Notes under the pieces: generated by a model
The model's database searches: none
What the model saw: the letters and a program-made list of their open reading frames with translations, nothing else
Told to the model about the DNA's origin: nothing
Shown: positions 1-64,000 of the stretch, piece by piece
Numbering within the stretch: position 1 is the stretch's first letter
Layout of the letters: each line of letters begins with the position of its first letter
Program-made: the position numbers and the translations under genes
Source of the DNA: a virus
Strand: one strand, 5' to 3'
Length of the DNA stretch: 64,000 nucleotides
Virus record (IMG/VR): IMGVR_UViG_3300031703_000001
Location: 43,391-107,390 of that record

Positions 1-1
1 G

Positions 2-676
2 ATGTCTAAACTTTGGAACTATGAAACAACTAGTGGTGCAGGGGGAAGCAGTCTTCCTTTAAACACCATAATTGAAAATCATGGAAAAGTAATTGTAACT
101 CATAAAATAACTGAAAAGATCAGATACTATGATTTGAATATTGAAACTTCACTTTATGATGAATGGTTGATTACAGGATTGGCATTAAACTTAGCTTATC
201 TAATTGATACAACTGGAGGAGATATTTCAGTTATAGATCCTGAAACCGTATTGCATAGTTCTGCTAATAAGGTAGTTATGGATGAAGAACTTTTAAGTGA
301 TTTATCTAGACAGCTTCAGGCATATGGAGATGATAATAAAGCAATGGCTGCTAAAATGATTCCATGTATTGATTACACTAAAAATTTTCATTTACTATGG
401 AGGTTTGCACAAGATAATGATGGCAATATGTACTCCTTTAATAGGGATAAAGATATTCAATATTGGTTATCAGTATCAAACTTTAATAAATTCACTAGAC
501 TATCTGCACAGGATATGATATTGTGGTTAGAAAAGAAAGAGTATTTGAATGCAGTATCATTTAGATATTTAGAGCCTATAGTTAGAAGAGAAATAAGCAT
601 ACACAACAGAGATCTTTATACATTTAAAGTGGCTGTAAAAAAAGAATACCAACAATATTTAGGTACTAAAACTTAA
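2..676 (+). CDS. Hypothetical protein, 224 aa (possibly partial at 5' end)
   Basis: I do not recognise this protein. It is acidic to neutral, soluble, and rich in aromatic residues, without signal peptide, membrane segment or a motif I can name. The ATG is at the second base of the window, so the true start may lie upstream and this Met could be internal. It ends four bases before the next plus-strand gene, so it is the first visible member of a tightly packed early operon that continues through an exonuclease to the gene ending at 3830. That position suggests a role in DNA metabolism or host takeover, but this is inference from neighbours only. Confidence 0.75.
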   Translation: MSKLWNYETTSGAGGSSLPLNTIIENHGKVIVTHKITEKIRYYDLNIETSLYDEWLITGLALNLAYLIDTTGGDISVIDPETVLHSSANKVVMDEELLSDLSRQLQAYGDDNKAMAAKMIPCIDYTKNFHLLWRFAQDNDGNMYSFNRDKDIQYWLSVSNFNKFTRLSAQDMILWLEKKEYLNAVSFRYLEPIVRREISIHNRDLYTFKVAVKKEYQQYLGTKT

Positions 677-680
677 AACA

Positions 681-1844
681 ATGAAAAAAAGATATCAAGT
701 AAACTGGAACCAATCAGAAGAAAATGTCACAATAGTGAATGGTAAATGTAAATTAAAAGCATCAGCGTTTGATGTTCTATCTGCAGGTACATGGGTTGGG
801 CATAGTAATGATTATGCTATAACAAAAGCAGATAAAGTAAGAATTGGTGTTGATTTTAAAACACCAGATACATTTACAATACAGGATAAAACCATATATA
901 GATTTCCTAAGTTGGATTTACCTAGACAAAAGGTGGATTTACTTAAAGAAAAATACAATGTCAAAGTAATTAGAGACCCAAATAAAGCAGATATTCATGT
1001 AATTTCAGATAAGTTATTTGATAGCATATTTGATTACAATTGGCAAACATCATCAACGTTTCTACACTTCTTTAAGGTATTAAAAAAACTAAAAGAAGAT
1101 GATCACCTAACTGTAGGTGCATTAGAAAAAGTTAAAGATATAATGGAAACTGTTGGTGTAGACTCAATGGTTAAATTAGAAAATAAGTATAGTTATAGAC
1201 ACAACAGTTATTCCAATCCAGATGCAACTTCTATATTTTTAGATATTATAAATGGATTATGGTTAAATGAAGAAGTTAATATGAATAAGGACATCATCAT
1301 TGATGATAAAAATATTCAAGATTTCTTAGACATTAAAAACAGTAGTGCTACAGTTCTTTATGATACTGATGTTATAGGTATTATAGATGGCCAACTTGCT
1401 GTAATTGATAATGTAGAGTATGAAGGTATCCGCAAAATGATAGTTAGTAATGATAAAGACAATAGGTCATTAGCATTAGAAATGCTAGCAAATTGTAATG
1501 TGGATAAATCATATGATGTAGTCTCAAGTATTTTTTACTGGGAATACAACTGGCTAAAAGATACCAATAACTGGAATAGTGTAAATGTTAAAGCATTAAG
1601 AAAAAGACTAAAGGAATACCAAGGTGGACCTTGTACTTCTAATATATATGCTTATAATAAATACATTAATAATTTGGTTAAAGATGATAAATTAACTGAA
1701 TATGCAGTAAATGAAACAAGAAAGAAACTGTATCATGAAGTTTTAGGAAACCTTGTTGGTACTACTGCAGATGTTTTTGAAGTAAAATTTGAGAACTTGG
1801 AATTAAAAGAAAAATTAATACAAAAAATAAAAACAGATGAATAG
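681..1844 (+). CDS. Hypothetical protein, 387 aa
   Basis: An unrecognised soluble protein, Lys/Asp/Asn-rich, with mixed predicted alpha/beta character and no visible catalytic motif, signal peptide or membrane helix. It starts 4 bases after the previous stop and its last 8 bases overlap the start of the downstream exonuclease gene, so translation of the two is probably coupled. The tight coupling to a PD-(D/E)XK nuclease suggests a recombination or replication accessory role; nothing in the sequence proves it. Confidence 0.8.
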   Translation: MKKRYQVNWNQSEENVTIVNGKCKLKASAFDVLSAGTWVGHSNDYAITKADKVRIGVDFKTPDTFTIQDKTIYRFPKLDLPRQKVDLLKEKYNVKVIRDPNKADIHVISDKLFDSIFDYNWQTSSTFLHFFKVLKKLKEDDHLTVGALEKVKDIMETVGVDSMVKLENKYSYRHNSYSNPDATSIFLDIINGLWLNEEVNMNKDIIIDDKNIQDFLDIKNSSATVLYDTDVIGIIDGQLAVIDNVEYEGIRKMIVSNDKDNRSLALEMLANCNVDKSYDVVSSIFYWEYNWLKDTNNWNSVNVKALRKRLKEYQGGPCTSNIYAYNKYINNLVKDDKLTEYAVNETRKKLYHEVLGNLVGTTADVFEVKFENLELKEKLIQKIKTDE

Positions 1845-2823
1845 AGACTTAGAGAAAGAAAGGATATTTTATGCAAAAAAAGGTTTTTGCTTTAGTTACT
1901 CCTCACTAAACAAATTATTATTTTCACCATCCTTATTTTATAAGGAATATATTATGTTTGACCGTGAGGTTAGAACAGACACCCACCTTGTTGAAGGTAA
2001 ACTTGTGCATTGCTTATTGTTTGAACCAGAAAAGGTATTGGAGAAATTCAATCTTGTTCCTGGTAGAGCACCAAGTGATAATATCAAAAAAGTAATGAAA
2101 GATATGTCTCTCTTTACTGATGCAGAATCATTAGCTGATTGTTCAGAACAAGCTCTTGAATCATTAAAAACTTTAAATCTTTTCCAGTCTCTTAAAACAG
2201 ATGAGCAAAGAATTAAAAAAGTTATTACTGAAGATAATGAACCATATTGGAGTTTCTTAAGTAACACTAACGTTGATGTTGTAGATCATGATACTATGAA
2301 TAAATGTTTAGATAAAGTGGAAACACTTAAATCAAACAAAGATGTTATGGATCTGTTTAAACAACAGGAGACAGACTTTGAGTTAGATCCAATTGAAACA
2401 CATGCTGAAAAATATTTGAAGTCTGAAGTATCAGAAAACAATTTTGGTCTTCATGGTTACATTGATTACTATAAAATAGACCATGATAAAATGGAGGTCA
2501 CAATATGTGATCTTAAAACTACTGGTAAAACTATTTCTGATTTCCGTGAGACCATTGACTTTTATAATTATTGGTTGCAAGCAGCCATATATGCTAAATT
2601 AGTTTATGATACTCTTGGAGAAAAGGCTGAAGAATACACAATAGTATTTAAGTTTGTTGTTATTGATAAATACCAACAGGTGTATGTTTTTGATGTTACT
2701 GAAGATACTTTAGCAGGATGGGCTGATGGCCTTGAAGGTGTTATTAAAGTAGCTGCACATCATTATGATGAGAAAAACTATCAATTACCATATGACTTTC
2801 TGGTAGGAAACATTAAGTTATAG
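1837..2823 (+). CDS. PD-(D/E)XK exonuclease, RecE/Exo VIII-like
   Basis: A probable dsDNA exonuclease of the PD-(D/E)XK superfamily, of the kind phages use for recombination and for degrading host DNA. Visible motifs in order: an N-terminal helix with S-Y-S-S-L-N-K near residue 20; E53-G-K-x-V-H58; H-G-Y-I-D ending at D210; the core D225-L-K227 on a beta strand; and Q248-xxx-Y252 on the following helix. This matches the layout of PDDEXK_1/exodeoxyribonuclease VIII-like phage proteins. The start overlaps the preceding gene by 8 bases, and the stop (TAG) is one base before the next ATG. A RecT-type annealing protein is expected as partner; neither of the two following genes is recognisable as one. 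Family assignment is firm, exact activity is inferred. Confidence 0.85.
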   Translation: MNRDLEKERIFYAKKGFCFSYSSLNKLLFSPSLFYKEYIMFDREVRTDTHLVEGKLVHCLLFEPEKVLEKFNLVPGRAPSDNIKKVMKDMSLFTDAESLADCSEQALESLKTLNLFQSLKTDEQRIKKVITEDNEPYWSFLSNTNVDVVDHDTMNKCLDKVETLKSNKDVMDLFKQQETDFELDPIETHAEKYLKSEVSENNFGLHGYIDYYKIDHDKMEVTICDLKTTGKTISDFRETIDFYNYWLQAAIYAKLVYDTLGEKAEEYTIVFKFVVIDKYQQVYVFDVTEDTLAGWADGLEGVIKVAAHHYDEKNYQLPYDFLVGNIKL

Positions 2824-2824
2824 T

Positions 2825-3403
2825 ATGGACAATGTATATACAGACTATTTCCAAAAGAGTAAGGTTTTTCTTTACCCTCTGTTAAAACTTAAAAAAGGTA
2901 TCACTTATGTTCCTGTGCAAACTTATGTTTGTTGGGAGCATGAGTATGCTATTGAGGATCACAAATTATTATGTGAGTATCATGTTAAGTCTTCAGATAA
3001 GTTTGTAGCATTCTGTAATAAATATTTAAAAAGTAACAAACTCTTTTATAAATACATAGACCTTGGAGAAAACAAGCATCTATTTATATTTGACTTTAAA
3101 CCTTATAAAAATGACTTTAACAGATTTGCACTTGGTAAATTTTCTCAATTCAGTTTAGAATCCAAAATAGTAATATTGGATTTTTTCAATGCTTCAGGAA
3201 ATATGTTAGGTTATATAACATCATTCCTATCTCCAGATAATGCACATGCTGATTATGCTGCTGCTTTTAATGTAGATATAGAAAGTATACAGGAAGTTTA
3301 TGAAGTATGCAGTGTACCAAACTTAAAAAAAGAAACCTTTCAAGATAATAATCATCTATTAGATTGTTTATTAAATAAGAACTCCATATCTTTGGAGAAA
3401 TAA
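2825..3403 (+). CDS. Hypothetical protein, 192 aa, next to exonuclease
   Basis: Not recognised. The protein is rich in Phe, Tyr and Lys, apparently soluble and mixed alpha/beta, with no clear motif. It begins one base after the exonuclease stop and ends 10 bases before the next gene, so it is co-transcribed with both. In phage recombination operons the gene after a RecE-like nuclease is often an annealing protein or a nuclease regulator, but I see no RecT or Erf signature here, so no function is claimed. Confidence 0.8.
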   Translation: MDNVYTDYFQKSKVFLYPLLKLKKGITYVPVQTYVCWEHEYAIEDHKLLCEYHVKSSDKFVAFCNKYLKSNKLFYKYIDLGENKHLFIFDFKPYKNDFNRFALGKFSQFSLESKIVILDFFNASGNMLGYITSFLSPDNAHADYAAAFNVDIESIQEVYEVCSVPNLKKETFQDNNHLLDCLLNKNSISLEK

Positions 3404-3413
3404 AAAACTAAAT

Positions 3414-3830
3414 ATGTCACAACAAATTGGACAAAACATGATGTTAGTTAACTCTAGCTTCAGAAACGCAAAATCATTTACATTAATACCAGTGAGTGCG
3501 GACTCACCATATGTAGAAGCTATGTTTGACCCTGCGTCAAGCATCTTAGCTGTAATCAGTAAAGTAATGAAGCAATCATACCATATGGTTGCAAAACTTG
3601 ATGATGAAGGACAGCCAATGAAATTAAAGAACCCAAATCCTCAAACTGGTAAAACAGTTAAAGAAGAAAGAAGGTTAGTTGATACATTCTCTGAATTCTA
3701 TTTAAGTGATGTTAAGGACATTGAAACGTTTATTCATATGTTTGCAGTAAATGCTGAACATTTTGACTATAAATCTTTCTTTGCTGAGGTAAAAGAGACA
3801 AAAGTTTCTAACCTTATAATGCCAAGTTAA
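3414..3830 (+). CDS. Hypothetical protein, 138 aa, last gene of recombination operon
   Basis: Not recognised. The N-terminus is Gln/Asn/Ser-rich with a short beta-like stretch, followed by a region with a K-N-P-N-P-Q-T-G-K turn (residues about 72-80) that could be an exposed hairpin, then a helical C-terminus. It is the last gene before a structured intergenic region with an intrinsic terminator at 3892-3921, so the recombination operon ends here. A DNA-binding or annealing role would suit its place between an exonuclease and a DNA polymerase, but that is a guess from context. Confidence 0.75.
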   Translation: MSQQIGQNMMLVNSSFRNAKSFTLIPVSADSPYVEAMFDPASSILAVISKVMKQSYHMVAKLDDEGQPMKLKNPNPQTGKTVKEERRLVDTFSEFYLSDVKDIETFIHMFAVNAEHFDYKSFFAEVKETKVSNLIMPS

Positions 3831-3843
3831 AAAATCTAACAGT

Positions 3844-3884
3844 ACCTTAAACGCTACCCCTCTGAACAGCGTCCCAGTTAAGGT
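3844..3884 (+). ncRNA. Unassigned RNA hairpin ahead of terminator
   Basis: A two-part hairpin: ACCTTAA (3844-3850) pairs with TTAAGGT (3878-3884), and directly inside it ACGCT (3851-3855) pairs with AGCGT (3868-3872). This leaves a 12-base loop and a 5-base bulge (CCCAG) on the 3' side. Twelve Watson-Crick pairs make it unlikely to be chance in such an AT-rich genome. It lies just before a separate terminator and could protect the 3' end of the operon transcript or be the body of a small RNA. I could not match it to a known riboswitch. Confidence 0.5.
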
Positions 3885-3891
3885 CTTTTAT

Positions 3892-3921
3892 AAAAGGGCA
3901 CAGTAAAATGTGCCTTTTTTT
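3892..3921 (+). terminator. Rho-independent terminator of early operon
   Basis: Stem AAAAGGGCACA / TGTGCCTTTT (one G-T wobble) around a short GTAAAA loop, running into a T tract. It follows the gene ending at 3830 and separates the recombination operon from the DNA polymerase gene starting at 3963. Confidence 0.85.
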
Positions 3922-3962
3922 GGCTCTAAAAACTTCAAGATGATAAATAACATGATAACAAT

Positions 3963-5960
3963 ATGCCCATGAAACATTGGGTAATGGATTATGAAACTTT
4001 AAAAAATTGTTTTACAGGTGTATTTGAACATTACAAAACTCAGGAAACTGAAATATTTGTAATTCATGATCTGCAGAATGATTTGGAGAAGTTCATTAAT
4101 TTCCTAGAAAATAATATAAAAAACAAAGAGTGGCATATATCCTACAATGGATTAGCATTTGATGCGCAGGTCACTCACTATATAATAGACAATTGTGTCT
4201 TATGGAAGAACTTAGATGGATGTGAAATAGCCAATATTATTTATAACTATGCACAAAAGTGTATCATAAAGTCTAATAACAAAGAGTTTAGTGATTATCC
4301 ACAGTGGAAAATGAAAATGGGCCAAATTGATGTATTTAAAATGCACCATTGGGATAACCCTGCTAAACGTTCAAGTCTAAAATGGATTCAGTATAGTATG
4401 GATTGGCAAAACATTATTGATATGCCTATTCATCATGAAACTGAAATACATACGCAAGCAGAGATAGATCTTATATTAGAATACTGTGTTAATGACGTAA
4501 GGTCAACAAAGGAAATCTATAACAGATCTAAATCACAGATAAAATTAAGAAAAGAACTTACTAAAGAATATGGCATTGATTTATTTAGTGCATCTGAACC
4601 TAGAATAAGTAAAGAAATATTTGGTTACTTTTTAACTAAAAAACTTAACATACCAAAGAGAGATCTCAAGCAAATGAGAACTCACAGAGATATAATTAAA
4701 GTTAAGGATATATTATTACCTTATATTAAATTTACTTCACCTGAGTTTAATGTGTTACTTGATAGGTTTAAAGCTATAGAAGTTGATGCAATGAATCTTA
4801 AAGGTAGCTTTAAGTACAACATCCTGTACAAGAATGTGAATACACATTTTGGTTTAGGTGGTGTGCACGGTGCTGCTAGCAAAGGTGTTTATGAACCGGA
4901 TGATGATATGATGATTATGTCATCTGATGTTACCAGTTTTTATCCTAATCTTGCTATAAAGAACAAGTGGTCTCCAGGACATTTCCCAAAGGAAGAATTC
5001 TGTGACCAGTATGAATGGTTTTTTGAAGAGCGTAAGAAGATCCCTAAGAGCAATCCAATGAATTATGTATATAAGATTATACTTAACTCTACTTTTGGCC
5101 TTAGTAATGATGTGAATAGCTTCTTTTATGACCCAGAGCTTTGTATGAGGATTACAATTAATGGTCAACTTACCTTAATGATGCTTTATGAGCAAATTAT
5201 GGAAAGAATACCGGGTGCAATTCCTTTATTACAGAACACGGATGGTGTTGAGACCATTATACCAAAGGCTTATTATGATGAGTACATGAAGATATGTGAG
5301 GAATGGCAAGAAATTACCAATCTAAACTTAGAACATGATGAATATCAGAAATTAATTTTAGGTGATGTCAACAACTACATAGGAATAAACAAATATGTGG
5401 AAGTAGATATTACAAAATGGAGAGATATAAAAGATGCTAATCCTCACTACCTGTTTAAGGTTGAGAATGATAAGTTTAGTTTTGCTCCAGTAAAGTTAAA
5501 AGGCAGGTTTAATTTTCATGATTTGCAATTACACAAGAATAAATCTAAATTGATTATACCCAAAGCAATTTACCAGTACTTTGTACATAATATACTTCCA
5601 GAAGAATATATTAATACAAACAAGAATATATTGGACTATTGTATTGGTGGTAAATCTAAAGGAAGATGGAAGCAAGTGGCCAGGTATATTAATCAAGGGG
5701 CTTATACTGAAGATGATCTACAAAAGATTAATAGATATTATATATCTAAATCCGGAGTTAAAATTGTTAAAGTAAACAAAGATGATCAAAGGGAAATTCA
5801 ATTGGAAGCAGGTCGTTGGTTACAGGTTGTATTTAATGATATGCAAATTAAACCAAAGTGGGAAGACTATAACATTGATAAAAAGTACTATCTTGACTCT
5901 ATAGAAGAAGAAATAAATAGTATTATTAATGTATCATCTAATCAATTAAAACTTTTTTAA
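3963..5960 (+). CDS. Family B DNA polymerase with 3'-5' exonuclease, 665 aa
   Basis: Replicative DNA polymerase. The N-terminal proofreading exonuclease shows Exo I (D9-Y-E11), Exo II (N62-G-L-A-F-D67) and Exo III (Y174-xxx-D178). The polymerase half shows motif A (D322-V-T-S-F-Y-P), motif B (K371-xxx-N-S-T-F-G379) and a shortened motif C (N425-T-D427-G) where most family B enzymes have D-T-D-S. The second, essential Asp (D427) is kept; the first is Asn. At 665 residues it is shorter than typical cellular or T4-type enzymes (about 900), closer to compact phage enzymes. The stop overlaps the next start (TAATG), so phoH is translationally coupled. Start chosen as the first ATG after the terminator; there is no Shine-Dalgarno sequence, as expected in Bacteroidota. 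Confidence 0.93.
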   Translation: MPMKHWVMDYETLKNCFTGVFEHYKTQETEIFVIHDLQNDLEKFINFLENNIKNKEWHISYNGLAFDAQVTHYIIDNCVLWKNLDGCEIANIIYNYAQKCIIKSNNKEFSDYPQWKMKMGQIDVFKMHHWDNPAKRSSLKWIQYSMDWQNIIDMPIHHETEIHTQAEIDLILEYCVNDVRSTKEIYNRSKSQIKLRKELTKEYGIDLFSASEPRISKEIFGYFLTKKLNIPKRDLKQMRTHRDIIKVKDILLPYIKFTSPEFNVLLDRFKAIEVDAMNLKGSFKYNILYKNVNTHFGLGGVHGAASKGVYEPDDDMMIMSSDVTSFYPNLAIKNKWSPGHFPKEEFCDQYEWFFEERKKIPKSNPMNYVYKIILNSTFGLSNDVNSFFYDPELCMRITINGQLTLMMLYEQIMERIPGAIPLLQNTDGVETIIPKAYYDEYMKICEEWQEITNLNLEHDEYQKLILGDVNNYIGINKYVEVDITKWRDIKDANPHYLFKVENDKFSFAPVKLKGRFNFHDLQLHKNKSKLIIPKAIYQYFVHNILPEEYINTNKNILDYCIGGKSKGRWKQVARYINQGAYTEDDLQKINRYYISKSGVKIVKVNKDDQREIQLEAGRWLQVVFNDMQIKPKWEDYNIDKKYYLDSIEEEINSIINVSSNQLKLF

Positions 5961-6616
5961 TGGAAAACACAAGTAAAAAGACCCCCAAAGGGGCCATAAA
6001 GTTTACAATAACTTTGTCAGAAGAGCAGAAAGATGCCAAAACTCAAATACTGAAGCATCCTTTTAATTTTATAGTTGGTAAAGCCGGTAGTGGTAAAACA
6101 CTACTTGCCGTCCAAGTAGGTCTGGATCAGTTTTTTAAAAGAAACTTTGATAAGATAATTATTACTAGACCAACTATATCTACAGAAGACAATGGATTCT
6201 TACCGGGGTCAGAGAAGGAGAAAATGGAACCATGGTTAGTACCCATTAGATCTAATATGAGAAAGGTTTATAACAAACCACCTGTATTAGAAAGAATGGA
6301 GACTAATGAAGAAATTGAATTGGTTTCTTTAGCACACTTCCGTGGTAGAACATTTAACAATTCTATAGTTATTATAGATGAGTTTCAAAATCTTACCAGA
6401 GCCCAACTGGCAATGGTATTAGGAAGACTAGGTAAAAATTCAATAATGATGTTATGTGGTGATAATCAACAGATTGACTTAAAGGATAGAAACTATTCAG
6501 CAATACATGAAGTTGCCAAGATAATTGGTTCAAAGTATGTGAATAAAGTAATCCTGCAAGATAATCACCGTCATGAATCTCTTATTGAGGTATTAGAACT
6601 ATTAGCAACAAACTAA
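5960..6616 (+). CDS. phoH: PhoH-like P-loop ATPase
   Basis: PhoH-family ATPase, common in phages and related to the N-terminal helicase core of superfamily 1 proteins; its exact role in phage infection is unsettled. Visible: Walker A G-K-A-G-S-G-K-T at residues 40-47, a T-R-P motif at 69-71, Walker B I-I-D-E-F-Q-N at 138-144, and the family's C-G-D-N-Q-Q-I-D at 166-173. The length (218 aa) is normal for a single-domain phage PhoH. It overlaps the DNA polymerase stop by one base and is followed two bases later by a MazG-like gene, which places it in the replication/nucleotide operon. Confidence 0.93.
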   Translation: MENTSKKTPKGAIKFTITLSEEQKDAKTQILKHPFNFIVGKAGSGKTLLAVQVGLDQFFKRNFDKIIITRPTISTEDNGFLPGSEKEKMEPWLVPIRSNMRKVYNKPPVLERMETNEEIELVSLAHFRGRTFNNSIVIIDEFQNLTRAQLAMVLGRLGKNSIMMLCGDNQQIDLKDRNYSAIHEVAKIIGSKYVNKVILQDNHRHESLIEVLELLATN

Positions 6617-6618
6617 AA

Positions 6619-6984
6619 ATGGAAAATAAATGTACAACAGTAGAGATCTCTAAACAAGATCAAATAAATGAAGACTTTTTTAAAGTAATCCATAATACAT
6701 TGGGTGAACTAAAAGATTTACTTCTTGTAAAAGGCAAGGAGTATGTGAGAAATAATGATGTATATCATAACTTCAATCAAGGTGCCATAATGAAAGGTAC
6801 TACACCTGAGAAAGCCTTGGATGGTTTTCTTTTAAAACATGAAGTGTCTATAAATGATATGACCAATGATCTGGATGATGGCATACTGCCTTCTAAAGAT
6901 AAAGTCATAGAGAAGTTTAATGATAACATGATCTACTTACTTATTAAGAAAGCAATGATATTAAATAGGATTAAAAATGAGTAA
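6619..6984 (+). CDS. Small all-helical protein, possible MazG/DUF1599-like
   Basis: 121 residues, predicted almost entirely helical. A segment K-G-K-E-Y-x-x-N-N-D-x-Y-H-N-F (about residues 38-52) resembles the K-x-x-D-Y...F-x-N-F signature of phage all-alpha NTP pyrophosphatase-like proteins (DUF1599/MazG-like), followed by a D-D-L/E-rich helix. It overlaps the real MazG gene by 8 bases, supporting a related nucleotide-pool function. I cannot see a full metal-binding E-E-x-x-E set, so activity is uncertain and the family assignment is tentative. Confidence 0.6.
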   Translation: MENKCTTVEISKQDQINEDFFKVIHNTLGELKDLLLVKGKEYVRNNDVYHNFNQGAIMKGTTPEKALDGFLLKHEVSINDMTNDLDDGILPSKDKVIEKFNDNMIYLLIKKAMILNRIKNE

Positions 6985-7300
6985 AAAAATGGATTATTTT
7001 GAATTAGAATGTGCCGTTGAAGAATGGGCACATGAAAAAGGGATTATGGCTAAGGCCAGTCCTATGGCACAAGCCTTAAAAACAATGGAAGAGTGCACGG
7101 AGCTCTGTACAGCAATTAACAATAAAGACCGGGAAGAAATTGTAGATGCAATGGGTGATATAATGGTAACATTAATCATACAAGCAAAAATGCAAAACGT
7201 TTCTTTGGAGTCTTGTTTAGAATCAGCTTATCATATTATAAGCAAAAGGACTGGTAGAATGATTAGAGGACAATTTGTAAAAGATCCAACAATACTTTGA
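6977..7300 (+). CDS. mazG: MazG-like nucleotide pyrophosphohydrolase
   Basis: Single-domain MazG-type enzyme (107 aa), expected to hydrolyse (d)NTPs to monophosphate and pyrophosphate with Mg2+. The defining motif is present: E38-E39-x-x-E42 on one helix and E54-x-x-D57...D61 on the next. Phage MazG proteins are thought to recycle nucleotides or lower host alarmone levels; which applies here cannot be read from the sequence. It is coupled to the preceding helical gene by an 8-base overlap and is the last gene before a host-type promoter at 7297-7326. Its stop is TGA. Confidence 0.85.
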   Translation: MSKKMDYFELECAVEEWAHEKGIMAKASPMAQALKTMEECTELCTAINNKDREEIVDAMGDIMVTLIIQAKMQNVSLESCLESAYHIISKRTGRMIRGQFVKDPTIL

Positions 7301-7326
7301 TAAACTAATTATATTTACTACCTTTA
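7297..7326 (+). promoter_or_regulatory. Bacteroidota-type promoter for DUF932 gene
   Basis: TTG at 7297-7299, then 19 bases, then TACCTTTA at 7319-7326, a one-base variant of the Bacteroidota -7 element TAnnTTTG. The downstream ATG is at 7347, giving a short leader. The -33 element overlaps the end of mazG. Confidence 0.7.
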
Positions 7327-7346
7327 CACATTAAAAGTTTAAACAT

Positions 7347-8270
7347 ATGCGCTATAAAAAAGCAACAGAAACAACAAAAACTTACTTAGAGAATGCCACC
7401 TTACCTAGCCATGGTAAGAGTTATACAGTTATATCACACAAACAAGTGATAGATAACACAAAAATTTTATTGGAGGATAGTGGATTTACTATCCGTAAAG
7501 AAATATATAGAGCAAACATGAATGCCCAAGTAGCACAGGGTATATATCATATTTATCCTTCTCAGTCTCAAGATGACGTAATAGCAGGAGAGAAAGAACT
7601 AGGAATGATGTTTGCCTGGACAAACTCTTATGACAAGAGTACAAGATTCCAATGCGCTATTGGAGCATACGTTATGGTATGTGATAATGGTATGGTAGCC
7701 GGAGACATGATGAATTTCAAAAGAAAACATACTGGATCAGCAGGCCATGATATGGTTGTACAATTAAGTAACCAAATTAAAAATGGTGAAAAACATTATA
7801 CACGCATATTAGCAGACAGGGATTCATTAAAAGGTACAATATTGAACAAACGTAAACAATCTGAATTACTAGGAAGACTGTTTGCAGATGATGAAATTAT
7901 TACCGCAACTCAAGTTACGTGTATCAAGAAAGAAATGAATAAACCATCTTATGATTATGATTGTAATGATGACAATGCATGGGCTTTCTATAATCACGTA
8001 ACACATTCACTAAAAATGTCCCCACCAAGAGATTGGATGCAGGACAGCCAAAACTTTCATGACTTTATGATGACAGAAGTATTATCAAACGCAGCAGGAT
8101 CACAATCAAGTGACGTAGACTTTAGTAATTTGCAAACTACAATAGATGAAAATTTTGATACCAGTGAGGTACAAGATATAATCTTGGAATCAAGTGGAGC
8201 AATAGAAATAGATGAGGATATTACACCTCTTCAATTAGCATATGAAACATATACAGCACATAATTGGTAA
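7347..8270 (+). CDS. DUF932-like phage protein
   Basis: 307 residues resembling the DUF932/phage-plasmid-like family found in many phages and plasmids. The recognisable part is the middle: a W-T-N-S-Y-D-K-S-T turn (about residues 91-99) followed by G-A-Y-V-M-V-C-D-N-G-M (about 107-117), the family's hallmark pair. The C-terminal 60 residues are acidic and Gln/Ser-rich. The function of the family is not established; in plasmids it sits near replication and anti-restriction genes. It is transcribed alone from a host-type promoter (7297-7326) and precedes the groEL unit. Confidence 0.75.
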   Translation: MRYKKATETTKTYLENATLPSHGKSYTVISHKQVIDNTKILLEDSGFTIRKEIYRANMNAQVAQGIYHIYPSQSQDDVIAGEKELGMMFAWTNSYDKSTRFQCAIGAYVMVCDNGMVAGDMMNFKRKHTGSAGHDMVVQLSNQIKNGEKHYTRILADRDSLKGTILNKRKQSELLGRLFADDEIITATQVTCIKKEMNKPSYDYDCNDDNAWAFYNHVTHSLKMSPPRDWMQDSQNFHDFMMTEVLSNAAGSQSSDVDFSNLQTTIDENFDTSEVQDIILESSGAIEIDEDITPLQLAYETYTAHNW

Positions 8271-8284
8271 CAATACTACAAATA

Positions 8285-8313
8285 TTGGCTCTGATTGGTT
8301 GTATCTACATTTG
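8285..8313 (+). promoter_or_regulatory. Bacteroidota-type promoter of groEL
   Basis: TTG at 8285-8287 and TACATTTG at 8306-8313 with an 18-base spacer, an exact match to TAnnTTTG. Expected transcription start is near 8320, giving a leader of about 115 bases that contains the hairpin at 8329-8396. Confidence 0.8.
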
Positions 8314-8328
8314 TACTAAAAACAAATT

Positions 8329-8396
8329 AGGAAACTAAAAAGTAAAAGACTGGGGGAATTAATAGTTCCTCTGGTTACTTTTACATAAGTTTTCCT
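8329..8396 (+). promoter_or_regulatory. Long structured leader hairpin of groEL mRNA
   Basis: Three stacked stems share one axis: AGGAAACT (8329-8336) with AGTTTTCCT (8388-8396, one extra T); AAAAGTAA (8338-8345) with TTACTTTT (8375-8382); and GGGGGAA (8352-8358) with TTCCTCT (8366-8372, two G-T wobbles) closing a 7-base loop. It begins about 10 bases after the expected transcription start and ends 38 bases before the ATG. There is no T tract directly after it, so it is not a standard terminator. A role in stability or temperature/translation control is inference. Confidence 0.65.
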
Positions 8397-8434
8397 ATGC
8401 GTTTTATAAAATTAACAGTAAAATAGAAACTAAA

Positions 8435-10066
8435 ATGAAAAACATAAAATTTAATACAGAAGCTAGAAATGGCTTGAAAGATGGAGTTGATGCCCTGGCA
8501 AATGCTGTAAAGGTAACATTAGGCCCAAAAGGAAGAAATGTAATTATTAGTAAATTCTTTGGAGGACCTCAAGTTACTAAAGATGGTGTTACAGTTGCAA
8601 AAGAAATTGAACTTGAAGACCCCTTAGAAAATATGGGTGCTCAAATGGTTAAAGAAGTTGCTTCTAAGACTAATGATCTTGCAGGTGATGGAACTACAAC
8701 CGCTACTGTATTAGCTCAGGCTATAATACATGAAGGTTTAAAGAATGTTGCAGCAGGCGCTAATCCAATGGATTTAAAAAGAGGGATTGATAAAGCTGTT
8801 TCAGTAATAGTTGCAAATTTACATGAACAATCTATAACAATAGGTGATTCATTAGATAGACTAAAACAAGTGGCTTCTATTTCTGCAAACAATGATGCTG
8901 AAATTGGTGATTTAATTGCCAATGCATTTACCAAAGTTGGTAAAGAAGGTGTTATTACTGTAGAAGAGGCTAAAGGTATGGAAACATATGTTGATGTTGT
9001 GGAAGGAATGCAATTTGATAGAGGTTTCTTATCTCCTTACTTTGTAACTAACCCGGATAAGATGAGTGCTGAACTAGAAAATCCATACATTTTAATAGTT
9101 GATAGAAAAATATCTAATATGAAAGACCTACTTCCTATATTGGAACCGGTTGCTCAAACAGGTAAAGGTTTATTGATTGTTGCAGAAGATGTTGACGGAG
9201 AAGCCTTAGCTACCTTAGTAGTGAACAAATTAAGAGGTGGTCTTAAGATTGCTGCAGTTAAAGCTCCTGGCTTTGGTGCAAGAAGAAAAGACATGCTTGA
9301 AGATTTGGCAATATTAACGGGTGCAACAGTTATCTCTGAAGAGAAAGGTGTTACTCTTGATGATGTTAGTATTGATATGTTAGGACATGCTTCATCTGTA
9401 TCTGTAGATAAAGACAACACTACCATTATAAATGGTTCAGGTGATCAGGATAAACTTAATGCAAGAATTATTCAGATAAAGGGTCAAATAGAGACAATGG
9501 AAAGTGCTTATGAGACAGAAAGATTGCAAGAACGTTTAGCTAAGTTAGCAGGTGGTGTTGCAGTTTTATATGTTGGTGCAGCTTCTGAAGTTGAAATGAG
9601 AGAAAAGAAAGATAGAGTTGATGATGCACTTGCTGCAACAAAAGCTGCTGTTGAAGAAGGTGTAGTTGCTGGAGGCGGTGTTGCTTTGCTTAGAGCTGGT
9701 TTAATACTTGAAGGATTGGTAAGCCCAACTCCTGATGAAAGTGTTGGTATTGGTATTATTGCAAAAGCAATCTTAGCTCCATTCAAAACTATCTGTGAAA
9801 ATGCAGGTGTTAGTGCTGATGTAAAATTAGACGGTGTATTATCTAGACCAAGTGGAACTGGATATGATGCAAAGGATGATGCGTATGTTGAAATGTTTGA
9901 TGCAGGGATTATTGATCCGTGTAAAGTAACTAGAGTTGCATTAGAAAATGCAGCTTCTGTTTCTGGAATGATTTTAACTACGGAATGTGCTTTGGTGAAT
10001 ACTACAGGTAAACCATCTGCAGGAGACATGCCTGAAATGCCAGGTGGAATGCCCGGAATGATGTAG
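8435..10066 (+). CDS. groEL: Phage-encoded chaperonin GroEL
   Basis: Full-length (543 aa) type I chaperonin that folds proteins in an ATP-driven ring. Present: the L-G-P-K-G-R-N-V nucleotide loop near residue 31, D-G-T-T-T-A-T-V near 86, the V-D-D-A before the G-V-V-A-G-G-G loop that includes the ATPase Asp, an intact apical domain, and a C-terminal G-G-M-P-G-M-M tail. The sequence reads close to Bacteroidota GroEL over its whole length, suggesting acquisition from a host. No groES is visible in the window, so it may use host GroES. It is a single-gene unit with its own promoter, leader hairpin and terminator. The giant virion proteins are plausible clients, which is inference. Confidence 0.97.
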
Positions 10067-10089
10067 TAACTTACATAATAATAATTAAT

Positions 10090-10117
10090 GAGGGGAACAA
10101 TATCAACTGTTCCCCTC
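10090..10117. terminator. Bidirectional terminator between groEL and tail fibre
   Basis: Perfect 10-base inverted repeat GAGGGGAACA / TGTTCCCCTC around an 8-base loop, T-rich on the right and A-rich on the left, lying between the convergent groEL and tail-fibre genes. It can serve both strands. Confidence 0.9.
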
Positions 10118-10150
10118 TTATTATTTTATAAATATATTATTAAATTCTAA

Positions 10151-12316
10151 TTATTCCCACATTACTACATTTACTGCTGCATTGATTGCTTTTGCATCTA
10201 TACTAACCATATTAATTGAATATCCAGTAGTTGTTTTTTTATTTACCCAACCACGTGTTCCACCACCCATTACATTTGTATCTTCAAAAGTTAAATTAAC
10301 CATATAATCTGCATTGGAAACTCCAGTTGCAAATGTAACATCATATATTCCTACCGGACCTTGTTTAACCATAAAGGCTCCAAGATTAGATATACTGTTA
10401 GTATTACTTAAAGCAACTGTATCACCTTGAACGGCAACACTTTTAATAGTACCAAAAACAGCCAAAGGTCCTATACCTATTAACTTCTTTACATCGTCCA
10501 TTGTTACTTTATGGACATTTTGAGATTTAGCATCATGAAACATGATATAATCATCAAGATCTATTTGAGAAACTACAGGTGCTGAATAAACAACATTATC
10601 AAGACCTAAATAATCAACCTCAACTGTGCTACCAGATATTGTAACACCTGGGCCTCCAGTATATGAACCACCTGTACCATTTGATGCAGAAGTAATACGT
10701 CCTTGTTGATCAACTGTAATATTAGCTGCTGTATAAGTACCTGCTGACACAGCTGTATTATCAAGACTTATTTGTATTGAATCTGTAGCTTGAGAAACAG
10801 TAGTTAAACCTATACCACCTTTTAATAATAAAGTATCACCATCACTAATTGTCTGTGCTGCACCAGTATCACCTGTTGCTATCCAATGTGTACTTAAACC
10901 TGAAGTCCATGGTATATTAACCACGGCTTGATTTTGATCATTGAATTGAACACCATAAGTTCTATCATCCACATTAGTTATTGAATTTACTGCAGTAGTT
11001 TGAACAAGATCGCTATATAATTTAACACCTCCAATTGTGGTTGATGTTGCATATGGGAGTGAACTTTGTATCCAAGGTACATTAACAACCAATTGCCCAT
11101 TATCATTAAATTGAACACCGTAAGTTCTTTTAGCAACTTCAGATACTCCTTCAGCAATAATTGTCTGAACTGTATCAAACCTAAGTTTACCAATACCTTG
11201 AATAACTGATGTCATTACCGGTACTGCTGAAGGAATAATTGGAAAAGTAACAAGATTACCTAACCCATTAATATAATCATTAGATGTACCATTTGCTGTT
11301 ATATCAACATCTGCATTTGTAGTTGGATTACTTACAGTAACACTAAATGCTGTTCCAGCATGAGTTGCTCCTACACTAACTACAGAACCGCTACCTCCAC
11401 CACCTGTTGCATAATTGGGAACATTTAATATTCCACTTATTAAGGTAGATGGCCCTGATGTTCCAGTTGTTGTTAAACCTGTAACAATACCTTGAGGTCC
11501 TAAAGCAAGTATATCTTGTAAATTAACAGCATGAACTGTATCATCATCTTTATCACTAAACATGAAATAATCATCAAGCGCAACTGCTGATGATCCACTT
11601 GCAAGAATAATGTTTTGGTCAGTTGAATATAATGCTCCAATAATAGGATCTACACTAGTCCCTGTTAACTCTAAACCTGCAGCTACATTAACACTTGTTA
11701 CTGTACCATAAGTTGTATCAACCCAAGTAACGTTTGTTCCTGTTGAACTTAATACTTGACCTGCTGCACCCGGAGAACTAGCTCCATCATATAAATGACC
11801 TTGAATGCCAACGCTTGCTTCAAAAGTTACTAATTCAGTATCTGAATCAGATCCAATACTTAAATTTCCTGGAGATTGAACCATTGCTATTGGTCCAGCA
11901 TCCCCTATTGTTGTGGCACTTGTCCACATTGCTATATTATTAATAGTACCTGATCCTCCTATTTCACTAGCAGCATCAATTTTTATAACACCAGCTGTAT
12001 CAGTCAATGTTATATTAGTTCCTGCTTCAAGTGTAACTAAATCAATTGTAGAATCAGATCCTACAAGTGTTAAGTCAACATTTAAACCAGATTGAGCACT
12101 AACTAAATCATATGTAGTATCATTACTTGGAAGAGCAGCTATAAAATCATCCATACGTATAATGAATGGTTCCATTTTAGGCGCGTAACTAGCACCCGTA
12201 TTCAAACTGCTATTCTTTACTCTACCAAATTCAATATAATCTGATGAAAGTTTAAGAATGTCTTTTCTTTTTCCAATTTTTAAGAGACCTAAAACCTCTT
12301 GTATAAATATACTCAT
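10151..12316 (-). CDS. Tail fibre-like protein, 721 aa
   Basis: A long Ser/Thr/Gly/Asn-rich protein typical of trimeric phage fibres. Visible: an N-terminal anchor of about 30 residues (M-S-I-F-I-Q-E-V-L-G-L-L...D-Y-I) shared with two neighbours; many short beta segments; a P-G-A-A-G-Q-V-L-S-S-T-G-T segment common in tail fibres; two copies of R-T-Y-G-V-Q-F-N-D about 50 residues apart; and a G-T-Y-T...V-D-Q-Q-G-R-I-T repeat also found in the 447-residue protein nearby. The C-terminal 100 residues are more regular and may be the receptor-binding tip. It is the last gene of the minus-strand late block and ends at a bidirectional terminator. Receptor binding is inferred. Confidence 0.85.
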   Translation of the reverse strand: MSIFIQEVLGLLKIGKRKDILKLSSDYIEFGRVKNSSLNTGASYAPKMEPFIIRMDDFIAALPSNDTTYDLVSAQSGLNVDLTLVGSDSTIDLVTLEAGTNITLTDTAGVIKIDAASEIGGSGTINNIAMWTSATTIGDAGPIAMVQSPGNLSIGSDSDTELVTFEASVGIQGHLYDGASSPGAAGQVLSSTGTNVTWVDTTYGTVTSVNVAAGLELTGTSVDPIIGALYSTDQNIILASGSSAVALDDYFMFSDKDDDTVHAVNLQDILALGPQGIVTGLTTTGTSGPSTLISGILNVPNYATGGGGSGSVVSVGATHAGTAFSVTVSNPTTNADVDITANGTSNDYINGLGNLVTFPIIPSAVPVMTSVIQGIGKLRFDTVQTIIAEGVSEVAKRTYGVQFNDNGQLVVNVPWIQSSLPYATSTTIGGVKLYSDLVQTTAVNSITNVDDRTYGVQFNDQNQAVVNIPWTSGLSTHWIATGDTGAAQTISDGDTLLLKGGIGLTTVSQATDSIQISLDNTAVSAGTYTAANITVDQQGRITSASNGTGGSYTGGPGVTISGSTVEVDYLGLDNVVYSAPVVSQIDLDDYIMFHDAKSQNVHKVTMDDVKKLIGIGPLAVFGTIKSVAVQGDTVALSNTNSISNLGAFMVKQGPVGIYDVTFATGVSNADYMVNLTFEDTNVMGGGTRGWVNKKTTTGYSINMVSIDAKAINAAVNVVMWE

Positions 12317-12340
12317 AATATTGTTTGTTTATTTTACTTA

Positions 12341-12517
12341 TTATCTACCGCAACCTGGTTTCCATTTTGCTCCACCAGATTTTCTTCTAGCTCTTCTTCT
12401 GGCTCTTTTAGCTTTACCACCCGGACCTGGAGTAGAATCAGTAGATTCAACACCTGAGTAAAACCCAGATACATCTCCACCATCCATGAATTTCTTTGTT
12501 AATAATTTATTATTCAT
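12341..12517 (-). CDS. Arg/Lys-rich mini-protein, 58 aa
   Basis: A 58-codon gene filling the gap between the fibre and the holin. The protein has an M-D-G-G-D-V segment (residues 11-16) like the GG motifs in several virion proteins here, then an acidic Ser/Thr/Pro stretch, then a very basic region R-A-R-R-R-A-R-R-K (38-46) and a W-K-P-G-C-G-R end. It is probably expressed: its leader is nearly identical, 21 of 23 bases, to the leader of the fibre gene (12314-12336 against 12515-12537). The basic tail would bind nucleic acid or an acidic protein; role unknown. Confidence 0.65.
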   Translation of the reverse strand: MNNKLLTKKFMDGGDVSGFYSGVESTDSTPGPGGKAKRARRRARRKSGGAKWKPGCGR

Positions 12518-12537
12518 AATATTGTTTATTTATTTTC
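12515..12537 (-). repeat. Duplicated translation leader (second copy at 12314-12336)
   Basis: The 23 bases covering the start codon and A-rich leader of the 58-residue gene match those of the fibre gene at 21 positions. In minus-strand reading both end in ACAATATT followed by ATG. This looks like a strong A-rich ribosome binding leader that was copied or selected twice. Confidence 0.6.
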
Positions 12538-12991
12538 TATTTTCTGCACTTGTACCATAGTAGTATGCAAATATGTTACTTATTACCACACCTTCAATCA
12601 TACCCATTAAATGTACAAAGAGATCATTCTCAAGTACTGCAGGTATATAAACCACAGCATAAATCATAAAAATGAAAGAGAATAAACCTGTTAAACCGGT
12701 TGCCAGCATCATCCAATCTTGTTTGTTGGTCTTAGCTATTTCAACTTCTCTTTTTCTTGCTGAATCTCTATCTGCTACTTCTAAAGCATACATTTCTTGA
12801 ACATAAGTATCTGCTATTATTTTATCTTCAGCAGATATATTAGGATCACTCTTTATAAGATTGCTAACCATACCCAATACACCAGCATCTGGTAACAGAT
12901 CCCCAGCAATATTCAATATACCTGGAGCTACCTTCATTAGGAACTTACCAAATTTGGTATCTCTAAATTTCTTTTTTGGTGTATCACTCAT
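12530..12991 (-). CDS. Holin, GTA_holin_3TM-like
   Basis: 153 residues with a basic N-terminus, an amphipathic helix around residues 15-45, a D-R-D-S-A-R-K-R-E segment (74-82) and two C-terminal membrane helices (about 93-118 and 124-145), ending in Y-Y-Y-G-T-S-x-x-N-R-K. This layout, including the D-x-S-A-R-x-R-E stretch before the helices and the YYYGTS end, is that of the 3TM holin family also found in gene transfer agents. It would make the inner-membrane hole that starts lysis. It lies near a spanin-like and a four-helix membrane protein, together a probable lysis cassette; no stand-alone endolysin is seen. Confidence 0.75.
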   Translation of the reverse strand: MSDTPKKKFRDTKFGKFLMKVAPGILNIAGDLLPDAGVLGMVSNLIKSDPNISAEDKIIADTYVQEMYALEVADRDSARKREVEIAKTNKQDWMMLATGLTGLFSFIFMIYAVVYIPAVLENDLFVHLMGMIEGVVISNIFAYYYGTSAENRK

Positions 12992-12996
12992 AATTA

Positions 12997-13275
12997 CTAA
13001 ATTATTGGTGTTATAGCTGTTATAATTCCGTTGACAACTGTCACATCTTTATCATCCGCACTGATAAATTTACCTGTTGCACCAACAACTGGAGCAGGTA
13101 ATATCAAAGTTTTCAATGACTTAATTGTTATTAAATCAGTTTCAACCTTTGGGTGAGGTTTCATTCTTTCTTGAGCGGTAGCATACCTTGCTATAGCAAT
13201 ATAATCTTCTGTTCTAGGTGTTACAGCTTTCTTTCTTGAAAGCATTCCCATCATGTCTTGTAGTAGAGTACTCAT
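12997..13275 (-). CDS. Short virion protein with fibre-type N-terminal anchor, 92 aa
   Basis: The first 30 residues (M-S-T-L-L-Q-D-M-M-G-M-L-S-R-K-K...E-D-Y-I-A-I-A-R) parallel the N-termini of the 721-residue fibre and the 447-residue protein: a hydrophobic amphipathic helix, a basic patch, then a D-Y-I strand. The remaining 60 residues are beta-rich with Val/Ile/Gly. It looks like a mini-fibre or a plug occupying the same attachment site as the long fibres. It sits between holin and fibre genes with spacings of 4-5 bases. No known family is recognised. Confidence 0.7.
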   Translation of the reverse strand: MSTLLQDMMGMLSRKKAVTPRTEDYIAIARYATAQERMKPHPKVETDLITIKSLKTLILPAPVVGATGKFISADDKDVTVVNGIITAITPII

Positions 13276-13279
13276 ATGT

Positions 13280-14623
13280 TTAATTTTTTATTGTATGTAT
13301 TGACCATGTTATGCTTATTTCATCTTCTGTTTGTATATTATCAAATGAAAATCCAAAAGCAGCATAACCGGCTTCATCTATAGGTGTTGTTAGAGTTACT
13401 ATTGTTTCTCCACAACTAATAGTTGCTCCATTATTTGAAAATGTAGTAAGTGTTGTATCATTTTGAACATCTTGTACTGCCCATTTACCACCAGCATTTG
13501 CCATATCACTACATTTAAAATGACCTAAAAAAGTTTTAGGCTTAATTGGTAAATTAGGATCATATCTATTAATAGAGAACAAGTAAGATAGTTTAATTTT
13601 ATCTCCAACAGCTAGTATTTTATTTAAAGGAATAGAAGAATATCCAGGAAGGTCGTTAATATACCATGATATTGCTGAAGAAGTGTTATACTCACCATCA
13701 GTCCAATTATTTAAATAAGGAGATGTTGTTGATACACCTCTAACAACTTCTGTTCCGTATGTTATATAATTATCATTAGTCATATTAGGCCAACTAAGAC
13801 GGTCTGCATTTACTGCCATAAAAGCATGTCCTGATGCTATTGTATCTTGAGTTGAACCACCACCACCTGATCCTGAAGCAGCATTGGTAATTTGACCTTG
13901 TGCATTAACAGTTACAGTACTATTTGTATATGTTCCTGGCACAACTGCTGTATCAGTAAGATTAACTAATACTTTTGTACCACTTGCACCTTCAGTATTT
14001 ATTCCTGTCCCACCTTCAATGTCAACTATTGAACCATCAACAACTACTTGGTTAGTACCAGCATCACCTCCAATTATAAAGCTACTCATTGTACCACCAC
14101 CACCACTTGCTGCTGCTAAATTAATTGTATCAGCTAATTGAGTGATAGTTACTGAACCATCATTTGAGGTTAAAGATTTAAAGTTTAATGTTTCACCAAC
14201 CTTATCTTTCCATACACCTACACCTACACCTACATTAGCTGCAGTATTAGGCTCACCTGTTGTAGTAAACTCAACATAATCATTATCTAATGATGTAGAA
14301 ATTGTAAGATTAGTACTTAATGACTTTAAAGTTCTGAATGATACAGTACACTTTTGTGTTTCTTTATCAACTTCAGTTTTTTGATATACACCAGCGCTAT
14401 TTGAAGCTGGTATAGCAGGAACATTAACATGATCACAATGTTCTGCAGCAATTTTAAAATCTTTTATTTTGATAAGTTTAACAGACTTGTATGGAATAGG
14501 TGATGCAATACCTGTCATTTCAGGTTCTTCATTGATACCCAATACCAGTACATCATTAGGGCCTGCTTCAGTAGCAAACTTCTTACGTTTAAATAAACTT
14601 AGTACGTCAGTTAAAATGTTCAT
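13280..14623 (-). CDS. Tail fibre/appendage protein, 447 aa
   Basis: The N-terminus (M-N-I-L-T-D-V-L-S-L-F-K-R-K-K) is the anchor shared with the 92- and 721-residue proteins. The middle is Gly/Thr/Asn-rich and contains the fibre repeat V-P-G-T-Y-T...V-N-A-Q-G-Q-I-T (about residues 227-248) followed by a Gly/Ser linker. The last 190 residues form a distinct, more globular region with aromatic residues and two Cys, a good candidate for the receptor-binding or carbohydrate-binding tip. The gene starts 2 bases after the stop of the preceding 97-residue gene. Function inferred from composition and context. Confidence 0.75.
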   Translation of the reverse strand: MNILTDVLSLFKRKKFATEAGPNDVLVLGINEEPEMTGIASPIPYKSVKLIKIKDFKIAAEHCDHVNVPAIPASNSAGVYQKTEVDKETQKCTVSFRTLKSLSTNLTISTSLDNDYVEFTTTGEPNTAANVGVGVGVWKDKVGETLNFKSLTSNDGSVTITQLADTINLAAASGGGGTMSSFIIGGDAGTNQVVVDGSIVDIEGGTGINTEGASGTKVLVNLTDTAVVPGTYTNSTVTVNAQGQITNAASGSGGGGSTQDTIASGHAFMAVNADRLSWPNMTNDNYITYGTEVVRGVSTTSPYLNNWTDGEYNTSSAISWYINDLPGYSSIPLNKILAVGDKIKLSYLFSINRYDPNLPIKPKTFLGHFKCSDMANAGGKWAVQDVQNDTTLTTFSNNGATISCGETIVTLTTPIDEAGYAAFGFSFDNIQTEDEISITWSIHTIKN

Positions 14624-14625
14624 AT

Positions 14626-14919
14626 CTATTTTTTCCTTTTACTATTTATATGAGGAGATGGGTCACCACCATTCATATAGTTTGGGTTTTTTCTTTTGTT
14701 CTTAGAAGGCCCAGAACTTGTCCAACCTCCCATTTTATATTCTTGCATGCTTTCAGAACCATCTGCTTTAGATGCTAATCTTTTAGCGTTGCCACCTTTT
14801 TTCATCTTATCAACCATAGATCCATACATGATGTCATCTAATTCACCACCACCTTGTTTACACAAAAGTTTTGATTTTTGTTTGGTCATCTTTTGACTTT
14901 GTAATCCTTGTCTCTTCAT
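14626..14919 (-). CDS. Basic GG-motif small protein, 97 aa
   Basis: A strongly basic (Lys-rich), apparently disordered protein with several x-G-G segments: K-Q-G-G-G, M-K-K-G-G-N, Y-K-M-G-G-W and Y-M-N-G-G-D. Similar GG segments occur in the 58-residue mini-protein and in the 738-, 826- and 1299-residue virion proteins of this window, so it is probably a small virion component or assembly factor. Two tiny genes lie immediately upstream. No domain is recognised. Confidence 0.65.
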   Translation of the reverse strand: MKRQGLQSQKMTKQKSKLLCKQGGGELDDIMYGSMVDKMKKGGNAKRLASKADGSESMQEYKMGGWTSSGPSKNKRKNPNYMNGGDPSPHINSKRKK

Positions 14920-14931
14920 TGTTTGTTGTTA

Positions 14932-15075
14932 TTAAAAATCCAATGTGAAAGTTATAAAAAATAAATATAACTTTAATGTATTATAGTTATGATCTTTATC
15001 AGGATTAAGGTGCTCCCATCCTAAAGCAAATCTATCATGCGGCCAGTGAAAGGCTATTTCTAAAGTCCAACCCAT
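14932..15075 (-). CDS. Mini-protein, 47 aa
   Basis: A short open frame with an aromatic N-terminal half containing W-T-L-E-I-A-F-H-W-P and a hydrophobic C-terminus. Its ATG lies two bases after the stop of the cysteine-rich mini-gene upstream, and its stop is 12 bases before the start of the 97-residue gene, so it fits the tight packing of the late operon. Expression is suggested only by this packing. No function can be assigned. Confidence 0.45.
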   Translation of the reverse strand: MGWTLEIAFHWPHDRFALGWEHLNPDKDHNYNTLKLYLFFITFTLDF

Positions 15076-15077
15076 AA

Positions 15078-15200
15078 TTATTTGCAGTTACAATTCTTAC
15101 AATCACAGTTATCTGAGATTGAACAATTTTCTTTTTTACAGTAACCCAAACATAATTTACCAAAGGTTACCCATCTGATAAACAAACATACATTTTTCAT
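15078..15200 (-). CDS. Cysteine-rich mini-protein, 40 aa
   Basis: Only 40 residues but eight cysteines (5, 17, 21, 26, 32, 34, 37, 39), ending in C-D-C-K-N-C-N-C-K. The start at 15200 has an A-rich leader and lies 46 bases after the late-motif copy at 15246-15256, the same spacing seen at three other late genes. This supports it as the first gene of a late transcript. The dense C-x-C pattern suggests metal binding (metallothionein- or zinc-knuckle-like), or a disulfide-rich peptide if exported. There is no clear signal peptide. Confidence 0.55.
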   Translation of the reverse strand: MKNVCLFIRWVTFGKLCLGYCKKENCSISDNCDCKNCNCK

Positions 15201-15245
15201 AATTTTCAATTTATATTTATAATTGCACTATGCACTTTATACTAT

Positions 15246-15256
15246 TAATATACAAA
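15246..15256 (-). promoter_or_regulatory. Candidate late promoter motif, copy 1
   Basis: Exact TTTGTATATTA on the minus strand, followed by AATAGTATAAAG, 46 bases before the ATG at 15200. Other exact copies lie at 16027-16037, 47048-47058 and 63616-63626, all intergenic and in the same orientation relative to late genes. Confidence 0.6.
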
Positions 15257-15288
15257 TTTATTACTACTTTAACAAATATAAAGGGTAC

Positions 15289-15612
15289 CTACTTATTCTT
15301 AAGTCTTTCATTATCCTTACTAAGGAAGTCTACTTTGACATGTAATGTACTTACTTCCTTTGTCAAGGTAAGTATTTGTTTAATCATTACATCTTTTTCA
15401 TCTGAGCTATCTGATAGTAATTGTTCTAATCTTTTAACTCTCTCTCTCAAATCATCTCTATACATATTCTGGTCTGTCCTGTCAAGGGACTCTATTTCTG
15501 TTCTTAACTTAATCTTCTTCTCATAAAATCTCCATGCTCCTGCAGAAAATAAAACGGTTACCATTGTTACTATGACATTGGTTATGTTATCATACTGATT
15601 TATATCTATCAT
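15289..15612 (-). CDS. Membrane-anchored coiled-coil protein, spanin-like
   Basis: 107 residues: one N-terminal membrane helix (about 11-30, N-out-short) followed by a long, highly charged heptad-like helix to the end. This is the shape of inner-membrane spanins (Rz-like) that link to the outer membrane in the last step of lysis. No partner lipoprotein with a lipobox is visible inside or beside it, so the assignment rests on topology and on the neighbouring holin-type genes. Its start overlaps the stop of the upstream four-helix protein by four bases (ATGA), so the two are coupled. Confidence 0.6.
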   Translation of the reverse strand: MIDINQYDNITNVIVTMVTVLFSAGAWRFYEKKIKLRTEIESLDRTDQNMYRDDLRERVKRLEQLLSDSSDEKDVMIKQILTLTKEVSTLHVKVDFLSKDNERLKNK

Positions 15613-15974
15613 TTTTGTTTTCTATAAAATTGTGATGTAACTTGTGTTAAGTTTATAAATGACATGATCAAGGGAAGAAACCACATCCAATTACTTGGAT
15701 CCATAATGCCTCCATTTAATACTAATAAAACTAAAACAACCATTGAAAAAAGAAAAGAACCATAAGCTAGCGTTTTTCTAGCGCGTAAAGATTCAACACA
15801 TGTGCCTTTTATTAAAGAGCCTCCAAGTAACACACTTATAACAATAAGCACTGCTTGAATACCAAATTGGCAAGACCAGATTATTGGAAAAAAAACAAGC
15901 CAAACAAGGCCTATCAGTATCTCTAATGGTTCTGAGTCATAGTATTTTAAAATATTACTTAATTTTTTTAACAT
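15609..15974 (-). CDS. Four-helix membrane protein, lysis-associated
   Basis: 121 residues with four hydrophobic segments, roughly 19-35, 37-55, 69-87 and 90-110, a basic R-A-R-K loop between helices two and three, and a basic C-terminus. It could be a second holin, an antiholin or another membrane protein; no family is recognised. It starts 53 bases downstream of a late motif copy at 16027-16037 and overlaps the spanin-like gene by four bases, so both are probably transcribed late from the divergent intergenic region at 15975-16047. Confidence 0.65.
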   Translation of the reverse strand: MLKKLSNILKYYDSEPLEILIGLVWLVFFPIIWSCQFGIQAVLIVISVLLGGSLIKGTCVESLRARKTLAYGSFLFSMVVLVLLVLNGGIMDPSNWMWFLPLIMSFINLTQVTSQFYRKQK

Positions 15975-16003
15975 TACATGTATATATAAAATAGTATATT
16001 TGC

Positions 16004-16011
16004 TACCTTTG
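16004..16011 (+). promoter_or_regulatory. Host-type -7 element of nrd cassette
   Basis: TACCTTTG, an exact TAnnTTTG match, 37 bases before the ATG at 16048. No TTG is visible at the usual upstream spacing. It is the likely promoter for the small gene at 16048 and the ribonucleotide reductase genes. Confidence 0.6.
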
Positions 16012-16026
16012 CAATGTATACATTAA

Positions 16027-16037
16027 TAATATACAAA
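16027..16037 (-). promoter_or_regulatory. Candidate late promoter motif, copy 2
   Basis: Exact TTTGTATATTA on the minus strand, 53 bases before the ATG at 15974. It overlaps the leader of the plus-strand nrd transcript, so late minus-strand transcription and nrd expression may interfere with each other. Confidence 0.6.
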
Positions 16038-16047
16038 AAATTCACTT

Positions 16048-16236
16048 ATGAATAAAGCAAATCCCTTAATTTTTAAAAATAAAATAGCTTTAGAGTTACT
16101 CCCAACAGAGACTCTAGTAGGCATAAAAACAATCAATTGTGAAGTCCTATGTGAGGATGACAAATACCGTAAAGTATATGGTGTAGAATTAGGATTCCTG
16201 TTTTTCACATTTAGTTATCTAAATATGGTTACATAG
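16048..16236 (+). CDS. Small hypothetical protein, 62 aa
   Basis: A short gene directly behind a host-type promoter element (16004-16011). The protein has a beta-like core around residues 21-38 and a hydrophobic, aromatic C-terminus (F-L-F-F-T-F). It precedes a terminator-like hairpin and then nrdB, so it may act as a leader gene of the nrd cassette. A competing frame on the minus strand at 16023-16208 is less likely because it lacks a promoter and would overlap the promoter region. No function is assigned. Confidence 0.5.
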   Translation: MNKANPLIFKNKIALELLPTETLVGIKTINCEVLCEDDKYRKVYGVELGFLFFTFSYLNMVT

Positions 16237-16273
16237 ATTTTCTATTCTCAAATAAATTCCTTAAATTAATATG

Positions 16274-16304
16274 AGCTGTATTTCCATCTGGGAATATGGC
16301 TTTT
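16274..16304 (+). terminator. Hairpin upstream of nrdB, possible attenuator
   Basis: A 12-pair stem (16274-16285 with 16290-16301, three G-T wobbles) with a 4-base loop ATCT, followed by TTTATAT. It lies between the small gene at 16048 and nrdB at 16331. Since nrdB has no other clear promoter, it may act as a leaky terminator adjusting nrd expression. Confidence 0.5.
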
Positions 16305-16330
16305 ATATCCTTAAATAAACAAAGTCAAGT

Positions 16331-17311
16331 ATGAACAAAAACATTTTTTTACCAAGAACTAACATATTACCGTATGAATATCCGCAACTCCTAGCATACA
16401 AAGATGCTATCAGACACTCCTATTGGATTGACACAGAGTTTAACTTTACAGAAGATATTCAAGATTTCAAAGTTACAATTAATGCAAAAGAAAGAGATGT
16501 CATTAAAAAGACAATGCTTGCTATTGCTCAAATAGAAGTTAATGTAAAGACCTTCTGGGCAGATATGTACAAACGTATGCCTATCACGGAGATAGGAGAT
16601 GTAGGTATGACCTTTGCTGAATCTGAAGTAAGACACAAAGATGCCTACGCTAGATTATTAAGAATACTAGGTTTAGAAAATGAATTTAAAAATGTCATTG
16701 AAGTACCTGCTATAAAAAATAGAATTAAGTACTTAAAGAAGTACCTGGATGGAACAAGAAGTAGAGATGATAAAATGTACACTAAATCAGTGTTATTATT
16801 TTCTTTATTTATTGAGCATGTAAGTTTGTTCAGTCAGTTCTTAATTATGATGTCTTTCAACAAAGAGAAAAATCTTTTTAAAGGTATTTCTAATGTAGTT
16901 GAAGCAACAAGTAAAGAAGAAGAAATTCATGGTAACTTTGGTATAGAAATAATCAACATTATCAAATCAGAAAACCCTGAGTGGTTTAATGAAGAATTTG
17001 AAAATCTTATTGATTCTGCATGTAAAAAAGCATATGCTGCTGAATGTGATATCTTAGATTGGATATTTGCTAAAGGTGAGCTTGACTTCCTACCTGTGGA
17101 AACAATTAAGCACTTTATTAAGAATAGATTTAACAATTCTTTAAAGAGTATAGGTATGAAAGAGATCTTTGATGTTGATTTTGATGTCTTAGAATCTACA
17201 CGCTGGTTTGATGTAGAAATTACAGCAACCAAAGAAGGAGACTTCTTCTATAAGAAGCAAGTTGACTACAACAAAAAAAGTAAGAGTATAACAGAAGATG
17301 ATTTATTTTAA
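16331..17311 (+). CDS. nrdB: Ribonucleotide reductase class I small subunit
   Basis: Dimetal radical subunit that activates NrdA to make deoxyribonucleotides. Six metal ligands can be matched to the E. coli set: E69, E99, H102, E162, E197, H200. The radical tyrosine is Y106, four residues after H102. The first ligand is Glu rather than the Asp of E. coli NrdB, a variant known in some class I enzymes. The C-terminal tail keeps the S-I-T-E-D-D-L-F type ending used to dock on NrdA. Length (326 aa) is normal. The gene is followed 10 bases later by nrdA and belongs to a plus-strand cassette inserted in the minus-strand late block. Confidence 0.95.
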   Translation: MNKNIFLPRTNILPYEYPQLLAYKDAIRHSYWIDTEFNFTEDIQDFKVTINAKERDVIKKTMLAIAQIEVNVKTFWADMYKRMPITEIGDVGMTFAESEVRHKDAYARLLRILGLENEFKNVIEVPAIKNRIKYLKKYLDGTRSRDDKMYTKSVLLFSLFIEHVSLFSQFLIMMSFNKEKNLFKGISNVVEATSKEEEIHGNFGIEIINIIKSENPEWFNEEFENLIDSACKKAYAAECDILDWIFAKGELDFLPVETIKHFIKNRFNNSLKSIGMKEIFDVDFDVLESTRWFDVEITATKEGDFFYKKQVDYNKKSKSITEDDLF

Positions 17312-17321
17312 AAAACAAAAC

Positions 17322-18947
17322 ATGGAATATAAAAAGTACTATTGGCTAAATGAAGAAAGCCGTACATTCTTATCAAGAGGGTACATCTCTGAAACACCAG
17401 AGCAGAGAATTAAGGATATTGCTAATGTAGCAGAAAAATATCTAAAGATTGATGGATTTGCATTAAAGTTTGAAGACTACATATCACGTGGTTTTTATTC
17501 TTTAGCTACTCCAACCTGGATTAACTTTGGTAAATCAAAAGGATTACCAATCAGTTGTTATGGATCAAACGTTGATGATTCATTAGATAGCATCTTAAAT
17601 GGTGGCCGTGAAGTTGGTTTGATGTCTAAGTATGGAGGAGGAACTTCTGTATATTTAGGAAACATTAGAGCAAGGGGTGCAAGTATATCAACAGGAGGTC
17701 ATGCTGATGGGCCAGTTCATTATGCTAAAATATATGACACCGTTGTTGATGTATGTAAACAATCTGAAGCTAGAAGAGGAGCATGTGCTGCTTGGTTACC
17801 TTTAGAGCATGCTGATATAATGGAGTTCTTGGATATTGGGACTGAAGGAAATCCTATTCAAAATCTACAGTACGGTGTAACTGTTACTGATAAATGGATG
17901 GAAGAAATGAAAGCTGGTGATAGTGCTAAGCGTAAAACCTGGGCAAAAGTTATTCAGAGAAGAAATGAATTTGGTTTTCCATATATCATGTTCAAAGATA
18001 ACTCAAATAACAATTCTCCATACAAAGAACTAGGGCTTGATATAACGGCTTCAAATCTATGTAGTGAGATACAATTACCTACAGACAGTTTTAACTCATT
18101 TGTATGCTGTCTAGGGTCCATTAATCTATTACATTGGGATGAAATCAAACACACTGATGCAATAGAAACATATGTATTGTTTTTAAATGCAGTAATGGAT
18201 GAGTTTATTAAAAAATCAGCCGTGTTACCTGGTATGAAGAGAGCACATAGATTTGCTTCTCAACATAGAGCAATAGGTTTAGGAGTAATGGGTTATCATT
18301 CTTTATTTCAATCAAAGCTTATTGAGTTTGAATCATTACAGGCCAAAGGTTTAAACAGTGAAATCTTTAGAACTTTAAAGGAAAGATCAGAGGTTGCATC
18401 AAAATGGCTTCATGACTCAAGGGATGTCACTTGTATTAGAGATGGTTTTGCAAATAGCACATTAATGGCTGTTGCTCCTACTAAATCTAGTTCATTTATT
18501 CACGGTGCTGTATCTATGGGTATTGAACCAATCAAATCTAATTATTTTATTAAAGATTTGGCTAAGTCAAAAACCATATATCAAAATCCTTTTTTAAAGG
18601 AGGAATTAGAAAAGTATGATCTGAATACCCCTGCAGTTTGGGATAGCATCTTGAAAAAGGATGGCTCAGTTCAACATTTAGATTTTCCTACTAAAGGAGT
18701 ATTCAAGTCATTCATTGAGATAACCCCTAAAGAATTGATACTTCAGGCAGCTCAAAGACAAAAGTTCATTGATCAATCACAATCTTTGAATTTAATGATA
18801 CACCCTAGCGTTTCTGCTAAAGATATAAATCAATTGTATTTATATGCATGGGAGGAAGGAGTTAAAACTCTTTACTACCAATTTAGCCAGAGTTCTGCAC
18901 AAGAGTTTTCTAGAAATATTCTAGACTGTGCAAGTTGTGAAGGTTAG
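17322..18947 (+). CDS. nrdA: Ribonucleotide reductase class I large subunit, no ATP cone
   Basis: Catalytic subunit that reduces ribonucleotides. Visible: redox C79 (S-C-Y-G), active-site N245-L-C247-S-E249, partner cysteine at 262/263 (C-C-L-G-S-I-N), the radical-transfer pair Y518-Y519, and a C-terminal C536-A-S-C539 that is reduced by thioredoxin or glutaredoxin. At 541 residues it lacks the roughly 100-residue N-terminal ATP cone of E. coli NrdA, so it should escape dATP shut-off. I place the start at 17322, after an A-rich leader; an in-frame ATG at 17298 would lie inside nrdB. The stop is TAG, followed by a terminator. Confidence 0.95.
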   Translation: MEYKKYYWLNEESRTFLSRGYISETPEQRIKDIANVAEKYLKIDGFALKFEDYISRGFYSLATPTWINFGKSKGLPISCYGSNVDDSLDSILNGGREVGLMSKYGGGTSVYLGNIRARGASISTGGHADGPVHYAKIYDTVVDVCKQSEARRGACAAWLPLEHADIMEFLDIGTEGNPIQNLQYGVTVTDKWMEEMKAGDSAKRKTWAKVIQRRNEFGFPYIMFKDNSNNNSPYKELGLDITASNLCSEIQLPTDSFNSFVCCLGSINLLHWDEIKHTDAIETYVLFLNAVMDEFIKKSAVLPGMKRAHRFASQHRAIGLGVMGYHSLFQSKLIEFESLQAKGLNSEIFRTLKERSEVASKWLHDSRDVTCIRDGFANSTLMAVAPTKSSSFIHGAVSMGIEPIKSNYFIKDLAKSKTIYQNPFLKEELEKYDLNTPAVWDSILKKDGSVQHLDFPTKGVFKSFIEITPKELILQAAQRQKFIDQSQSLNLMIHPSVSAKDINQLYLYAWEEGVKTLYYQFSQSSAQEFSRNILDCASCEG

Positions 18948-18964
18948 TAATTAAATAATGTAGT

Positions 18965-19011
18965 ATAAACCAGTCACTAAGGCCTAATTATAGGTTTAAT
19001 GACTGGTTTAT
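18965..19011. terminator. Bidirectional terminator after nrdA
   Basis: Perfect 12-base inverted repeat ATAAACCAGTCA (18965-18976) / TGACTGGTTTAT (19000-19011), with an inner CCTA...TAGG. It lies between the convergent nrdA and giant 1976-residue genes. Confidence 0.8.
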
Positions 19012-19020
19012 CATACATTT

Positions 19021-22000
19021 TTAGTATTCAAATTCTCTTTCTATTAGAGCATTGTTCCATTTCTTAAATGATGTCAATATAGGTAATGCATCTTCCCAAG
19101 CTTTAGCTACTTTAAGTTTTCCTTTATTAGGTTTATTTTGATAAACATAATCAGAATCAGCATAAAAGCCTTCTTCACCTTTAATTAAATATGCAGGTGC
19201 AAACCATATACTTTGGTTTACTGCCTCACCCAATTCACCTAACATTCTTGATGCAGCAACCGGAGATTTAATCATCTGGTGTATTTGTACCCATGAATCT
19301 GGAGTAATTGGAGCAAACAATATCAATTCTTTATACAATCTATCTGCTTGATACTTAGTTAAATTCTTAAGTCTTCTTTCAGTATCACTATCATCATCAT
19401 CACCGGCAAGAACACTATCTAGTATAGTACCTATTCCGGATACTGCAATTATAATAGCAATTTCACCCATGGTTCTGTAGACACCAAACAATCTATTTTG
19501 ACCTCTTGAATCACCAAGACCACCTGTACCATCATAACCTTCTTGTTCTTTTAGAAATCCTTCACCATATTTTTTAAAGTCTCTATTTCCAAGAACTATT
19601 TGTTGTTTTGCAAAAGCAGCAAACGCTATGGCAGATTTATATCTACCTTCCATCCAACCTAAATTTTCATCAAAGTATTCATTTTGGAATCTAGCTCTAA
19701 CAGCTGGAGCAACCCATTTTTTAAATTGTGCAGCTAAGTTACCAATGGTATGAGATTGAATTATCATTCTATCTTCAGCCGCGTAATTACCATGAATTTG
19801 TTTGTTGACTTCTCTAATATTATTTCTTAGTTTATATCTAAAGTCATCATTATACTGAGCAATCTCTTTACCATTTTTATCTATAACAGTTTCAAAACCA
19901 TCCATCAATTCAACTTCATGAGTTTTTCCATTAAATTTGAATGCATCATATAAAGACATTGTTTCTCCCGTTTCTTTATTAAGAACCAGGGTATCCATTA
20001 TTAAAGCTATACCAACTTTAGTTTGAACATTGTATTCAGCAGCATCTTGTAGTACATAACCCCAAGCTTTAAACCTTTCCCAAACACCTTTATCATCTTT
20101 ACCTCTTTGTGATTCACGTATATCTGTAGAATCATCCATCATTCTGAATAGCTCAGTTAATGCTTCATACTTATTGTTGGCTTGATTAGGATCATAATCA
20201 GTCTTGCCAATATTTGCTAAACCTAGAGTTGCTATATCAGCAATATCTTGTATTCCAGCACCGGTTCTTTTTATTATACCAGGTAAAGCAACAGCATTGT
20301 ATTCCTTAGCTGCTCTAAAATAACTCTTCTTTGAGTAAAATCTAGAACCAAGCATCTCAATATTATTGTTTATTTTACCCATCAAGTAATTGTTAAAGTT
20401 ACCAAACGGATTAAATGCAACATAAGCTAAAGAAGAAAATCCAATTAACTGATCTGCAATTTTATCTACAGCTCCTTTTGTTATAAGTTCATTATCATAA
20501 TAAACCATTGACAAATATTTTCTCAATCTTCTTACAGTATTTGAATCACCACTTGTTTCTTTTTTGAAACCTACGGTGCCTCCAATAGCCTGATCAACTT
20601 TATTGGCAGCACGGCCAACTAAACGTGTACTTGCTTTAGATGGTTCATATGCTCTATTTTCTACAACTCTTGTTATTGCAGTTAATGTATCTTCAATTTC
20701 ACCCATCACTTCATAATGTTCAGCCATTGCGCTAAACTTTATTAAACTTGATGCTAAATCAGAACTTAACTCTTCAACTAAAGGTGCACTTCTTAACTTT
20801 GCAGTTTCACCTGATAGTAAGGCAGCTTCTTTCTTATAAGTGACACCATTTATCTCACCTTTTTTATATTTATCCTTTAATGCTTTTTCTTTTGCTTCAG
20901 CTTCTTCAAGTGCTCCTTCTTTTCTAGGAGAACCCGTATAGAACACAGGCATTGAATTAACAAAATTACCTTGCTCATCAAGCAAAACATTCTTTTGTAT
21001 AGCAGTTTCTTTAGTAAGATTTGAAACTGATCTCACTGTATTAGAATACATTCTTACAAAGACATTGGATTTATTCTTTAAATCAGATAATAATTCACCT
21101 TTAACAGTTGGTATTCTACCAGACATCTGCGCTTTAACACTTGCTGGTAATTTACCTAATAATTCAACTTCATAATACTTAACGTACAACTCATAGAATT
21201 CTCTTTGTGCAATAGATAACGCATCAGTTTTAGTAGGATCAAAAATGGCTTTGTATTGCTCACTTCTCATATCACCATTAACATCTGCTAATCCATTTTC
21301 ATCAAGTGAAAATTCATTGGCAACTATATATTCACCTTTAACAAATATACCACCAGTCTTATCTTTTAAAACTTGACCTGTTGGTTCTCCATTAAGCCAT
21401 ATTGCTTTATTATAGTCAACGCTATTGTAGTACTTGGCTTGGAATTTTTGATACTCAACTTCCTTTGCACCTTTTACATTACTTCTTTTATGCCATGTAC
21501 CCCATGTACCATTATTTTGCCAGAACTCAAACTTCTTTCTAGCATCTTGAAACTCTTGGTTATATCTGTGATATTTACCATCTATTCTATTACCATTTTC
21601 ATCTGATCTCTCTGCTTGAGAAAAGTTAGTCAATGCTCTCTTTTTTCTAGCCACCTCAATATTATAGTCAATATCTTCTTTGGTTGCATTTTCAAAATTA
21701 CCAACTTCTCTGTATTGTAAAGGAACACCTTTATCATCAGTTGTTGCATCCATTAACTCTTGTCTTAGAGTATAATATTTTTGACCAATTGGTTTTGTAT
21801 AAAATCCAGTGCGTTTACCTTCTCTGAAAACATGCATGAAATCATAAAGTTGATCCTTGCTAGTTCCCGGTGATAACTTTAATAGTTTATTACCAGCTTT
21901 TTGAATTACAGATTCTCTATAATTAATCTTATCTAATAAGATTTGTTTTTGTCTTTTGTATATTTTATCTACTATAGCAAGTAATGTATCAGTAGAAGTA

Positions 22001-24951
22001 GCTAAATCTCTAGTTTGTAAATCAACACCACTAATATCATCAACCTGAGTCAATTCTTTAATTAAATCTGCTTCAGTGTTACCACTTCCCTCAACTCCAA
22101 ATTGTCTATTAGATTTGTTTCTAACAACTTCTTTTACATAATTGAAAATAGCATCATTAATAAGACCTTCTTTACCAGTATTTAATGCTTTAGTACCAAC
22201 TAATTTATTGGTTTCTAATTGTAGGTTTAACACCAATTGTTTTTGTGTAGCATTTAATTCTGAAGAATCTTCAATTGCAAATAAAGGAGCAAATGTAGTA
22301 AGGAATCTGTTGAAATTTAACACATAACTAATGTAAGCTGGGTCATCAATATTTTTTGGATCAGATACATATGTTGTAAATTCTCTAATTCTTTCTAATG
22401 ACTTACGTAATAAAGCAGTATAAACTCTAGACTGTTCAAGTGGGCCCTTATTCATACCACTTAAAATATAAGCTTGTTCATTAGCTCTCTCATCTAACCT
22501 TTGTTCATAGGTTTTGCTTGAGAATACCTTTTTCTTATTATTAGTATCCGCTTCCTGTGCTCTTCTTACAGCTTCACTGTAATTTTCTACAGCATCATAT
22601 ATAGTATTCTTTTCTGTAAGTACTTTGGCCTCTACAGTTTCAGGTATAACTTCATCTTTTAATAAAGGATCATTTTTACCTGAATAAAAAGACTCATCTT
22701 GTTCAGCTATTTTAGCATCTAACTTTTCCTTATTGGTATTTTTCTTTGTTGCTGGAATAAGCATGTCAACATAAACTCCGTTTTCAGATGGTTTGGTTTC
22801 TGATAACTCATTGTTATGGTGCATATTCTTTTCATTGGTATAACTACCTAAATACTTTTGGTCTTTACCTTTACCTTCTATATCTAAATGCATATGGAAT
22901 GTGGTAGCAGAGAAATCACCTTCATTAACAGTGTATCCCATATTCTCCAACATCCTTCTGTATAAGTTTACTTGAAGATTGTGTTGTCCTTTTGTACTCA
23001 GTGTGTCTACACCTTTTTGTTTTAACAAACTATCAGCAGGTAATGCCCAACCTTTATCTTCATAAAGTGTCAGACCTTGTAATCCTTTTTTTGTAGTTGT
23101 TGGAAATTTCTTAAGTATAGAATTCTTACTTGTTTTTAAATCAAGAATGCTAATTCTACCTTGCTTATCTACAATAAGTAAATCAGCTGTACCAGCAAGC
23201 TTTGTTGCTTCATCAAATAAAACAACTTGAGACATTGCTATACTACCATCAGGCATCAAAGTTCTTATAACTTCTCTCATAGCTCCAAACATTTCCAATG
23301 TCTGATCTCTTGTTAAAACTTTCATGTTGGGGATTGTATCCTCAAACAAATTCATCTTTTCTCTACCGTTGAGTTCAATTACTATGGCCTCAACAATAGT
23401 ATCAACATCATTTCCAATGTCTAAATTATATTGTACACTTTCTAGTTTTGTTTTATCTACAAGTTTACCTTCTTTAATTTTTTCAACCCATAATTTCTTC
23501 TCTGCAGCAAGTGCTTTTCCTTTCAGACCTTTTATTGCTTCATCTCTAGCCTGTATAGCTTCTCCTTCTTTATTGGTAAGTTTACCTTTAATTGCAGTAG
23601 TAACAGAATTGTAAACAGTATTGCTGTTTAGATCCATATACGTGTGCTCTTCAGCATTAAATGTCATTGCCACTTGTGAACCTTTATCTCCAGGCTTAAG
23701 CTTTTTTGAATTAATACTAACTGATAAACTATCTACAACTTTAGGGCTTCCTTCAACAATTCTGTACATTTCATTTAGCACTTCAGTTTGAATACCATTT
23801 GCAACTGACAACGTTCTCTTTTTTATTGCAGCTTTTTCAGGAGACAATGAATATCTTACCTTACCGCTTGCTTTTTTAATGAGAACAAATTGTAAATCTG
23901 CTGTATTTAAAAGTCTTGCAATATCACTAAATGTTGCATTGCTATTTATAGCTGTTACCTCTAAAGGATTACCAGCAATATACTCATGTAAATTGTTAAC
24001 TACATTTTGCAACCACTCTAAAGCATCTTGAATTAAATTTAAAAAAGTCTTTGTTGGTTTAACACCATTGTATTCTTTATTAAAATGTCTTGTTAATGCT
24101 TGTGTTACAATTTCTAAATCTCTATCTAGTTGACTAAAGTTTCTGTCTGCATTATATGCATCAGTAATCTGCTGAGCCATCTCCGGGAAGTTGACTTTAG
24201 CTTCTGCTAATAAATTATTAAATAAAGCTTGGTTATCAACCTTGATAGCATCAATGAATGGGTGCAACATTTCTTCAATTGCAGTTTCATTAGTTACTTT
24301 ACCTTGAATTAAATAAACAACACCATCAACATAAAATGAATTAACTTCTGAAAAGGGCCCTGAAGTCTTCTTCCATTTAGGCAATCCATCATGGATAGCT
24401 TTAGCTTCTTTAACAGATAACATTTTAACTTTAAGTTGGGGAAACATTTTCATTAAATGCATCACAACCTCTCTTGATCTTGGTGTATTCCAGGCTCTTG
24501 AAGATTCCATTATATCTTTAGGAGTAAATACATTATCTAAAACCTCTATCTTATATGACTTAGGTGTTCTTGTAATGTTCACACTCTCCAACGGTATATT
24601 GTTTGCCTTTAGATACAACAATACAGCCTTATGATTTGCCGCAAGAGCAGTTGCATCATAGACCATGCTATTATTATATGAATTATTGATAACATAATTA
24701 CCTTCATACAAATGGATTAACTTCTTTCTACGCAAGTTATGAATCACACTTTCACCAAACTGACGTTGCTTTAATGCAAAGGCAACCTTGTTAAGTGAAA
24801 CAAATCTTGCTGCTTCAACTGTTGTAGGGAACACGTCAGTGCTGTTGGCACTCTGCCAAGCATTGATAATGTTGTTAGTTTCTAATTCACTTGTGTAAAC
24901 CTCCTGTAGAGCTTTATACTCTGCTGTATTTTTATTGGGACATTTTGCCAT
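19021..24951 (-). CDS. Giant virion protein with PD-(D/E)XK nuclease-like domain, 1976 aa
   Basis: A very large, mostly helical, charged protein of the type found beside the virion RNA polymerase in crAss-like phages; probably packaged and injected. Inside it is a recognisable PD-(D/E)XK fold: a beta segment with N-A-E-E-H-T-Y and a following S-V-T; then G-T-A-D590; then I-L-D604-L-K606-T; then Q660-xxx-Y664. The nuclease core residues are all present, so activity is plausible. The C-terminal third holds long helices and one hydrophobic segment (G-E-I-A-I-I-I-A-V-S-G-I-G) before a run of five acidic residues, which might contact membrane. It starts 7 bases after the 4688-residue gene. Virion location and injection are inferred. 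Confidence 0.8.
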   Translation of the reverse strand: MAKCPNKNTAEYKALQEVYTSELETNNIINAWQSANSTDVFPTTVEAARFVSLNKVAFALKQRQFGESVIHNLRRKKLIHLYEGNYVINNSYNNSMVYDATALAANHKAVLLYLKANNIPLESVNITRTPKSYKIEVLDNVFTPKDIMESSRAWNTPRSREVVMHLMKMFPQLKVKMLSVKEAKAIHDGLPKWKKTSGPFSEVNSFYVDGVVYLIQGKVTNETAIEEMLHPFIDAIKVDNQALFNNLLAEAKVNFPEMAQQITDAYNADRNFSQLDRDLEIVTQALTRHFNKEYNGVKPTKTFLNLIQDALEWLQNVVNNLHEYIAGNPLEVTAINSNATFSDIARLLNTADLQFVLIKKASGKVRYSLSPEKAAIKKRTLSVANGIQTEVLNEMYRIVEGSPKVVDSLSVSINSKKLKPGDKGSQVAMTFNAEEHTYMDLNSNTVYNSVTTAIKGKLTNKEGEAIQARDEAIKGLKGKALAAEKKLWVEKIKEGKLVDKTKLESVQYNLDIGNDVDTIVEAIVIELNGREKMNLFEDTIPNMKVLTRDQTLEMFGAMREVIRTLMPDGSIAMSQVVLFDEATKLAGTADLLIVDKQGRISILDLKTSKNSILKKFPTTTKKGLQGLTLYEDKGWALPADSLLKQKGVDTLSTKGQHNLQVNLYRRMLENMGYTVNEGDFSATTFHMHLDIEGKGKDQKYLGSYTNEKNMHHNNELSETKPSENGVYVDMLIPATKKNTNKEKLDAKIAEQDESFYSGKNDPLLKDEVIPETVEAKVLTEKNTIYDAVENYSEAVRRAQEADTNNKKKVFSSKTYEQRLDERANEQAYILSGMNKGPLEQSRVYTALLRKSLERIREFTTYVSDPKNIDDPAYISYVLNFNRFLTTFAPLFAIEDSSELNATQKQLVLNLQLETNKLVGTKALNTGKEGLINDAIFNYVKEVVRNKSNRQFGVEGSGNTEADLIKELTQVDDISGVDLQTRDLATSTDTLLAIVDKIYKRQKQILLDKINYRESVIQKAGNKLLKLSPGTSKDQLYDFMHVFREGKRTGFYTKPIGQKYYTLRQELMDATTDDKGVPLQYREVGNFENATKEDIDYNIEVARKKRALTNFSQAERSDENGNRIDGKYHRYNQEFQDARKKFEFWQNNGTWGTWHKRSNVKGAKEVEYQKFQAKYYNSVDYNKAIWLNGEPTGQVLKDKTGGIFVKGEYIVANEFSLDENGLADVNGDMRSEQYKAIFDPTKTDALSIAQREFYELYVKYYEVELLGKLPASVKAQMSGRIPTVKGELLSDLKNKSNVFVRMYSNTVRSVSNLTKETAIQKNVLLDEQGNFVNSMPVFYTGSPRKEGALEEAEAKEKALKDKYKKGEINGVTYKKEAALLSGETAKLRSAPLVEELSSDLASSLIKFSAMAEHYEVMGEIEDTLTAITRVVENRAYEPSKASTRLVGRAANKVDQAIGGTVGFKKETSGDSNTVRRLRKYLSMVYYDNELITKGAVDKIADQLIGFSSLAYVAFNPFGNFNNYLMGKINNNIEMLGSRFYSKKSYFRAAKEYNAVALPGIIKRTGAGIQDIADIATLGLANIGKTDYDPNQANNKYEALTELFRMMDDSTDIRESQRGKDDKGVWERFKAWGYVLQDAAEYNVQTKVGIALIMDTLVLNKETGETMSLYDAFKFNGKTHEVELMDGFETVIDKNGKEIAQYNDDFRYKLRNNIREVNKQIHGNYAAEDRMIIQSHTIGNLAAQFKKWVAPAVRARFQNEYFDENLGWMEGRYKSAIAFAAFAKQQIVLGNRDFKKYGEGFLKEQEGYDGTGGLGDSRGQNRLFGVYRTMGEIAIIIAVSGIGTILDSVLAGDDDDSDTERRLKNLTKYQADRLYKELILFAPITPDSWVQIHQMIKSPVAASRMLGELGEAVNQSIWFAPAYLIKGEEGFYADSDYVYQNKPNKGKLKVAKAWEDALPILTSFKKWNNALIEREFEY

Positions 24952-24958
24952 AACTATA

Positions 24959-27900
24959 TTATAATATACATTTAATTTCTTCCATGAATACTTCCTCTGA
25001 AGTCTTATCAGCAGTTGCTGGATACATTCCTTTCTTTGATTCCTTATTAAAGAATTCTAACATAAGACTATATGTTCTCATACCGTTCTTAGCAAATTTA
25101 GCCTTTTTTTCTGAATCTTGATCTATTACTTCATCCCAAAATATAATTAGTTGAGGATTTAACTCAGCCGCATTAGCATCAAACTCTAAATCCATCTGCA
25201 TTAATGAAGCAGCTAATTCAGAAGCATCACGTAAAGCATCCTCTGCAACATCACCTTCTTGAAATTCTTTTGGTGTTGCAACTACAGTTTCAGTTTCAGC
25301 TAATGTAACATCAACTTTGGTTCCTCCCTCTGATGGAGTACCATCTACAATATCAATATACTCCGCTCTAGCTAGATCTTGTTCTAATTGTGCTTCTTGT
25401 ACATCAAAAGATTGAGTTTGAAAGTTATCAGAAATTGGATCATTGTGTAATTCTTTTACTGATTTTCTTACCTCAACATATGTAGGTCTTTCACCAAACA
25501 TAAATCCAATACCATTTTGTTGATTGGATCCGTATGTTTCAATTTCATTATATACTCCTACTTCCTCAGTTGTTTTATTAAGTGAGTCAGAAAGCATTTG
25601 ACCAGAAATTTGTTCTAATGCTTTTATTGTTGCTCTAACTTCAATTGCAACTTTATCCGGAGTTAATAAATCTCTACCCTTATTCCAATATACATCTTTA
25701 TCTTTATTATTTATATGATCTTGTTCATGAAGAACCAAGAAAGTATTAGCAAGTTTATTAGTAGAAAGTATAGATTTAACTTTAGCTAAGCTATAACCTT
25801 GCTTATTAAGTTCCTTCAAGACTAAAGCTTTTTGTAAACTAGATACACCACCTTCTTTACCCTCCATGTAATCAAATAACTCTTGTGTGTTTGTTACTGG
25901 GTTTATTGTTATAGTAACTCCATCAGTAGAAGCAAATCTTTTAGAACCATCAGAGTTCTTTAATTTTTTATTTACTTTGTATGCTGGCATTCTATAAGCA
26001 CCTTTTACACTTTGAGATTCTGAAGTTCCAACATCATCACGCGCATATGTTTTATAAGAATCATAACCTTCAGTTGAAGTATTTTTAACTCTTATATAAC
26101 GTTTGCCTTTAGATGTAGGATTCTTTTCATATACTGCAGTTAATACACCACTTTTAACAGTAACACCTTTTGTTTTTTTACTAAAAGCACCGTCAGTTTG
26201 ATACAGGGTTGTTATTAAAGAGTTGTTTATATTAGATGCTAAATAACCATTAATAAATTCATCCTTCATTTCAGACATTGTTAAACCAAATGTAGACATC
26301 ATCTTTTCATCTGATGCATTACGTAAAGCTTCATTGGCTGTTGCAATATGATCTAAGTAAGCAGTCATTGTAAATGGACTAATTGCATCAAGCAATGTTC
26401 CATAAGCCATTTGTAAACCGTCTTTCACCATCATGTAATTGATGATTGATAATGCATCATCTTTAGTTTCTAATGTACCATATATTTTAGCAAAAGATGT
26501 TTGTAAATCTATTTTTTGTTGTCCATTTAAACTTCTAAATGTATTTGATTGCACAAGGTTTAAACCAGTGTTATTACTTTTTTCTGAAGCAGAATTAGCA
26601 ACAGCAAATACATCAAGGAAGAAATTATCTTTACCAACTTCAGTTTCTCTCAACCTTTCTATAAGATCAATAACTGAATTTTGATCAGATGGGTAAATGA
26701 AATTGTTATTTAAGTTAGCTATAGAACCCGTTGTTCCATTACCAACATTATGTTGATATGCTTTTATTGTTATATATGATAATAAATCTCTAGCTATTTT
26801 TGATTCAGTTTCTGATGTGAACTCTTGCTTGTTAACATCCATATTATCCATTACGTCAGCCATGATGCTTGTGAATTGTGGACTTGCACTCAAGAAAGTA
26901 GCAGGTAATAAATCATCATAAATTTGGTCAAATATCTCTAAGTATTTAGACTGCCAAGTATCACTCTTATAAATAGGTGCTAAATCCATTATTGCTTCCT
27001 TAGCAAATAATTGATCCATTTGCTCTCTCTTATAATTTACAGTTGTTATATCTTTCCCTAAACCATTTGTAAGATCAGAAATTGATCTCATGTTGGAAGT
27101 GAATTTCTTAACACGTGTTGCTTCAGAGAATGTTACCAATATAGATAATTGTTCTACATCACTGATTTCATTGTCTAATGATTTTCTCAATAGTGCATCA
27201 GTTACATCAACTAGTTCTATACTCTTAGCTTCTTTATCCTTGTTATCATTGTTTATCTTATCATTCAATTCAGCTACCTTATCTTTAAGTAAAGACTCAA
27301 CACCTGGATCCATTTTTTCTTTCTTATTTATAGCTTGCTCATAAATACTTTGAATTTCAGGATTGTTTATTAATAGTAAAGATGTTCTAATTGGAACACC
27401 CAATGCTGTTAAGTTTCCAACTAATGCTAATGCTTCTTTGTTTAATCCAAGTTTAGCAACCAATCTTTCTTTAGCATTATCTGTAGCCATTGTGATTAAA
27501 GAAGAAATAATATCTTGTTTTCTATCACCTAACTTACCATCTCCCAATTGTTCTCTAAGATGTTTGAAAGTATCAAACTTAATACCATTCAACATTATAG
27601 CTGGTCCGTCAGCTTTAAGTGTTATACCGTATTCAGTTAAAAGGCTCAATGCTTGATTTGGAGAAACTATTGCTCCAATTGCAGCACCTTTATTTGCTTT
27701 AAATGATTTTATCTTACCTAAGATATTATCAACATCAATGTTATCTTCTCTAGAACGTTCAACTAAATAATTTGATCTAGTTGCACTTTCTTCTGAACTA
27801 TCACTAAACTCTGCCCATAAACTATATAGTATATCTAAACTTGCTGGAGTGTATGATATAGCTGGTTTTCCATCTATTTCATTAGTTACACTATCATTCC

Positions 27901-30900
27901 CCATTAATGCATACTTTAAATCTAAAAGTTCATTGTTAAGAGGTGCTTCATATGGTTCACCATTCTTAGCTTTATATTCTGAATACTGTTTTACAGAAAT
28001 AGGTAGACCTAACATCTCTAATGCAATGATTGTATTGGCCCATTTTGAATATTCTTTGTCAGTCATTGAATCTGCAAAAATAAGTGCAGCAGGATTATCT
28101 TCTCTGATTTCTTGCTTATCTTCTTTATAAAGCATTAGTGCTTCATTATAAGTAGACCCTTTTTTATTAACCTTAGATTGTACATAGTTTAAATAATCAG
28201 CATGTGCATCTTTAGCATTAGTTGCTTTTCCATATTCAACAAACTTCTCATCTTTCATATACCACTCTTTAATTTGAGTGTACACTTTATCAATATCAAA
28301 ATCTGCTCCTGATACCTCAACAAGCTCTTGTGCAAACATTCCTACTGATCCATACACTGCAGGTAAAAAGTCTACCATTTTTGCATTGATAGTAGAATGA
28401 TTATCCTGAGATGGAATACGTATAGCAAACATCTTAGCAATTACTGCTGGGATTGGTTCATTAGTATTTTCAATATACTTCATTACTTCAGCATAATGAG
28501 CAGGCATTAACATTTCTGTATGTTTTTCACCTGTTTCTTTACCTTTAGAATCAAACTCTTTAACGTTTGTTCTTAAACGGTCTAATATAACAACACCCTC
28601 TTTTGGAACAGTAATACCTTTCCAGCTTTTATCTCCATTACCATCTTGATCCGTATGTTCTACTATACTATTACTAGTATGAGAATTCTTACCTGCTTTA
28701 TTTTCCCAGTTCTTTTCTCTTATTACTTCTGATCTTTCAGGAATACCATTTTGATCAAAACTAAATACTCTTCTGTATACAGAGTTTCCAAAATCAGAAA
28801 CTAAAGCAAGAGCATGTCCTGGTAATTTTTCTGATAAAGTACCTTTACTTAAATAACCTAAGAATAAACTTTCAAAATTGTTTATTGTAATTGGATTATT
28901 CAAATCAAATTGTTGCTCACCATTCTTAGTACTAAAGAATTCTAGTAGTTGACTACTTGATTGTGATGCCTTCAAACCATTAACAGCATATTTTAAGAAT
29001 GCCATTAAGTCCGGTGTAAGCTTCCCAGTTTTCTTAGATATTTCTAATTCACTCATTGATGAATCAAAATTGAAAATAAGATTTCTTTTATTTTTGTATT
29101 TTAATTCTACTCTTCTTGATGTAGCTAAGTTATATGCTTTTCTAATTTGACCAACAGTCATACCTAACGCTGCTACAAATTCTGAATCATTTTGTTCAGA
29201 TGTAACAATATTTTTAATCTGTGTAGGATCAACAATCTCCATCTTGTTAGATGGATTAGCTACCTGAAGTCCAAGGTTTCTTGCACTTAATTCTGTAGCT
29301 TCTTGAATGAATCCACTTTCATTGTCAAATTCTGATAAAGAAGTAACATCTTGTTTAAGCATTTTGTATGCAGTCAATGGAGCAGCTATTGCTATCACAT
29401 CAGATTCTGCTTCTTGCTTTTCAAGCTTCATTCTTAAATTGTGTAATTCAACTCTATTCTCTTTAGCAACCCAAGTAACTTTACCATCTTCTGATACAAC
29501 TCTATTAGAAGTAAGCTGAGGTATTAATGGGAAAGCAGACATTTTTATGAATGTTCTACCATCTGCGTATACTAACTTTCTTGAGTTAACCATTGCACCA
29601 TTAGCAACAAACCCATTAGATCCAAATATCTCTTCATCAGTGATTTCTTCTCCTGCTTCCAATCTAGTTATTAGCTCAGCTTGCATTGGTGTTAATGTAC
29701 CAAAACCAAATTCACTATATCTTAATCCTTTTAATGTGTAGTATAATATTGCATCAGCCTTATCAATATCTTGCCCTGTTAAAGAAGATGTACCTATTGG
29801 TTCTTCAAAAACATTTGCTAGTATTTTATCCGTTGTATGCATTACTCCTAACTTAGGAGCAGTTACTGCACTATAAGCACTTATTGTAGCAGCATTTTGA
29901 GCCTTTGCTCTTTTAATTGCGTCTACACCATTCTTTAATGTAATTGCTTGATCACCTAAAAGAATCTCATTTATGGATTTAGTATTGACCCAATCATTAA
30001 AAAAGATTTGTTTAAGATTGTGAGTTTTATCTGTAGACAAATTAAGCAGTCTTGAAGACTCAGCAAACAATCCTTTGTTATCTAATCCAAGTTTGATACT
30101 ATTACTAATATCTGTATCAATATTTAAAGCTGTTAATTCATTAGAGAATGCTTCAAATTGTGCATCCAGTATTTCATTAAGTTGCTTTTTAAATTGGTCA
30201 ACTGTTAAATTGATTTCAGTTAATGCATCTTTGAATGATGTATCATCTCTATTAGCAATTTCTTCCAATTGTTTTTTAACATCTTCATTTAATAATAATG
30301 ATGAGTTATGTAATTTATATGCTCTACCTAATATAACATCACCGGTTTCTTTATCAAATGTCTCTTCATTAAAACCAAGTACATTTCTTTTAGTTTTAGT
30401 TTCTTCATTAACCTCTCTTCTGATACGGTTGAATTCAGTCTCTATAGATGTTGTGAATATATTAAGAGTTTCATCAGTTAATACAGACTCACCAGAATTT
30501 CCTTTTAAGAATTTAACTGCTTGAATAACAGGCATGTATGCCATATCACCTGTATTAGATGATTCTAATACTCTCAATAAACTTGGTGTCAATGCAACTT
30601 TAACTTTTTTACCAGTTGATTCATCTGTAACTTCTACAAAGTCAACTCTCCCGGTCTTAGTATTAACAAGTGAAGCATATGAGTTGATTAAACTTAATGC
30701 AAATTCTTGAGGACTAAAGTTTCCATATGTTGATCTAGAAGAGATACCTGATATATTATCATTAATATCAGCTTCTGTCTCATTGATCTGACCAACAGCA
30801 GCACCAGCAACTCTTAATATCTTCTGTCTATTTTCAACAGACATTTGTATAAAAGCAGCATTATTTAAAAGATGATTGTTTTTCAAGTATGGATATTTCT

Positions 30901-33900
30901 CTTTAAGAATTTCCAATTGAGCCACATCATTTAATTTTTGAATTTGTTTCAAGTGGTATGTTGGTTTCTGGTGTGCATAAACCAAGTTACCTTCAGCATT
31001 TTTAAATACTGATAAACCAATAGACTCATCAAAAGGTGCATTCTGAACTGCAAGCTTTTTAAGTCTAGAGTTCATACCTGTTTCACCTTCACTGAATATA
31101 TCACTTTGAGTTTGAATCAACTCTTTCATGTATCCAATATCATCAGATGTAATTGCAGCTTCTTGAGCATTTGCATTTAACAATGCTTGATGGTGCATGT
31201 TCAACTTCTTCTTGTTCTTAACTATACTGTATTGTATAAATTGAGGACTAAGTTTAACACCTGCGTATTCAAAAATCTTTTCAGCATAATTCTTAGAATC
31301 TGCTGCAAGTTTTGCATTGGAATAATATTCTGTCTCAGATTTTAAAGCTGCTTGGAATTTTTCTAATAGTTTTTCCAACTTAACTCTAGTTGTTGCATCT
31401 GATTTAAGTTTCTTAGATGCTTGTGTCCACGCTTGTGACCACATATCCATTTGAGAATTAACATCATCTCTTTGCGCGGCAGAATACCAAAGTACATTAC
31501 CAGCATTATCTCTTTGTGTAAATAAATAATCAACTCTAAAGTTTTCAAATGCTTTTGTAAAAGCCTGAAGTAATTGAGGATTCTTTAAGTCTAAAGGAAG
31601 CGCTGTATTTAATAGTAAAGATTTTGTAGTAATACCTATATCAGCTAAAAGCCTAGATACTACTGCACCTGTCTCTGCATTTTGCAAACCAAAGAAGTAC
31701 ATGTTCTGCAACATTGTTCTTGGATTCTCAATATTCTTAACAGATTTTAATAATCCATTGTACACTTCAGAAAAGTTTACTGGAACAATTAAACGTTCAC
31801 CTTCAGTCAATTCAGTATTACCAAAGAAATCAGTCTCTGCAATTGTTGTAGTTGCAATATAAGCTCTAATTTCTTTTGGAGTTGAATTAACCCCTCCAAT
31901 CATAGATGCATCTGTACTCCATGAATCAATACCTCTTAAACCTACAGTATCTTCAAAAAATTCTGCGTTGTATTCTTCTTCTGCAACTTGACTATCAATC
32001 ACATTCAAGTATGCATATACCTGAGTCTTTATTATATCAGAGTATTCATCAATAGCTAAAGACGCTTGTTCTAATAATTCAATTTGTTTAGGAGACTTAT
32101 TTAGATTATTATCTTCAGTAGGATCATATAGTACATAGAAATCATCCATTATACCTTCCAACATTTCTGATCTTAAAATTGTAGTATCCGTATTTTTTGA
32201 TACTCTTTGTAAGTACATAGCGGCCATACTTGCAATCATTGGATTAGCAATGTCACTATCTAGATATAAAGAACCTTCTCTTAATTTTTTTACCGTCTTG
32301 TCTTGTGCATCTTTTACTTCAGTAACTTCTTGTATTACTTCATAAGGTATTAATGCATTAGCTTCAAGTGTAATTCCAAATTGACTTGTAAATTGATTTG
32401 ATACTACCTCAGCATTTTTGTATTTACCATTGTTTATATTTTCAAATAAATCTTGTAATACTACATCAGTAGAACTGAATACTGATTTAATCCAATCTAG
32501 AATTTTTGTAAATAAAGATTTTACTTCAGAAGATGTATTACTATTCTTTGGATTAGTTTTGAATTTCTCAAACTCATCAGCCAAATATTCTTCATAGTAT
32601 TCTTGTTCCAATCTAGCTTTACTCATATTAGTATAAGTATCAGCAGAACGTCTAAACAATTCTAATTCAGTATTGAAGTTTTTACCTTCAGCTCTTAACT
32701 TAGCTCTTGCTTCTTTTCTAGCAATTGACAAGTACTTTTTAATTTCCACATCATTTAATAGCATTCTAAACACACTGTGAAATGCTTCATGATATCTGAA
32801 AGGAGATTTGGCACCAGTATATAATGTACCCTTAACTGTTTCACCACCTGCAATAGCTTTTAAATCAATTACAAATGCACCAACTCTTACCCCACCAGCC
32901 TTTAAGTTATTACCTAACAAGGCAATATCCTGAATACTAATAGATTGAGGTAAATTATCATTAGCCCAATTCATAAATACATTAATATCTTCAACAGCCT
33001 CTGATGACATTGAAGCTAAAATTTTATTAGCTGCACCATGAAGATCATTTCTCTTCTTTAATAATGCTTGATATTCATCACTTGCAGTTAAAACAGCACG
33101 TTTCTCTTTACCTTTCTTTCCTTCTTGTAACTTTGCTTTTAAAACTTTAATTTCTTCTTTAACAACTGCTAAAGGAGAATCAGTAACAGATAATTCAGGT
33201 GCTGATTCCACAATTAATTCCGGACCTTTTGGAATAGGGTTTCCTTCAGCATCTTTGAAAGTTTCACTTGGAGTGATTACACCGGTTGTAGTTGTAGATG
33301 CATCCCCTGCTGCTTGTATACTTGATGAATCAGCTGACAATGTTATTGTACCTGGATGAGCAACTTCATATATTACATTTGTTTCAGTGTCTTCCAACAT
33401 TGTTTCTATTGGAGCATCCTTACTAAATGATCTTCTAAAGTTACCTGCTTTTAATTCTACACCTGCTTCTTGTGCTTCAACTGATCCATTAAATAAATCA
33501 ATTAAAACTTTCATTTTAGCATCAACAGATAAATCTTTGTTAAGGATTGTTGCTTTATCTAATCTTATAGTAGCAAGTCTTTCCTTACCCTTACTTAATT
33601 GTAATTCAATTTTACCCCAAGCACTTACTTGCATTGAGATATCATGTCCTGCTATTGTGCTAATATAAAATTTATTATCAGCCATCTCTGCACTAAACTC
33701 ACGTAGAGCTATAGTTGCTTTAGCATTTTCATCAATATTTGCTTTATTATCTTTTTGATCTCCAAATATTTCTTTCTTGTTTGCAATTACCTCTTGTGCT
33801 TGAGTAATGAAAGATACAAATATAGAATCAAGTTCAGACTTAACTAAAACTTTTGCTTTTAGATTCACCAAACTATACGTCCCATTAGGTAATAAAACAA

Positions 33901-36900
33901 TTGCTTTATAAGCATCATTTCTTTTTACACCAGTCTTAGGGTCAATTGTACCATTTCTAAGTTCACCACCTGTTTGCTCATCATATAAACCTTGCTTGGT
34001 TAAATCAGCTAAAACTTTTTCAATTAAAGCTTCCCTCTTATCACCTTCAAGATTTGTAACAGCAGTTTGAGTACGTACACCATTCAAGGTATACATTTTA
34101 AATATTAAATAGTTTCCGTTGTTATCAACGTTCTTGTGTTCTAAATCATTCAACGCTCTAGTAGACTCATTATCCCAACCGGTTAAACCAAGTTGCATAT
34201 CAAATGAAATACCATTTGTTAATTCAGATATAGGTATTGTAACTTTTTCACCATCTGCTACATCAGCCATTAAAGCATCAAGAGTATTTACTAAAACTTT
34301 ATTTGCAGCAAAGTTATGCTGTGCTTCAGCTAATAATTCAGCTGGAGTTTGCAATCCTTTAAGGTGCTCTGGAGTTCTAAATAAATTATCCATTTGCTCT
34401 TCAGTAAAGTTTGCAGGATTAATTTCTTTACCATTAACATCTTGAAATGCAAATCCATCTACATTAATGAATGCAAATATACCATTGCTATTTTTAGCAG
34501 CAGGTATTTTTCTTGCAGCCAATATGTCATCTATCTTTTTCTGTACTGATGGATTACCAGCTTTAATTCCAATCTGATATTTAGAACGTATTGTCTTTAT
34601 ATATGGATTAGATTCTTCCTGCTTATACTTATAATTACCAGTATCCTTATTAGGATTTTGATCAAGCATTATAATGAGTTCTAAGCTACTTGCTTCTTCA
34701 GGAGTTAATACTGAAAGGATTGCATTATATCTATCCTGACCTTCTTGATATGAGTTATCAGAGTCAAAGTTTTGAAGAGGGTAAGGAGTAATTGGTTCAG
34801 ATACATTTAATCTAGAAACATTAGGTCCTAAAGTCTTCAAACCAACTTGCATATCTTGCAATGTATAGAATCCTTCAAAACCACCTTCAGGTACAGATAC
34901 AATAAAAGCACCTCTTTCTTTATAGTTCAAGCCCATTTTATCTGAAGGAATCAAAGCTAAACTTTTACCCTCATTGATACTCTTTGCTTTACTTAATACT
35001 ACATACTCTACACTAGGTTTACCTTCAGATGCTACACTATATACAAGTGAACCATGCTTCAAAGTTAATTCTTCAAATACAAATGATTCATTTCCACCAA
35101 AGCCTTCTTCCATTTTTACAAACAATTCTCTTGCTTCTTGAATGGTATCAAATAAATTAAATTTATCAGTGAACTTCTCTAGTATTTCAAGATCAACATC
35201 TTCTTTAGTTGTATTGTCTTTTATAATATACTTTGTTACACTACCGCCTTCTTCTCCAGCATTCACAGTTTCTTCAGAAACTATTGAGAATGTCTTACCT
35301 GCTTTGATAAGCGTTAGAGTAGAGCTTCCTTGAAATGGAGCATCTTCCTCTCCCATATTTTCAACTTGCCCTGTAACATCAGTTATATCAACATTAAGTT
35401 TTTCTAATATTTCATTAACCATATCATTCTCCATACCTTCTGTAGATAATAACCAATTGATAAATTTATTATCATTTAGTATTTCTTCTTCAGTAAGAGG
35501 TTTGTTTGGGTTAATTAATTTATCATTAGCCACCCAGATATTTCTAAGTGCATTGTATGCATTTCTAAAGTTTTCTGCATCATCAGTTTTAAGCCACTCA
35601 ACAAATTTCAAAGGAACGTTTCCTAAGTTGGCTTGATTGGATGCATATTTTTCATATACTTTAGTTAGTAACTCATCATACTTCTTAGTTCTAGATGGCA
35701 TAAGATTTTCATCTACACCCTCCATACCTTTAAGTATATCAGATACTTCATTTCTATTCTTTTGACTTACCTCACTTTCAGTTTCTGCTTTTGCTGCGTC
35801 AGCTTTATCAGCTTGAATTCCAGCATATGTTGCTTTCAAATTTTCAATAACCTCATGTAATGCAGGCATACTTTGAGCAGTAACTTCACCTATTTCAGCA
35901 ATATAAAATCTAGTAAGGAATCTAATATCCCCGGTTGCTAAAAAGAATTTTGCTTGATCAGGATCAGGAATAACTTCATAACCTTCTATGTTAGCTATTT
36001 GATTTAACAACTCATTCATTTCTTGAGTCTTCAAATAGTTTTCAATTACTTCCTTATAGTCCTTTTCAATATTATTGAAAGCTGCATCATGTATTTTATA
36101 TTGTCTTTGTAATACCTCATCAAATTTTTCAGGATTAGCTAAAAGCTCAATTGTTTTATCATACACTTTTGCTCTACCCTTTAGAGCTTTATAATCAACC
36201 ATCTTTTTTAACACATCATTGATCACTTCTTCATCTACAAAAGAATCATTTGAATTAGCTAAGAATTTAACATAGTCTTTAAATACAGCTTTAAGAGCAC
36301 CTATCTTTCTTCTATCATATATACCTTTATCAGATAGGTTCTTAGGATCAGTTAATACTTTTTGAACTGCTTTTAATTTAGCAATTTTTTCTTCTTTCTC
36401 AGCAATTACTTTTTTATTAACCTCTTTATCAAAAGCTAATGTTTTTACTTCAGAAGCTAATATTTCCAATTCATTGATAACACTATCTGGATCTAACAAA
36501 ACAGTTAAATCACTAGCAGCCATCTTTTCAAACATAGGCTCAGAAGCTAATGCTTGGTAGATACCATTTGATCTTTCAACAGCTCTATCAAAACCATCTT
36601 TAGTAAACATGTAAAGATATCTTACATGTTCATATGAATATTGTTTTATAGCTTCTGCTTGATATTCTCTTGATCCTTTTGTATACTGTGAAGCATCATA
36701 AGGATTTTCAAACTTATCTTTAGTTTTATTAAACACATCTTCAGTCTTACTGATTTGTGTAATCATACTTTGGAAACGTTCTCTTAACTTTCCACTTTTA
36801 ATATCTTTCTTATCAGAAGGAAATGCAGTAGCTAAATCCTCATCAGAAAGTTTCAAGTAATCACCAAGTTGACTTTCAAAAGCTCTTGCACCACCCGTAC

Positions 36901-39025
36901 TTAATACTGTAAATATTTGTTGGAATTTTGCAAAGTCAGTTGCATCAATAAATCCAAATTGATCTCCAGCATAAGCAGATTTTGCTTTTTCACCTGCTGC
37001 TTCTTTTTGTGCTAAGAAGTTTAATTTATGAGGATCAAACATTGAGTTTGGATCTTCAGCTTGTTTGTTCCATGTTTCATTATAAGCTAATACAACTTTG
37101 GCAACTAAATCATCTCTATTAGTTTTGTATTCAGCCCATGCTTCATTCTGCTTCTTAGAACCAACACCAACACCTGCTTCATTTAAACCAAACTTATATA
37201 CAGAAGGTATTCCCTGAAAGAATAGCTTTTGTGGACCGGATACTACACCACCCATTAAAAATCCAGACATGAATGTCTCAAATCCTTGAGCAGTAAACTG
37301 TGAACTAACAGCAGAAGATATTGAAGCTCTTTGCAATTCTATACCTCCTGATAATGGATCTTTGAATACAGCATCATAGTAATGATTTGTTCCATGTGAT
37401 ATAGCCTCTTGAGATATCTCTTGAATTCCTTCTGCAAAATTTGCTGAAAAGAATCTTGCACTTGCACCAAAAGCTGCTTTTGCATTACCCTTTACACCCA
37501 AACTCTTCATTCTTTTAAGACCACCTTTTATACCAGAACCTACATCTTCAAATACATCTCTGGCTAATTTACCATCTCCACCAAGAACTTTACTCCCTCT
37601 TACTATTCTTCTACCTATACCTTTAATATTATCGTTAGTCATTCTTGCAAATGACTTACTAAACCCACCAAATGCATTACCTAATACAATTTGATTACTT
37701 AAGAAAATCAAAGGTGCATTCATTGATAATGTACTGAAAGCTGCCCTACTTGCATTCTGTTCTATCTCTGCCATTTGTTCAGCAGTAACATTACCTCCGT
37801 TGTTTTTAGCAACTTGTGTTCTTATGTTTTCTGAAACTCTAGAATTATAAACCATTCCTGATTCAAGCTTAGACTCAGCTAATGCATAATTTAATGATCT
37901 AACATCTTTATAAAATCCACCAAACTTCTTAGCTCCTTTAGCCATATTACTCATATTCTGAACACCGTTCTGTGTAGATTTAAGAGCTTTAATTGCAGCA
38001 GTAGTTTCTGGAAAAAATATCTTACCAACAAATTTCTTACCGCTGTTAGCTGCATTAAAGAAATCTTTTGCTTTATCAACATTATTCATTTGCTTAAAAG
38101 CATTTCTTGTGTAGTTGGCCATTTTACCTATTCTACCCACAGCAAATGTATTTGCTACTGCATTACCAACTTTAGCAACATTTGTTGCAGTCTTAGCAGC
38201 TACAAGTGGAGTAGCACCTCCAAATGTCACAGCTTCTAAACCAAGTAATGCAACCTCTTCAAGAGCAACACTTGTAATAACACCAACTGTATATGCTGAG
38301 TTTAACAAAAGATTATTTGCAAATTGTGTAGCACCACCTCTGGTAGAACTACCAATTCTCATGGCATCCTCCATTTCAGTAGCTGAAGCCAAATCAGGAC
38401 TCATTGCATTACCTGTAAATAAATCACCTATTGATCTATAACCTCCCATGAAACCTGTACCTAATAAACCAGTAAATTGACCCCACATTCTTGTACGGTC
38501 ATCTCCTGCAGTAGAGTTATCATTATAAAATTGGTCACTATTTGCATATGGTGAGAACCCTAGATCAGCATATTTAGGATGCTCATAAAAATGCTCAAAG
38601 TTTGATTTTCTAATGTTTGAAACTACAGGTGCAATTTTAACATCAGCACCTTTCTTTGGCACATTGTATTGTTGTTTATTCTGATTTAGCGTTTGTCTTA
38701 AAGCATTAACGGCTGCATCTGGAGTTAATCCTTCCTCCATAGGAGTTTGTTGTGCCAAAGGATCAAATGTTGATGCTGCAATTGTTGGTCTAGCCACACC
38801 TAGATTAGCCATAGCAGTAGGACTATACTTATCCACATCTGCTTTAAAAGCATCAAGATGCTGCATTTGGGCAACATCTGCAGTATCTATATAAGCATCA
38901 TATTCAGGAGTGTTAAACATTTCCTCAATAGGTATGTAGGGTAAATCCTTAGCAATAACTGCAGTGGGCACCTCACTATTTTTAATAGTTTGATCTAAAC
39001 TTGTATTTTGTGCTTGCTCTTCCAT
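24959..39025 (-). CDS. Giant virion RNA polymerase / zincin polyprotein, 4688 aa
   Basis: One uninterrupted 14-kb gene. The best evidence for function is D3575-F-D-I-D3579 preceded about 40 residues earlier by R3536-I-P-S, the arrangement of the catalytic double-psi barrel (R-x-P-T...D-F-D-G-D) of multisubunit RNA polymerase beta' and of crAss-like single-chain polymerases. A second conserved stretch with K3261 and D-P-T-Q-I about 310 residues upstream fits the other barrel. Other visible parts: a disordered N-terminus, Ala/Val-rich hydrophobic helices around residues 228-295, a zincin-type H2079-E-A-F-H2083 with E/D-rich E-E-Y-L-A-D-E-F 60 residues later, and a second H-E-Q-D-H at 4433-4437. 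It is roughly twice the length of the studied crAss-like virion polymerase, so fusion with neighbouring cargo proteins is likely. Self-processing by the zincin is inference. Confidence 0.85.
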   Translation of the reverse strand: MEEQAQNTSLDQTIKNSEVPTAVIAKDLPYIPIEEMFNTPEYDAYIDTADVAQMQHLDAFKADVDKYSPTAMANLGVARPTIAASTFDPLAQQTPMEEGLTPDAAVNALRQTLNQNKQQYNVPKKGADVKIAPVVSNIRKSNFEHFYEHPKYADLGFSPYANSDQFYNDNSTAGDDRTRMWGQFTGLLGTGFMGGYRSIGDLFTGNAMSPDLASATEMEDAMRIGSSTRGGATQFANNLLLNSAYTVGVITSVALEEVALLGLEAVTFGGATPLVAAKTATNVAKVGNAVANTFAVGRIGKMANYTRNAFKQMNNVDKAKDFFNAANSGKKFVGKIFFPETTAAIKALKSTQNGVQNMSNMAKGAKKFGGFYKDVRSLNYALAESKLESGMVYNSRVSENIRTQVAKNNGGNVTAEQMAEIEQNASRAAFSTLSMNAPLIFLSNQIVLGNAFGGFSKSFARMTNDNIKGIGRRIVRGSKVLGGDGKLARDVFEDVGSGIKGGLKRMKSLGVKGNAKAAFGASARFFSANFAEGIQEISQEAISHGTNHYYDAVFKDPLSGGIELQRASISSAVSSQFTAQGFETFMSGFLMGGVVSGPQKLFFQGIPSVYKFGLNEAGVGVGSKKQNEAWAEYKTNRDDLVAKVVLAYNETWNKQAEDPNSMFDPHKLNFLAQKEAAGEKAKSAYAGDQFGFIDATDFAKFQQIFTVLSTGGARAFESQLGDYLKLSDEDLATAFPSDKKDIKSGKLRERFQSMITQISKTEDVFNKTKDKFENPYDASQYTKGSREYQAEAIKQYSYEHVRYLYMFTKDGFDRAVERSNGIYQALASEPMFEKMAASDLTVLLDPDSVINELEILASEVKTLAFDKEVNKKVIAEKEEKIAKLKAVQKVLTDPKNLSDKGIYDRRKIGALKAVFKDYVKFLANSNDSFVDEEVINDVLKKMVDYKALKGRAKVYDKTIELLANPEKFDEVLQRQYKIHDAAFNNIEKDYKEVIENYLKTQEMNELLNQIANIEGYEVIPDPDQAKFFLATGDIRFLTRFYIAEIGEVTAQSMPALHEVIENLKATYAGIQADKADAAKAETESEVSQKNRNEVSDILKGMEGVDENLMPSRTKKYDELLTKVYEKYASNQANLGNVPLKFVEWLKTDDAENFRNAYNALRNIWVANDKLINPNKPLTEEEILNDNKFINWLLSTEGMENDMVNEILEKLNVDITDVTGQVENMGEEDAPFQGSSTLTLIKAGKTFSIVSEETVNAGEEGGSVTKYIIKDNTTKEDVDLEILEKFTDKFNLFDTIQEARELFVKMEEGFGGNESFVFEELTLKHGSLVYSVASEGKPSVEYVVLSKAKSINEGKSLALIPSDKMGLNYKERGAFIVSVPEGGFEGFYTLQDMQVGLKTLGPNVSRLNVSEPITPYPLQNFDSDNSYQEGQDRYNAILSVLTPEEASSLELIIMLDQNPNKDTGNYKYKQEESNPYIKTIRSKYQIGIKAGNPSVQKKIDDILAARKIPAAKNSNGIFAFINVDGFAFQDVNGKEINPANFTEEQMDNLFRTPEHLKGLQTPAELLAEAQHNFAANKVLVNTLDALMADVADGEKVTIPISELTNGISFDMQLGLTGWDNESTRALNDLEHKNVDNNGNYLIFKMYTLNGVRTQTAVTNLEGDKREALIEKVLADLTKQGLYDEQTGGELRNGTIDPKTGVKRNDAYKAIVLLPNGTYSLVNLKAKVLVKSELDSIFVSFITQAQEVIANKKEIFGDQKDNKANIDENAKATIALREFSAEMADNKFYISTIAGHDISMQVSAWGKIELQLSKGKERLATIRLDKATILNKDLSVDAKMKVLIDLFNGSVEAQEAGVELKAGNFRRSFSKDAPIETMLEDTETNVIYEVAHPGTITLSADSSSIQAAGDASTTTTGVITPSETFKDAEGNPIPKGPELIVESAPELSVTDSPLAVVKEEIKVLKAKLQEGKKGKEKRAVLTASDEYQALLKKRNDLHGAANKILASMSSEAVEDINVFMNWANDNLPQSISIQDIALLGNNLKAGGVRVGAFVIDLKAIAGGETVKGTLYTGAKSPFRYHEAFHSVFRMLLNDVEIKKYLSIARKEARAKLRAEGKNFNTELELFRRSADTYTNMSKARLEQEYYEEYLADEFEKFKTNPKNSNTSSEVKSLFTKILDWIKSVFSSTDVVLQDLFENINNGKYKNAEVVSNQFTSQFGITLEANALIPYEVIQEVTEVKDAQDKTVKKLREGSLYLDSDIANPMIASMAAMYLQRVSKNTDTTILRSEMLEGIMDDFYVLYDPTEDNNLNKSPKQIELLEQASLAIDEYSDIIKTQVYAYLNVIDSQVAEEEYNAEFFEDTVGLRGIDSWSTDASMIGGVNSTPKEIRAYIATTTIAETDFFGNTELTEGERLIVPVNFSEVYNGLLKSVKNIENPRTMLQNMYFFGLQNAETGAVVSRLLADIGITTKSLLLNTALPLDLKNPQLLQAFTKAFENFRVDYLFTQRDNAGNVLWYSAAQRDDVNSQMDMWSQAWTQASKKLKSDATTRVKLEKLLEKFQAALKSETEYYSNAKLAADSKNYAEKIFEYAGVKLSPQFIQYSIVKNKKKLNMHHQALLNANAQEAAITSDDIGYMKELIQTQSDIFSEGETGMNSRLKKLAVQNAPFDESIGLSVFKNAEGNLVYAHQKPTYHLKQIQKLNDVAQLEILKEKYPYLKNNHLLNNAAFIQMSVENRQKILRVAGAAVGQINETEADINDNISGISSRSTYGNFSPQEFALSLINSYASLVNTKTGRVDFVEVTDESTGKKVKVALTPSLLRVLESSNTGDMAYMPVIQAVKFLKGNSGESVLTDETLNIFTTSIETEFNRIRREVNEETKTKRNVLGFNEETFDKETGDVILGRAYKLHNSSLLLNEDVKKQLEEIANRDDTSFKDALTEINLTVDQFKKQLNEILDAQFEAFSNELTALNIDTDISNSIKLGLDNKGLFAESSRLLNLSTDKTHNLKQIFFNDWVNTKSINEILLGDQAITLKNGVDAIKRAKAQNAATISAYSAVTAPKLGVMHTTDKILANVFEEPIGTSSLTGQDIDKADAILYYTLKGLRYSEFGFGTLTPMQAELITRLEAGEEITDEEIFGSNGFVANGAMVNSRKLVYADGRTFIKMSAFPLIPQLTSNRVVSEDGKVTWVAKENRVELHNLRMKLEKQEAESDVIAIAAPLTAYKMLKQDVTSLSEFDNESGFIQEATELSARNLGLQVANPSNKMEIVDPTQIKNIVTSEQNDSEFVAALGMTVGQIRKAYNLATSRRVELKYKNKRNLIFNFDSSMSELEISKKTGKLTPDLMAFLKYAVNGLKASQSSSQLLEFFSTKNGEQQFDLNNPITINNFESLFLGYLSKGTLSEKLPGHALALVSDFGNSVYRRVFSFDQNGIPERSEVIREKNWENKAGKNSHTSNSIVEHTDQDGNGDKSWKGITVPKEGVVILDRLRTNVKEFDSKGKETGEKHTEMLMPAHYAEVMKYIENTNEPIPAVIAKMFAIRIPSQDNHSTINAKMVDFLPAVYGSVGMFAQELVEVSGADFDIDKVYTQIKEWYMKDEKFVEYGKATNAKDAHADYLNYVQSKVNKKGSTYNEALMLYKEDKQEIREDNPAALIFADSMTDKEYSKWANTIIALEMLGLPISVKQYSEYKAKNGEPYEAPLNNELLDLKYALMGNDSVTNEIDGKPAISYTPASLDILYSLWAEFSDSSEESATRSNYLVERSREDNIDVDNILGKIKSFKANKGAAIGAIVSPNQALSLLTEYGITLKADGPAIMLNGIKFDTFKHLREQLGDGKLGDRKQDIISSLITMATDNAKERLVAKLGLNKEALALVGNLTALGVPIRTSLLLINNPEIQSIYEQAINKKEKMDPGVESLLKDKVAELNDKINNDNKDKEAKSIELVDVTDALLRKSLDNEISDVEQLSILVTFSEATRVKKFTSNMRSISDLTNGLGKDITTVNYKREQMDQLFAKEAIMDLAPIYKSDTWQSKYLEIFDQIYDDLLPATFLSASPQFTSIMADVMDNMDVNKQEFTSETESKIARDLLSYITIKAYQHNVGNGTTGSIANLNNNFIYPSDQNSVIDLIERLRETEVGKDNFFLDVFAVANSASEKSNNTGLNLVQSNTFRSLNGQQKIDLQTSFAKIYGTLETKDDALSIINYMMVKDGLQMAYGTLLDAISPFTMTAYLDHIATANEALRNASDEKMMSTFGLTMSEMKDEFINGYLASNINNSLITTLYQTDGAFSKKTKGVTVKSGVLTAVYEKNPTSKGKRYIRVKNTSTEGYDSYKTYARDDVGTSESQSVKGAYRMPAYKVNKKLKNSDGSKRFASTDGVTITINPVTNTQELFDYMEGKEGGVSSLQKALVLKELNKQGYSLAKVKSILSTNKLANTFLVLHEQDHINNKDKDVYWNKGRDLLTPDKVAIEVRATIKALEQISGQMLSDSLNKTTEEVGVYNEIETYGSNQQNGIGFMFGERPTYVEVRKSVKELHNDPISDNFQTQSFDVQEAQLEQDLARAEYIDIVDGTPSEGGTKVDVTLAETETVVATPKEFQEGDVAEDALRDASELAASLMQMDLEFDANAAELNPQLIIFWDEVIDQDSEKKAKFAKNGMRTYSLMLEFFNKESKKGMYPATADKTSEEVFMEEIKCIL

Positions 39026-39056
39026 CTATTGGTAACTTAATTTATGTTGTTGATTA

Positions 39057-42000
39057 TTACTTCTTTCCATTCACAGCCTTATCTTTTGATTTGGCTAAGT
39101 CAGATGCTAGTGCTTTTTGTCTAAAGAATTCTTTTATAGCATTTTCTGAATTATTTAATTCTGAAAAGTCATTCCCTTTAATTCTATAAGTAGTAGGTTG
39201 CCAAGCTGATGTAGTATAACCACCACCTTTTCCATCTACAGATGGCTGGTATGTTCTATACTGGTAATTCATTACATATTCATTATTGCTTATTTTAGAA
39301 TAACTATATGATCCAATACCATCACCTGCTTTATTATTTTCTTTATTAGTATAAACCCCTTTTGGTGATGACATAATTTTAGAAACAATTGGACTTCCCC
39401 AATTTGTACCTGTATTTATACTACGCGGATTCACATCCTCAGACTGATCAAATAAGATTGTAACACCTTTCATTAGTTCGGCTTTTGTAAATGGATAACC
39501 ACCATAATTAGCATCTCCTTTACCACCTTTCATTTTTGAATTCACATACTCTTCTGTAGGTGTCCAAGTATATCCAGCAGTAGTTTTTGTTCCATCTTCA
39601 GGATCTCCAAGTACAGGTGAATACGTCCAAGTACCTCTAGGACTTCCTGGTAAAGAGTTTGTTGATTTTGGATTACCCAACATAGAACGTGTATCCTGCA
39701 TTGTTTCATTCATAAACTGAGCAACTTTTGGATTTTCTGACATATCAGAACCTTCAGCATATGTCCCTGTGAACATTGTTGGTGTTATTCCTTTTGCGTT
39801 TAATGCAGCCATTTGATTTGCATATTGCATCATTATAACAGCACCTTGACCTTCAGGAACTTTAGGATCAAAGCTTCCTTGGTAAGTCACACCTGATTCT
39901 AAATCTTGTAGTGAACCTGACTTCCCATTTAACATACCGTCAAAGGTAGCTGTAGGAATTCCTTTTTCACCTTCAGTTATAGCACCTGTAAGACCACCAT
40001 TTAATTTTTCATAAAGTGCCTTATATACTTGAGCCGTCTCATCTCTAAAAGCTCTTTCATCAAGAACCCATTTTTTTTCTGTTCTTTGTTTAGTAACATT
40101 ACCATCCATTGTTCTTACTGTATATGTAGATCCTACAGGAACATCTTCCCAGTGCATATAATCTTCATTTGATGTACCTGTATCATCTGCCCATACTTGG
40201 TCATGATTGGTCATTTGCTTAGCCTTAAGTTTTGCAAGAGCTGCAGCATAGTATTCATCTTTGTCCATAACTCTTTGACCACCTGAAGGAAGATCCATCA
40301 TTAATCCAGGCATACCTTTCTTCATCATGGCATCAACATGTTTGTCACTTGATCTTACAAGTGCTTCTGTAGTTTTTGAAGCATCTTCATAAACCTTAAG
40401 TGTTGCTTCATATGTTCTATCTGCAATATCTTGATTGACACCAATACCAATCATATCATTTACCAGACTTACAAAATCCGGGTGGCTAACTAAATTTGGA
40501 TTAGTAGATTTCATTATAAGGTCTCCTGTTTCAGGATCTCTTGCTGTTATAATTGACTTATGATCATTGAAAATACTATTGATTCCTTTTGCATGAACAT
40601 AACCTTCAGTTCCTTCCTTTTTTTCAGAAAGTTTACTTCTTATTTCACTAAGTGTACCAGTAAAATCACCTTCTTCAGCTTTAATAGTCCATGTATCAGT
40701 AAACTCACCTCCACCTAAATTGTTTCCTCTAGGGTTTTGAACTCTCAATGCTGTTAAAATACTTTCAATTTTATATGATTGTAATTTATTATTTCTATCA
40801 GCATATTGATTTTCACTTAACACAGGTACATCTGTGTTTGGATCTATATTGCCATCTTCATCTGTTGCAAACTGATTAGTTCCTGCTCCACCAATGGAAT
40901 GATTATTTGCATCTAAGGCATTCATCATTGCTCTTGCAGCAGTCATTGTTTCACCTTTTAATTCTGCAAGTTCTATATCATCTTTTTTCTTTTGAGCTTG
41001 AAGATCAAATGCTAAACTTCTTCTATTGGTTGCATTGGCACTTATCTTGGCCATGTCCATTTTAAATTGTTTCTGTTGTTTTGCATATGGATTAACTCTC
41101 ATTGTAGATTCCATATCTCTCATACTATAACTCTGTGCTGCAGCAACCATGTCAGCATCCATGTTGGTCATCATTAATAATTGATAAGCCCTATTTAATG
41201 TAGACTCTAAATCAGTAGAAGGTGTAGCAATAACTTTTGCAACCTCCATTTGATTTTCCATTGCAAGTTTAGTAGCTTCATAAGCACTTAACTGCTCTTT
41301 CATTAATTTATCTTCATCAGAATCAGGAATAACTCCTGTTTCTTTCTTATAGTTCTCCCATCTTACATTAGTTTCCTTCTGTATTATTAATTTTTTCTCT
41401 CCTTTAGCAAGTCTTGATTTATTATTTGCTTCAATATTACCAATAGTTGTTTGAGCCCAAGCTTCTTGACCTTCAGCCACAGTGGTAAAGTCACCACCCT
41501 GCATTCCTGCAGCAGCAAAATCTCTACCAGCTACATAGGCTTGTGTTTGATAAGCTTGTAAAACTCTTCCATCAGAAGATAAACGCTTTCTTATAATTTG
41601 TAAAGCAGGCCCAACTACAGGCTCACCATTTTGTTGAGTAACAATCCAGTCAGTATTAGCAGAACCATCAGGATTTACACCAAAATGATCTATCTTTATT
41701 TTCAAAGGTGGTTTCATACCACCTAATATTTCTTCTGATAATTTAAACATATCAGCTTTAGGAACATACTTGTATAAAGGTGCAGCTATTGCTGAATCAG
41801 CATCCATACCTATAAAGTCATCCATTCTATATTGTAAAGAAGTAACACCATCTCTCCAGTACTGACCATTTACAGCTGAATCAGGAGATGCCAACAAACG
41901 TTGTGCATGACTCATTTCTTTTCTATAGTTTGCAGTCTTAACCATATCCTTAACAATCAACTTATCTTCAAAGAATGGTGCAAAAACAGCCTTAGCTGAT

Positions 42001-42269
42001 TGAGCATTTTGAGCTAAAGATAAATCCATACCTGAGATCTTCTCTAAAGAAGGTGCTAAGTTATTGACATATTGCTCTCTTTGTTCATTGGTATCTGTTC
42101 TTGATAAGTCCGCGAATACAACCTTGTTGTAAACGTCATTGGTTGCCTGCCAATTTGTATTATATTTATCTTGCCTAACATCAAGTACAGCAGACAAAAA
42201 CTTATAGTCTGGTGTAAACGGTTTGATATCCGGTAAATATGTTTCTGATCCTGGTACGTATGTTGCCAT
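39057..42269 (-). CDS. crAss-like internal virion (cargo-type) protein, 1070 aa
   Basis: The N-terminus (G-S-E-T-Y-L-P-D-I-K-P-F-T-P-D-Y, then R-Q-x-x-Y-N-T-N) resembles a protein that recurs next to giant virion proteins in crAss-like and related Bacteroidota phages, as far as I recall. The rest is polar, partly helical (Q-K-K-K-D-D-I-E-L-A-E-L-K around 405-430) and ends in a Thr/Tyr/Gly-rich region and a basic tail. No enzyme motif is visible. It lies 31 bases upstream of the polymerase gene in the same transcript direction. A role as packaged internal protein is inferred from position and size. Confidence 0.65.
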   Translation of the reverse strand: MATYVPGSETYLPDIKPFTPDYKFLSAVLDVRQDKYNTNWQATNDVYNKVVFADLSRTDTNEQREQYVNNLAPSLEKISGMDLSLAQNAQSAKAVFAPFFEDKLIVKDMVKTANYRKEMSHAQRLLASPDSAVNGQYWRDGVTSLQYRMDDFIGMDADSAIAAPLYKYVPKADMFKLSEEILGGMKPPLKIKIDHFGVNPDGSANTDWIVTQQNGEPVVGPALQIIRKRLSSDGRVLQAYQTQAYVAGRDFAAAGMQGGDFTTVAEGQEAWAQTTIGNIEANNKSRLAKGEKKLIIQKETNVRWENYKKETGVIPDSDEDKLMKEQLSAYEATKLAMENQMEVAKVIATPSTDLESTLNRAYQLLMMTNMDADMVAAAQSYSMRDMESTMRVNPYAKQQKQFKMDMAKISANATNRRSLAFDLQAQKKKDDIELAELKGETMTAARAMMNALDANNHSIGGAGTNQFATDEDGNIDPNTDVPVLSENQYADRNNKLQSYKIESILTALRVQNPRGNNLGGGEFTDTWTIKAEEGDFTGTLSEIRSKLSEKKEGTEGYVHAKGINSIFNDHKSIITARDPETGDLIMKSTNPNLVSHPDFVSLVNDMIGIGVNQDIADRTYEATLKVYEDASKTTEALVRSSDKHVDAMMKKGMPGLMMDLPSGGQRVMDKDEYYAAALAKLKAKQMTNHDQVWADDTGTSNEDYMHWEDVPVGSTYTVRTMDGNVTKQRTEKKWVLDERAFRDETAQVYKALYEKLNGGLTGAITEGEKGIPTATFDGMLNGKSGSLQDLESGVTYQGSFDPKVPEGQGAVIMMQYANQMAALNAKGITPTMFTGTYAEGSDMSENPKVAQFMNETMQDTRSMLGNPKSTNSLPGSPRGTWTYSPVLGDPEDGTKTTAGYTWTPTEEYVNSKMKGGKGDANYGGYPFTKAELMKGVTILFDQSEDVNPRSINTGTNWGSPIVSKIMSSPKGVYTNKENNKAGDGIGSYSYSKISNNEYVMNYQYRTYQPSVDGKGGGYTTSAWQPTTYRIKGNDFSELNNSENAIKEFFRQKALASDLAKSKDKAVNGKK

Positions 42270-42328
42270 AATGTAAAATTACTAAAATTTATTAAGTTTA
42301 ACTAGTTATATGTTAACACTTTTGAAGT

Positions 42329-44809
42329 TTAACCTCCCATTTTTCCTGTATAGAATGGAACCACCATCCTTTTTATTTCTTTTCCTTTTGCTGCACCTGT
42401 TGGGTAACCTAGAGAAGCCTGCCTTGCAGCTAATTCTTCTTGACCTTGATTTCCATATGCACGTTGTGCAGAAGGCATCTGTCTATATTTTAAAAACATA
42501 TCCATATCCTTTGCAGTACCGCTAGGATTTTCTCTTCTATATTCAGACATTGCTTTATATAAAGCTTGATCTCTTGATTCTTGAGTTTCAGGAGCACCTA
42601 CTTTTTCAAAGGCTTTGGCATTTGTAAATCCTATTGGACCTCCCGTTGTAGGATCAATTGCAAAGTTATCAAAAGTACTATTCAAGTTATATGTATTAGC
42701 TCTATTAGTTAATGCAGCATTTTGTAATTTAACGTTTTCACCAACCTTCCAGTTTTTGAAGTTATCATGTTTTTGCAAAACATTTTGAGTATCATCATAA
42801 ACCTTTGTTTGCCTTCTTGCATTTTCAGTATTTGCTCTATCAGTATACTGCGCTTGTAGTGCACCATACTGGTTAGCTATACCAACATTATTAGTATTAA
42901 CTCTATTAATTGCTTTGGCATTTGCATCCATTGCTTGACCTTGTATTTGTGAATTTGCCACGGCTTGAGGTCCACCAACTGCTCCTAAAGCATTAGCCAC
43001 AGTACTTGCAGATGCATTGTTGGAATTAACAGCAGATCTCCAATCATCAAATGTAGGCGCTAACTGAACTGTCTCAGCTGTAGGTGCCCATGGTAAATAT
43101 AAATTATCATCTATCTGACTTAGAGCAGCCAAGTTGTTTTGATCTTGTAACCAAAATTCCATATCAGGCTGAACATACGCATCAGGATCTTTAACTCCTA
43201 TATCAGGTCTACTTGGTTCTTCACCATATACAGCTTCATCAGAAAAAGAGTTGCTCTTGGTAAGCTTAGGTGCATTAAAAGTATGTAAACCATATTTACC
43301 ATCATAACCCGTTCCTTCAGTACCTTTTTCTGTAAACCATGGTTCATAAGGAACTCCTGCTGCTAAAGCATCCGCTTTTCTTTCTACTTCTATATTTTTT
43401 TGAAAGGCTCTAGTTTGTTCTTTAGGCATGTCCCAACTCCAAGTTTTACCTGAATCTGCCTCATACTTTTTCATAGCAGATCCCCATCTTCTTTCTAAAT
43501 CTAATCTTGCTTCTGGAGTTTGTATATCATTTGAACCATAAGTACCTGTTCCTGTAGAGTTTTGAAATGTAGGTCTATTTACATCAGCTCCTGAATACAT
43601 TCCATTATCATTAAAGTATTCAGCATTTTCTCCAAACGCTTTATCTTGACCTTCAATAGCTTCATTATAAATTGGTCTTGAACCTTTACCTTTTAAATCT
43701 CCAGCTTGACTTCTGTCTACTTGATTATTTGATGTATTTGGTTTAGAGTTTATAGATGCTTTTGTTTTCCCATTAGGTAACGTTGTATATGTTATTGTAG
43801 CACCTTTCTTTAATTCAGGAAGCCATTTAGCCCATTGTGCATCAGATACACCTGGATTTTCAAATTCAACCTCATCATCTGTAGAACCTGTATTACCAGT
43901 TCCTGTTTGAGCTTTCCTTAATGTTCTTTCACCACCAAACCTTGCTAGAATAGCACTGTCCATTTCAACACCTTGCTCAGGCATTTGTTGTTGTTGACCT
44001 TCAGGTATTTGACCTTGTTCAGGTTGTTCCATTTGAGCCATCATCTGTTGCATTTGTAACATTTGCTCTAATTGCTCTGGTGGCATTGCAGCCATTGCTT
44101 TCATTTGTGCTTCTTGCATAGTTATTTCTTCCATCTTTGCTGTAAATTCAATTGGGTCTATTCCTTGCTGAACCAAATAAGGATGGGCAGCCAAAGGTAC
44201 ACCTTCTTCAAATTTCTTTTTTGATTCTTGTGTAAATGCAACTTTAGAAAGATTCATCATATTCTTCTTCAACATTAATTCTGCTGTAGTAGCTTGAATC
44301 TTATCTGCATAAGGAGATTCTAAATGTGCATAGTAATCATTTAACTGATACTTCTTTGATAACTTAGCAGGTGTCATTTTCTTTTTGGAGTTAATTCCAA
44401 ATTCTGATAACTCATCACTAGTAAATTTCATTTTATCTGTATCAGAATAAATAAATGATTGTTCAGGTAAGAACATTGGAACTCCACCTTTAGAGTGTCT
44501 AGGCCCCTTAATGTCATATAAACCAAATGTACCATCATTAGTTAAATCTGTTAATACAGTTTCTCCACCTTCTGCTTCTATATTAGCATTGTCTTTAGGA
44601 ACACTTGATAGACTGTATCTTACACTCTTGCTATCAGCGTCATTAAAGTTATTATTGCTATAGAAGTCTTGTGGAGTTGTCACCAAACCATAATCAGCTT
44701 GATCACCAGTTTGTAGATCACCACCGTTCTTCATAAATTTGTCTTCAACAACTTTGCCGTCAACTAATTTAAATCCTTCTGGTAATTTATTTATTTTAAT
44801 TTTTGCCAT
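42329..44809 (-). CDS. Virion protein with Gln/Met-rich linker, 826 aa
   Basis: The N-terminal domain has a F-M-K-N-G-G-D-L segment (about 25-32) and R-H-S-K-G-G-V-P-M followed by P-E-Q-S-F-I-Y-S-D-T, a block I associate with Bacteroidota phage virion proteins. Residues about 230-280 are a low-complexity Gln/Met/Pro/Glu linker. Just after it comes F-G-G-E-R-T-L-R-K-A-Q-T-G, a motif shared with two other late proteins. The C-terminal half is Asn/Ala-rich and probably helical. The start is two bases after the stop of the 738-residue gene. Function unknown; probable internal or capsid-associated protein. Confidence 0.65.
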   Translation of the reverse strand: MAKIKINKLPEGFKLVDGKVVEDKFMKNGGDLQTGDQADYGLVTTPQDFYSNNNFNDADSKSVRYSLSSVPKDNANIEAEGGETVLTDLTNDGTFGLYDIKGPRHSKGGVPMFLPEQSFIYSDTDKMKFTSDELSEFGINSKKKMTPAKLSKKYQLNDYYAHLESPYADKIQATTAELMLKKNMMNLSKVAFTQESKKKFEEGVPLAAHPYLVQQGIDPIEFTAKMEEITMQEAQMKAMAAMPPEQLEQMLQMQQMMAQMEQPEQGQIPEGQQQQMPEQGVEMDSAILARFGGERTLRKAQTGTGNTGSTDDEVEFENPGVSDAQWAKWLPELKKGATITYTTLPNGKTKASINSKPNTSNNQVDRSQAGDLKGKGSRPIYNEAIEGQDKAFGENAEYFNDNGMYSGADVNRPTFQNSTGTGTYGSNDIQTPEARLDLERRWGSAMKKYEADSGKTWSWDMPKEQTRAFQKNIEVERKADALAAGVPYEPWFTEKGTEGTGYDGKYGLHTFNAPKLTKSNSFSDEAVYGEEPSRPDIGVKDPDAYVQPDMEFWLQDQNNLAALSQIDDNLYLPWAPTAETVQLAPTFDDWRSAVNSNNASASTVANALGAVGGPQAVANSQIQGQAMDANAKAINRVNTNNVGIANQYGALQAQYTDRANTENARRQTKVYDDTQNVLQKHDNFKNWKVGENVKLQNAALTNRANTYNLNSTFDNFAIDPTTGGPIGFTNAKAFEKVGAPETQESRDQALYKAMSEYRRENPSGTAKDMDMFLKYRQMPSAQRAYGNQGQEELAARQASLGYPTGAAKGKEIKRMVVPFYTGKMGG

Positions 44810-44811
44810 GA

Positions 44812-46998
44812 TTATAGTATTTCAATATCAGCTCCCGCTGCAATTAGTTTTGCTAATAATGTAGAGTCAACATCTATTGTTCCACTACCAACTTCTTTTC
44901 CGTACTTAGCTGTACCCATATTAGTTTGCACAGTCCTTTGACCTTCACTACCAAATGTTCCAGTGTTAGCATCCCAAGCACCTCTCTTTAGGAAAGGGTC
45001 TTCTTTTGTACCATATATAGCATCAGCTGTTAGATTTTTTCTATTATCTATTTTAGCATTTTCAACATTTTGATCTCTAAACCAATCATTAACAATACCA
45101 GCACCTTGTACTGCAGTATTTGATACGGCACCAAAAGCAGTCATTTCTTTACTATCCATCAATCTATCCACACCACCTTCAAATTTATTTGTTCTTTCAA
45201 CTACAGGTTGGTTATATTCAAGAGGACGTGCAATGGGTGTTACAGGAGGTGTTATAGCATTTACTTGCGGTATTACTGGTGTAGCCATCATAGATGGTTG
45301 TGCCAGAGGTCCTGCGCTAAGACTATCAACATATGCTTGATATTCTTGTGGTGCATTAGCTCCCATTCTTGTCATTGGATCTTCCATTGACCAATCTTGC
45401 ATGCTTAATACTGCGGAAGGTTGTCCCGCCATTTGATATTTCTTTAATGAACCACCATATTTAAATCCTTCAGTAGAGTTATAAATGTCTTTCATCTCAG
45501 TTCTTGACTTTCCTAGATGACTTGATTTATTTTTACCATACCAAGTTCTAAATGAATCACCCTCTACACGAGGTCCAACTTTAGGTTGAGATGTAGGAAA
45601 CATTCCTTGCTGAGGTTGTCCGTTAGAATTTGTAGGTATCATGGTTGTTGCAGGTGGAGTTGTGTCTACACCGTATTTATTCATCCCCATCATTGTTTCA
45701 TATTCATTAGGGTTGTATACTCCGGGATCCACATAACCTACAGAACCTCTTTCATCAATACTTAACGTTGTACCTTCAGGGGCACCATTTTCCATATCAT
45801 TTTCATAATCACCTAATATTTCTTTTGTGGCATCATCTAAATTATTGAAGTAATCTACATTACGTCCATTTAAAGCATTGCTACCTTCTCTTGTAACTTT
45901 ACCAAAAATGTTTTTCTTTTCACCATATATATCCTCACTTAGCTCTCTGCTAGATATTAAACCATCATAATCCCCTGTTTCAGTATTATAGTTGAATTTT
46001 GAGTTTTTATTAATATCTTCAGTATATGTTTTTAAATCTCTTAACTTTTCAGGATTAACACGCTTAGATGCATTAAATAAATCTAAATTGTCTGCTGCAT
46101 AAGCGGTAGGATCTGTTGTACCTATTTTTACTTTATAGTTATAATAGTCTCCTTTTACATCTTCTTCAATGGCACCCTTTGTATTCCAATCTCTAAGTGC
46201 ACCTTTCATTTCACCATTACTACCTAATTCTTTACTGAATAAATCATCATTGGCATCACCAAGAAATTTAGCTATAGAACCAACATTAAAATTATTACTT
46301 GATTCAAAAGCAACAGGATTAATATATTTTGGGGATGCTGTAAATTTATCTTTCTTTTTAACTACACCTGTTTGATTATAAAATGCTTTAGCTTCTTCCT
46401 TATCAACTTCACTACCTTCTTGAAATTGAGGTATGTTTCTTCTGCCAATAAATTCTCCTTGTAAATCTAACATTGGAGTACTCATGTCACCATTTAATTT
46501 TGAGTAAGCACCTGGCTGAGGATTAATATCAAAAGATATTGCATCTTGAGATGTAGCAATTCCTTGTTGAGACTGCATCCAATCAGCAAACTTATTTCCA
46601 GATTTAATTTCCACACCTTCCTGTGCTTGAAGCTGTTGTGCCATCTGGTCTTGTTGACCTGCCGTTGCTTGATCTTGTTGAGCGCTAGCTTCTTGAGCTT
46701 GAGCTTCCATTGCTTGTTTCCGTGCAATTTCTTGAGGATCCTCTGTTTGTTCTTCAGTTGAAGGAGGCCCTGCAGGTTGTGATTTCTCCTGAACTTGTTT
46801 AAATAAACTAACAACATCTTCTTCTTTATAACCTGCTGTCATAAATGCTTGAGCAATCACTTGTTCCTCAACCTGTTGTTCAACCAATTCTTGAACTATT
46901 TCAATAGGGTTTCCTCCTCCATTCAAAGAACTAGAGATAAACTCTGTAATCTGTTGAATTTGTGGATCAACAGCTTGTTGCTGTGATTGTCCTCCCAT
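44812..46998 (-). CDS. Gln-rich virion protein, 728 aa (alternative GTG start 47028)
   Basis: The first 140 residues are very Gln/Glu-rich and predicted helical, with a G-Y-K-E-E-D-V helix resembling a small helical bundle, then a long polar region, and near residue 510-525 the motif K-Y-G-G-S-L-K-K-Y-Q-M-A-G shared in form with the 826- and 1299-residue proteins. The longest frame starts with GTG at 47028, but I choose the ATG at 46998: it has the A-rich ACAA-ATG leader used by neighbours and places the late motif (47048-47058) 50 bases upstream, the spacing seen elsewhere. The 826-residue gene follows after 2 bases. No domain is recognised. Confidence 0.7.
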   Translation of the reverse strand: MGGQSQQQAVDPQIQQITEFISSSLNGGGNPIEIVQELVEQQVEEQVIAQAFMTAGYKEEDVVSLFKQVQEKSQPAGPPSTEEQTEDPQEIARKQAMEAQAQEASAQQDQATAGQQDQMAQQLQAQEGVEIKSGNKFADWMQSQQGIATSQDAISFDINPQPGAYSKLNGDMSTPMLDLQGEFIGRRNIPQFQEGSEVDKEEAKAFYNQTGVVKKKDKFTASPKYINPVAFESSNNFNVGSIAKFLGDANDDLFSKELGSNGEMKGALRDWNTKGAIEEDVKGDYYNYKVKIGTTDPTAYAADNLDLFNASKRVNPEKLRDLKTYTEDINKNSKFNYNTETGDYDGLISSRELSEDIYGEKKNIFGKVTREGSNALNGRNVDYFNNLDDATKEILGDYENDMENGAPEGTTLSIDERGSVGYVDPGVYNPNEYETMMGMNKYGVDTTPPATTMIPTNSNGQPQQGMFPTSQPKVGPRVEGDSFRTWYGKNKSSHLGKSRTEMKDIYNSTEGFKYGGSLKKYQMAGQPSAVLSMQDWSMEDPMTRMGANAPQEYQAYVDSLSAGPLAQPSMMATPVIPQVNAITPPVTPIARPLEYNQPVVERTNKFEGGVDRLMDSKEMTAFGAVSNTAVQGAGIVNDWFRDQNVENAKIDNRKNLTADAIYGTKEDPFLKRGAWDANTGTFGSEGQRTVQTNMGTAKYGKEVGSGTIDVDSTLLAKLIAAGADIEIL

Positions 46999-47047
46999 TT
47001 GTTTTAAACTTATTTTGTTTACTTTCACAACTATGATTTTATATTAT

Positions 47048-47058
47048 TAATATACAAA
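47048..47058 (-). promoter_or_regulatory. Candidate late promoter motif, copy 3
   Basis: Exact TTTGTATATTA on the minus strand, followed by ATAATATAAAA, 50 bases before the ATG at 46998. It lies in the 60-base gap after the 1299-residue lysin gene, so it would start a new transcript for the 728-, 826- and 1070-residue proteins and the giants beyond. Confidence 0.6.
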
Positions 47059-47088
47059 TAAATCAAGAGATTTACTAATTTTTAAGGT

Positions 47089-50000
47089 TTAACGTTGCCC
47101 AACAATGTGAGTAAGTATATAATTTGCTGGAGTCATATTCATTGCTTTAGCATCTTTATAATGCATTCTGTTTAGTTTATCATACACTTTACCAGCTGTA
47201 ACTTCCATTTTATTACCATCATAAACTCCGTCAACATAATTTTTATACATAATGTGGTTTTCAGTTTCACCACCTTTTTTCATTACATCTTTTTGTTCAA
47301 AATTCAAATACTTAGAGTTGGCCTTTACCCTTTTAGAATAGTTTGGTCTGTTATTCCATTTAGTAGGTAATGTATTCCACATATCTTTTTTCTGATCAGC
47401 TGTAAGTTGCTCATTATATCTTACACCTAATATGGATGCAGTTGCTATTGCAGCTTTTGCTGGATCTAAAAGATCTTTGTTTGATGTAATATCAAAAGCA
47501 TTTAATATAGATTTTTCTTTATCATTTAACTGACTCCAACGTATCTGAGTATAACCAACACTATTGTTATCTGACTGTGCTCCATCCCCCACATCAGTGA
47601 ATGGTATATCAAACCCTTGGTATTTTCTTTGAACATCTGGTGATGAACCATCACTTCCAAACTTTTTATTAGCACCTCTTAAAGCATTACCCACAATACC
47701 GTGTGTATCTCCAAATTCTGATTCTGTTCCATATATTCCAAAAGCAATCTTGGCTATTTGATTATAAACATCTCCGGAAATTTGAGCAGCACTCATTATT
47801 TGTTGCTTGTTATTTTCAAGAGCATGAATGAAAGGGTATGTTGTATTATTTAATTCCTCAGTATCATCAAAGTCTAATACCGTAAATCTTTCTTCCATGA
47901 AAGTCTCTTCATCAAAGTTGGCTCTAATGGGTTTATATGATAAAGTATTTGTTGTATAATTACCACCTTGTTGATCTTGAAGTTTACCTGTTTGATCTTT
48001 ATATTGAGAAATGTAATTTTCTCTGTTTTCTTTATTCATTCTCATGACAGCAACACCATCATTCAACTCAAAGTGATTACCTTCATCTTCAGGTAATATA
48101 AACACAGGAGTTCCTGTTGGTAAACCTAAGTTATATAATGCATCAAGATCACTACACTGTCCATTAATACAACCATTAGATGCTGAATTATTTGTTGCAT
48201 CACCATCATTATAGAATTGCTTTCTATAATTTGTTGTACCATGTATTGCAGTACCTACTTGAATACCATTATCATTTAGTAAATTCCAACTAGGAGCATT
48301 TTGGTATTTCTTTTTTGATGTAGGACTTGATTGGTTAATTGTATATCTACCAGCACCTGTGGATTTATTACCTGCTGTCCAATCTGTTTTCCACTTACCA
48401 TTTATTTTATCTTCATCTGTTATCTTACCGTCTTTGTTTAAATCTTTCATTTTGGTTACAGTCTGTGCATCACCACGGTTAGAACCAGTAAGAACTTCAA
48501 AACTTAAATCTTCATGATCACCTCTGTATACTTTTAATAAACCAGTCTTCTTGTCTATTACAACATAACTTTGATTTGGATTATTAAGCATTTGAGATTT
48601 TATAATAATATCACCATCACTTTGAGAATTAATATTATCATTATTCTTTTTAAGCTCATCTACATTGTACCAGTTTTCTTCAGGCATAGGAACATCTGCT
48701 CTATAAGTATCAGGTATTGCAATTTCTTGATTGACAGCAATTTTATTTACATCACTTATACCATTTAATTTAGCAAGTGTATTCACTGATGTTTTATATG
48801 CTTTTGCAATCTTACCTAATGTATCTCCTGATTTTACTTTATAAATTGGAGAGACAGCTGCTGTACTTGGTGCTTCAGGAATATTTAATTCTTGATTAAC
48901 ACTTATTGAATTTGGATCACTTATATTATTTAACTTTACTAACTCATCAACAGATGTATTGTATCTATTGGCAATCTTACCCAGGTTATCCCCGGAAGCA
49001 ACAGTGTATTTTTTATTACCAGCTTTTGCCTCAATTGCATTAAACCCTTCATTAGAGTCAATTGAAAAAGTGGGTATTGTTGAACCATTTGTCTCAATAA
49101 GAGATTCATCATTCATTTGATACATATCAGGTCTTGCAACATATGTATTATCTTGAGGTTGCACATAAGTCTCATATGGATTATATACATTATCTCTCTC
49201 ACCACCATATTGATAGTATTCTCTTAAAGTCTTCAGGTATTCTTCAGGTTTCTTATTTGATTGTTTTTTACCATTACCATATAAATGAGGGTAAACTGAC
49301 TCTAAAGATTTACCATCTCTAACTACATTACCTAAATATTTTCTTGCACCACCTCTACCTAAGAAGTTAGATAAACCTATCAAATCTTCATATGAGTAAT
49401 TCCACTTATCACCCAATTGAGATTTGTATTCCACAGTTAAGTCAAATGCATCTTTCAATAAAGGTGTAGTTTCAGTTGCATCAAAACCTTTGTTTAAACG
49501 TATATCAAAGATTTCATTTTGTGCATCTAGATCTTTTGCAAATTCAGCTCTTGTACCTTCATACAATTTTCCTTTTTCTACTTCAGAAAATCTCTGACCA
49601 TATAAACCAGTGGCAGTAGATTCAGGATTCACCATAAGTACACCATTCACACTTTCCACTTGAGCAATTCCTCTTTTTATTCCTTCTAAATCTATGGTGG
49701 TTTCTTGCCAAGTTTTAGGTTTGGAAATTTCTTTCCCTTCCTGTGCCTTACGCAATGAACCTCCATATTTCTTATAAAAATCTAACATTTCTTGCATACC
49801 ATCTTTGGTATTTACTATTGATGTATTAAACCAAGAAGCAGTCTGATCTTTTGCTTCTCTCATCATATTTACAAGTTCAGGTGGTAAGACAGCTTCATCA
49901 GGATGAAATGCTGCTCCGGATCCACCACTCATATCACGCGCTCTTTGAGGCATGTTTGATCCACTCATTGATTTAAAAGTTGCTTCATCAGTCATCATAG

Positions 50001-50988
50001 AGAAAAATCTACGCGGCTCATCAACATCTAACATTTGTGTAAGTGCTGGATCTGATGTATTAGCAGCTCTCTTTGTTGCATTTGCATAGAACTCTGAAGG
50101 CTTACTATTAAACCAATTTCCATCAGCATATTTAGTTACATCATCAAATGCTGTATTAGTAACATTGGCATCTTCAAATCTATTTAATCTTATTGCTTTT
50201 GATTTAGGTACTTTTTTAACTCCAGTATTAGTCCAGATGCTAACCATTTCTTCAGCTACATCATCAGCAATTTTTTTAATTGTAGGTGCAGCTTTTTTAA
50301 TTGTAGGAACTGCATTCTTACCTTTTGATAAATAAGCAGGAACAATAGGTATTGCACCTAATGCATTAAAACCAGCATCTAAATATTCACCTTTATCATA
50401 ACTTTTTTTTGCTTCTTGTCCATATTTAATCCAAGCAAATGGATTAATCATATCTGCTACATTATCAAAAGCATTTCTATCTGGATTATCTAATGGTAAA
50501 TTATCAGGTATATCTTTATTTCTTGCACTATACCCAAAAGAAGTCATAGGGCTTGCTAACATATCTAATGTTCTTTGTCCCCATGAAGGTTCTTCATATG
50601 CTTTTATTGTACCTGTATCAGGTGCTTTAAAATCAGGATTATTCTTTTGATACTCAGCAATGTATTTAGAGTAATCAGTTTCACCATTTTCCAGTTTAGG
50701 TAATTCTTTACCATCCTGTGCTAAAGGTACTTCTAAGACACTATCTCCAGGAAAAGTATAGTTCATACCTGGCATCATAGTTTGTCTATTACCAAGGTTG
50801 TCTGTACCTACTACAGGAAAGTTTACACCTTCCATAGTTATATCTCCTGAAGGAATTATATTATAGGGGTTGTTTACATCAGGACTATCAGATTTATATC
50901 CATCTATAGATAGAAATTCATGTATATCCGTAATGTATTCATTTGGACCTCCAACTAACCCTATTGATTTTCTTTCTTTATGTGCCAT
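47089..50988 (-). CDS. Multidomain virion lysin: two lysozyme-like domains, two LysM, L,D-transpeptidase
   Basis: 1299 residues with several peptidoglycan modules. In order: an unassigned N-terminal region (1-400) including an Ala/Ile/Val-rich helix near 205-220; K-Y-G-G-S-L-R-K-A-Q-E-G (407-418); a transglycosylase-like domain (about 436-570) with V-E445-S-V-N-G and S-T-A-T-G-L-Y-G-Q; two LysM repeats (659-704, 715-760), each with S-G-D-x-L-G-K-I-A; a YkuD-type L,D-transpeptidase (about 805-966) with H916-G and S-N-G-C940-I-N-G, plus a D849-L-N-K-D-G-K-I-T-D-E-D calcium-type loop; and a second lysozyme-like domain (about 1075-1215) with G-T-E1089-S-E-F-G and S-V-G-Y-T-Q-I. It probably opens and locally rebuilds the host wall during entry. 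It shares one base with the upstream 2049-residue gene. Confidence 0.88.
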   Translation of the reverse strand: MAHKERKSIGLVGGPNEYITDIHEFLSIDGYKSDSPDVNNPYNIIPSGDITMEGVNFPVVGTDNLGNRQTMMPGMNYTFPGDSVLEVPLAQDGKELPKLENGETDYSKYIAEYQKNNPDFKAPDTGTIKAYEEPSWGQRTLDMLASPMTSFGYSARNKDIPDNLPLDNPDRNAFDNVADMINPFAWIKYGQEAKKSYDKGEYLDAGFNALGAIPIVPAYLSKGKNAVPTIKKAAPTIKKIADDVAEEMVSIWTNTGVKKVPKSKAIRLNRFEDANVTNTAFDDVTKYADGNWFNSKPSEFYANATKRAANTSDPALTQMLDVDEPRRFFSMMTDEATFKSMSGSNMPQRARDMSGGSGAAFHPDEAVLPPELVNMMREAKDQTASWFNTSIVNTKDGMQEMLDFYKKYGGSLRKAQEGKEISKPKTWQETTIDLEGIKRGIAQVESVNGVLMVNPESTATGLYGQRFSEVEKGKLYEGTRAEFAKDLDAQNEIFDIRLNKGFDATETTPLLKDAFDLTVEYKSQLGDKWNYSYEDLIGLSNFLGRGGARKYLGNVVRDGKSLESVYPHLYGNGKKQSNKKPEEYLKTLREYYQYGGERDNVYNPYETYVQPQDNTYVARPDMYQMNDESLIETNGSTIPTFSIDSNEGFNAIEAKAGNKKYTVASGDNLGKIANRYNTSVDELVKLNNISDPNSISVNQELNIPEAPSTAAVSPIYKVKSGDTLGKIAKAYKTSVNTLAKLNGISDVNKIAVNQEIAIPDTYRADVPMPEENWYNVDELKKNNDNINSQSDGDIIIKSQMLNNPNQSYVVIDKKTGLLKVYRGDHEDLSFEVLTGSNRGDAQTVTKMKDLNKDGKITDEDKINGKWKTDWTAGNKSTGAGRYTINQSSPTSKKKYQNAPSWNLLNDNGIQVGTAIHGTTNYRKQFYNDGDATNNSASNGCINGQCSDLDALYNLGLPTGTPVFILPEDEGNHFELNDGVAVMRMNKENRENYISQYKDQTGKLQDQQGGNYTTNTLSYKPIRANFDEETFMEERFTVLDFDDTEELNNTTYPFIHALENNKQQIMSAAQISGDVYNQIAKIAFGIYGTESEFGDTHGIVGNALRGANKKFGSDGSSPDVQRKYQGFDIPFTDVGDGAQSDNNSVGYTQIRWSQLNDKEKSILNAFDITSNKDLLDPAKAAIATASILGVRYNEQLTADQKKDMWNTLPTKWNNRPNYSKRVKANSKYLNFEQKDVMKKGGETENHIMYKNYVDGVYDGNKMEVTAGKVYDKLNRMHYKDAKAMNMTPANYILTHIVGQR

Positions 50989-53900
50989 TATCTAAGTGAT
51001 GTAAGTAATTTACTATTATTCAATCTCAATAACATTTTTCTACTTCCAGAATCTACCTTACGTAATATTACATTAGTAAAGTAATGTCTAAACTTCTTAT
51101 GTTGCAATGGAGATTTAAAATAGTTTAAATTAATTGAGTTTAAATTTTTAATATATCCATTAGGTGATGTATCCCAAATAGGTTGCTGTGTAACAACACC
51201 ACCTACTCCAGGAAACTCTCCTCTATCATTTGTAATATCCCAAAATTGATTGAACCTAAACTTCTGCTCAACTTTAGAGCACAAGATATTAATATTATTT
51301 GTATTAATGATAGGATAAGTCAATTCTAAAATAGGATTGTTAAATGGAGTTGGAACTAATTCCAATAATCCAGACACTTGTTCATTGTTATAAACAACGG
51401 CTTGGTCAAAATTGAAATGTAAATCTTCCCACTTATCATCACCACATAAATAACCAGGATCATTTTTGTATACATAGGATTCTAATTGATATTCCATACT
51501 TCTCACAGTATTAACAGCCTGACCTGTATTGGCAACCAAATCAACTTCCCATGGAAATTGTTCACCATAGTAGTTAGCAAAAAGATCACATCTAGAATTA
51601 TGTCTCCAGAAAGAACCAACTTTATAATTAGGTGGTGTTTCCGTAAGGTAAAAATAATCACATACTTGAGGTGTAGGATCAACCCAACTTGGATCACCTA
51701 ATTGAAATATCTTAGGTGCAGAATCAGGACATACACCTGTAATTGTTGTTGTTGCTCCAGCAAATGGAGATGGTGGACAACTACATGAAACTTTTCTACA
51801 TACAGGTTTTATTATATCATCACAAACACCTGTTGATTCCGTATATAAATTAGTTGTTGCATTTATAAACACCTTAGTATAACCTGCTGGACAATTACAT
51901 TCAAAAGGAATAGCACATACAGCAGAAGCAATAGCAGATGCTACCACAGGAAATGTTGATGAATCAGATGCATTAATACCATACTGATAAGGGTCAACAT
52001 TAACAGGTCCTGTTGTGCAACTTATAGCATTTAACACACCCGCTGCAGGAGGAACACTACTACCGGCACCACAATATAAAGCAAATACATTTTGATTTGC
52101 TGGTCCTGATGAAGTTGGTGAAACACCCACTGCTTGGTATTGACATCCTACACCTGCTGCGGGTGCTGTAGTTGTATCTGTAATAAATATTATAATCTGT
52201 TTAAAAAATGGTTGTGTTGATCTATCACCCAATTGAGAATTCACCTTAAGATTTATTCTATTTTGAGCTGCTGCCAATGCTTGAGGAATAACAGTACCCC
52301 CACCAATCCAATTTGTATTATACCAACTAGTTACTTGAGGTTCTGTAACGGTGTTACTCATAGTCCATGTACTACCTGATCCATTTGGAATATTATAATT
52401 AATATTACCACCTGCCCATGCTGTAAATCCCACCTGCATTGTACCTAATCCCATAGGACCTGATATATCTGCATCATTTAAAAAAGAAGTTAACCATGCT
52501 TGTTGAGCTTGTCTTCTACCATCAGTATTTGTACTACCTGATACATCCATTGCAACTATAATATCTATCAAACAATCCGCTGATCCACCAGTTACTGTTG
52601 CAACAAGCTCTTCAACATTAACTGTTGAAAGTTCCGTTGCTGTATTTGATATCTCACATAAACCAGTTGTTGGATTAAAATTGTATCCTGGAGGACATTG
52701 GGGTATTGTAGTCTCAATAGTCTTTGTTGTAAAGAAATGATTTATACTCGGCAATGCAAATTCAGGATGCCAATCATGGAAAGATATCCATGCTTTAGCT
52801 TTTGGATCATAACTTATAGTCCATGACGCATCATCAAAATAAATAGGGTCACCTAATGTGATTGGTACAATACCATTAAGCATGAAACCTTTTATTTCAT
52901 TATATGAAATATTAAAGTTTGACTTTGCTCTATAATCCTTTTTCATAAAGTATACAATGTCATCATTAGGATCATATATAGTTTGGCATCCCACACCTAC
53001 AACAGCATTATCAGATAATACTGAATATTCTAATTCCGGAAATTGTTTTACTAACTGAGATGGTAGATACTTATTAAACCACCATTTCATTCCTTTATTT
53101 GATATAGGATCTAAACCACTTCCAGCATAATGAAATATCTTCCCTTGTGCTTGAGAGATATAAAATAAACCCATTGGTGTATTCATAACACTTCTTAAAC
53201 TTTCACATGAACCATATTCATTTGAAAGATCAGAATTGGTTATGTTTTGAAATGGTTGACTAAACAATCCACCATCACCTATTGTTATCTTAGTATCTAA
53301 TCCGGTCTTTAAGGTGTCTAATCCCTGGAACATCTGCGGAGATAAATAAGGGAAGAACACTATTGCTCCACTTTTATTTATAGGTTTTATAACGCTTACT
53401 GCATTTTTAAAATCTTTATAATTAAAGTTTAAGAATACTCTCCAGAAATCTTTCTTAGATTCATGTTGTGCTTGCAAAGAATATATCAACCTTTTAGGTC
53501 TACTGACATAACAGTTCTCTGCTACATAAGGATCATAATATCTAGGTTGCATTTGACCCCATGAAGATAACTGACTTGGAAATCTTGATGGACTTAATGA
53601 CTCATCATATTTGTAAAAGTTATCAATACCCTCTATCTGAGCATGAAATAATTCTGTTAAATCATTATATTCATATATGTCATAAATTCTTTTTGCCTTT
53701 GTATCTTCCCAATCTCTATTTGCTAAATTAACCTCTGACTCAACAAAGAAATCTAAAATACCATTTGAGTGAGTATACATATACCCATATCTCATTGCTA
53801 ATACTGGATTGGGATCACTGTTGGATCCACCAAACACACTTGACAATGCACTTCCACCACAACTATCATCACCTCTATCTAGGTAAAATAAATCACCTGG

Positions 53901-56900
53901 AAAAAGAGCTGATAAACTACCACTACTTACTAAACCTAAAGTGGCAATTTTATTTGCTAATTTAGTCATGTCAAATTTTTGTGAATCTAACCAGTATCTT
54001 GGATAAGGAATATTTACATGATTTGAATAATCATAAGTAAATTCATCAGGTTGCCCTAATAAATATTGTGCAAAAATTGGCATTATTACTTTTTCAGTAT
54101 ACCTATTAATGAATACATCACCTTGAAAAATAGGAAGTGATGAGTACATAAATGCATCAGGTTTTTCTGAATCTAAATAATTTACACAACTTCTCATTGG
54201 TATTTGTTTTATACCATCAAGTTGTCCGTACTGATTATCAAAATTATATTTAAGAGCACCATAGTATGCTGATATATTACGTTTTTGAGGTACAGTTGGG
54301 TCAAGTAAATAATTATCTGAGTAAGGTATACCTGTACCTCCACTATTTATTTCACCTCCTATAACAAATCTTGATTTATCTTGCACACTTGGTATAGCAA
54401 TTGGAGATTTCAATGAAACCACAACTGTACTTGGTCTGAATAAATTATTAATTTTATATTTACCACTATCAAATGATTGAAAAGACTGACCTATATAATT
54501 TGAATCAGTATTCTGAATTCTCCATAAACCTGTATTCCTCTTTGTAAATGTGTCAAATTGACCAAGAGAATTATACTTATATACAAAATCTGACTTATTA
54601 ATTAAGTTATATATTAATTCAATAATCTCATTACCACCTATTGCAATATTTGTCCCCGTTGTTAAAATACTCAAAGGTATTCTTAGCGTAGGAGGTAAAT
54701 TTGAAAGTGCTGTATTTTTTACATCACTTATATCATATGTTCCAGGAGTTCCTGCACCACCAATTCCAAATGCAGATGTAGTATATTGGTATGCTTGATT
54801 TGCAGCACTCATTAAAGTACCACCTAACCATAAATCACCTAGTGCAGCAGCACTTGCCCCATTGGCATAGAATGCAGTAGCAGCATTAACAGCTCCTAAT
54901 TTTATACCAGCTGAAACATTATATATACCATATGCAACACCCGTATATGTATTACCAGTACCAACAGCGGCAGTCCAATCCACAGGGCTACCAACAACAG
55001 CGGAAGCACCTGTTCTTTTCATGCTTCTATCACCTTGAACTTTATTAACAGCATATCCAATACCTATAATTGCACTAATTACTGCAGCACCACTTCTCAA
55101 TAATTTAAATTGAGGATGATCTTCTGATGCTTTAAAACTCCCTGTTTGTTTACCGCTTAAATCTCCATATATTCTTGTTTCATATGCATTTAAAAATGGT
55201 TTAGTAAACATTAAATCAGGTGAAGAAAAAGTAAATACACTTCTTGAATAACCTGACGGTTCCCCGTCTGAATCAACACCTACACCTAAAGGTTTAAATG
55301 AATTTACTGATTGTGGAAAATTATCACAACCATCCGTTCTATTTAAAACACCTGCATTTTTTCCATCATGAAAATATACATCAGGTCTTAAATCATTATA
55401 AGGATAATTAGGATATAAACCCTGAGTATTACCCAATAGATCTTCACCTGTTGGTACTTCATATTTCCTCATGTTTCTAAAAAGACCTTTACCTAGAATT
55501 GATTTTGCACCACCTCTTGATCCTTTTAATAACTCATAACCAACTACATTTGTTATATAACTTCCATCATTATTTTTTGGTCTACCAATATTTGTAAACT
55601 CAACACCCAGCACATTTATTAAATCACCACTTGTATCTGTCAAGTGCAGTGCATTATTACTAGAACCACCACCATCTTCTGATGGCATTTTATGATGTCT
55701 AATTGGTTTACCACATAAGTCTCCCCATATGTCAGGTCTATTAGAAGGATATCTTTCAGTAGACTCCCAATAACCCATATCACCTCTTGCAACTATCATA
55801 CTACCATCAGATTGTATTTCAGCTGCAACACTTGTTATACCACCTGTATTCCAAATTTTAAATACAGGATCTCCACTTGGATCTAATGCATTAGCATTTG
55901 TACTAATCTGATCTTCATTTAATCCAGCAGGACCATAAAATACTGGCGCTCTACCTGGTATATGATATGAACTTGATCTTTCTCCTGTATTGTATATCCA
56001 TCTTATAAAGAATGCATATTGCTCATCTCTTAAAAACCCTAATTTATTTCCTGCATTATGGTAGTAACTAGCAGGCAATGTGTTTATAACAAAATTACAT
56101 TTAATATTATTTGCAATTGGTTGATAGTTAAAATCAAACTGTTCAGTTGGCCCTTGTCTTAAAAGCCAATCATTAACAACATACATTGCTTCTGATTTTT
56201 CATATGCAGGGCTACGCTGAGGAATCACTTTTAAATCAACAGATACTAAAGAATCATCTATATAATCAAGATTAATTGAAGTACGTTCAGTACTATATAA
56301 ACCAATACGTTTAGCATAAGTTTGACCTTGATTTCTTACCAATAATGCAAGTTCAAAAAATTCAAAATCTTTATCTAAATTTGATAAATCTATATTTAGT
56401 GAACCATCTGTTCCTTTATGACTCCATAACGTTTGAACATTTGATATACCAATATAATCAGTTACTTTTTGTTCATTTTCTGTATAGGCAACAAATGCTT
56501 GGTAAGCACCATTTTGCAACATCCCACCATCAGTTGCTTTAGTTAATTCAATACAAGGTGTATCTACCAATGGAGCTAATCTGATTTTTTCACAGTTTAA
56601 TTCTGGCGGTACAATATTACTATATGTTACACATACATCTCCTGTAGCAGATGTTACTTCTTGTTTCCAAGGTATATCATCAATATTTAAAGATCTAGAT
56701 GGATTATTTGCATCATCCCAATATACTTGCCATGTACAGTCAAAATTTTCTTTTGAAGCTCCCGTTATAAGAAACATTCTATTAAATGCAAGACATGGGT
56801 CATTAACAAGTGTAGTGTATTTACACTCACTATCATCAAACCTTCCTATTTCAGAATTGATATCATCCGTAGAAAATACTATCCACTCATCACCGTATCT

Positions 56901-57137
56901 ATGTACTGCACCAATGATAGTATAAGGTATTACCCCACATTGTAAATTTGCTGGTTCATTACCTATAACACCCATGTCACCATCATTGGAGTTATTAGCT
57001 GCATTACGCGCATGCCACCAACTTTGAGCTGGCTCCATTGATTGTGTAATGTCCTTATTCATCCCTTTAATGAATGAATTGGTAACTACAGATGTTGTAC
57101 CCTTTCCCTGGTTACTTGGTGTATTTTGTTTTGCCAT
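50988..57137 (-). CDS. crAss-like tail (muzzle/stabilisation) protein with inserted vWA domain, 2049 aa
   Basis: The N-terminus (N-S-F-I-K-G-M-N-K-D-I) and C-terminus (F-R-H-Y-F-T-N-V...N-N-S-K-L-L-T-S-L-R) match my memory of the large tail stabilisation/muzzle proteins of crAss-like phages. Most of the protein is beta-rich with many Tyr/Pro/Asn. A hydrophobic Ala/Gly/Ile-rich stretch at roughly residues 680-800 could insert in a membrane. Between about 1521 and 1740 lies a von Willebrand factor A domain: MIDAS D1531-x-S-x-S, then G-G-G-T and I-T-D-T-T-T. It is flanked by short Cys repeats (C-P-P-G-Y...T-G-x-C before, C-P-A-G-Y...T-G-V-C after), as if inserted in a loop. Receptor or matrix adhesion by the vWA is inference. 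Confidence 0.8.
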   Translation of the reverse strand: MAKQNTPSNQGKGTTSVVTNSFIKGMNKDITQSMEPAQSWWHARNAANNSNDGDMGVIGNEPANLQCGVIPYTIIGAVHRYGDEWIVFSTDDINSEIGRFDDSECKYTTLVNDPCLAFNRMFLITGASKENFDCTWQVYWDDANNPSRSLNIDDIPWKQEVTSATGDVCVTYSNIVPPELNCEKIRLAPLVDTPCIELTKATDGGMLQNGAYQAFVAYTENEQKVTDYIGISNVQTLWSHKGTDGSLNIDLSNLDKDFEFFELALLVRNQGQTYAKRIGLYSTERTSINLDYIDDSLVSVDLKVIPQRSPAYEKSEAMYVVNDWLLRQGPTEQFDFNYQPIANNIKCNFVINTLPASYYHNAGNKLGFLRDEQYAFFIRWIYNTGERSSSYHIPGRAPVFYGPAGLNEDQISTNANALDPSGDPVFKIWNTGGITSVAAEIQSDGSMIVARGDMGYWESTERYPSNRPDIWGDLCGKPIRHHKMPSEDGGGSSNNALHLTDTSGDLINVLGVEFTNIGRPKNNDGSYITNVVGYELLKGSRGGAKSILGKGLFRNMRKYEVPTGEDLLGNTQGLYPNYPYNDLRPDVYFHDGKNAGVLNRTDGCDNFPQSVNSFKPLGVGVDSDGEPSGYSRSVFTFSSPDLMFTKPFLNAYETRIYGDLSGKQTGSFKASEDHPQFKLLRSGAAVISAIIGIGYAVNKVQGDRSMKRTGASAVVGSPVDWTAAVGTGNTYTGVAYGIYNVSAGIKLGAVNAATAFYANGASAAALGDLWLGGTLMSAANQAYQYTTSAFGIGGAGTPGTYDISDVKNTALSNLPPTLRIPLSILTTGTNIAIGGNEIIELIYNLINKSDFVYKYNSLGQFDTFTKRNTGLWRIQNTDSNYIGQSFQSFDSGKYKINNLFRPSTVVVSLKSPIAIPSVQDKSRFVIGGEINSGGTGIPYSDNYLLDPTVPQKRNISAYYGALKYNFDNQYGQLDGIKQIPMRSCVNYLDSEKPDAFMYSSLPIFQGDVFINRYTEKVIMPIFAQYLLGQPDEFTYDYSNHVNIPYPRYWLDSQKFDMTKLANKIATLGLVSSGSLSALFPGDLFYLDRGDDSCGGSALSSVFGGSNSDPNPVLAMRYGYMYTHSNGILDFFVESEVNLANRDWEDTKAKRIYDIYEYNDLTELFHAQIEGIDNFYKYDESLSPSRFPSQLSSWGQMQPRYYDPYVAENCYVSRPKRLIYSLQAQHESKKDFWRVFLNFNYKDFKNAVSVIKPINKSGAIVFFPYLSPQMFQGLDTLKTGLDTKITIGDGGLFSQPFQNITNSDLSNEYGSCESLRSVMNTPMGLFYISQAQGKIFHYAGSGLDPISNKGMKWWFNKYLPSQLVKQFPELEYSVLSDNAVVGVGCQTIYDPNDDIVYFMKKDYRAKSNFNISYNEIKGFMLNGIVPITLGDPIYFDDASWTISYDPKAKAWISFHDWHPEFALPSINHFFTTKTIETTIPQCPPGYNFNPTTGLCEISNTATELSTVNVEELVATVTGGSADCLIDIIVAMDVSGSTNTDGRRQAQQAWLTSFLNDADISGPMGLGTMQVGFTAWAGGNINYNIPNGSGSTWTMSNTVTEPQVTSWYNTNWIGGGTVIPQALAAAQNRINLKVNSQLGDRSTQPFFKQIIIFITDTTTAPAAGVGCQYQAVGVSPTSSGPANQNVFALYCGAGSSVPPAAGVLNAISCTTGPVNVDPYQYGINASDSSTFPVVASAIASAVCAIPFECNCPAGYTKVFINATTNLYTESTGVCDDIIKPVCRKVSCSCPPSPFAGATTTITGVCPDSAPKIFQLGDPSWVDPTPQVCDYFYLTETPPNYKVGSFWRHNSRCDLFANYYGEQFPWEVDLVANTGQAVNTVRSMEYQLESYVYKNDPGYLCGDDKWEDLHFNFDQAVVYNNEQVSGLLELVPTPFNNPILELTYPIINTNNINILCSKVEQKFRFNQFWDITNDRGEFPGVGGVVTQQPIWDTSPNGYIKNLNSINLNYFKSPLQHKKFRHYFTNVILRKVDSGSRKMLLRLNNSKLLTSLR

Positions 57138-57159
57138 AGTAGTTTACTTCTTTATTAAG

Positions 57160-58047
57160 CTAGTTGGTTGGTGCATGGCTTAAAAACATATTATAATAAT
57201 TATGATATTGAGCTCTTCTGTTAACTTCCCATAACTTTCTCATTTCTGCAAAGTCAGGAGTATTAACAAAACTTAAAGCATTGTTTCTTGCAGCTCTCAG
57301 TCTAGTTTCAACTAAGTTCATTTGTTGAGAAACATTTTCACCTTGCCATATCATGTTTTCTAGAATTCTTTGTTTTAGTGCATATTCATAATATTCATTA
57401 CAATATGGTTGATCTAAAACTAAAAGGTCTCCATCAGGAGTTTCCATAGCACCTTGATAACTCAAGTATACTTTACCTGTTCTAAAAGTGGTTATTAAAA
57501 AACCATCTTTAATTTGTGCAATATCCTTTGCTTGTGCACCTAACTCAGGGCAAAAACAAGTTGGACTATTTACATCTTGTATGCGTAATTGCACAAACGT
57601 GCTAAAAGTTCTAAATTGCTCTGGTCCAATTTTTTGTACTATTTGATGGCTGTTTTTTCCATCACATGTGTCTATTACACAAACATCTTTACATGCAACA
57701 CCATCTGTACAAGATGCAACCTCTCCTGGAGCTGGCACATAAGGAACATCATTAAATGTTTCTACATGTGTTCCTGAAGGCATTGTTGTATTTATCTTAT
57801 ATTCACCACAGAGAAATGCATAATTAAGATATGCAAAGTCCATTGGTAGTTGACCCCTTCCATGTTCAATATCAATGACAACTTCTTTAGTTCTATGTAT
57901 TTTCATACCCAGATCATAATTCACTCTAGTTGCAACTTTGATAAGCTGTTGAGGTTCAATCATACCTTCTAATGCATATGTAGAAAAATCAATGGAAACA
58001 TCTTCCATTAATTGAGTGAACGTTCTATATTTTTGTGATACTCCCAT
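57160..58047 (-). CDS. Tail ring/connector protein, crAss-like, 295 aa
   Basis: Probable head-tail ring component. It has a helical N-terminus (Y-R-T-F-T-Q-L-M-E-D-V), a beta-rich centre with an unusual cluster of cysteines (C-T-D-G-V-A-C-K-D-V-C...C-D-G) at about 112-128, and a long helical C-terminus containing E-T-R-L-R-A-A-R-N-N-A. The order ring protein, ring protein, large tail protein matches crAss-like phages. It starts one base into the stop region of the adjacent 223-residue gene and ends 22 bases before the 2049-residue gene. Assignment by context and recalled similarity. Confidence 0.7.
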   Translation of the reverse strand: MGVSQKYRTFTQLMEDVSIDFSTYALEGMIEPQQLIKVATRVNYDLGMKIHRTKEVVIDIEHGRGQLPMDFAYLNYAFLCGEYKINTTMPSGTHVETFNDVPYVPAPGEVASCTDGVACKDVCVIDTCDGKNSHQIVQKIGPEQFRTFSTFVQLRIQDVNSPTCFCPELGAQAKDIAQIKDGFLITTFRTGKVYLSYQGAMETPDGDLLVLDQPYCNEYYEYALKQRILENMIWQGENVSQQMNLVETRLRAARNNALSFVNTPDFAEMRKLWEVNRRAQYHNYYNMFLSHAPTN

Positions 58048-58718
58048 TATCTATGTATGTTTTGTTTGTTATCAGAGTCTTCTGCTGGAACCTTCAGTGT
58101 ATTCATCATTGTGTTAATTACTTGACTTTCAATTTCTGCAAATAAAGCTTCCGGAATGTATATTGGTTGTTCATATCTAGGTGTACAATCATCAGCTGGA
58201 TCACAATTCCATTTTGTAATATCTGAATTAAATACCCCTTCAAGCTTCAACGCTTCCCATTCTATATTAGGAGAATAAATGTAACCATCCAACCACCAGA
58301 AATATCTTGTTGTATTATACTTGAATGACGTTGTTTTAGTCATAGAGGTGTATGTACCCGGTTGAGTTGCTTGGAGCTCTTGTGAGCCGTCTATGGAGCT
58401 TACAGTACGGATAAGCGGTCCCCAATATCCTTCCATCATAGAAGGTAATCTTACCTTGCTTCTTTTTATGGTACACCCGCTAGTAATTCCTGAACAATGT
58501 GCTTCCACTTTATCCACATCTATTAGTTCAATGTAAGGTAAGGATTTCCAGACTGAGTTAAATTTCATTAGCTTATTAGCATAATCTTGCCTACGCATTA
58601 ATACTTGGGCAAACTTTTCTATTAAACTGTATATATATCTATCTGTAACATAGGCATCTTGTACCTCTGCTTTAACCTGTCCTCTTATTCTTGATATTGC
58701 TTCTGCTATTGTTGACAT
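58047..58718 (-). CDS. Tail ring/connector protein, crAss-like, 223 aa
   Basis: The N-terminal helices contain D-R-Y-I-Y-S-L-I-E-K-F-A followed by R-R-Q-D-Y-A-N-K-L-M-K-F-N-S, and then E-L-I-D-V-D-K-V-E-A-x-C, a pattern I associate with a conserved ring protein of crAss-like phages. The middle is beta-rich (S-K-V-R-L-P, F-K-Y-N-T-T-R-Y-F-W-W-L-D-G) and the C-terminus helical. It is this gene, with its two neighbours, that most clearly points to Crassvirales. Start and stop overlap or nearly abut adjacent genes. Confidence 0.75.
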   Translation of the reverse strand: MSTIAEAISRIRGQVKAEVQDAYVTDRYIYSLIEKFAQVLMRRQDYANKLMKFNSVWKSLPYIELIDVDKVEAHCSGITSGCTIKRSKVRLPSMMEGYWGPLIRTVSSIDGSQELQATQPGTYTSMTKTTSFKYNTTRYFWWLDGYIYSPNIEWEALKLEGVFNSDITKWNCDPADDCTPRYEQPIYIPEALFAEIESQVINTMMNTLKVPAEDSDNKQNIHR

Positions 58719-58723
58719 GTTAT

Positions 58724-59290
58724 TTATATTTCAAATTCATTATAATTCTTTAGAGCTTCTTTTGTTTGTTCTACATCTTGATCATAAAGGTGAGCAACTC
58801 TATATTTGTTTTTCATGACTAAATACTTTGTCCAATTTAATGGGTATGTCTTAGCCACTGCTCTTTTAAAATCCCTACATGCAACAAATCTCCAAAGCTC
58901 TCTATTTTTGTATCTGTATTTTGTAGACCAGTTAGTATAAAAAATCTTTGCAACATTACCATCAGTTTCCCAATTCTTATTTTGCAAGACCTTACCATAT
59001 TCATGGGATAAAGCGTAATTTGGATTAACTGTTTTAGATGAAGGACATGTTCCAATAAATAAATACCCAAGTGAATCCGGTAGCTCTACACCATCTCTAT
59101 GATTAATAACTGCATTCCATAGTTTTACATTATATAGTTTAATTATTTTCTTTAATTTATCATTATCAATATTGGAATACAAAGGTTTCTTATCCTTGAA
59201 TTCTTTTATTGTCTCCTTATTCAATATACCCAACCTTTTCTCTCTATATCTAGATGCATTCAGGTCTGGTTTTTTAAAATTGTTAATCAT
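58724..59290 (-). CDS. Conserved crAss-like virion-associated protein, 188 aa
   Basis: Basic, mostly helical protein beginning F-K-K-P-D-L-N-A-S-R-Y-R-E-K-R-L, a type of N-terminus I recall next to ring proteins of crAss-like phages. Around residue 90-125 it has G-Y-L-F-I-G-T-C-P-S and several aromatic residues; the C-terminus is charged helix. It lies 5 bases upstream of the 223-residue ring protein and directly after the terminator of the phosphoesterase unit, so it is the first gene of the main late transcript. It may be a connector or assembly protein; no motif proves this. Confidence 0.6.
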   Translation of the reverse strand: MINNFKKPDLNASRYREKRLGILNKETIKEFKDKKPLYSNIDNDKLKKIIKLYNVKLWNAVINHRDGVELPDSLGYLFIGTCPSSKTVNPNYALSHEYGKVLQNKNWETDGNVAKIFYTNWSTKYRYKNRELWRFVACRDFKRAVAKTYPLNWTKYLVMKNKYRVAHLYDQDVEQTKEALKNYNEFEI

Positions 59291-59303
59291 ACAGTTATAT
59301 TTA

Positions 59304-59314
59304 TAATTTACAAA
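59304..59314 (-). promoter_or_regulatory. Variant of late motif before 188-aa gene
   Basis: TTTGTAAATTA on the minus strand, one mismatch from the exact late motif, followed by TAAATATAA. It is only 14 bases from the ATG at 59290, unlike the 46-53 bases of the exact copies, so it is weaker evidence. It directly follows the phosphoesterase terminator, where a new promoter is needed. Confidence 0.35.
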
Positions 59315-59346
59315 AAAAACCCCACTTAATGAAATTTAATTGGGGT
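59312..59346 (-). terminator. Rho-independent terminator of phosphoesterase gene
   Basis: On the minus strand: stem ACCCCA...TTAA / TTAA...TGGGGT (59319-59329 with 59336-59346, one mismatch) followed by a run of eight T. It starts only 3 bases beyond the stop of the phosphoesterase gene. Confidence 0.85.
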
Positions 59347-59348
59347 CA

Positions 59349-60572
59349 TTATATAGCTTGATGAGTTAATTCACATAAAACACCTGTAATTTCATCTTGT
59401 AACTCTAGTTTACCAGCTCTTCTATTACCTGTGAACTTATTAGAATAATGATAATAGTCAGTCTTACCTAAACTAGGTAAAGTCTTTTCTATAAATCCTG
59501 CAGTTTCATTAGATGTCATATACTCAACTTTCCTATCCGTATGGATATGACCTTTAAATAATGTTCTATTTGTTGTACGTCCCCATTCTTCATGATATTC
59601 TGAAGCATAAATTAAAGGATTGTTTTTACTACGTTTATCTCCATGCTCAAATCCATTGAAGTTATTACCCCACACATGAACTTTTCTTTCAGCATATGTC
59701 ACATCCCATGTTATCTCATCACTCACTATTGATTTAGATAAAGCATGTGCTAGATGAAATGAAGAAAGCCTGTCATGATTACCTGGAACATATACAATGA
59801 CTAAATTATTACAGAAAGCTTTTATGTAATTAATACCCCAGTGCATTGCATCAAAGGCTTGCGTATATGCGTCTGTTGCACTTACACAATTATCTACGGG
59901 TGTCCCACCTGTAGTTGTACCATGAAATGTGTCCATGTTTATTAAATCTCCACCTACAACAAAATATAATGTCTCTACATAATATTTTGGATGTATGCTT
60001 TCTACAAGATCAATTATTGTTTCTTCAAAGTCTTTATCAATTGTCTCATTGCCTTCTTTACCAAAGTGAATATCTTGTAATGACATTATACCGCAAACTT
60101 TTTTGCTTCCTTTTGGTTTAACAAGGTTTGTTTTTGGTATTCTATATGTTTTAGGTTTCCAATTTGCAATTAATTCTTCAAGATTATCTAAACTTGTTTC
60201 TTTAATCCTAGATACTAATGCTGATACTCTCCAATGGTCTCCCATTTGTTTATTCCAATATTGAGATAATTTCCAAATGGATGTATCAATATTAAGTAAT
60301 TTTATAATTTCTTCTGGAGATTTAGGTTCATGTGAAAATGTTCCTGATATTTTACCTGTACCTTTTTCTAGATCTATTGCTTCTGCAATTTCTGCATTCT
60401 TGGATGCATTTGAAAAAAACCTCTGCTTTTGCTTTGCTTCTTTTCTCTCTAATTTAAGTTCTTTTTTGATTTCTAAATACTTTGATTCAGTAATACCCAA
60501 CCGGGCTGCGCAGTATGTAACATTCTTTTTCCACTTTAATGTTTCTGCAACCTTATTTTTAATATTTGACAT
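59349..60572 (-). CDS. Calcineurin-like metallophosphoesterase with N-terminal HTH-like segment
   Basis: 407 residues. The C-terminal domain has the full dimetal phosphoesterase set: D167-x-H169, G-G-D209, G-N-H266-D267 and G-H-I-H344. The N-terminal 50 residues look like a helix-turn-helix (C-A-A-R-L-G-I-T-E-S-K-Y). The substrate is unknown; related phage enzymes may act on nucleic acid ends or nucleotides. The longest frame begins at 60596, but the -7 element TATCTTTG at 60594-60601 would put transcription start near 60588, so I choose the ATG at 60572. The gene has its own promoter and terminator inside a late block, like a moron gene. Confidence 0.88.
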   Translation of the reverse strand: MSNIKNKVAETLKWKKNVTYCAARLGITESKYLEIKKELKLERKEAKQKQRFFSNASKNAEIAEAIDLEKGTGKISGTFSHEPKSPEEIIKLLNIDTSIWKLSQYWNKQMGDHWRVSALVSRIKETSLDNLEELIANWKPKTYRIPKTNLVKPKGSKKVCGIMSLQDIHFGKEGNETIDKDFEETIIDLVESIHPKYYVETLYFVVGGDLINMDTFHGTTTGGTPVDNCVSATDAYTQAFDAMHWGINYIKAFCNNLVIVYVPGNHDRLSSFHLAHALSKSIVSDEITWDVTYAERKVHVWGNNFNGFEHGDKRSKNNPLIYASEYHEEWGRTTNRTLFKGHIHTDRKVEYMTSNETAGFIEKTLPSLGKTDYYHYSNKFTGNRRAGKLELQDEITGVLCELTHQAI

Positions 60573-60593
60573 ACATAAAATTTTTTGATTAAC

Positions 60594-60601
60594 CAAAGAT
60601 A
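60594..60601 (-). promoter_or_regulatory. Host-type -7 element of phosphoesterase gene
   Basis: TATCTTTG on the minus strand (exact TAnnTTTG), 21 bases before the ATG at 60572. A TTG lies 14 bases further upstream, closer than the usual 18-20, so the -33 element is weak. Confidence 0.55.
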
Positions 60602-60634
60602 TGTAAAATTTATTACAACCTTATGTTTATAAAA

Positions 60635-60663
60635 CAAAAAAGAGACTGAGTTGCCCCAGTCCC
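60635..60663 (-). terminator. Rho-independent terminator after 186-aa adhesion gene
   Basis: On the minus strand GGGACTG / CAGTCTC (one G-T pair) closes an 8-base loop and is followed by six T. It terminates the transcript of the genes at 60720-63565 before the phosphoesterase unit. Confidence 0.85.
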
Positions 60664-60719
60664 TTCCAACTTGTGTAGTAGAAAACCAACAAACTACCAC
60701 TCTGTTGTCTTTTAAAGTA

Positions 60720-61280
60720 CTATACGGCTAATGTAGAAAATAGTATTTCTATTGGCTTACAACTTGCGCTGTTACCATTATCCACAACCTTAACTTTATA
60801 TGCTGTACTAGCAATTAAGTTAGTTATTGTATAGTCTGAAATTGTTGTTACAATTGGAACTGTATTAGCCAGTGTCCAACCTGTTGATGCAATTTGTGTA
60901 TCATAATATATATTGATACCTGTACTTGAACTCCACGTTCCATTCCAAAGAACAGAAGCTGTTGAGCCGGTAATGATACCAGCATAAACATTATACGGAT
61001 CATGTTGTGTATCATTTGATGTACACGTACCTAATCCATTACTTATCATCATAGCAAATTTTTGAATGATTGAATCTAATCTTTCACCTTTAGATACTTG
61101 CAATAAAGAACCTACATCCCCAATTTGAAAAGTGGTGCCACAATAGCTTACACACTCAGCACATTGGATATCATCACATCTTTCACTACCCACACTACAA
61201 TCAGTATAGGTACATGCGTTAGTTAGAGCTGTATCAGAACAACCACACTTACTACTACATTTTGTACAATTACATGCCAT
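60720..61280 (-). CDS. Cysteine-rich virion appendage protein with FN3-like domain, 186 aa
   Basis: Eleven cysteines fall in the first 47 residues, in C-x-C and C-x-x-C pairs, followed by C-V-S-Y-C-G...V-S-K-G-E-R-L-D-S-I-I-Q-K-F-A (about 43-76). A similar but less Cys-rich block opens the 739-residue protein upstream (C-V-I-W-Q-G...N-G-D-T-I-T-E-V-V-A-K-L-A). The C-terminal 90 residues have the strand pattern of a fibronectin type III domain (V-L-W-N-G-T-W ... Y-K-V-K-V-V-D). It is probably a small tail appendage sharing an attachment module with its larger neighbour. It ends at a terminator. Metal binding or disulfide bonding by the Cys cluster is not resolvable. Confidence 0.65.
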   Translation of the reverse strand: MACNCTKCSSKCGCSDTALTNACTYTDCSVGSERCDDIQCAECVSYCGTTFQIGDVGSLLQVSKGERLDSIIQKFAMMISNGLGTCTSNDTQHDPYNVYAGIITGSTASVLWNGTWSSSTGINIYYDTQIASTGWTLANTVPIVTTISDYTITNLIASTAYKVKVVDNGNSASCKPIEILFSTLAV

Positions 61281-61302
61281 TTTTATTTTGTTTTAAAATC
61301 CA

Positions 61303-61325
61303 CCTCTACAGCTAATGTATAGAGG
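61303..61325 (-). other. Intergenic hairpin between adhesion genes
   Basis: CCTCTA / TAGAGG with an 11-base loop, in the 65-base gap between the 739- and 186-residue genes. On the minus strand it is followed by TGGATTTTAAAAC, only weakly T-rich, so it may be a partial terminator or mRNA processing site. Confidence 0.4.
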
Positions 61326-61345
61326 GAGATTGTTTTTTATTTTAA

Positions 61346-63565
61346 TTAAGGTGTAACACCTGTACAACCATTTGTTATTTCAGACATAACTGCTGACGTA
61401 TTATAACTTGCATTCCAATTACCGCTTGTTGCAGTAGCAAAAGTTTGCCATGGGTAAGTTGTTACTCCACCTGATGTATACGGTTTATTAACACCTGCAC
61501 CTAACACAAAACATTTAATTCCCTGTGTTGCACATGTTATAGCTAATGTATTCATTCTAGAAACATCTGTTGCAGTGAATGCATCATCAGAACCACTTGG
61601 TAACTCATCTGTATATATCAATAGGTATTTAGCTACACCAGATCTAAATGATCCTAAAAAAGCATTTGCTTCTACAACTAATCCAATTGCCATATCTGTT
61701 GGCTCAGCAGCTCCATAACCATTTCCAATAGGCCAACCTGCTGTTGCAGGACCTGTATTAATTTTATTTAATTGAGTTGTAAAACTCGCGCTATTATTTG
61801 TTTGAAACATTTCCACAGCGGTAATAAACTGATATGCAGATGTACCTGTATTAATTATTTTTTGTGATGCTGGTAATGCTACATAATCTACAGATGTATT
61901 ATATGAAGGTGTTCTACCAACAGCCTCATCAGCTAATGCTAAACCTAGTCTATAATCACTTGGAGAAGATTCTAATTGTATTGTTGTAATGATGCTTGCA
62001 ATACCAGCTTTAATTGTATTAACAACTGTACCCATGCTTGCTGTATAGTCAATTATAAAAGCAACATCCATTCCTTGATCACAAGCGGCTCCTGCCCCTT
62101 CTGTTGTGAAAGGTGTAGTAATTGGACAAATATCCTCAGCACCATTTAAAGTAACTGTTACTTGAATATAAAAACTTGTACTTGGTGTTAAACCACCAAA
62201 TGATTGACTAACATTAGTAATAGGATTATTTACAACAGCTGATGCTACAAGTGTAGAAGTAAGTGAATCATATATTTCAATAAGATATGAAGCAGTTATA
62301 CCTATCAGATTTGTGAATGTAACAACTACTCCTGTTTCAGTAACACTTCCCACGGCTACATTGCTAGGACAAGGTATAATACCATCCACAGATTTAGTCT
62401 GTGTTTCTTGACATGTATCAACACCATCAGTTACACAAAATGCTACTGAAGTTGTTAAAGATTGTTGTGTATTTAATGTTGGTAAAGCTATGCTTATACC
62501 TGAAGGGTTACTTTGTAATGTTGAAACGCTTACCTGATTTGATACAGCCAAGCCATTTACATCTGTAATTGTTATTATACTACTTCCTGAGCAATCATTA
62601 AATGTTGCAGGAATACTAGAAGTCATAAAGTTAAACGTAAGCCCTGTTATTTCTCCAGTTGTACCTATATCAGTAGTAGTGTTATAATTGAATATTACAG
62701 AATCACATCCTCCAGGACAACAGTTAAGTTGTATTGCAGTTATTGCTGTATACATATCATCTATTACCACCCATGCATTTTGCACAGATTGTGCAAGATT
62801 GATAGGAGAACCATTCCACCCACCAATACTACCATAGTTACTACCAGGGTTAGTTAGGGTTGCAGATGTGTTTGTTATAAATGATTGTTGAATTGTTCCT
62901 AAAATTGCAGAAGGTAAACCTACAGCATTTTCCAATGAACAAAATCTTGCTTCTAATGCCAATACTAAAACTGATACATTAGTTAATACAGAAGGTAATA
63001 TACAAGTTGGTATAACTTGGGATTCAGCTGTAGCTGAAGAACAAGGTAATACACAATTTTCTAAAATTGTAAGTCTTCCTGTAATAGATGAAAGCGTTGA
63101 ATTAATTATATTTATACTAGTTAAATTAGTACATACTTGATTTGCAATAAGTGTAGCAAATAAATCTAAACGCAATTGTGTTACAGGATTACCACTTTCA
63201 TCATCATACTGCAAACAAGCAGGTAATGTCATTATTGGTAAGTCATCTGTTATACCTCTAGGTTTACCTGTTGTAGCATTTGCACAGATACTAACCACCA
63301 TTGCATTTAATACATCCACCAATTCAGTTGGAGTAACTCCAGGAATCTTTAAGCATGTTAAATCTAAACCGGTAAGTACAGGATTTGATTTAACACCGTC
63401 AGTGATTAATGAGCATACCTCTGTTGCAAGTTTAGCCACCACTTCTGTGATAGTATCACCATTACATAAATTAATACATGCAATATCTGGCCCTTGCCAT
63501 ATTACACAATTAGATGAGATATTATCACATCCATTTGTTGAACTGCTTGAGTTAGTTGGAATCAT
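61346..63565 (-). CDS. Tail adhesion protein with FN3-like and vWA domains, 739 aa
   Basis: The N-terminal block (residues about 12-55: N-C-V-I-W-Q-G-P-D-I-A-C...G-D-T-I) is shared with the 186-residue protein and is probably the virion attachment part. A Thr/Ser/Asn-rich beta region follows, then FN3-like strands (about 395-490), then a C-terminal von Willebrand A domain from about 498: MIDAS D506-Y-T-A-S510, a downstream E-P-T-D and L-I-Y-T-D-E-L. Such domains bind proteins through a metal ion. The gene starts 51 bases after an exact late motif copy (63616-63626), so it is the first gene of a late transcript. Use in host recognition is inferred. Confidence 0.8.
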   Translation of the reverse strand: MIPTNSSSSTNGCDNISSNCVIWQGPDIACINLCNGDTITEVVAKLATEVCSLITDGVKSNPVLTGLDLTCLKIPGVTPTELVDVLNAMVVSICANATTGKPRGITDDLPIMTLPACLQYDDESGNPVTQLRLDLFATLIANQVCTNLTSINIINSTLSSITGRLTILENCVLPCSSATAESQVIPTCILPSVLTNVSVLVLALEARFCSLENAVGLPSAILGTIQQSFITNTSATLTNPGSNYGSIGGWNGSPINLAQSVQNAWVVIDDMYTAITAIQLNCCPGGCDSVIFNYNTTTDIGTTGEITGLTFNFMTSSIPATFNDCSGSSIITITDVNGLAVSNQVSVSTLQSNPSGISIALPTLNTQQSLTTSVAFCVTDGVDTCQETQTKSVDGIIPCPSNVAVGSVTETGVVVTFTNLIGITASYLIEIYDSLTSTLVASAVVNNPITNVSQSFGGLTPSTSFYIQVTVTLNGAEDICPITTPFTTEGAGAACDQGMDVAFIIDYTASMGTVVNTIKAGIASIITTIQLESSPSDYRLGLALADEAVGRTPSYNTSVDYVALPASQKIINTGTSAYQFITAVEMFQTNNSASFTTQLNKINTGPATAGWPIGNGYGAAEPTDMAIGLVVEANAFLGSFRSGVAKYLLIYTDELPSGSDDAFTATDVSRMNTLAITCATQGIKCFVLGAGVNKPYTSGGVTTYPWQTFATATSGNWNASYNTSAVMSEITNGCTGVTP

Positions 63566-63615
63566 AAATATTTTTTTTACTATAATGTAATGTGATCTTA
63601 CACGCTATACACTTA

Positions 63616-63626
63616 TAATATACAAA
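63616..63626 (-). promoter_or_regulatory. Candidate late promoter motif, copy 4
   Basis: Exact TTTGTATATTA on the minus strand, followed by TAAGTGTATAG, 51 bases before the ATG at 63565. Confidence 0.6.
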
Positions 63627-63692
63627 ATTTTTTAAAACCAAACAAGTAATGTCTGATTTTAAAAAATTTTATAAAATAGATATGAGGGTTGA

Positions 63693-63959
63693 TTATACTT
63701 TGGTAAGCGTGTCTTTGGTTTTTTCTTGAGGTGAAAGTGTACCATCTTCAAGACTAATATTTACTGCTCCGTACTTTTCTTCCAATTTAACAGTTAACAC
63801 AGTCCACTTTGCTTGCATTTCTGTATGGCTTGTTACTAGTTGATTCTTAACTAATTCAGCATTACCAATATTCAGTAACAAATTATTAATTTCAGATTGA
63901 AGATGTTTAACTTCAGTAAGTTCCGCAACTGTAAGTTTTTTTGATTTTGATTTTGCCAT
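63693..63959 (-). CDS. Small coiled-coil protein, 88 aa
   Basis: A Lys/Ser-rich start is followed by one long helix with heptad spacing (about residues 10-65: L-T-E-V-K-H-L-Q-S-E-I-N-N-L-L-L), then K-Y-G-A-V-N-I-S-L-E-D-G-T-L, a short beta hairpin, and a Lys-rich tail. Similar small coiled-coil proteins are common in crAss-like late regions, as I recall. It is separated from the downstream 739-residue gene by about 130 bases that hold the late motif. Likely an assembly or scaffold-type factor, but function is unknown. Confidence 0.7.
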   Translation of the reverse strand: MAKSKSKKLTVAELTEVKHLQSEINNLLLNIGNAELVKNQLVTSHTEMQAKWTVLTVKLEEKYGAVNISLEDGTLSPQEKTKDTLTKV

Positions 63960-63990
63960 TACTATAAGGTTTTTAAATTATTTATCTGGT

Positions 63991-63999
63991 GTAAAGATA
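63991..63999 (-). promoter_or_regulatory. Possible host-type promoter element at window edge
   Basis: TATCTTTAC on the minus strand, a one-base variant of TAnnTTTG, about 32 bases before the ATG at 63959. The -33 region lies outside the window, so it cannot be judged. Confidence 0.35.
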
Positions 64000-64000
64000 A

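What the first reader, a model, noticed from the sequence alone, without database searches (positions are those of the whole stretch)
24959..39025. 4688-residue fusion of a virion RNA polymerase with zincin-like and other domains
R-I-P-S and D-F-D-I-D at 3536-3579 plus a second barrel-like stretch near 3261 point to a single-chain RNA polymerase in one of the largest phage proteins I know of. An H-E-A-F-H at 2079 with downstream acidic residues, and an H-E-Q-D-H at 4433, suggest protease domains in the same chain. Such a polyprotein could be matured by its own protease, and the studied crAss-like polymerase is roughly half this length.
Basis: partly seen in the sequence, partly recalled or inferred. 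Interest (0 to 1): 0.8.

Follow-up and report, generated by a model that had tools for sequence, protein, structure and literature searches.

The report
Giant crAss-type virion RNA polymerase fusion
A 4,688-residue protein of an uncultured bacterial virus is a divergent copy of the RNA polymerase that crAss-like phages carry in their particles, joined in one chain to the metalloprotease-like protein that sits beside it in related phages; it is a well-formed member of a known kind, and the idea that it cuts itself up is untested.

Summary
[quoted passage not shown] profile search E 2.9e-13). Residues 1 to about 2226 match the RNAP-associated 'A' protein of other crAss-like phages; the only invariant residues of its zincin-like region are H2079, E2080, H2083, E2145 and E2146. 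The next ORF (1,976 aa) is the block's third protein, 'C'. So the modules are A|B|C in phi14:2, A|BC in p-crAssphage and AB|C here. Of 60 complete relatives 58 show the same fusion, and gut phage cr4_1 (Suoliviridae) already has it (4,491 aa, annotated 'hypothetical'). HEQDH marks a clade-specific mobile domain. Packaging in the virion is inferred from relatives. Self-cleavage is not supported: the metal site is kept where A is already separate, no junction motif stands out, and N4's comparable polymerase is packaged uncut. New member of a known kind; modest interest.

The parts
24959..39025 (-). ORF of 4688 aa: A module fused to B (RNA polymerase) module
   Evidence: AB fusion in 58 of 60 complete relatives
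32348..39025 (-). A module, residues 1 to about 2226: RNAP-associated protein, homolog of crAss001 gp47 / p-crAssphage gp45
   Evidence: hhalign to the crAss001-type A family: 434-1028 (E 2e-6) and 2018-2204 (E 6e-12); to p-crAssphage gp45 only weakly, HExxH on HExxH (E ~0.009)
38198..38254 (-). hydrophobic stretch, residues 258-276, possible membrane helix
   Evidence: Kyte-Doolittle 1.58, borderline; in 56 of 59 complete relatives the N-terminal hydrophobic maximum starts at residue 225-275
32348..33025 (-). zincin-like domain, residues 2001-2226, HEAFH at 2079-2083 and EE at 2145-2146
   Evidence: the only invariant columns of a 38-sequence alignment that includes gut crAss-like phages are H, E, H, E, E
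26090..30979 (-). B module, residues 2683-4312: two-barrel RNA polymerase
   Evidence: hhalign to phi14:2 gp66 2843-4062 <-> 686-1835, E 5e-19, and to crAss001-type RNAP 2683-4312 <-> 598-2268, E 2e-20; AF2 model of 2840-4035 matches 6vr4, E 9.6e-28
28409..28420 (-). RIPS motif, residues 3536-3539
   Evidence: R-I-P invariant in 55 relatives
28289..28303 (-). DFDID catalytic metal motif, residues 3575-3579
   Evidence: invariant; aligned by hhalign to the DxDxD of crAss001-type, cr4_1 and p-crAssphage RNAPs
29243..29245 (-).
   Evidence: invariant in the clade, not aligned to lysine outside it
25475..25915 (-). C-terminal accessory HExxH domain, residues 4371-4517, HEQDH at 4433
   Evidence: present only in near relatives; homologous to the domain around HExxH 877 of the cr116_1 RNAP-block protein (tblastn E 3e-6)
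19021..24951 (-). C module, separate ORF of 1976 aa: RNAP-associated protein, homolog of phi14:2 gp65, crAss001 gp49 and the C-terminal part of p-crAssphage gp44
   Evidence: hhalign E 4e-8, 3e-27 and 7e-21 respectively
22945..23424 (-). PD-(D/E)XK nuclease-like domain in the C ORF (residues 510-669)
   Evidence: Pfam PDDEXK_1 E 2.6e-4, half a bit below the curated cut-off; matches crAss001-type A protein 1698-1835, E 4e-7
19399..19476 (-). predicted membrane helix near the C-terminus of the C ORF (residues 1826-1851)
   Evidence: Kyte-Doolittle 2.2; at a similar distance from the end in most C homologs of other families
50988..57137 (-). 2049-aa virion structural protein in the position of the crAss muzzle (P22 gp10-like) protein
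   Evidence: phrog_37948 E 6e-40 and phrog_15100 E 2e-28; synteny with phi14:2

Best explanation
[quoted passage not shown] It combines, in one chain, the RNAP-associated A protein (N-terminal, with a possible membrane helix near residue 260 and a zincin-like site at 2079-2146) and the catalytic two-barrel polymerase B (about 2683-4312), followed by a clade-specific accessory HExxH domain. The third component, C (PD-(D/E)XK-like domain and a C-terminal membrane helix), is the next gene. Most likely mechanism: the chain is made late, packaged, threaded through the tail with C and the other cargo proteins; its A part stays at the inner-membrane entry site, and its B part refolds in the cytoplasm and transcribes the early genes as the DNA enters. 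The zincin-like site acts on something other than the A/B joint, or acts once inside the cell. Shown here by computation: homology and fold of B, homology of A and C, metal-site conservation, constancy of the fusion. Inferred: packaging, ejection, membrane tether, protease activity and its target.
For: B: AF2 model of 2840-4035 (pLDDT 82, pTM 0.80); Foldseek PDB top 6vr4 E 9.6e-28, TM 0.66 by query length, nothing else below 1e-3, then QDE-1 and P23-45 gp96; the A3 profile hits only 6vr4 in the PDB, E 2.9e-13; hhalign to phi14:2 gp66 E 5e-19; tblastn to annotated crAss RNAP catalytic subunits. A: hhalign to crAss001-type A family E 6e-12 and 2e-6; metal-site residues the only invariants across families. 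C. Same AB fusion in 58 of 60 complete relatives and in Suoliviridae cr4_1 (collinear 2067-4081 <-> 1972-3956, E 9e-24). crAss-like TerL, portal and MCP in the same 107-kb record and phi14:2-like gene order. Precedent: crAss001 virions contain gp47, gp49 and gp50, the three block proteins (PMC10172136); phi14:2 A, B and C were annotated from virion proteomics; N4 vRNAP's N-terminal domain inserts in membranes (PMC12633501).
Against: No virion proteomics for this phage. The similarity to p-crAssphage gp45 is weak (E ~0.009), and to phi14:2 A none was found. The membrane helix near 260 is borderline. The zincin fold was not confirmed: model pLDDT 56, no significant PDB or Pfam match. I could not open the AF2 coordinates, so barrel geometry rests on the Foldseek match.
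Confidence: 0.82

Rival explanations
1. Self-maturing polyprotein: the zincin-like domain at 2079 cuts the chain, before or during packaging, into A and B (and perhaps frees the C-terminal domain).
For: Invariant HExxH + E site near the A/B joint. In other crAss-like phages A and B are separate proteins. P1 DdrB is processed before packaging, and Iyer et al. predict autoprocessing by such domains in polyvalent proteins (PMC5512222).
Against: In Intestiviridae and Steigviridae the same HExxH site is kept at the C-terminal end of an A protein that is already separate from B, so cutting A from B cannot be its job there. No invariant motif stands out at 2181-2360. N4 vRNAP, with an HExxH domain, is packaged uncut (PMC5512222). 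No cleavage data exist here.
Confidence: 0.2
2. The zincin-like and HEQDH domains are injected effectors that cleave host proteins after entry (polyvalent-protein model), with fusion to the polymerase serving only delivery.
For: The HEQDH domain is mobile: C-terminal here, internal in cr116_1, and absent from most relatives, as expected of a conflict effector. One relative (L012 = L063) has a wholly different N-terminal region before the same B and C. A cr116_1 RNAP-like protein is named ART-PolyVal-like in UniProt.
Against: The HEAFH site is kept throughout the clade and across crAss families, which suits a core function better than an arms-race effector. No target is known.
Confidence: 0.3
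3. The fusion is a gene-calling or assembly artefact; A and B are really separate genes.
For: One relative's ORF is split (L064: 3090 and 1672 aa).
Against: 58 of 60 complete ORFs are fused, most from independent contigs; L064 is 99.98% identical to intact L065 and differs by a 35-nt insertion at the break; cr4_1 shows the same fusion.
Confidence: 0.01

Closest known systems
Suoliviridae phage cr4_1 (Buorbuivirus hominis) gp26, 4491 aa
   Same: Same AB fusion, HEAFH at 2002 and DFDID at 3433, collinear over 2067-4081 (E 9e-24), followed by a separate C protein
   Different: About 22% identity; cr4_1 has 38 in-frame stop codons (recoded genome), this phage none; no HEQDH domain; annotated only as hypothetical
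Cellulophaga phage phi14:2 gp66 virion RNA polymerase, 2180 aa (PDB 6vr4)
   Same: Fold and catalytic motif of the polymerase; A, B, C gene order
   Different: Three separate genes; its A protein has no HExxH; about 15% identity
p-crAssphage (Carjivirus communis) gp45 + gp44
   Same: Same modules: gp45 'RNAP associated protein fused to zincin protease' and gp44 'RNAP catalytic subunit fused to unknown RNAP subunit'
   Different: The fusion falls at the other joint: A | BC there, AB | C here
crAss001 gp47, gp50, gp49
   Same: A, B and C homologs, all detected in virions (PMC10172136)
   Different: Three genes, A on the opposite strand
Coliphage N4 gp50 vRNAP and Thermus phage P23-45 gp96
   Same: Giant virion RNAPs that also carry an HExxH / metallopeptidase domain and a membrane part (PMC12633501, PMC5512222, PMC10770324)
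   Different: N4's polymerase is T7-like; P23-45's is another two-barrel branch, fused to the tape measure; different domain orders

Membership tests
crAss-like virion RNA polymerase (6vr4 family) | Overall fold with two double-psi barrels in one chain | tested here: met
   AF2 model matches 6vr4 at E 9.6e-28, TM 0.66 by query length; barrel geometry not inspected directly
crAss-like virion RNA polymerase (6vr4 family) | DxDxD catalytic motif aligned to the known one | tested here: met
   DFDID 3575-3579, invariant, aligned in hhalign to the DxDxD of other crAss-like RNAPs
crAss-like virion RNA polymerase (6vr4 family) | Present in the virion and transcribes early genes | not testable with these tools
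   Shown for phi14:2 and crAss001 homologs in the literature only
Zincin-like metallopeptidase | HExxH plus a downstream glutamate ligand, conserved | tested here: met
   H2079, E2080, H2083, E2145, E2146 invariant across families
Zincin-like metallopeptidase | Zincin fold | tested here: inconclusive
   AF2 pLDDT 56; no significant PDB, Pfam or Foldseek match
Zincin-like metallopeptidase | Zn-dependent proteolysis | not testable with these tools
   Needs biochemistry
Order Crassvirales | crAss-type TerL, portal, MCP and tail proteins with phi14:2-like order | tested here: met
   phrog_6681, phrog_6547, phrog_11589, phrog_9863, phrog_34036, phrog_37948; tblastn
Order Crassvirales | IHF gene in the structural block | tested here: inconclusive
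   The HU-HIG model found nothing, but also nothing in p-crAssphage, crAss001 or phi14:2, so the test is blind
Intestiviridae, Steigviridae or Suoliviridae | Placement inside the family by TerL | tested here: not met
   The clade is a separate, fully supported group on a long stem, outside all three
Polyvalent proteins | Multidomain injected protein with MPTase and other enzymatic domains | tested here: inconclusive
   The architecture fits (two HExxH domains and a polymerase); injection not tested

The most novel reading that the evidence does not exclude
The zincin-like domain is a working part of giant virion polymerases in general: after injection it cuts the polymerase loose from its membrane-bound part, and unrelated polymerases (crAss two-barrel, P23-45 two-barrel, N4 T7-like) have acquired such a domain independently for that step.
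Probability: 0.15. Interest if true: 0.75.

Novelty: new member of a known kind. Interest (0 to 1): 0.36.

Why it matters
It shows that the crAss transcription block is one set of three modules whose gene borders move (A|B|C, A|BC, AB|C). That makes the role of A easier to test, because in this lineage A cannot act apart from the polymerase unless it is cut. It also adds a case to the recurring but unexplained link between giant virion polymerases and HExxH domains (crAss, N4, P23-45), and gives dozens of diverse sequences from which to choose a well-behaved protein for biochemistry.

Tried and rejected
Pfam and PHROGs scans of the whole 4688-aa protein gave nothing significant, nor did a single-sequence PDB search. 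The weak Lactamase_B_6 and DUF1451 hits were rejected as below cut-off. The zincin model was too poor for a fold search, and its matches were ignored. The Pro-Pro endopeptidase match to the first zincin profile (E 0.12) vanished with the deeper one and is not used. Internal start for B: no methionine between 2150 and 2700 is conserved in more than two thirds of relatives. The hhalign residue print for phi14:2 gp66 failed to parse, so its residue pairs are not quoted. PF18291 as an IHF test failed its own positive controls. No paper naming zincin together with crAss-like phages was found in the library; the two key papers (Yutin 2018, Drobysheva 2021) are not held, so whether they describe the Suoliviridae fusion could not be checked.

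Full report
Observation. The ORF runs on the minus strand from 39025 to 24959 and encodes 4688 residues without interruption (the plus strand is full of stops). The four motifs are at the stated residues. The window is bases 43391-107390 of a 107,390-base virus record.

Is it more than chance? Composition predicts 0.027 HExxH and 1.17 DxDxD; 2 and 1 are seen. Conservation is the better test. Two scans of IMG/VR gave 24 and 78 relatives (overlapping). In 55 aligned relatives R-I-P, Q, D, H, S of RIPSQDNHS and all five of DFDID are invariant. K3261 is invariant too, but hhalign pairs it with A or V in Steigviridae and Suoliviridae, whereas K3150, K3161 and K3221 pair with lysines.

The polymerase. 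Profile-profile comparison aligns 2843-4062 with 686-1835 of phi14:2 gp66 (E 5e-19) and 2683-4312 with 598-2268 of crAss001-type RNAP (E 2e-20). A profile of 2840-4035 finds a single PDB sequence, 6vr4, at E 2.9e-13. AF2 gave pLDDT 82 and pTM 0.80. Foldseek's best PDB match is 6vr4 (E 9.6e-28, TM 0.66 by query length); QDE-1 (7.6e-3) and P23-45 gp96 (3.4e-2) follow far behind. Among viral models the best is Virus NIOZ-UU157 at 40% identity, then crAss-like phages.

The N-terminal half. Residues 434-1028 and 2018-2204 align with the A protein of crAss001-type phages (E 2e-6 and 6e-12); the match to p-crAssphage gp45 is weak (E ~0.009) but puts HExxH on HExxH. In an alignment of 38 sequences, six of them from Intestiviridae and Steigviridae, the only invariant columns are H2079, E2080, H2083, E2145 and E2146. 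This is the pattern of a metal site, but neither the fold nor activity is shown. A borderline hydrophobic stretch lies near residue 260, and in 56 of 59 complete relatives the N-terminal maximum falls at 225-275; N4 vRNAP has putative membrane helices at 224-278 (PMC12633501), which may be coincidence.

The neighbours. The next ORF, 19021-24951 (1976 aa), matches phi14:2 gp65, crAss001 gp49 and the C-terminal part of p-crAssphage gp44. It carries a PD-(D/E)XK-like domain that in crAss001-type phages lies in A instead, and a membrane helix at a similar distance from the C-terminus in most families. Upstream lie three unassigned ORFs (39057-47028), a LysM protein and the 2049-aa muzzle-like protein, then tail genes. 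TerL, portal and MCP in the rest of the record are crAss-like.

Architecture. phi14:2 has A|B|C (1797, 2180, 1421 aa), p-crAssphage A|BC (1957, 4070 aa), crAss001 three genes with A inverted, and this phage AB|C. Of 60 complete relatives 58 are fused in the same way, 4462-5366 aa. One exception, L064, is probably an assembly error (99.98% identical to intact L065 apart from a 35-nt insertion). The other, L012 = L063, has the same B and C behind an unrelated N-terminal region. The gut phage cr4_1 (Suoliviridae) has the same fusion, collinear over 2067-4081 (E 9e-24), and cr50_1 has a 4774-aa version annotated as DNA helicase, whose N-terminal 1716 residues I did not examine. So the AB fusion is not new, only unremarked in the annotation.

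Placement. In a TerL tree of 26 rows the clade is fully supported and lies outside Intesti-, Steigi- and Suoliviridae, on a long stem whose position is uncertain. Its closest annotated portal is that of the cyanobacterial phage Lbo-JY46 (31%), in which no such RNAP was detected.

The second HExxH. HEQDH occurs only in near relatives and is homologous to the domain around HExxH 877 of a cr116_1 protein, internal there and C-terminal here (tblastn E 3e-6). It is a mobile accessory domain.

Mechanism. Best supported is a packaged and ejected polymerase with a membrane-side A part, by analogy with crAss001 (PMC10172136) and N4 (PMC12633501). Self-maturation has a precedent in P1 DdrB, but N4 vRNAP is packaged uncut although it carries such a domain (PMC5512222), and here the site is kept in phages where A is already free. 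Shown: homology, fold, conservation, constancy of the fusion. Inferred: packaging, ejection, tethering, proteolysis and its target.

Known versus new. A review calls crAss RNAPs of up to ~6000 aa a hallmark of the group (PMC10136315), and fusions of virion RNAPs to large proteins in crAss-like and N4-related phages are noted in PMC10770324. This is a new member of that kind, in an unnamed environmental lineage.

Noticed in passing
L122 and L125 (Spirosoma oryzae DSM 28354, Spirosoma terrae): crAss-type RNAP, TerL and portal lie together on contigs of 229 and 574 kb in genome assemblies of cultured bacteria, which suggests integrated crAss-like proviruses. Ends and integrase were not looked for.
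   Followed up: partly
19399-19476, and C homologs of other families: A membrane-helix-like segment about 125-150 residues from the C-terminus of the RNAP-associated C protein recurs in most crAss families, which suggests C is a membrane component of the ejection machinery.
   Followed up: partly
22945-23424 and crAss001-type A protein 1698-1835: A PD-(D/E)XK-like domain sits in C in this phage and in A in Steigviridae, so domains move between the block's proteins.
   Followed up: partly
L012 / L063 (contig 3300024221_000011): Same B and C as the clade, but the N-terminal 1722 residues and the 1056-aa gene before it are unrelated to the usual A and contain another HExxH (HEYQH).
   Followed up: partly
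L037 (cr116_1 B protein, residue 635) and L039 (phi14:2 gp65, residue 245): A third, weakly similar HExxH domain type may be shared by these two block proteins (E 5e-4 in a tiny database).
   Followed up: no
NC_055868 (cr50_1) 65825-80149, L161: A 4774-aa protein annotated 'DNA helicase' contains the crAss RNAP DFDID motif and matches the polymerase profile; the annotation looks wrong.
   Followed up: partly
8435-10066 and 16331-18947: The phage encodes a GroEL-like chaperonin (by its sequence) and both subunits of a ribonucleotide reductase.
   Followed up: no
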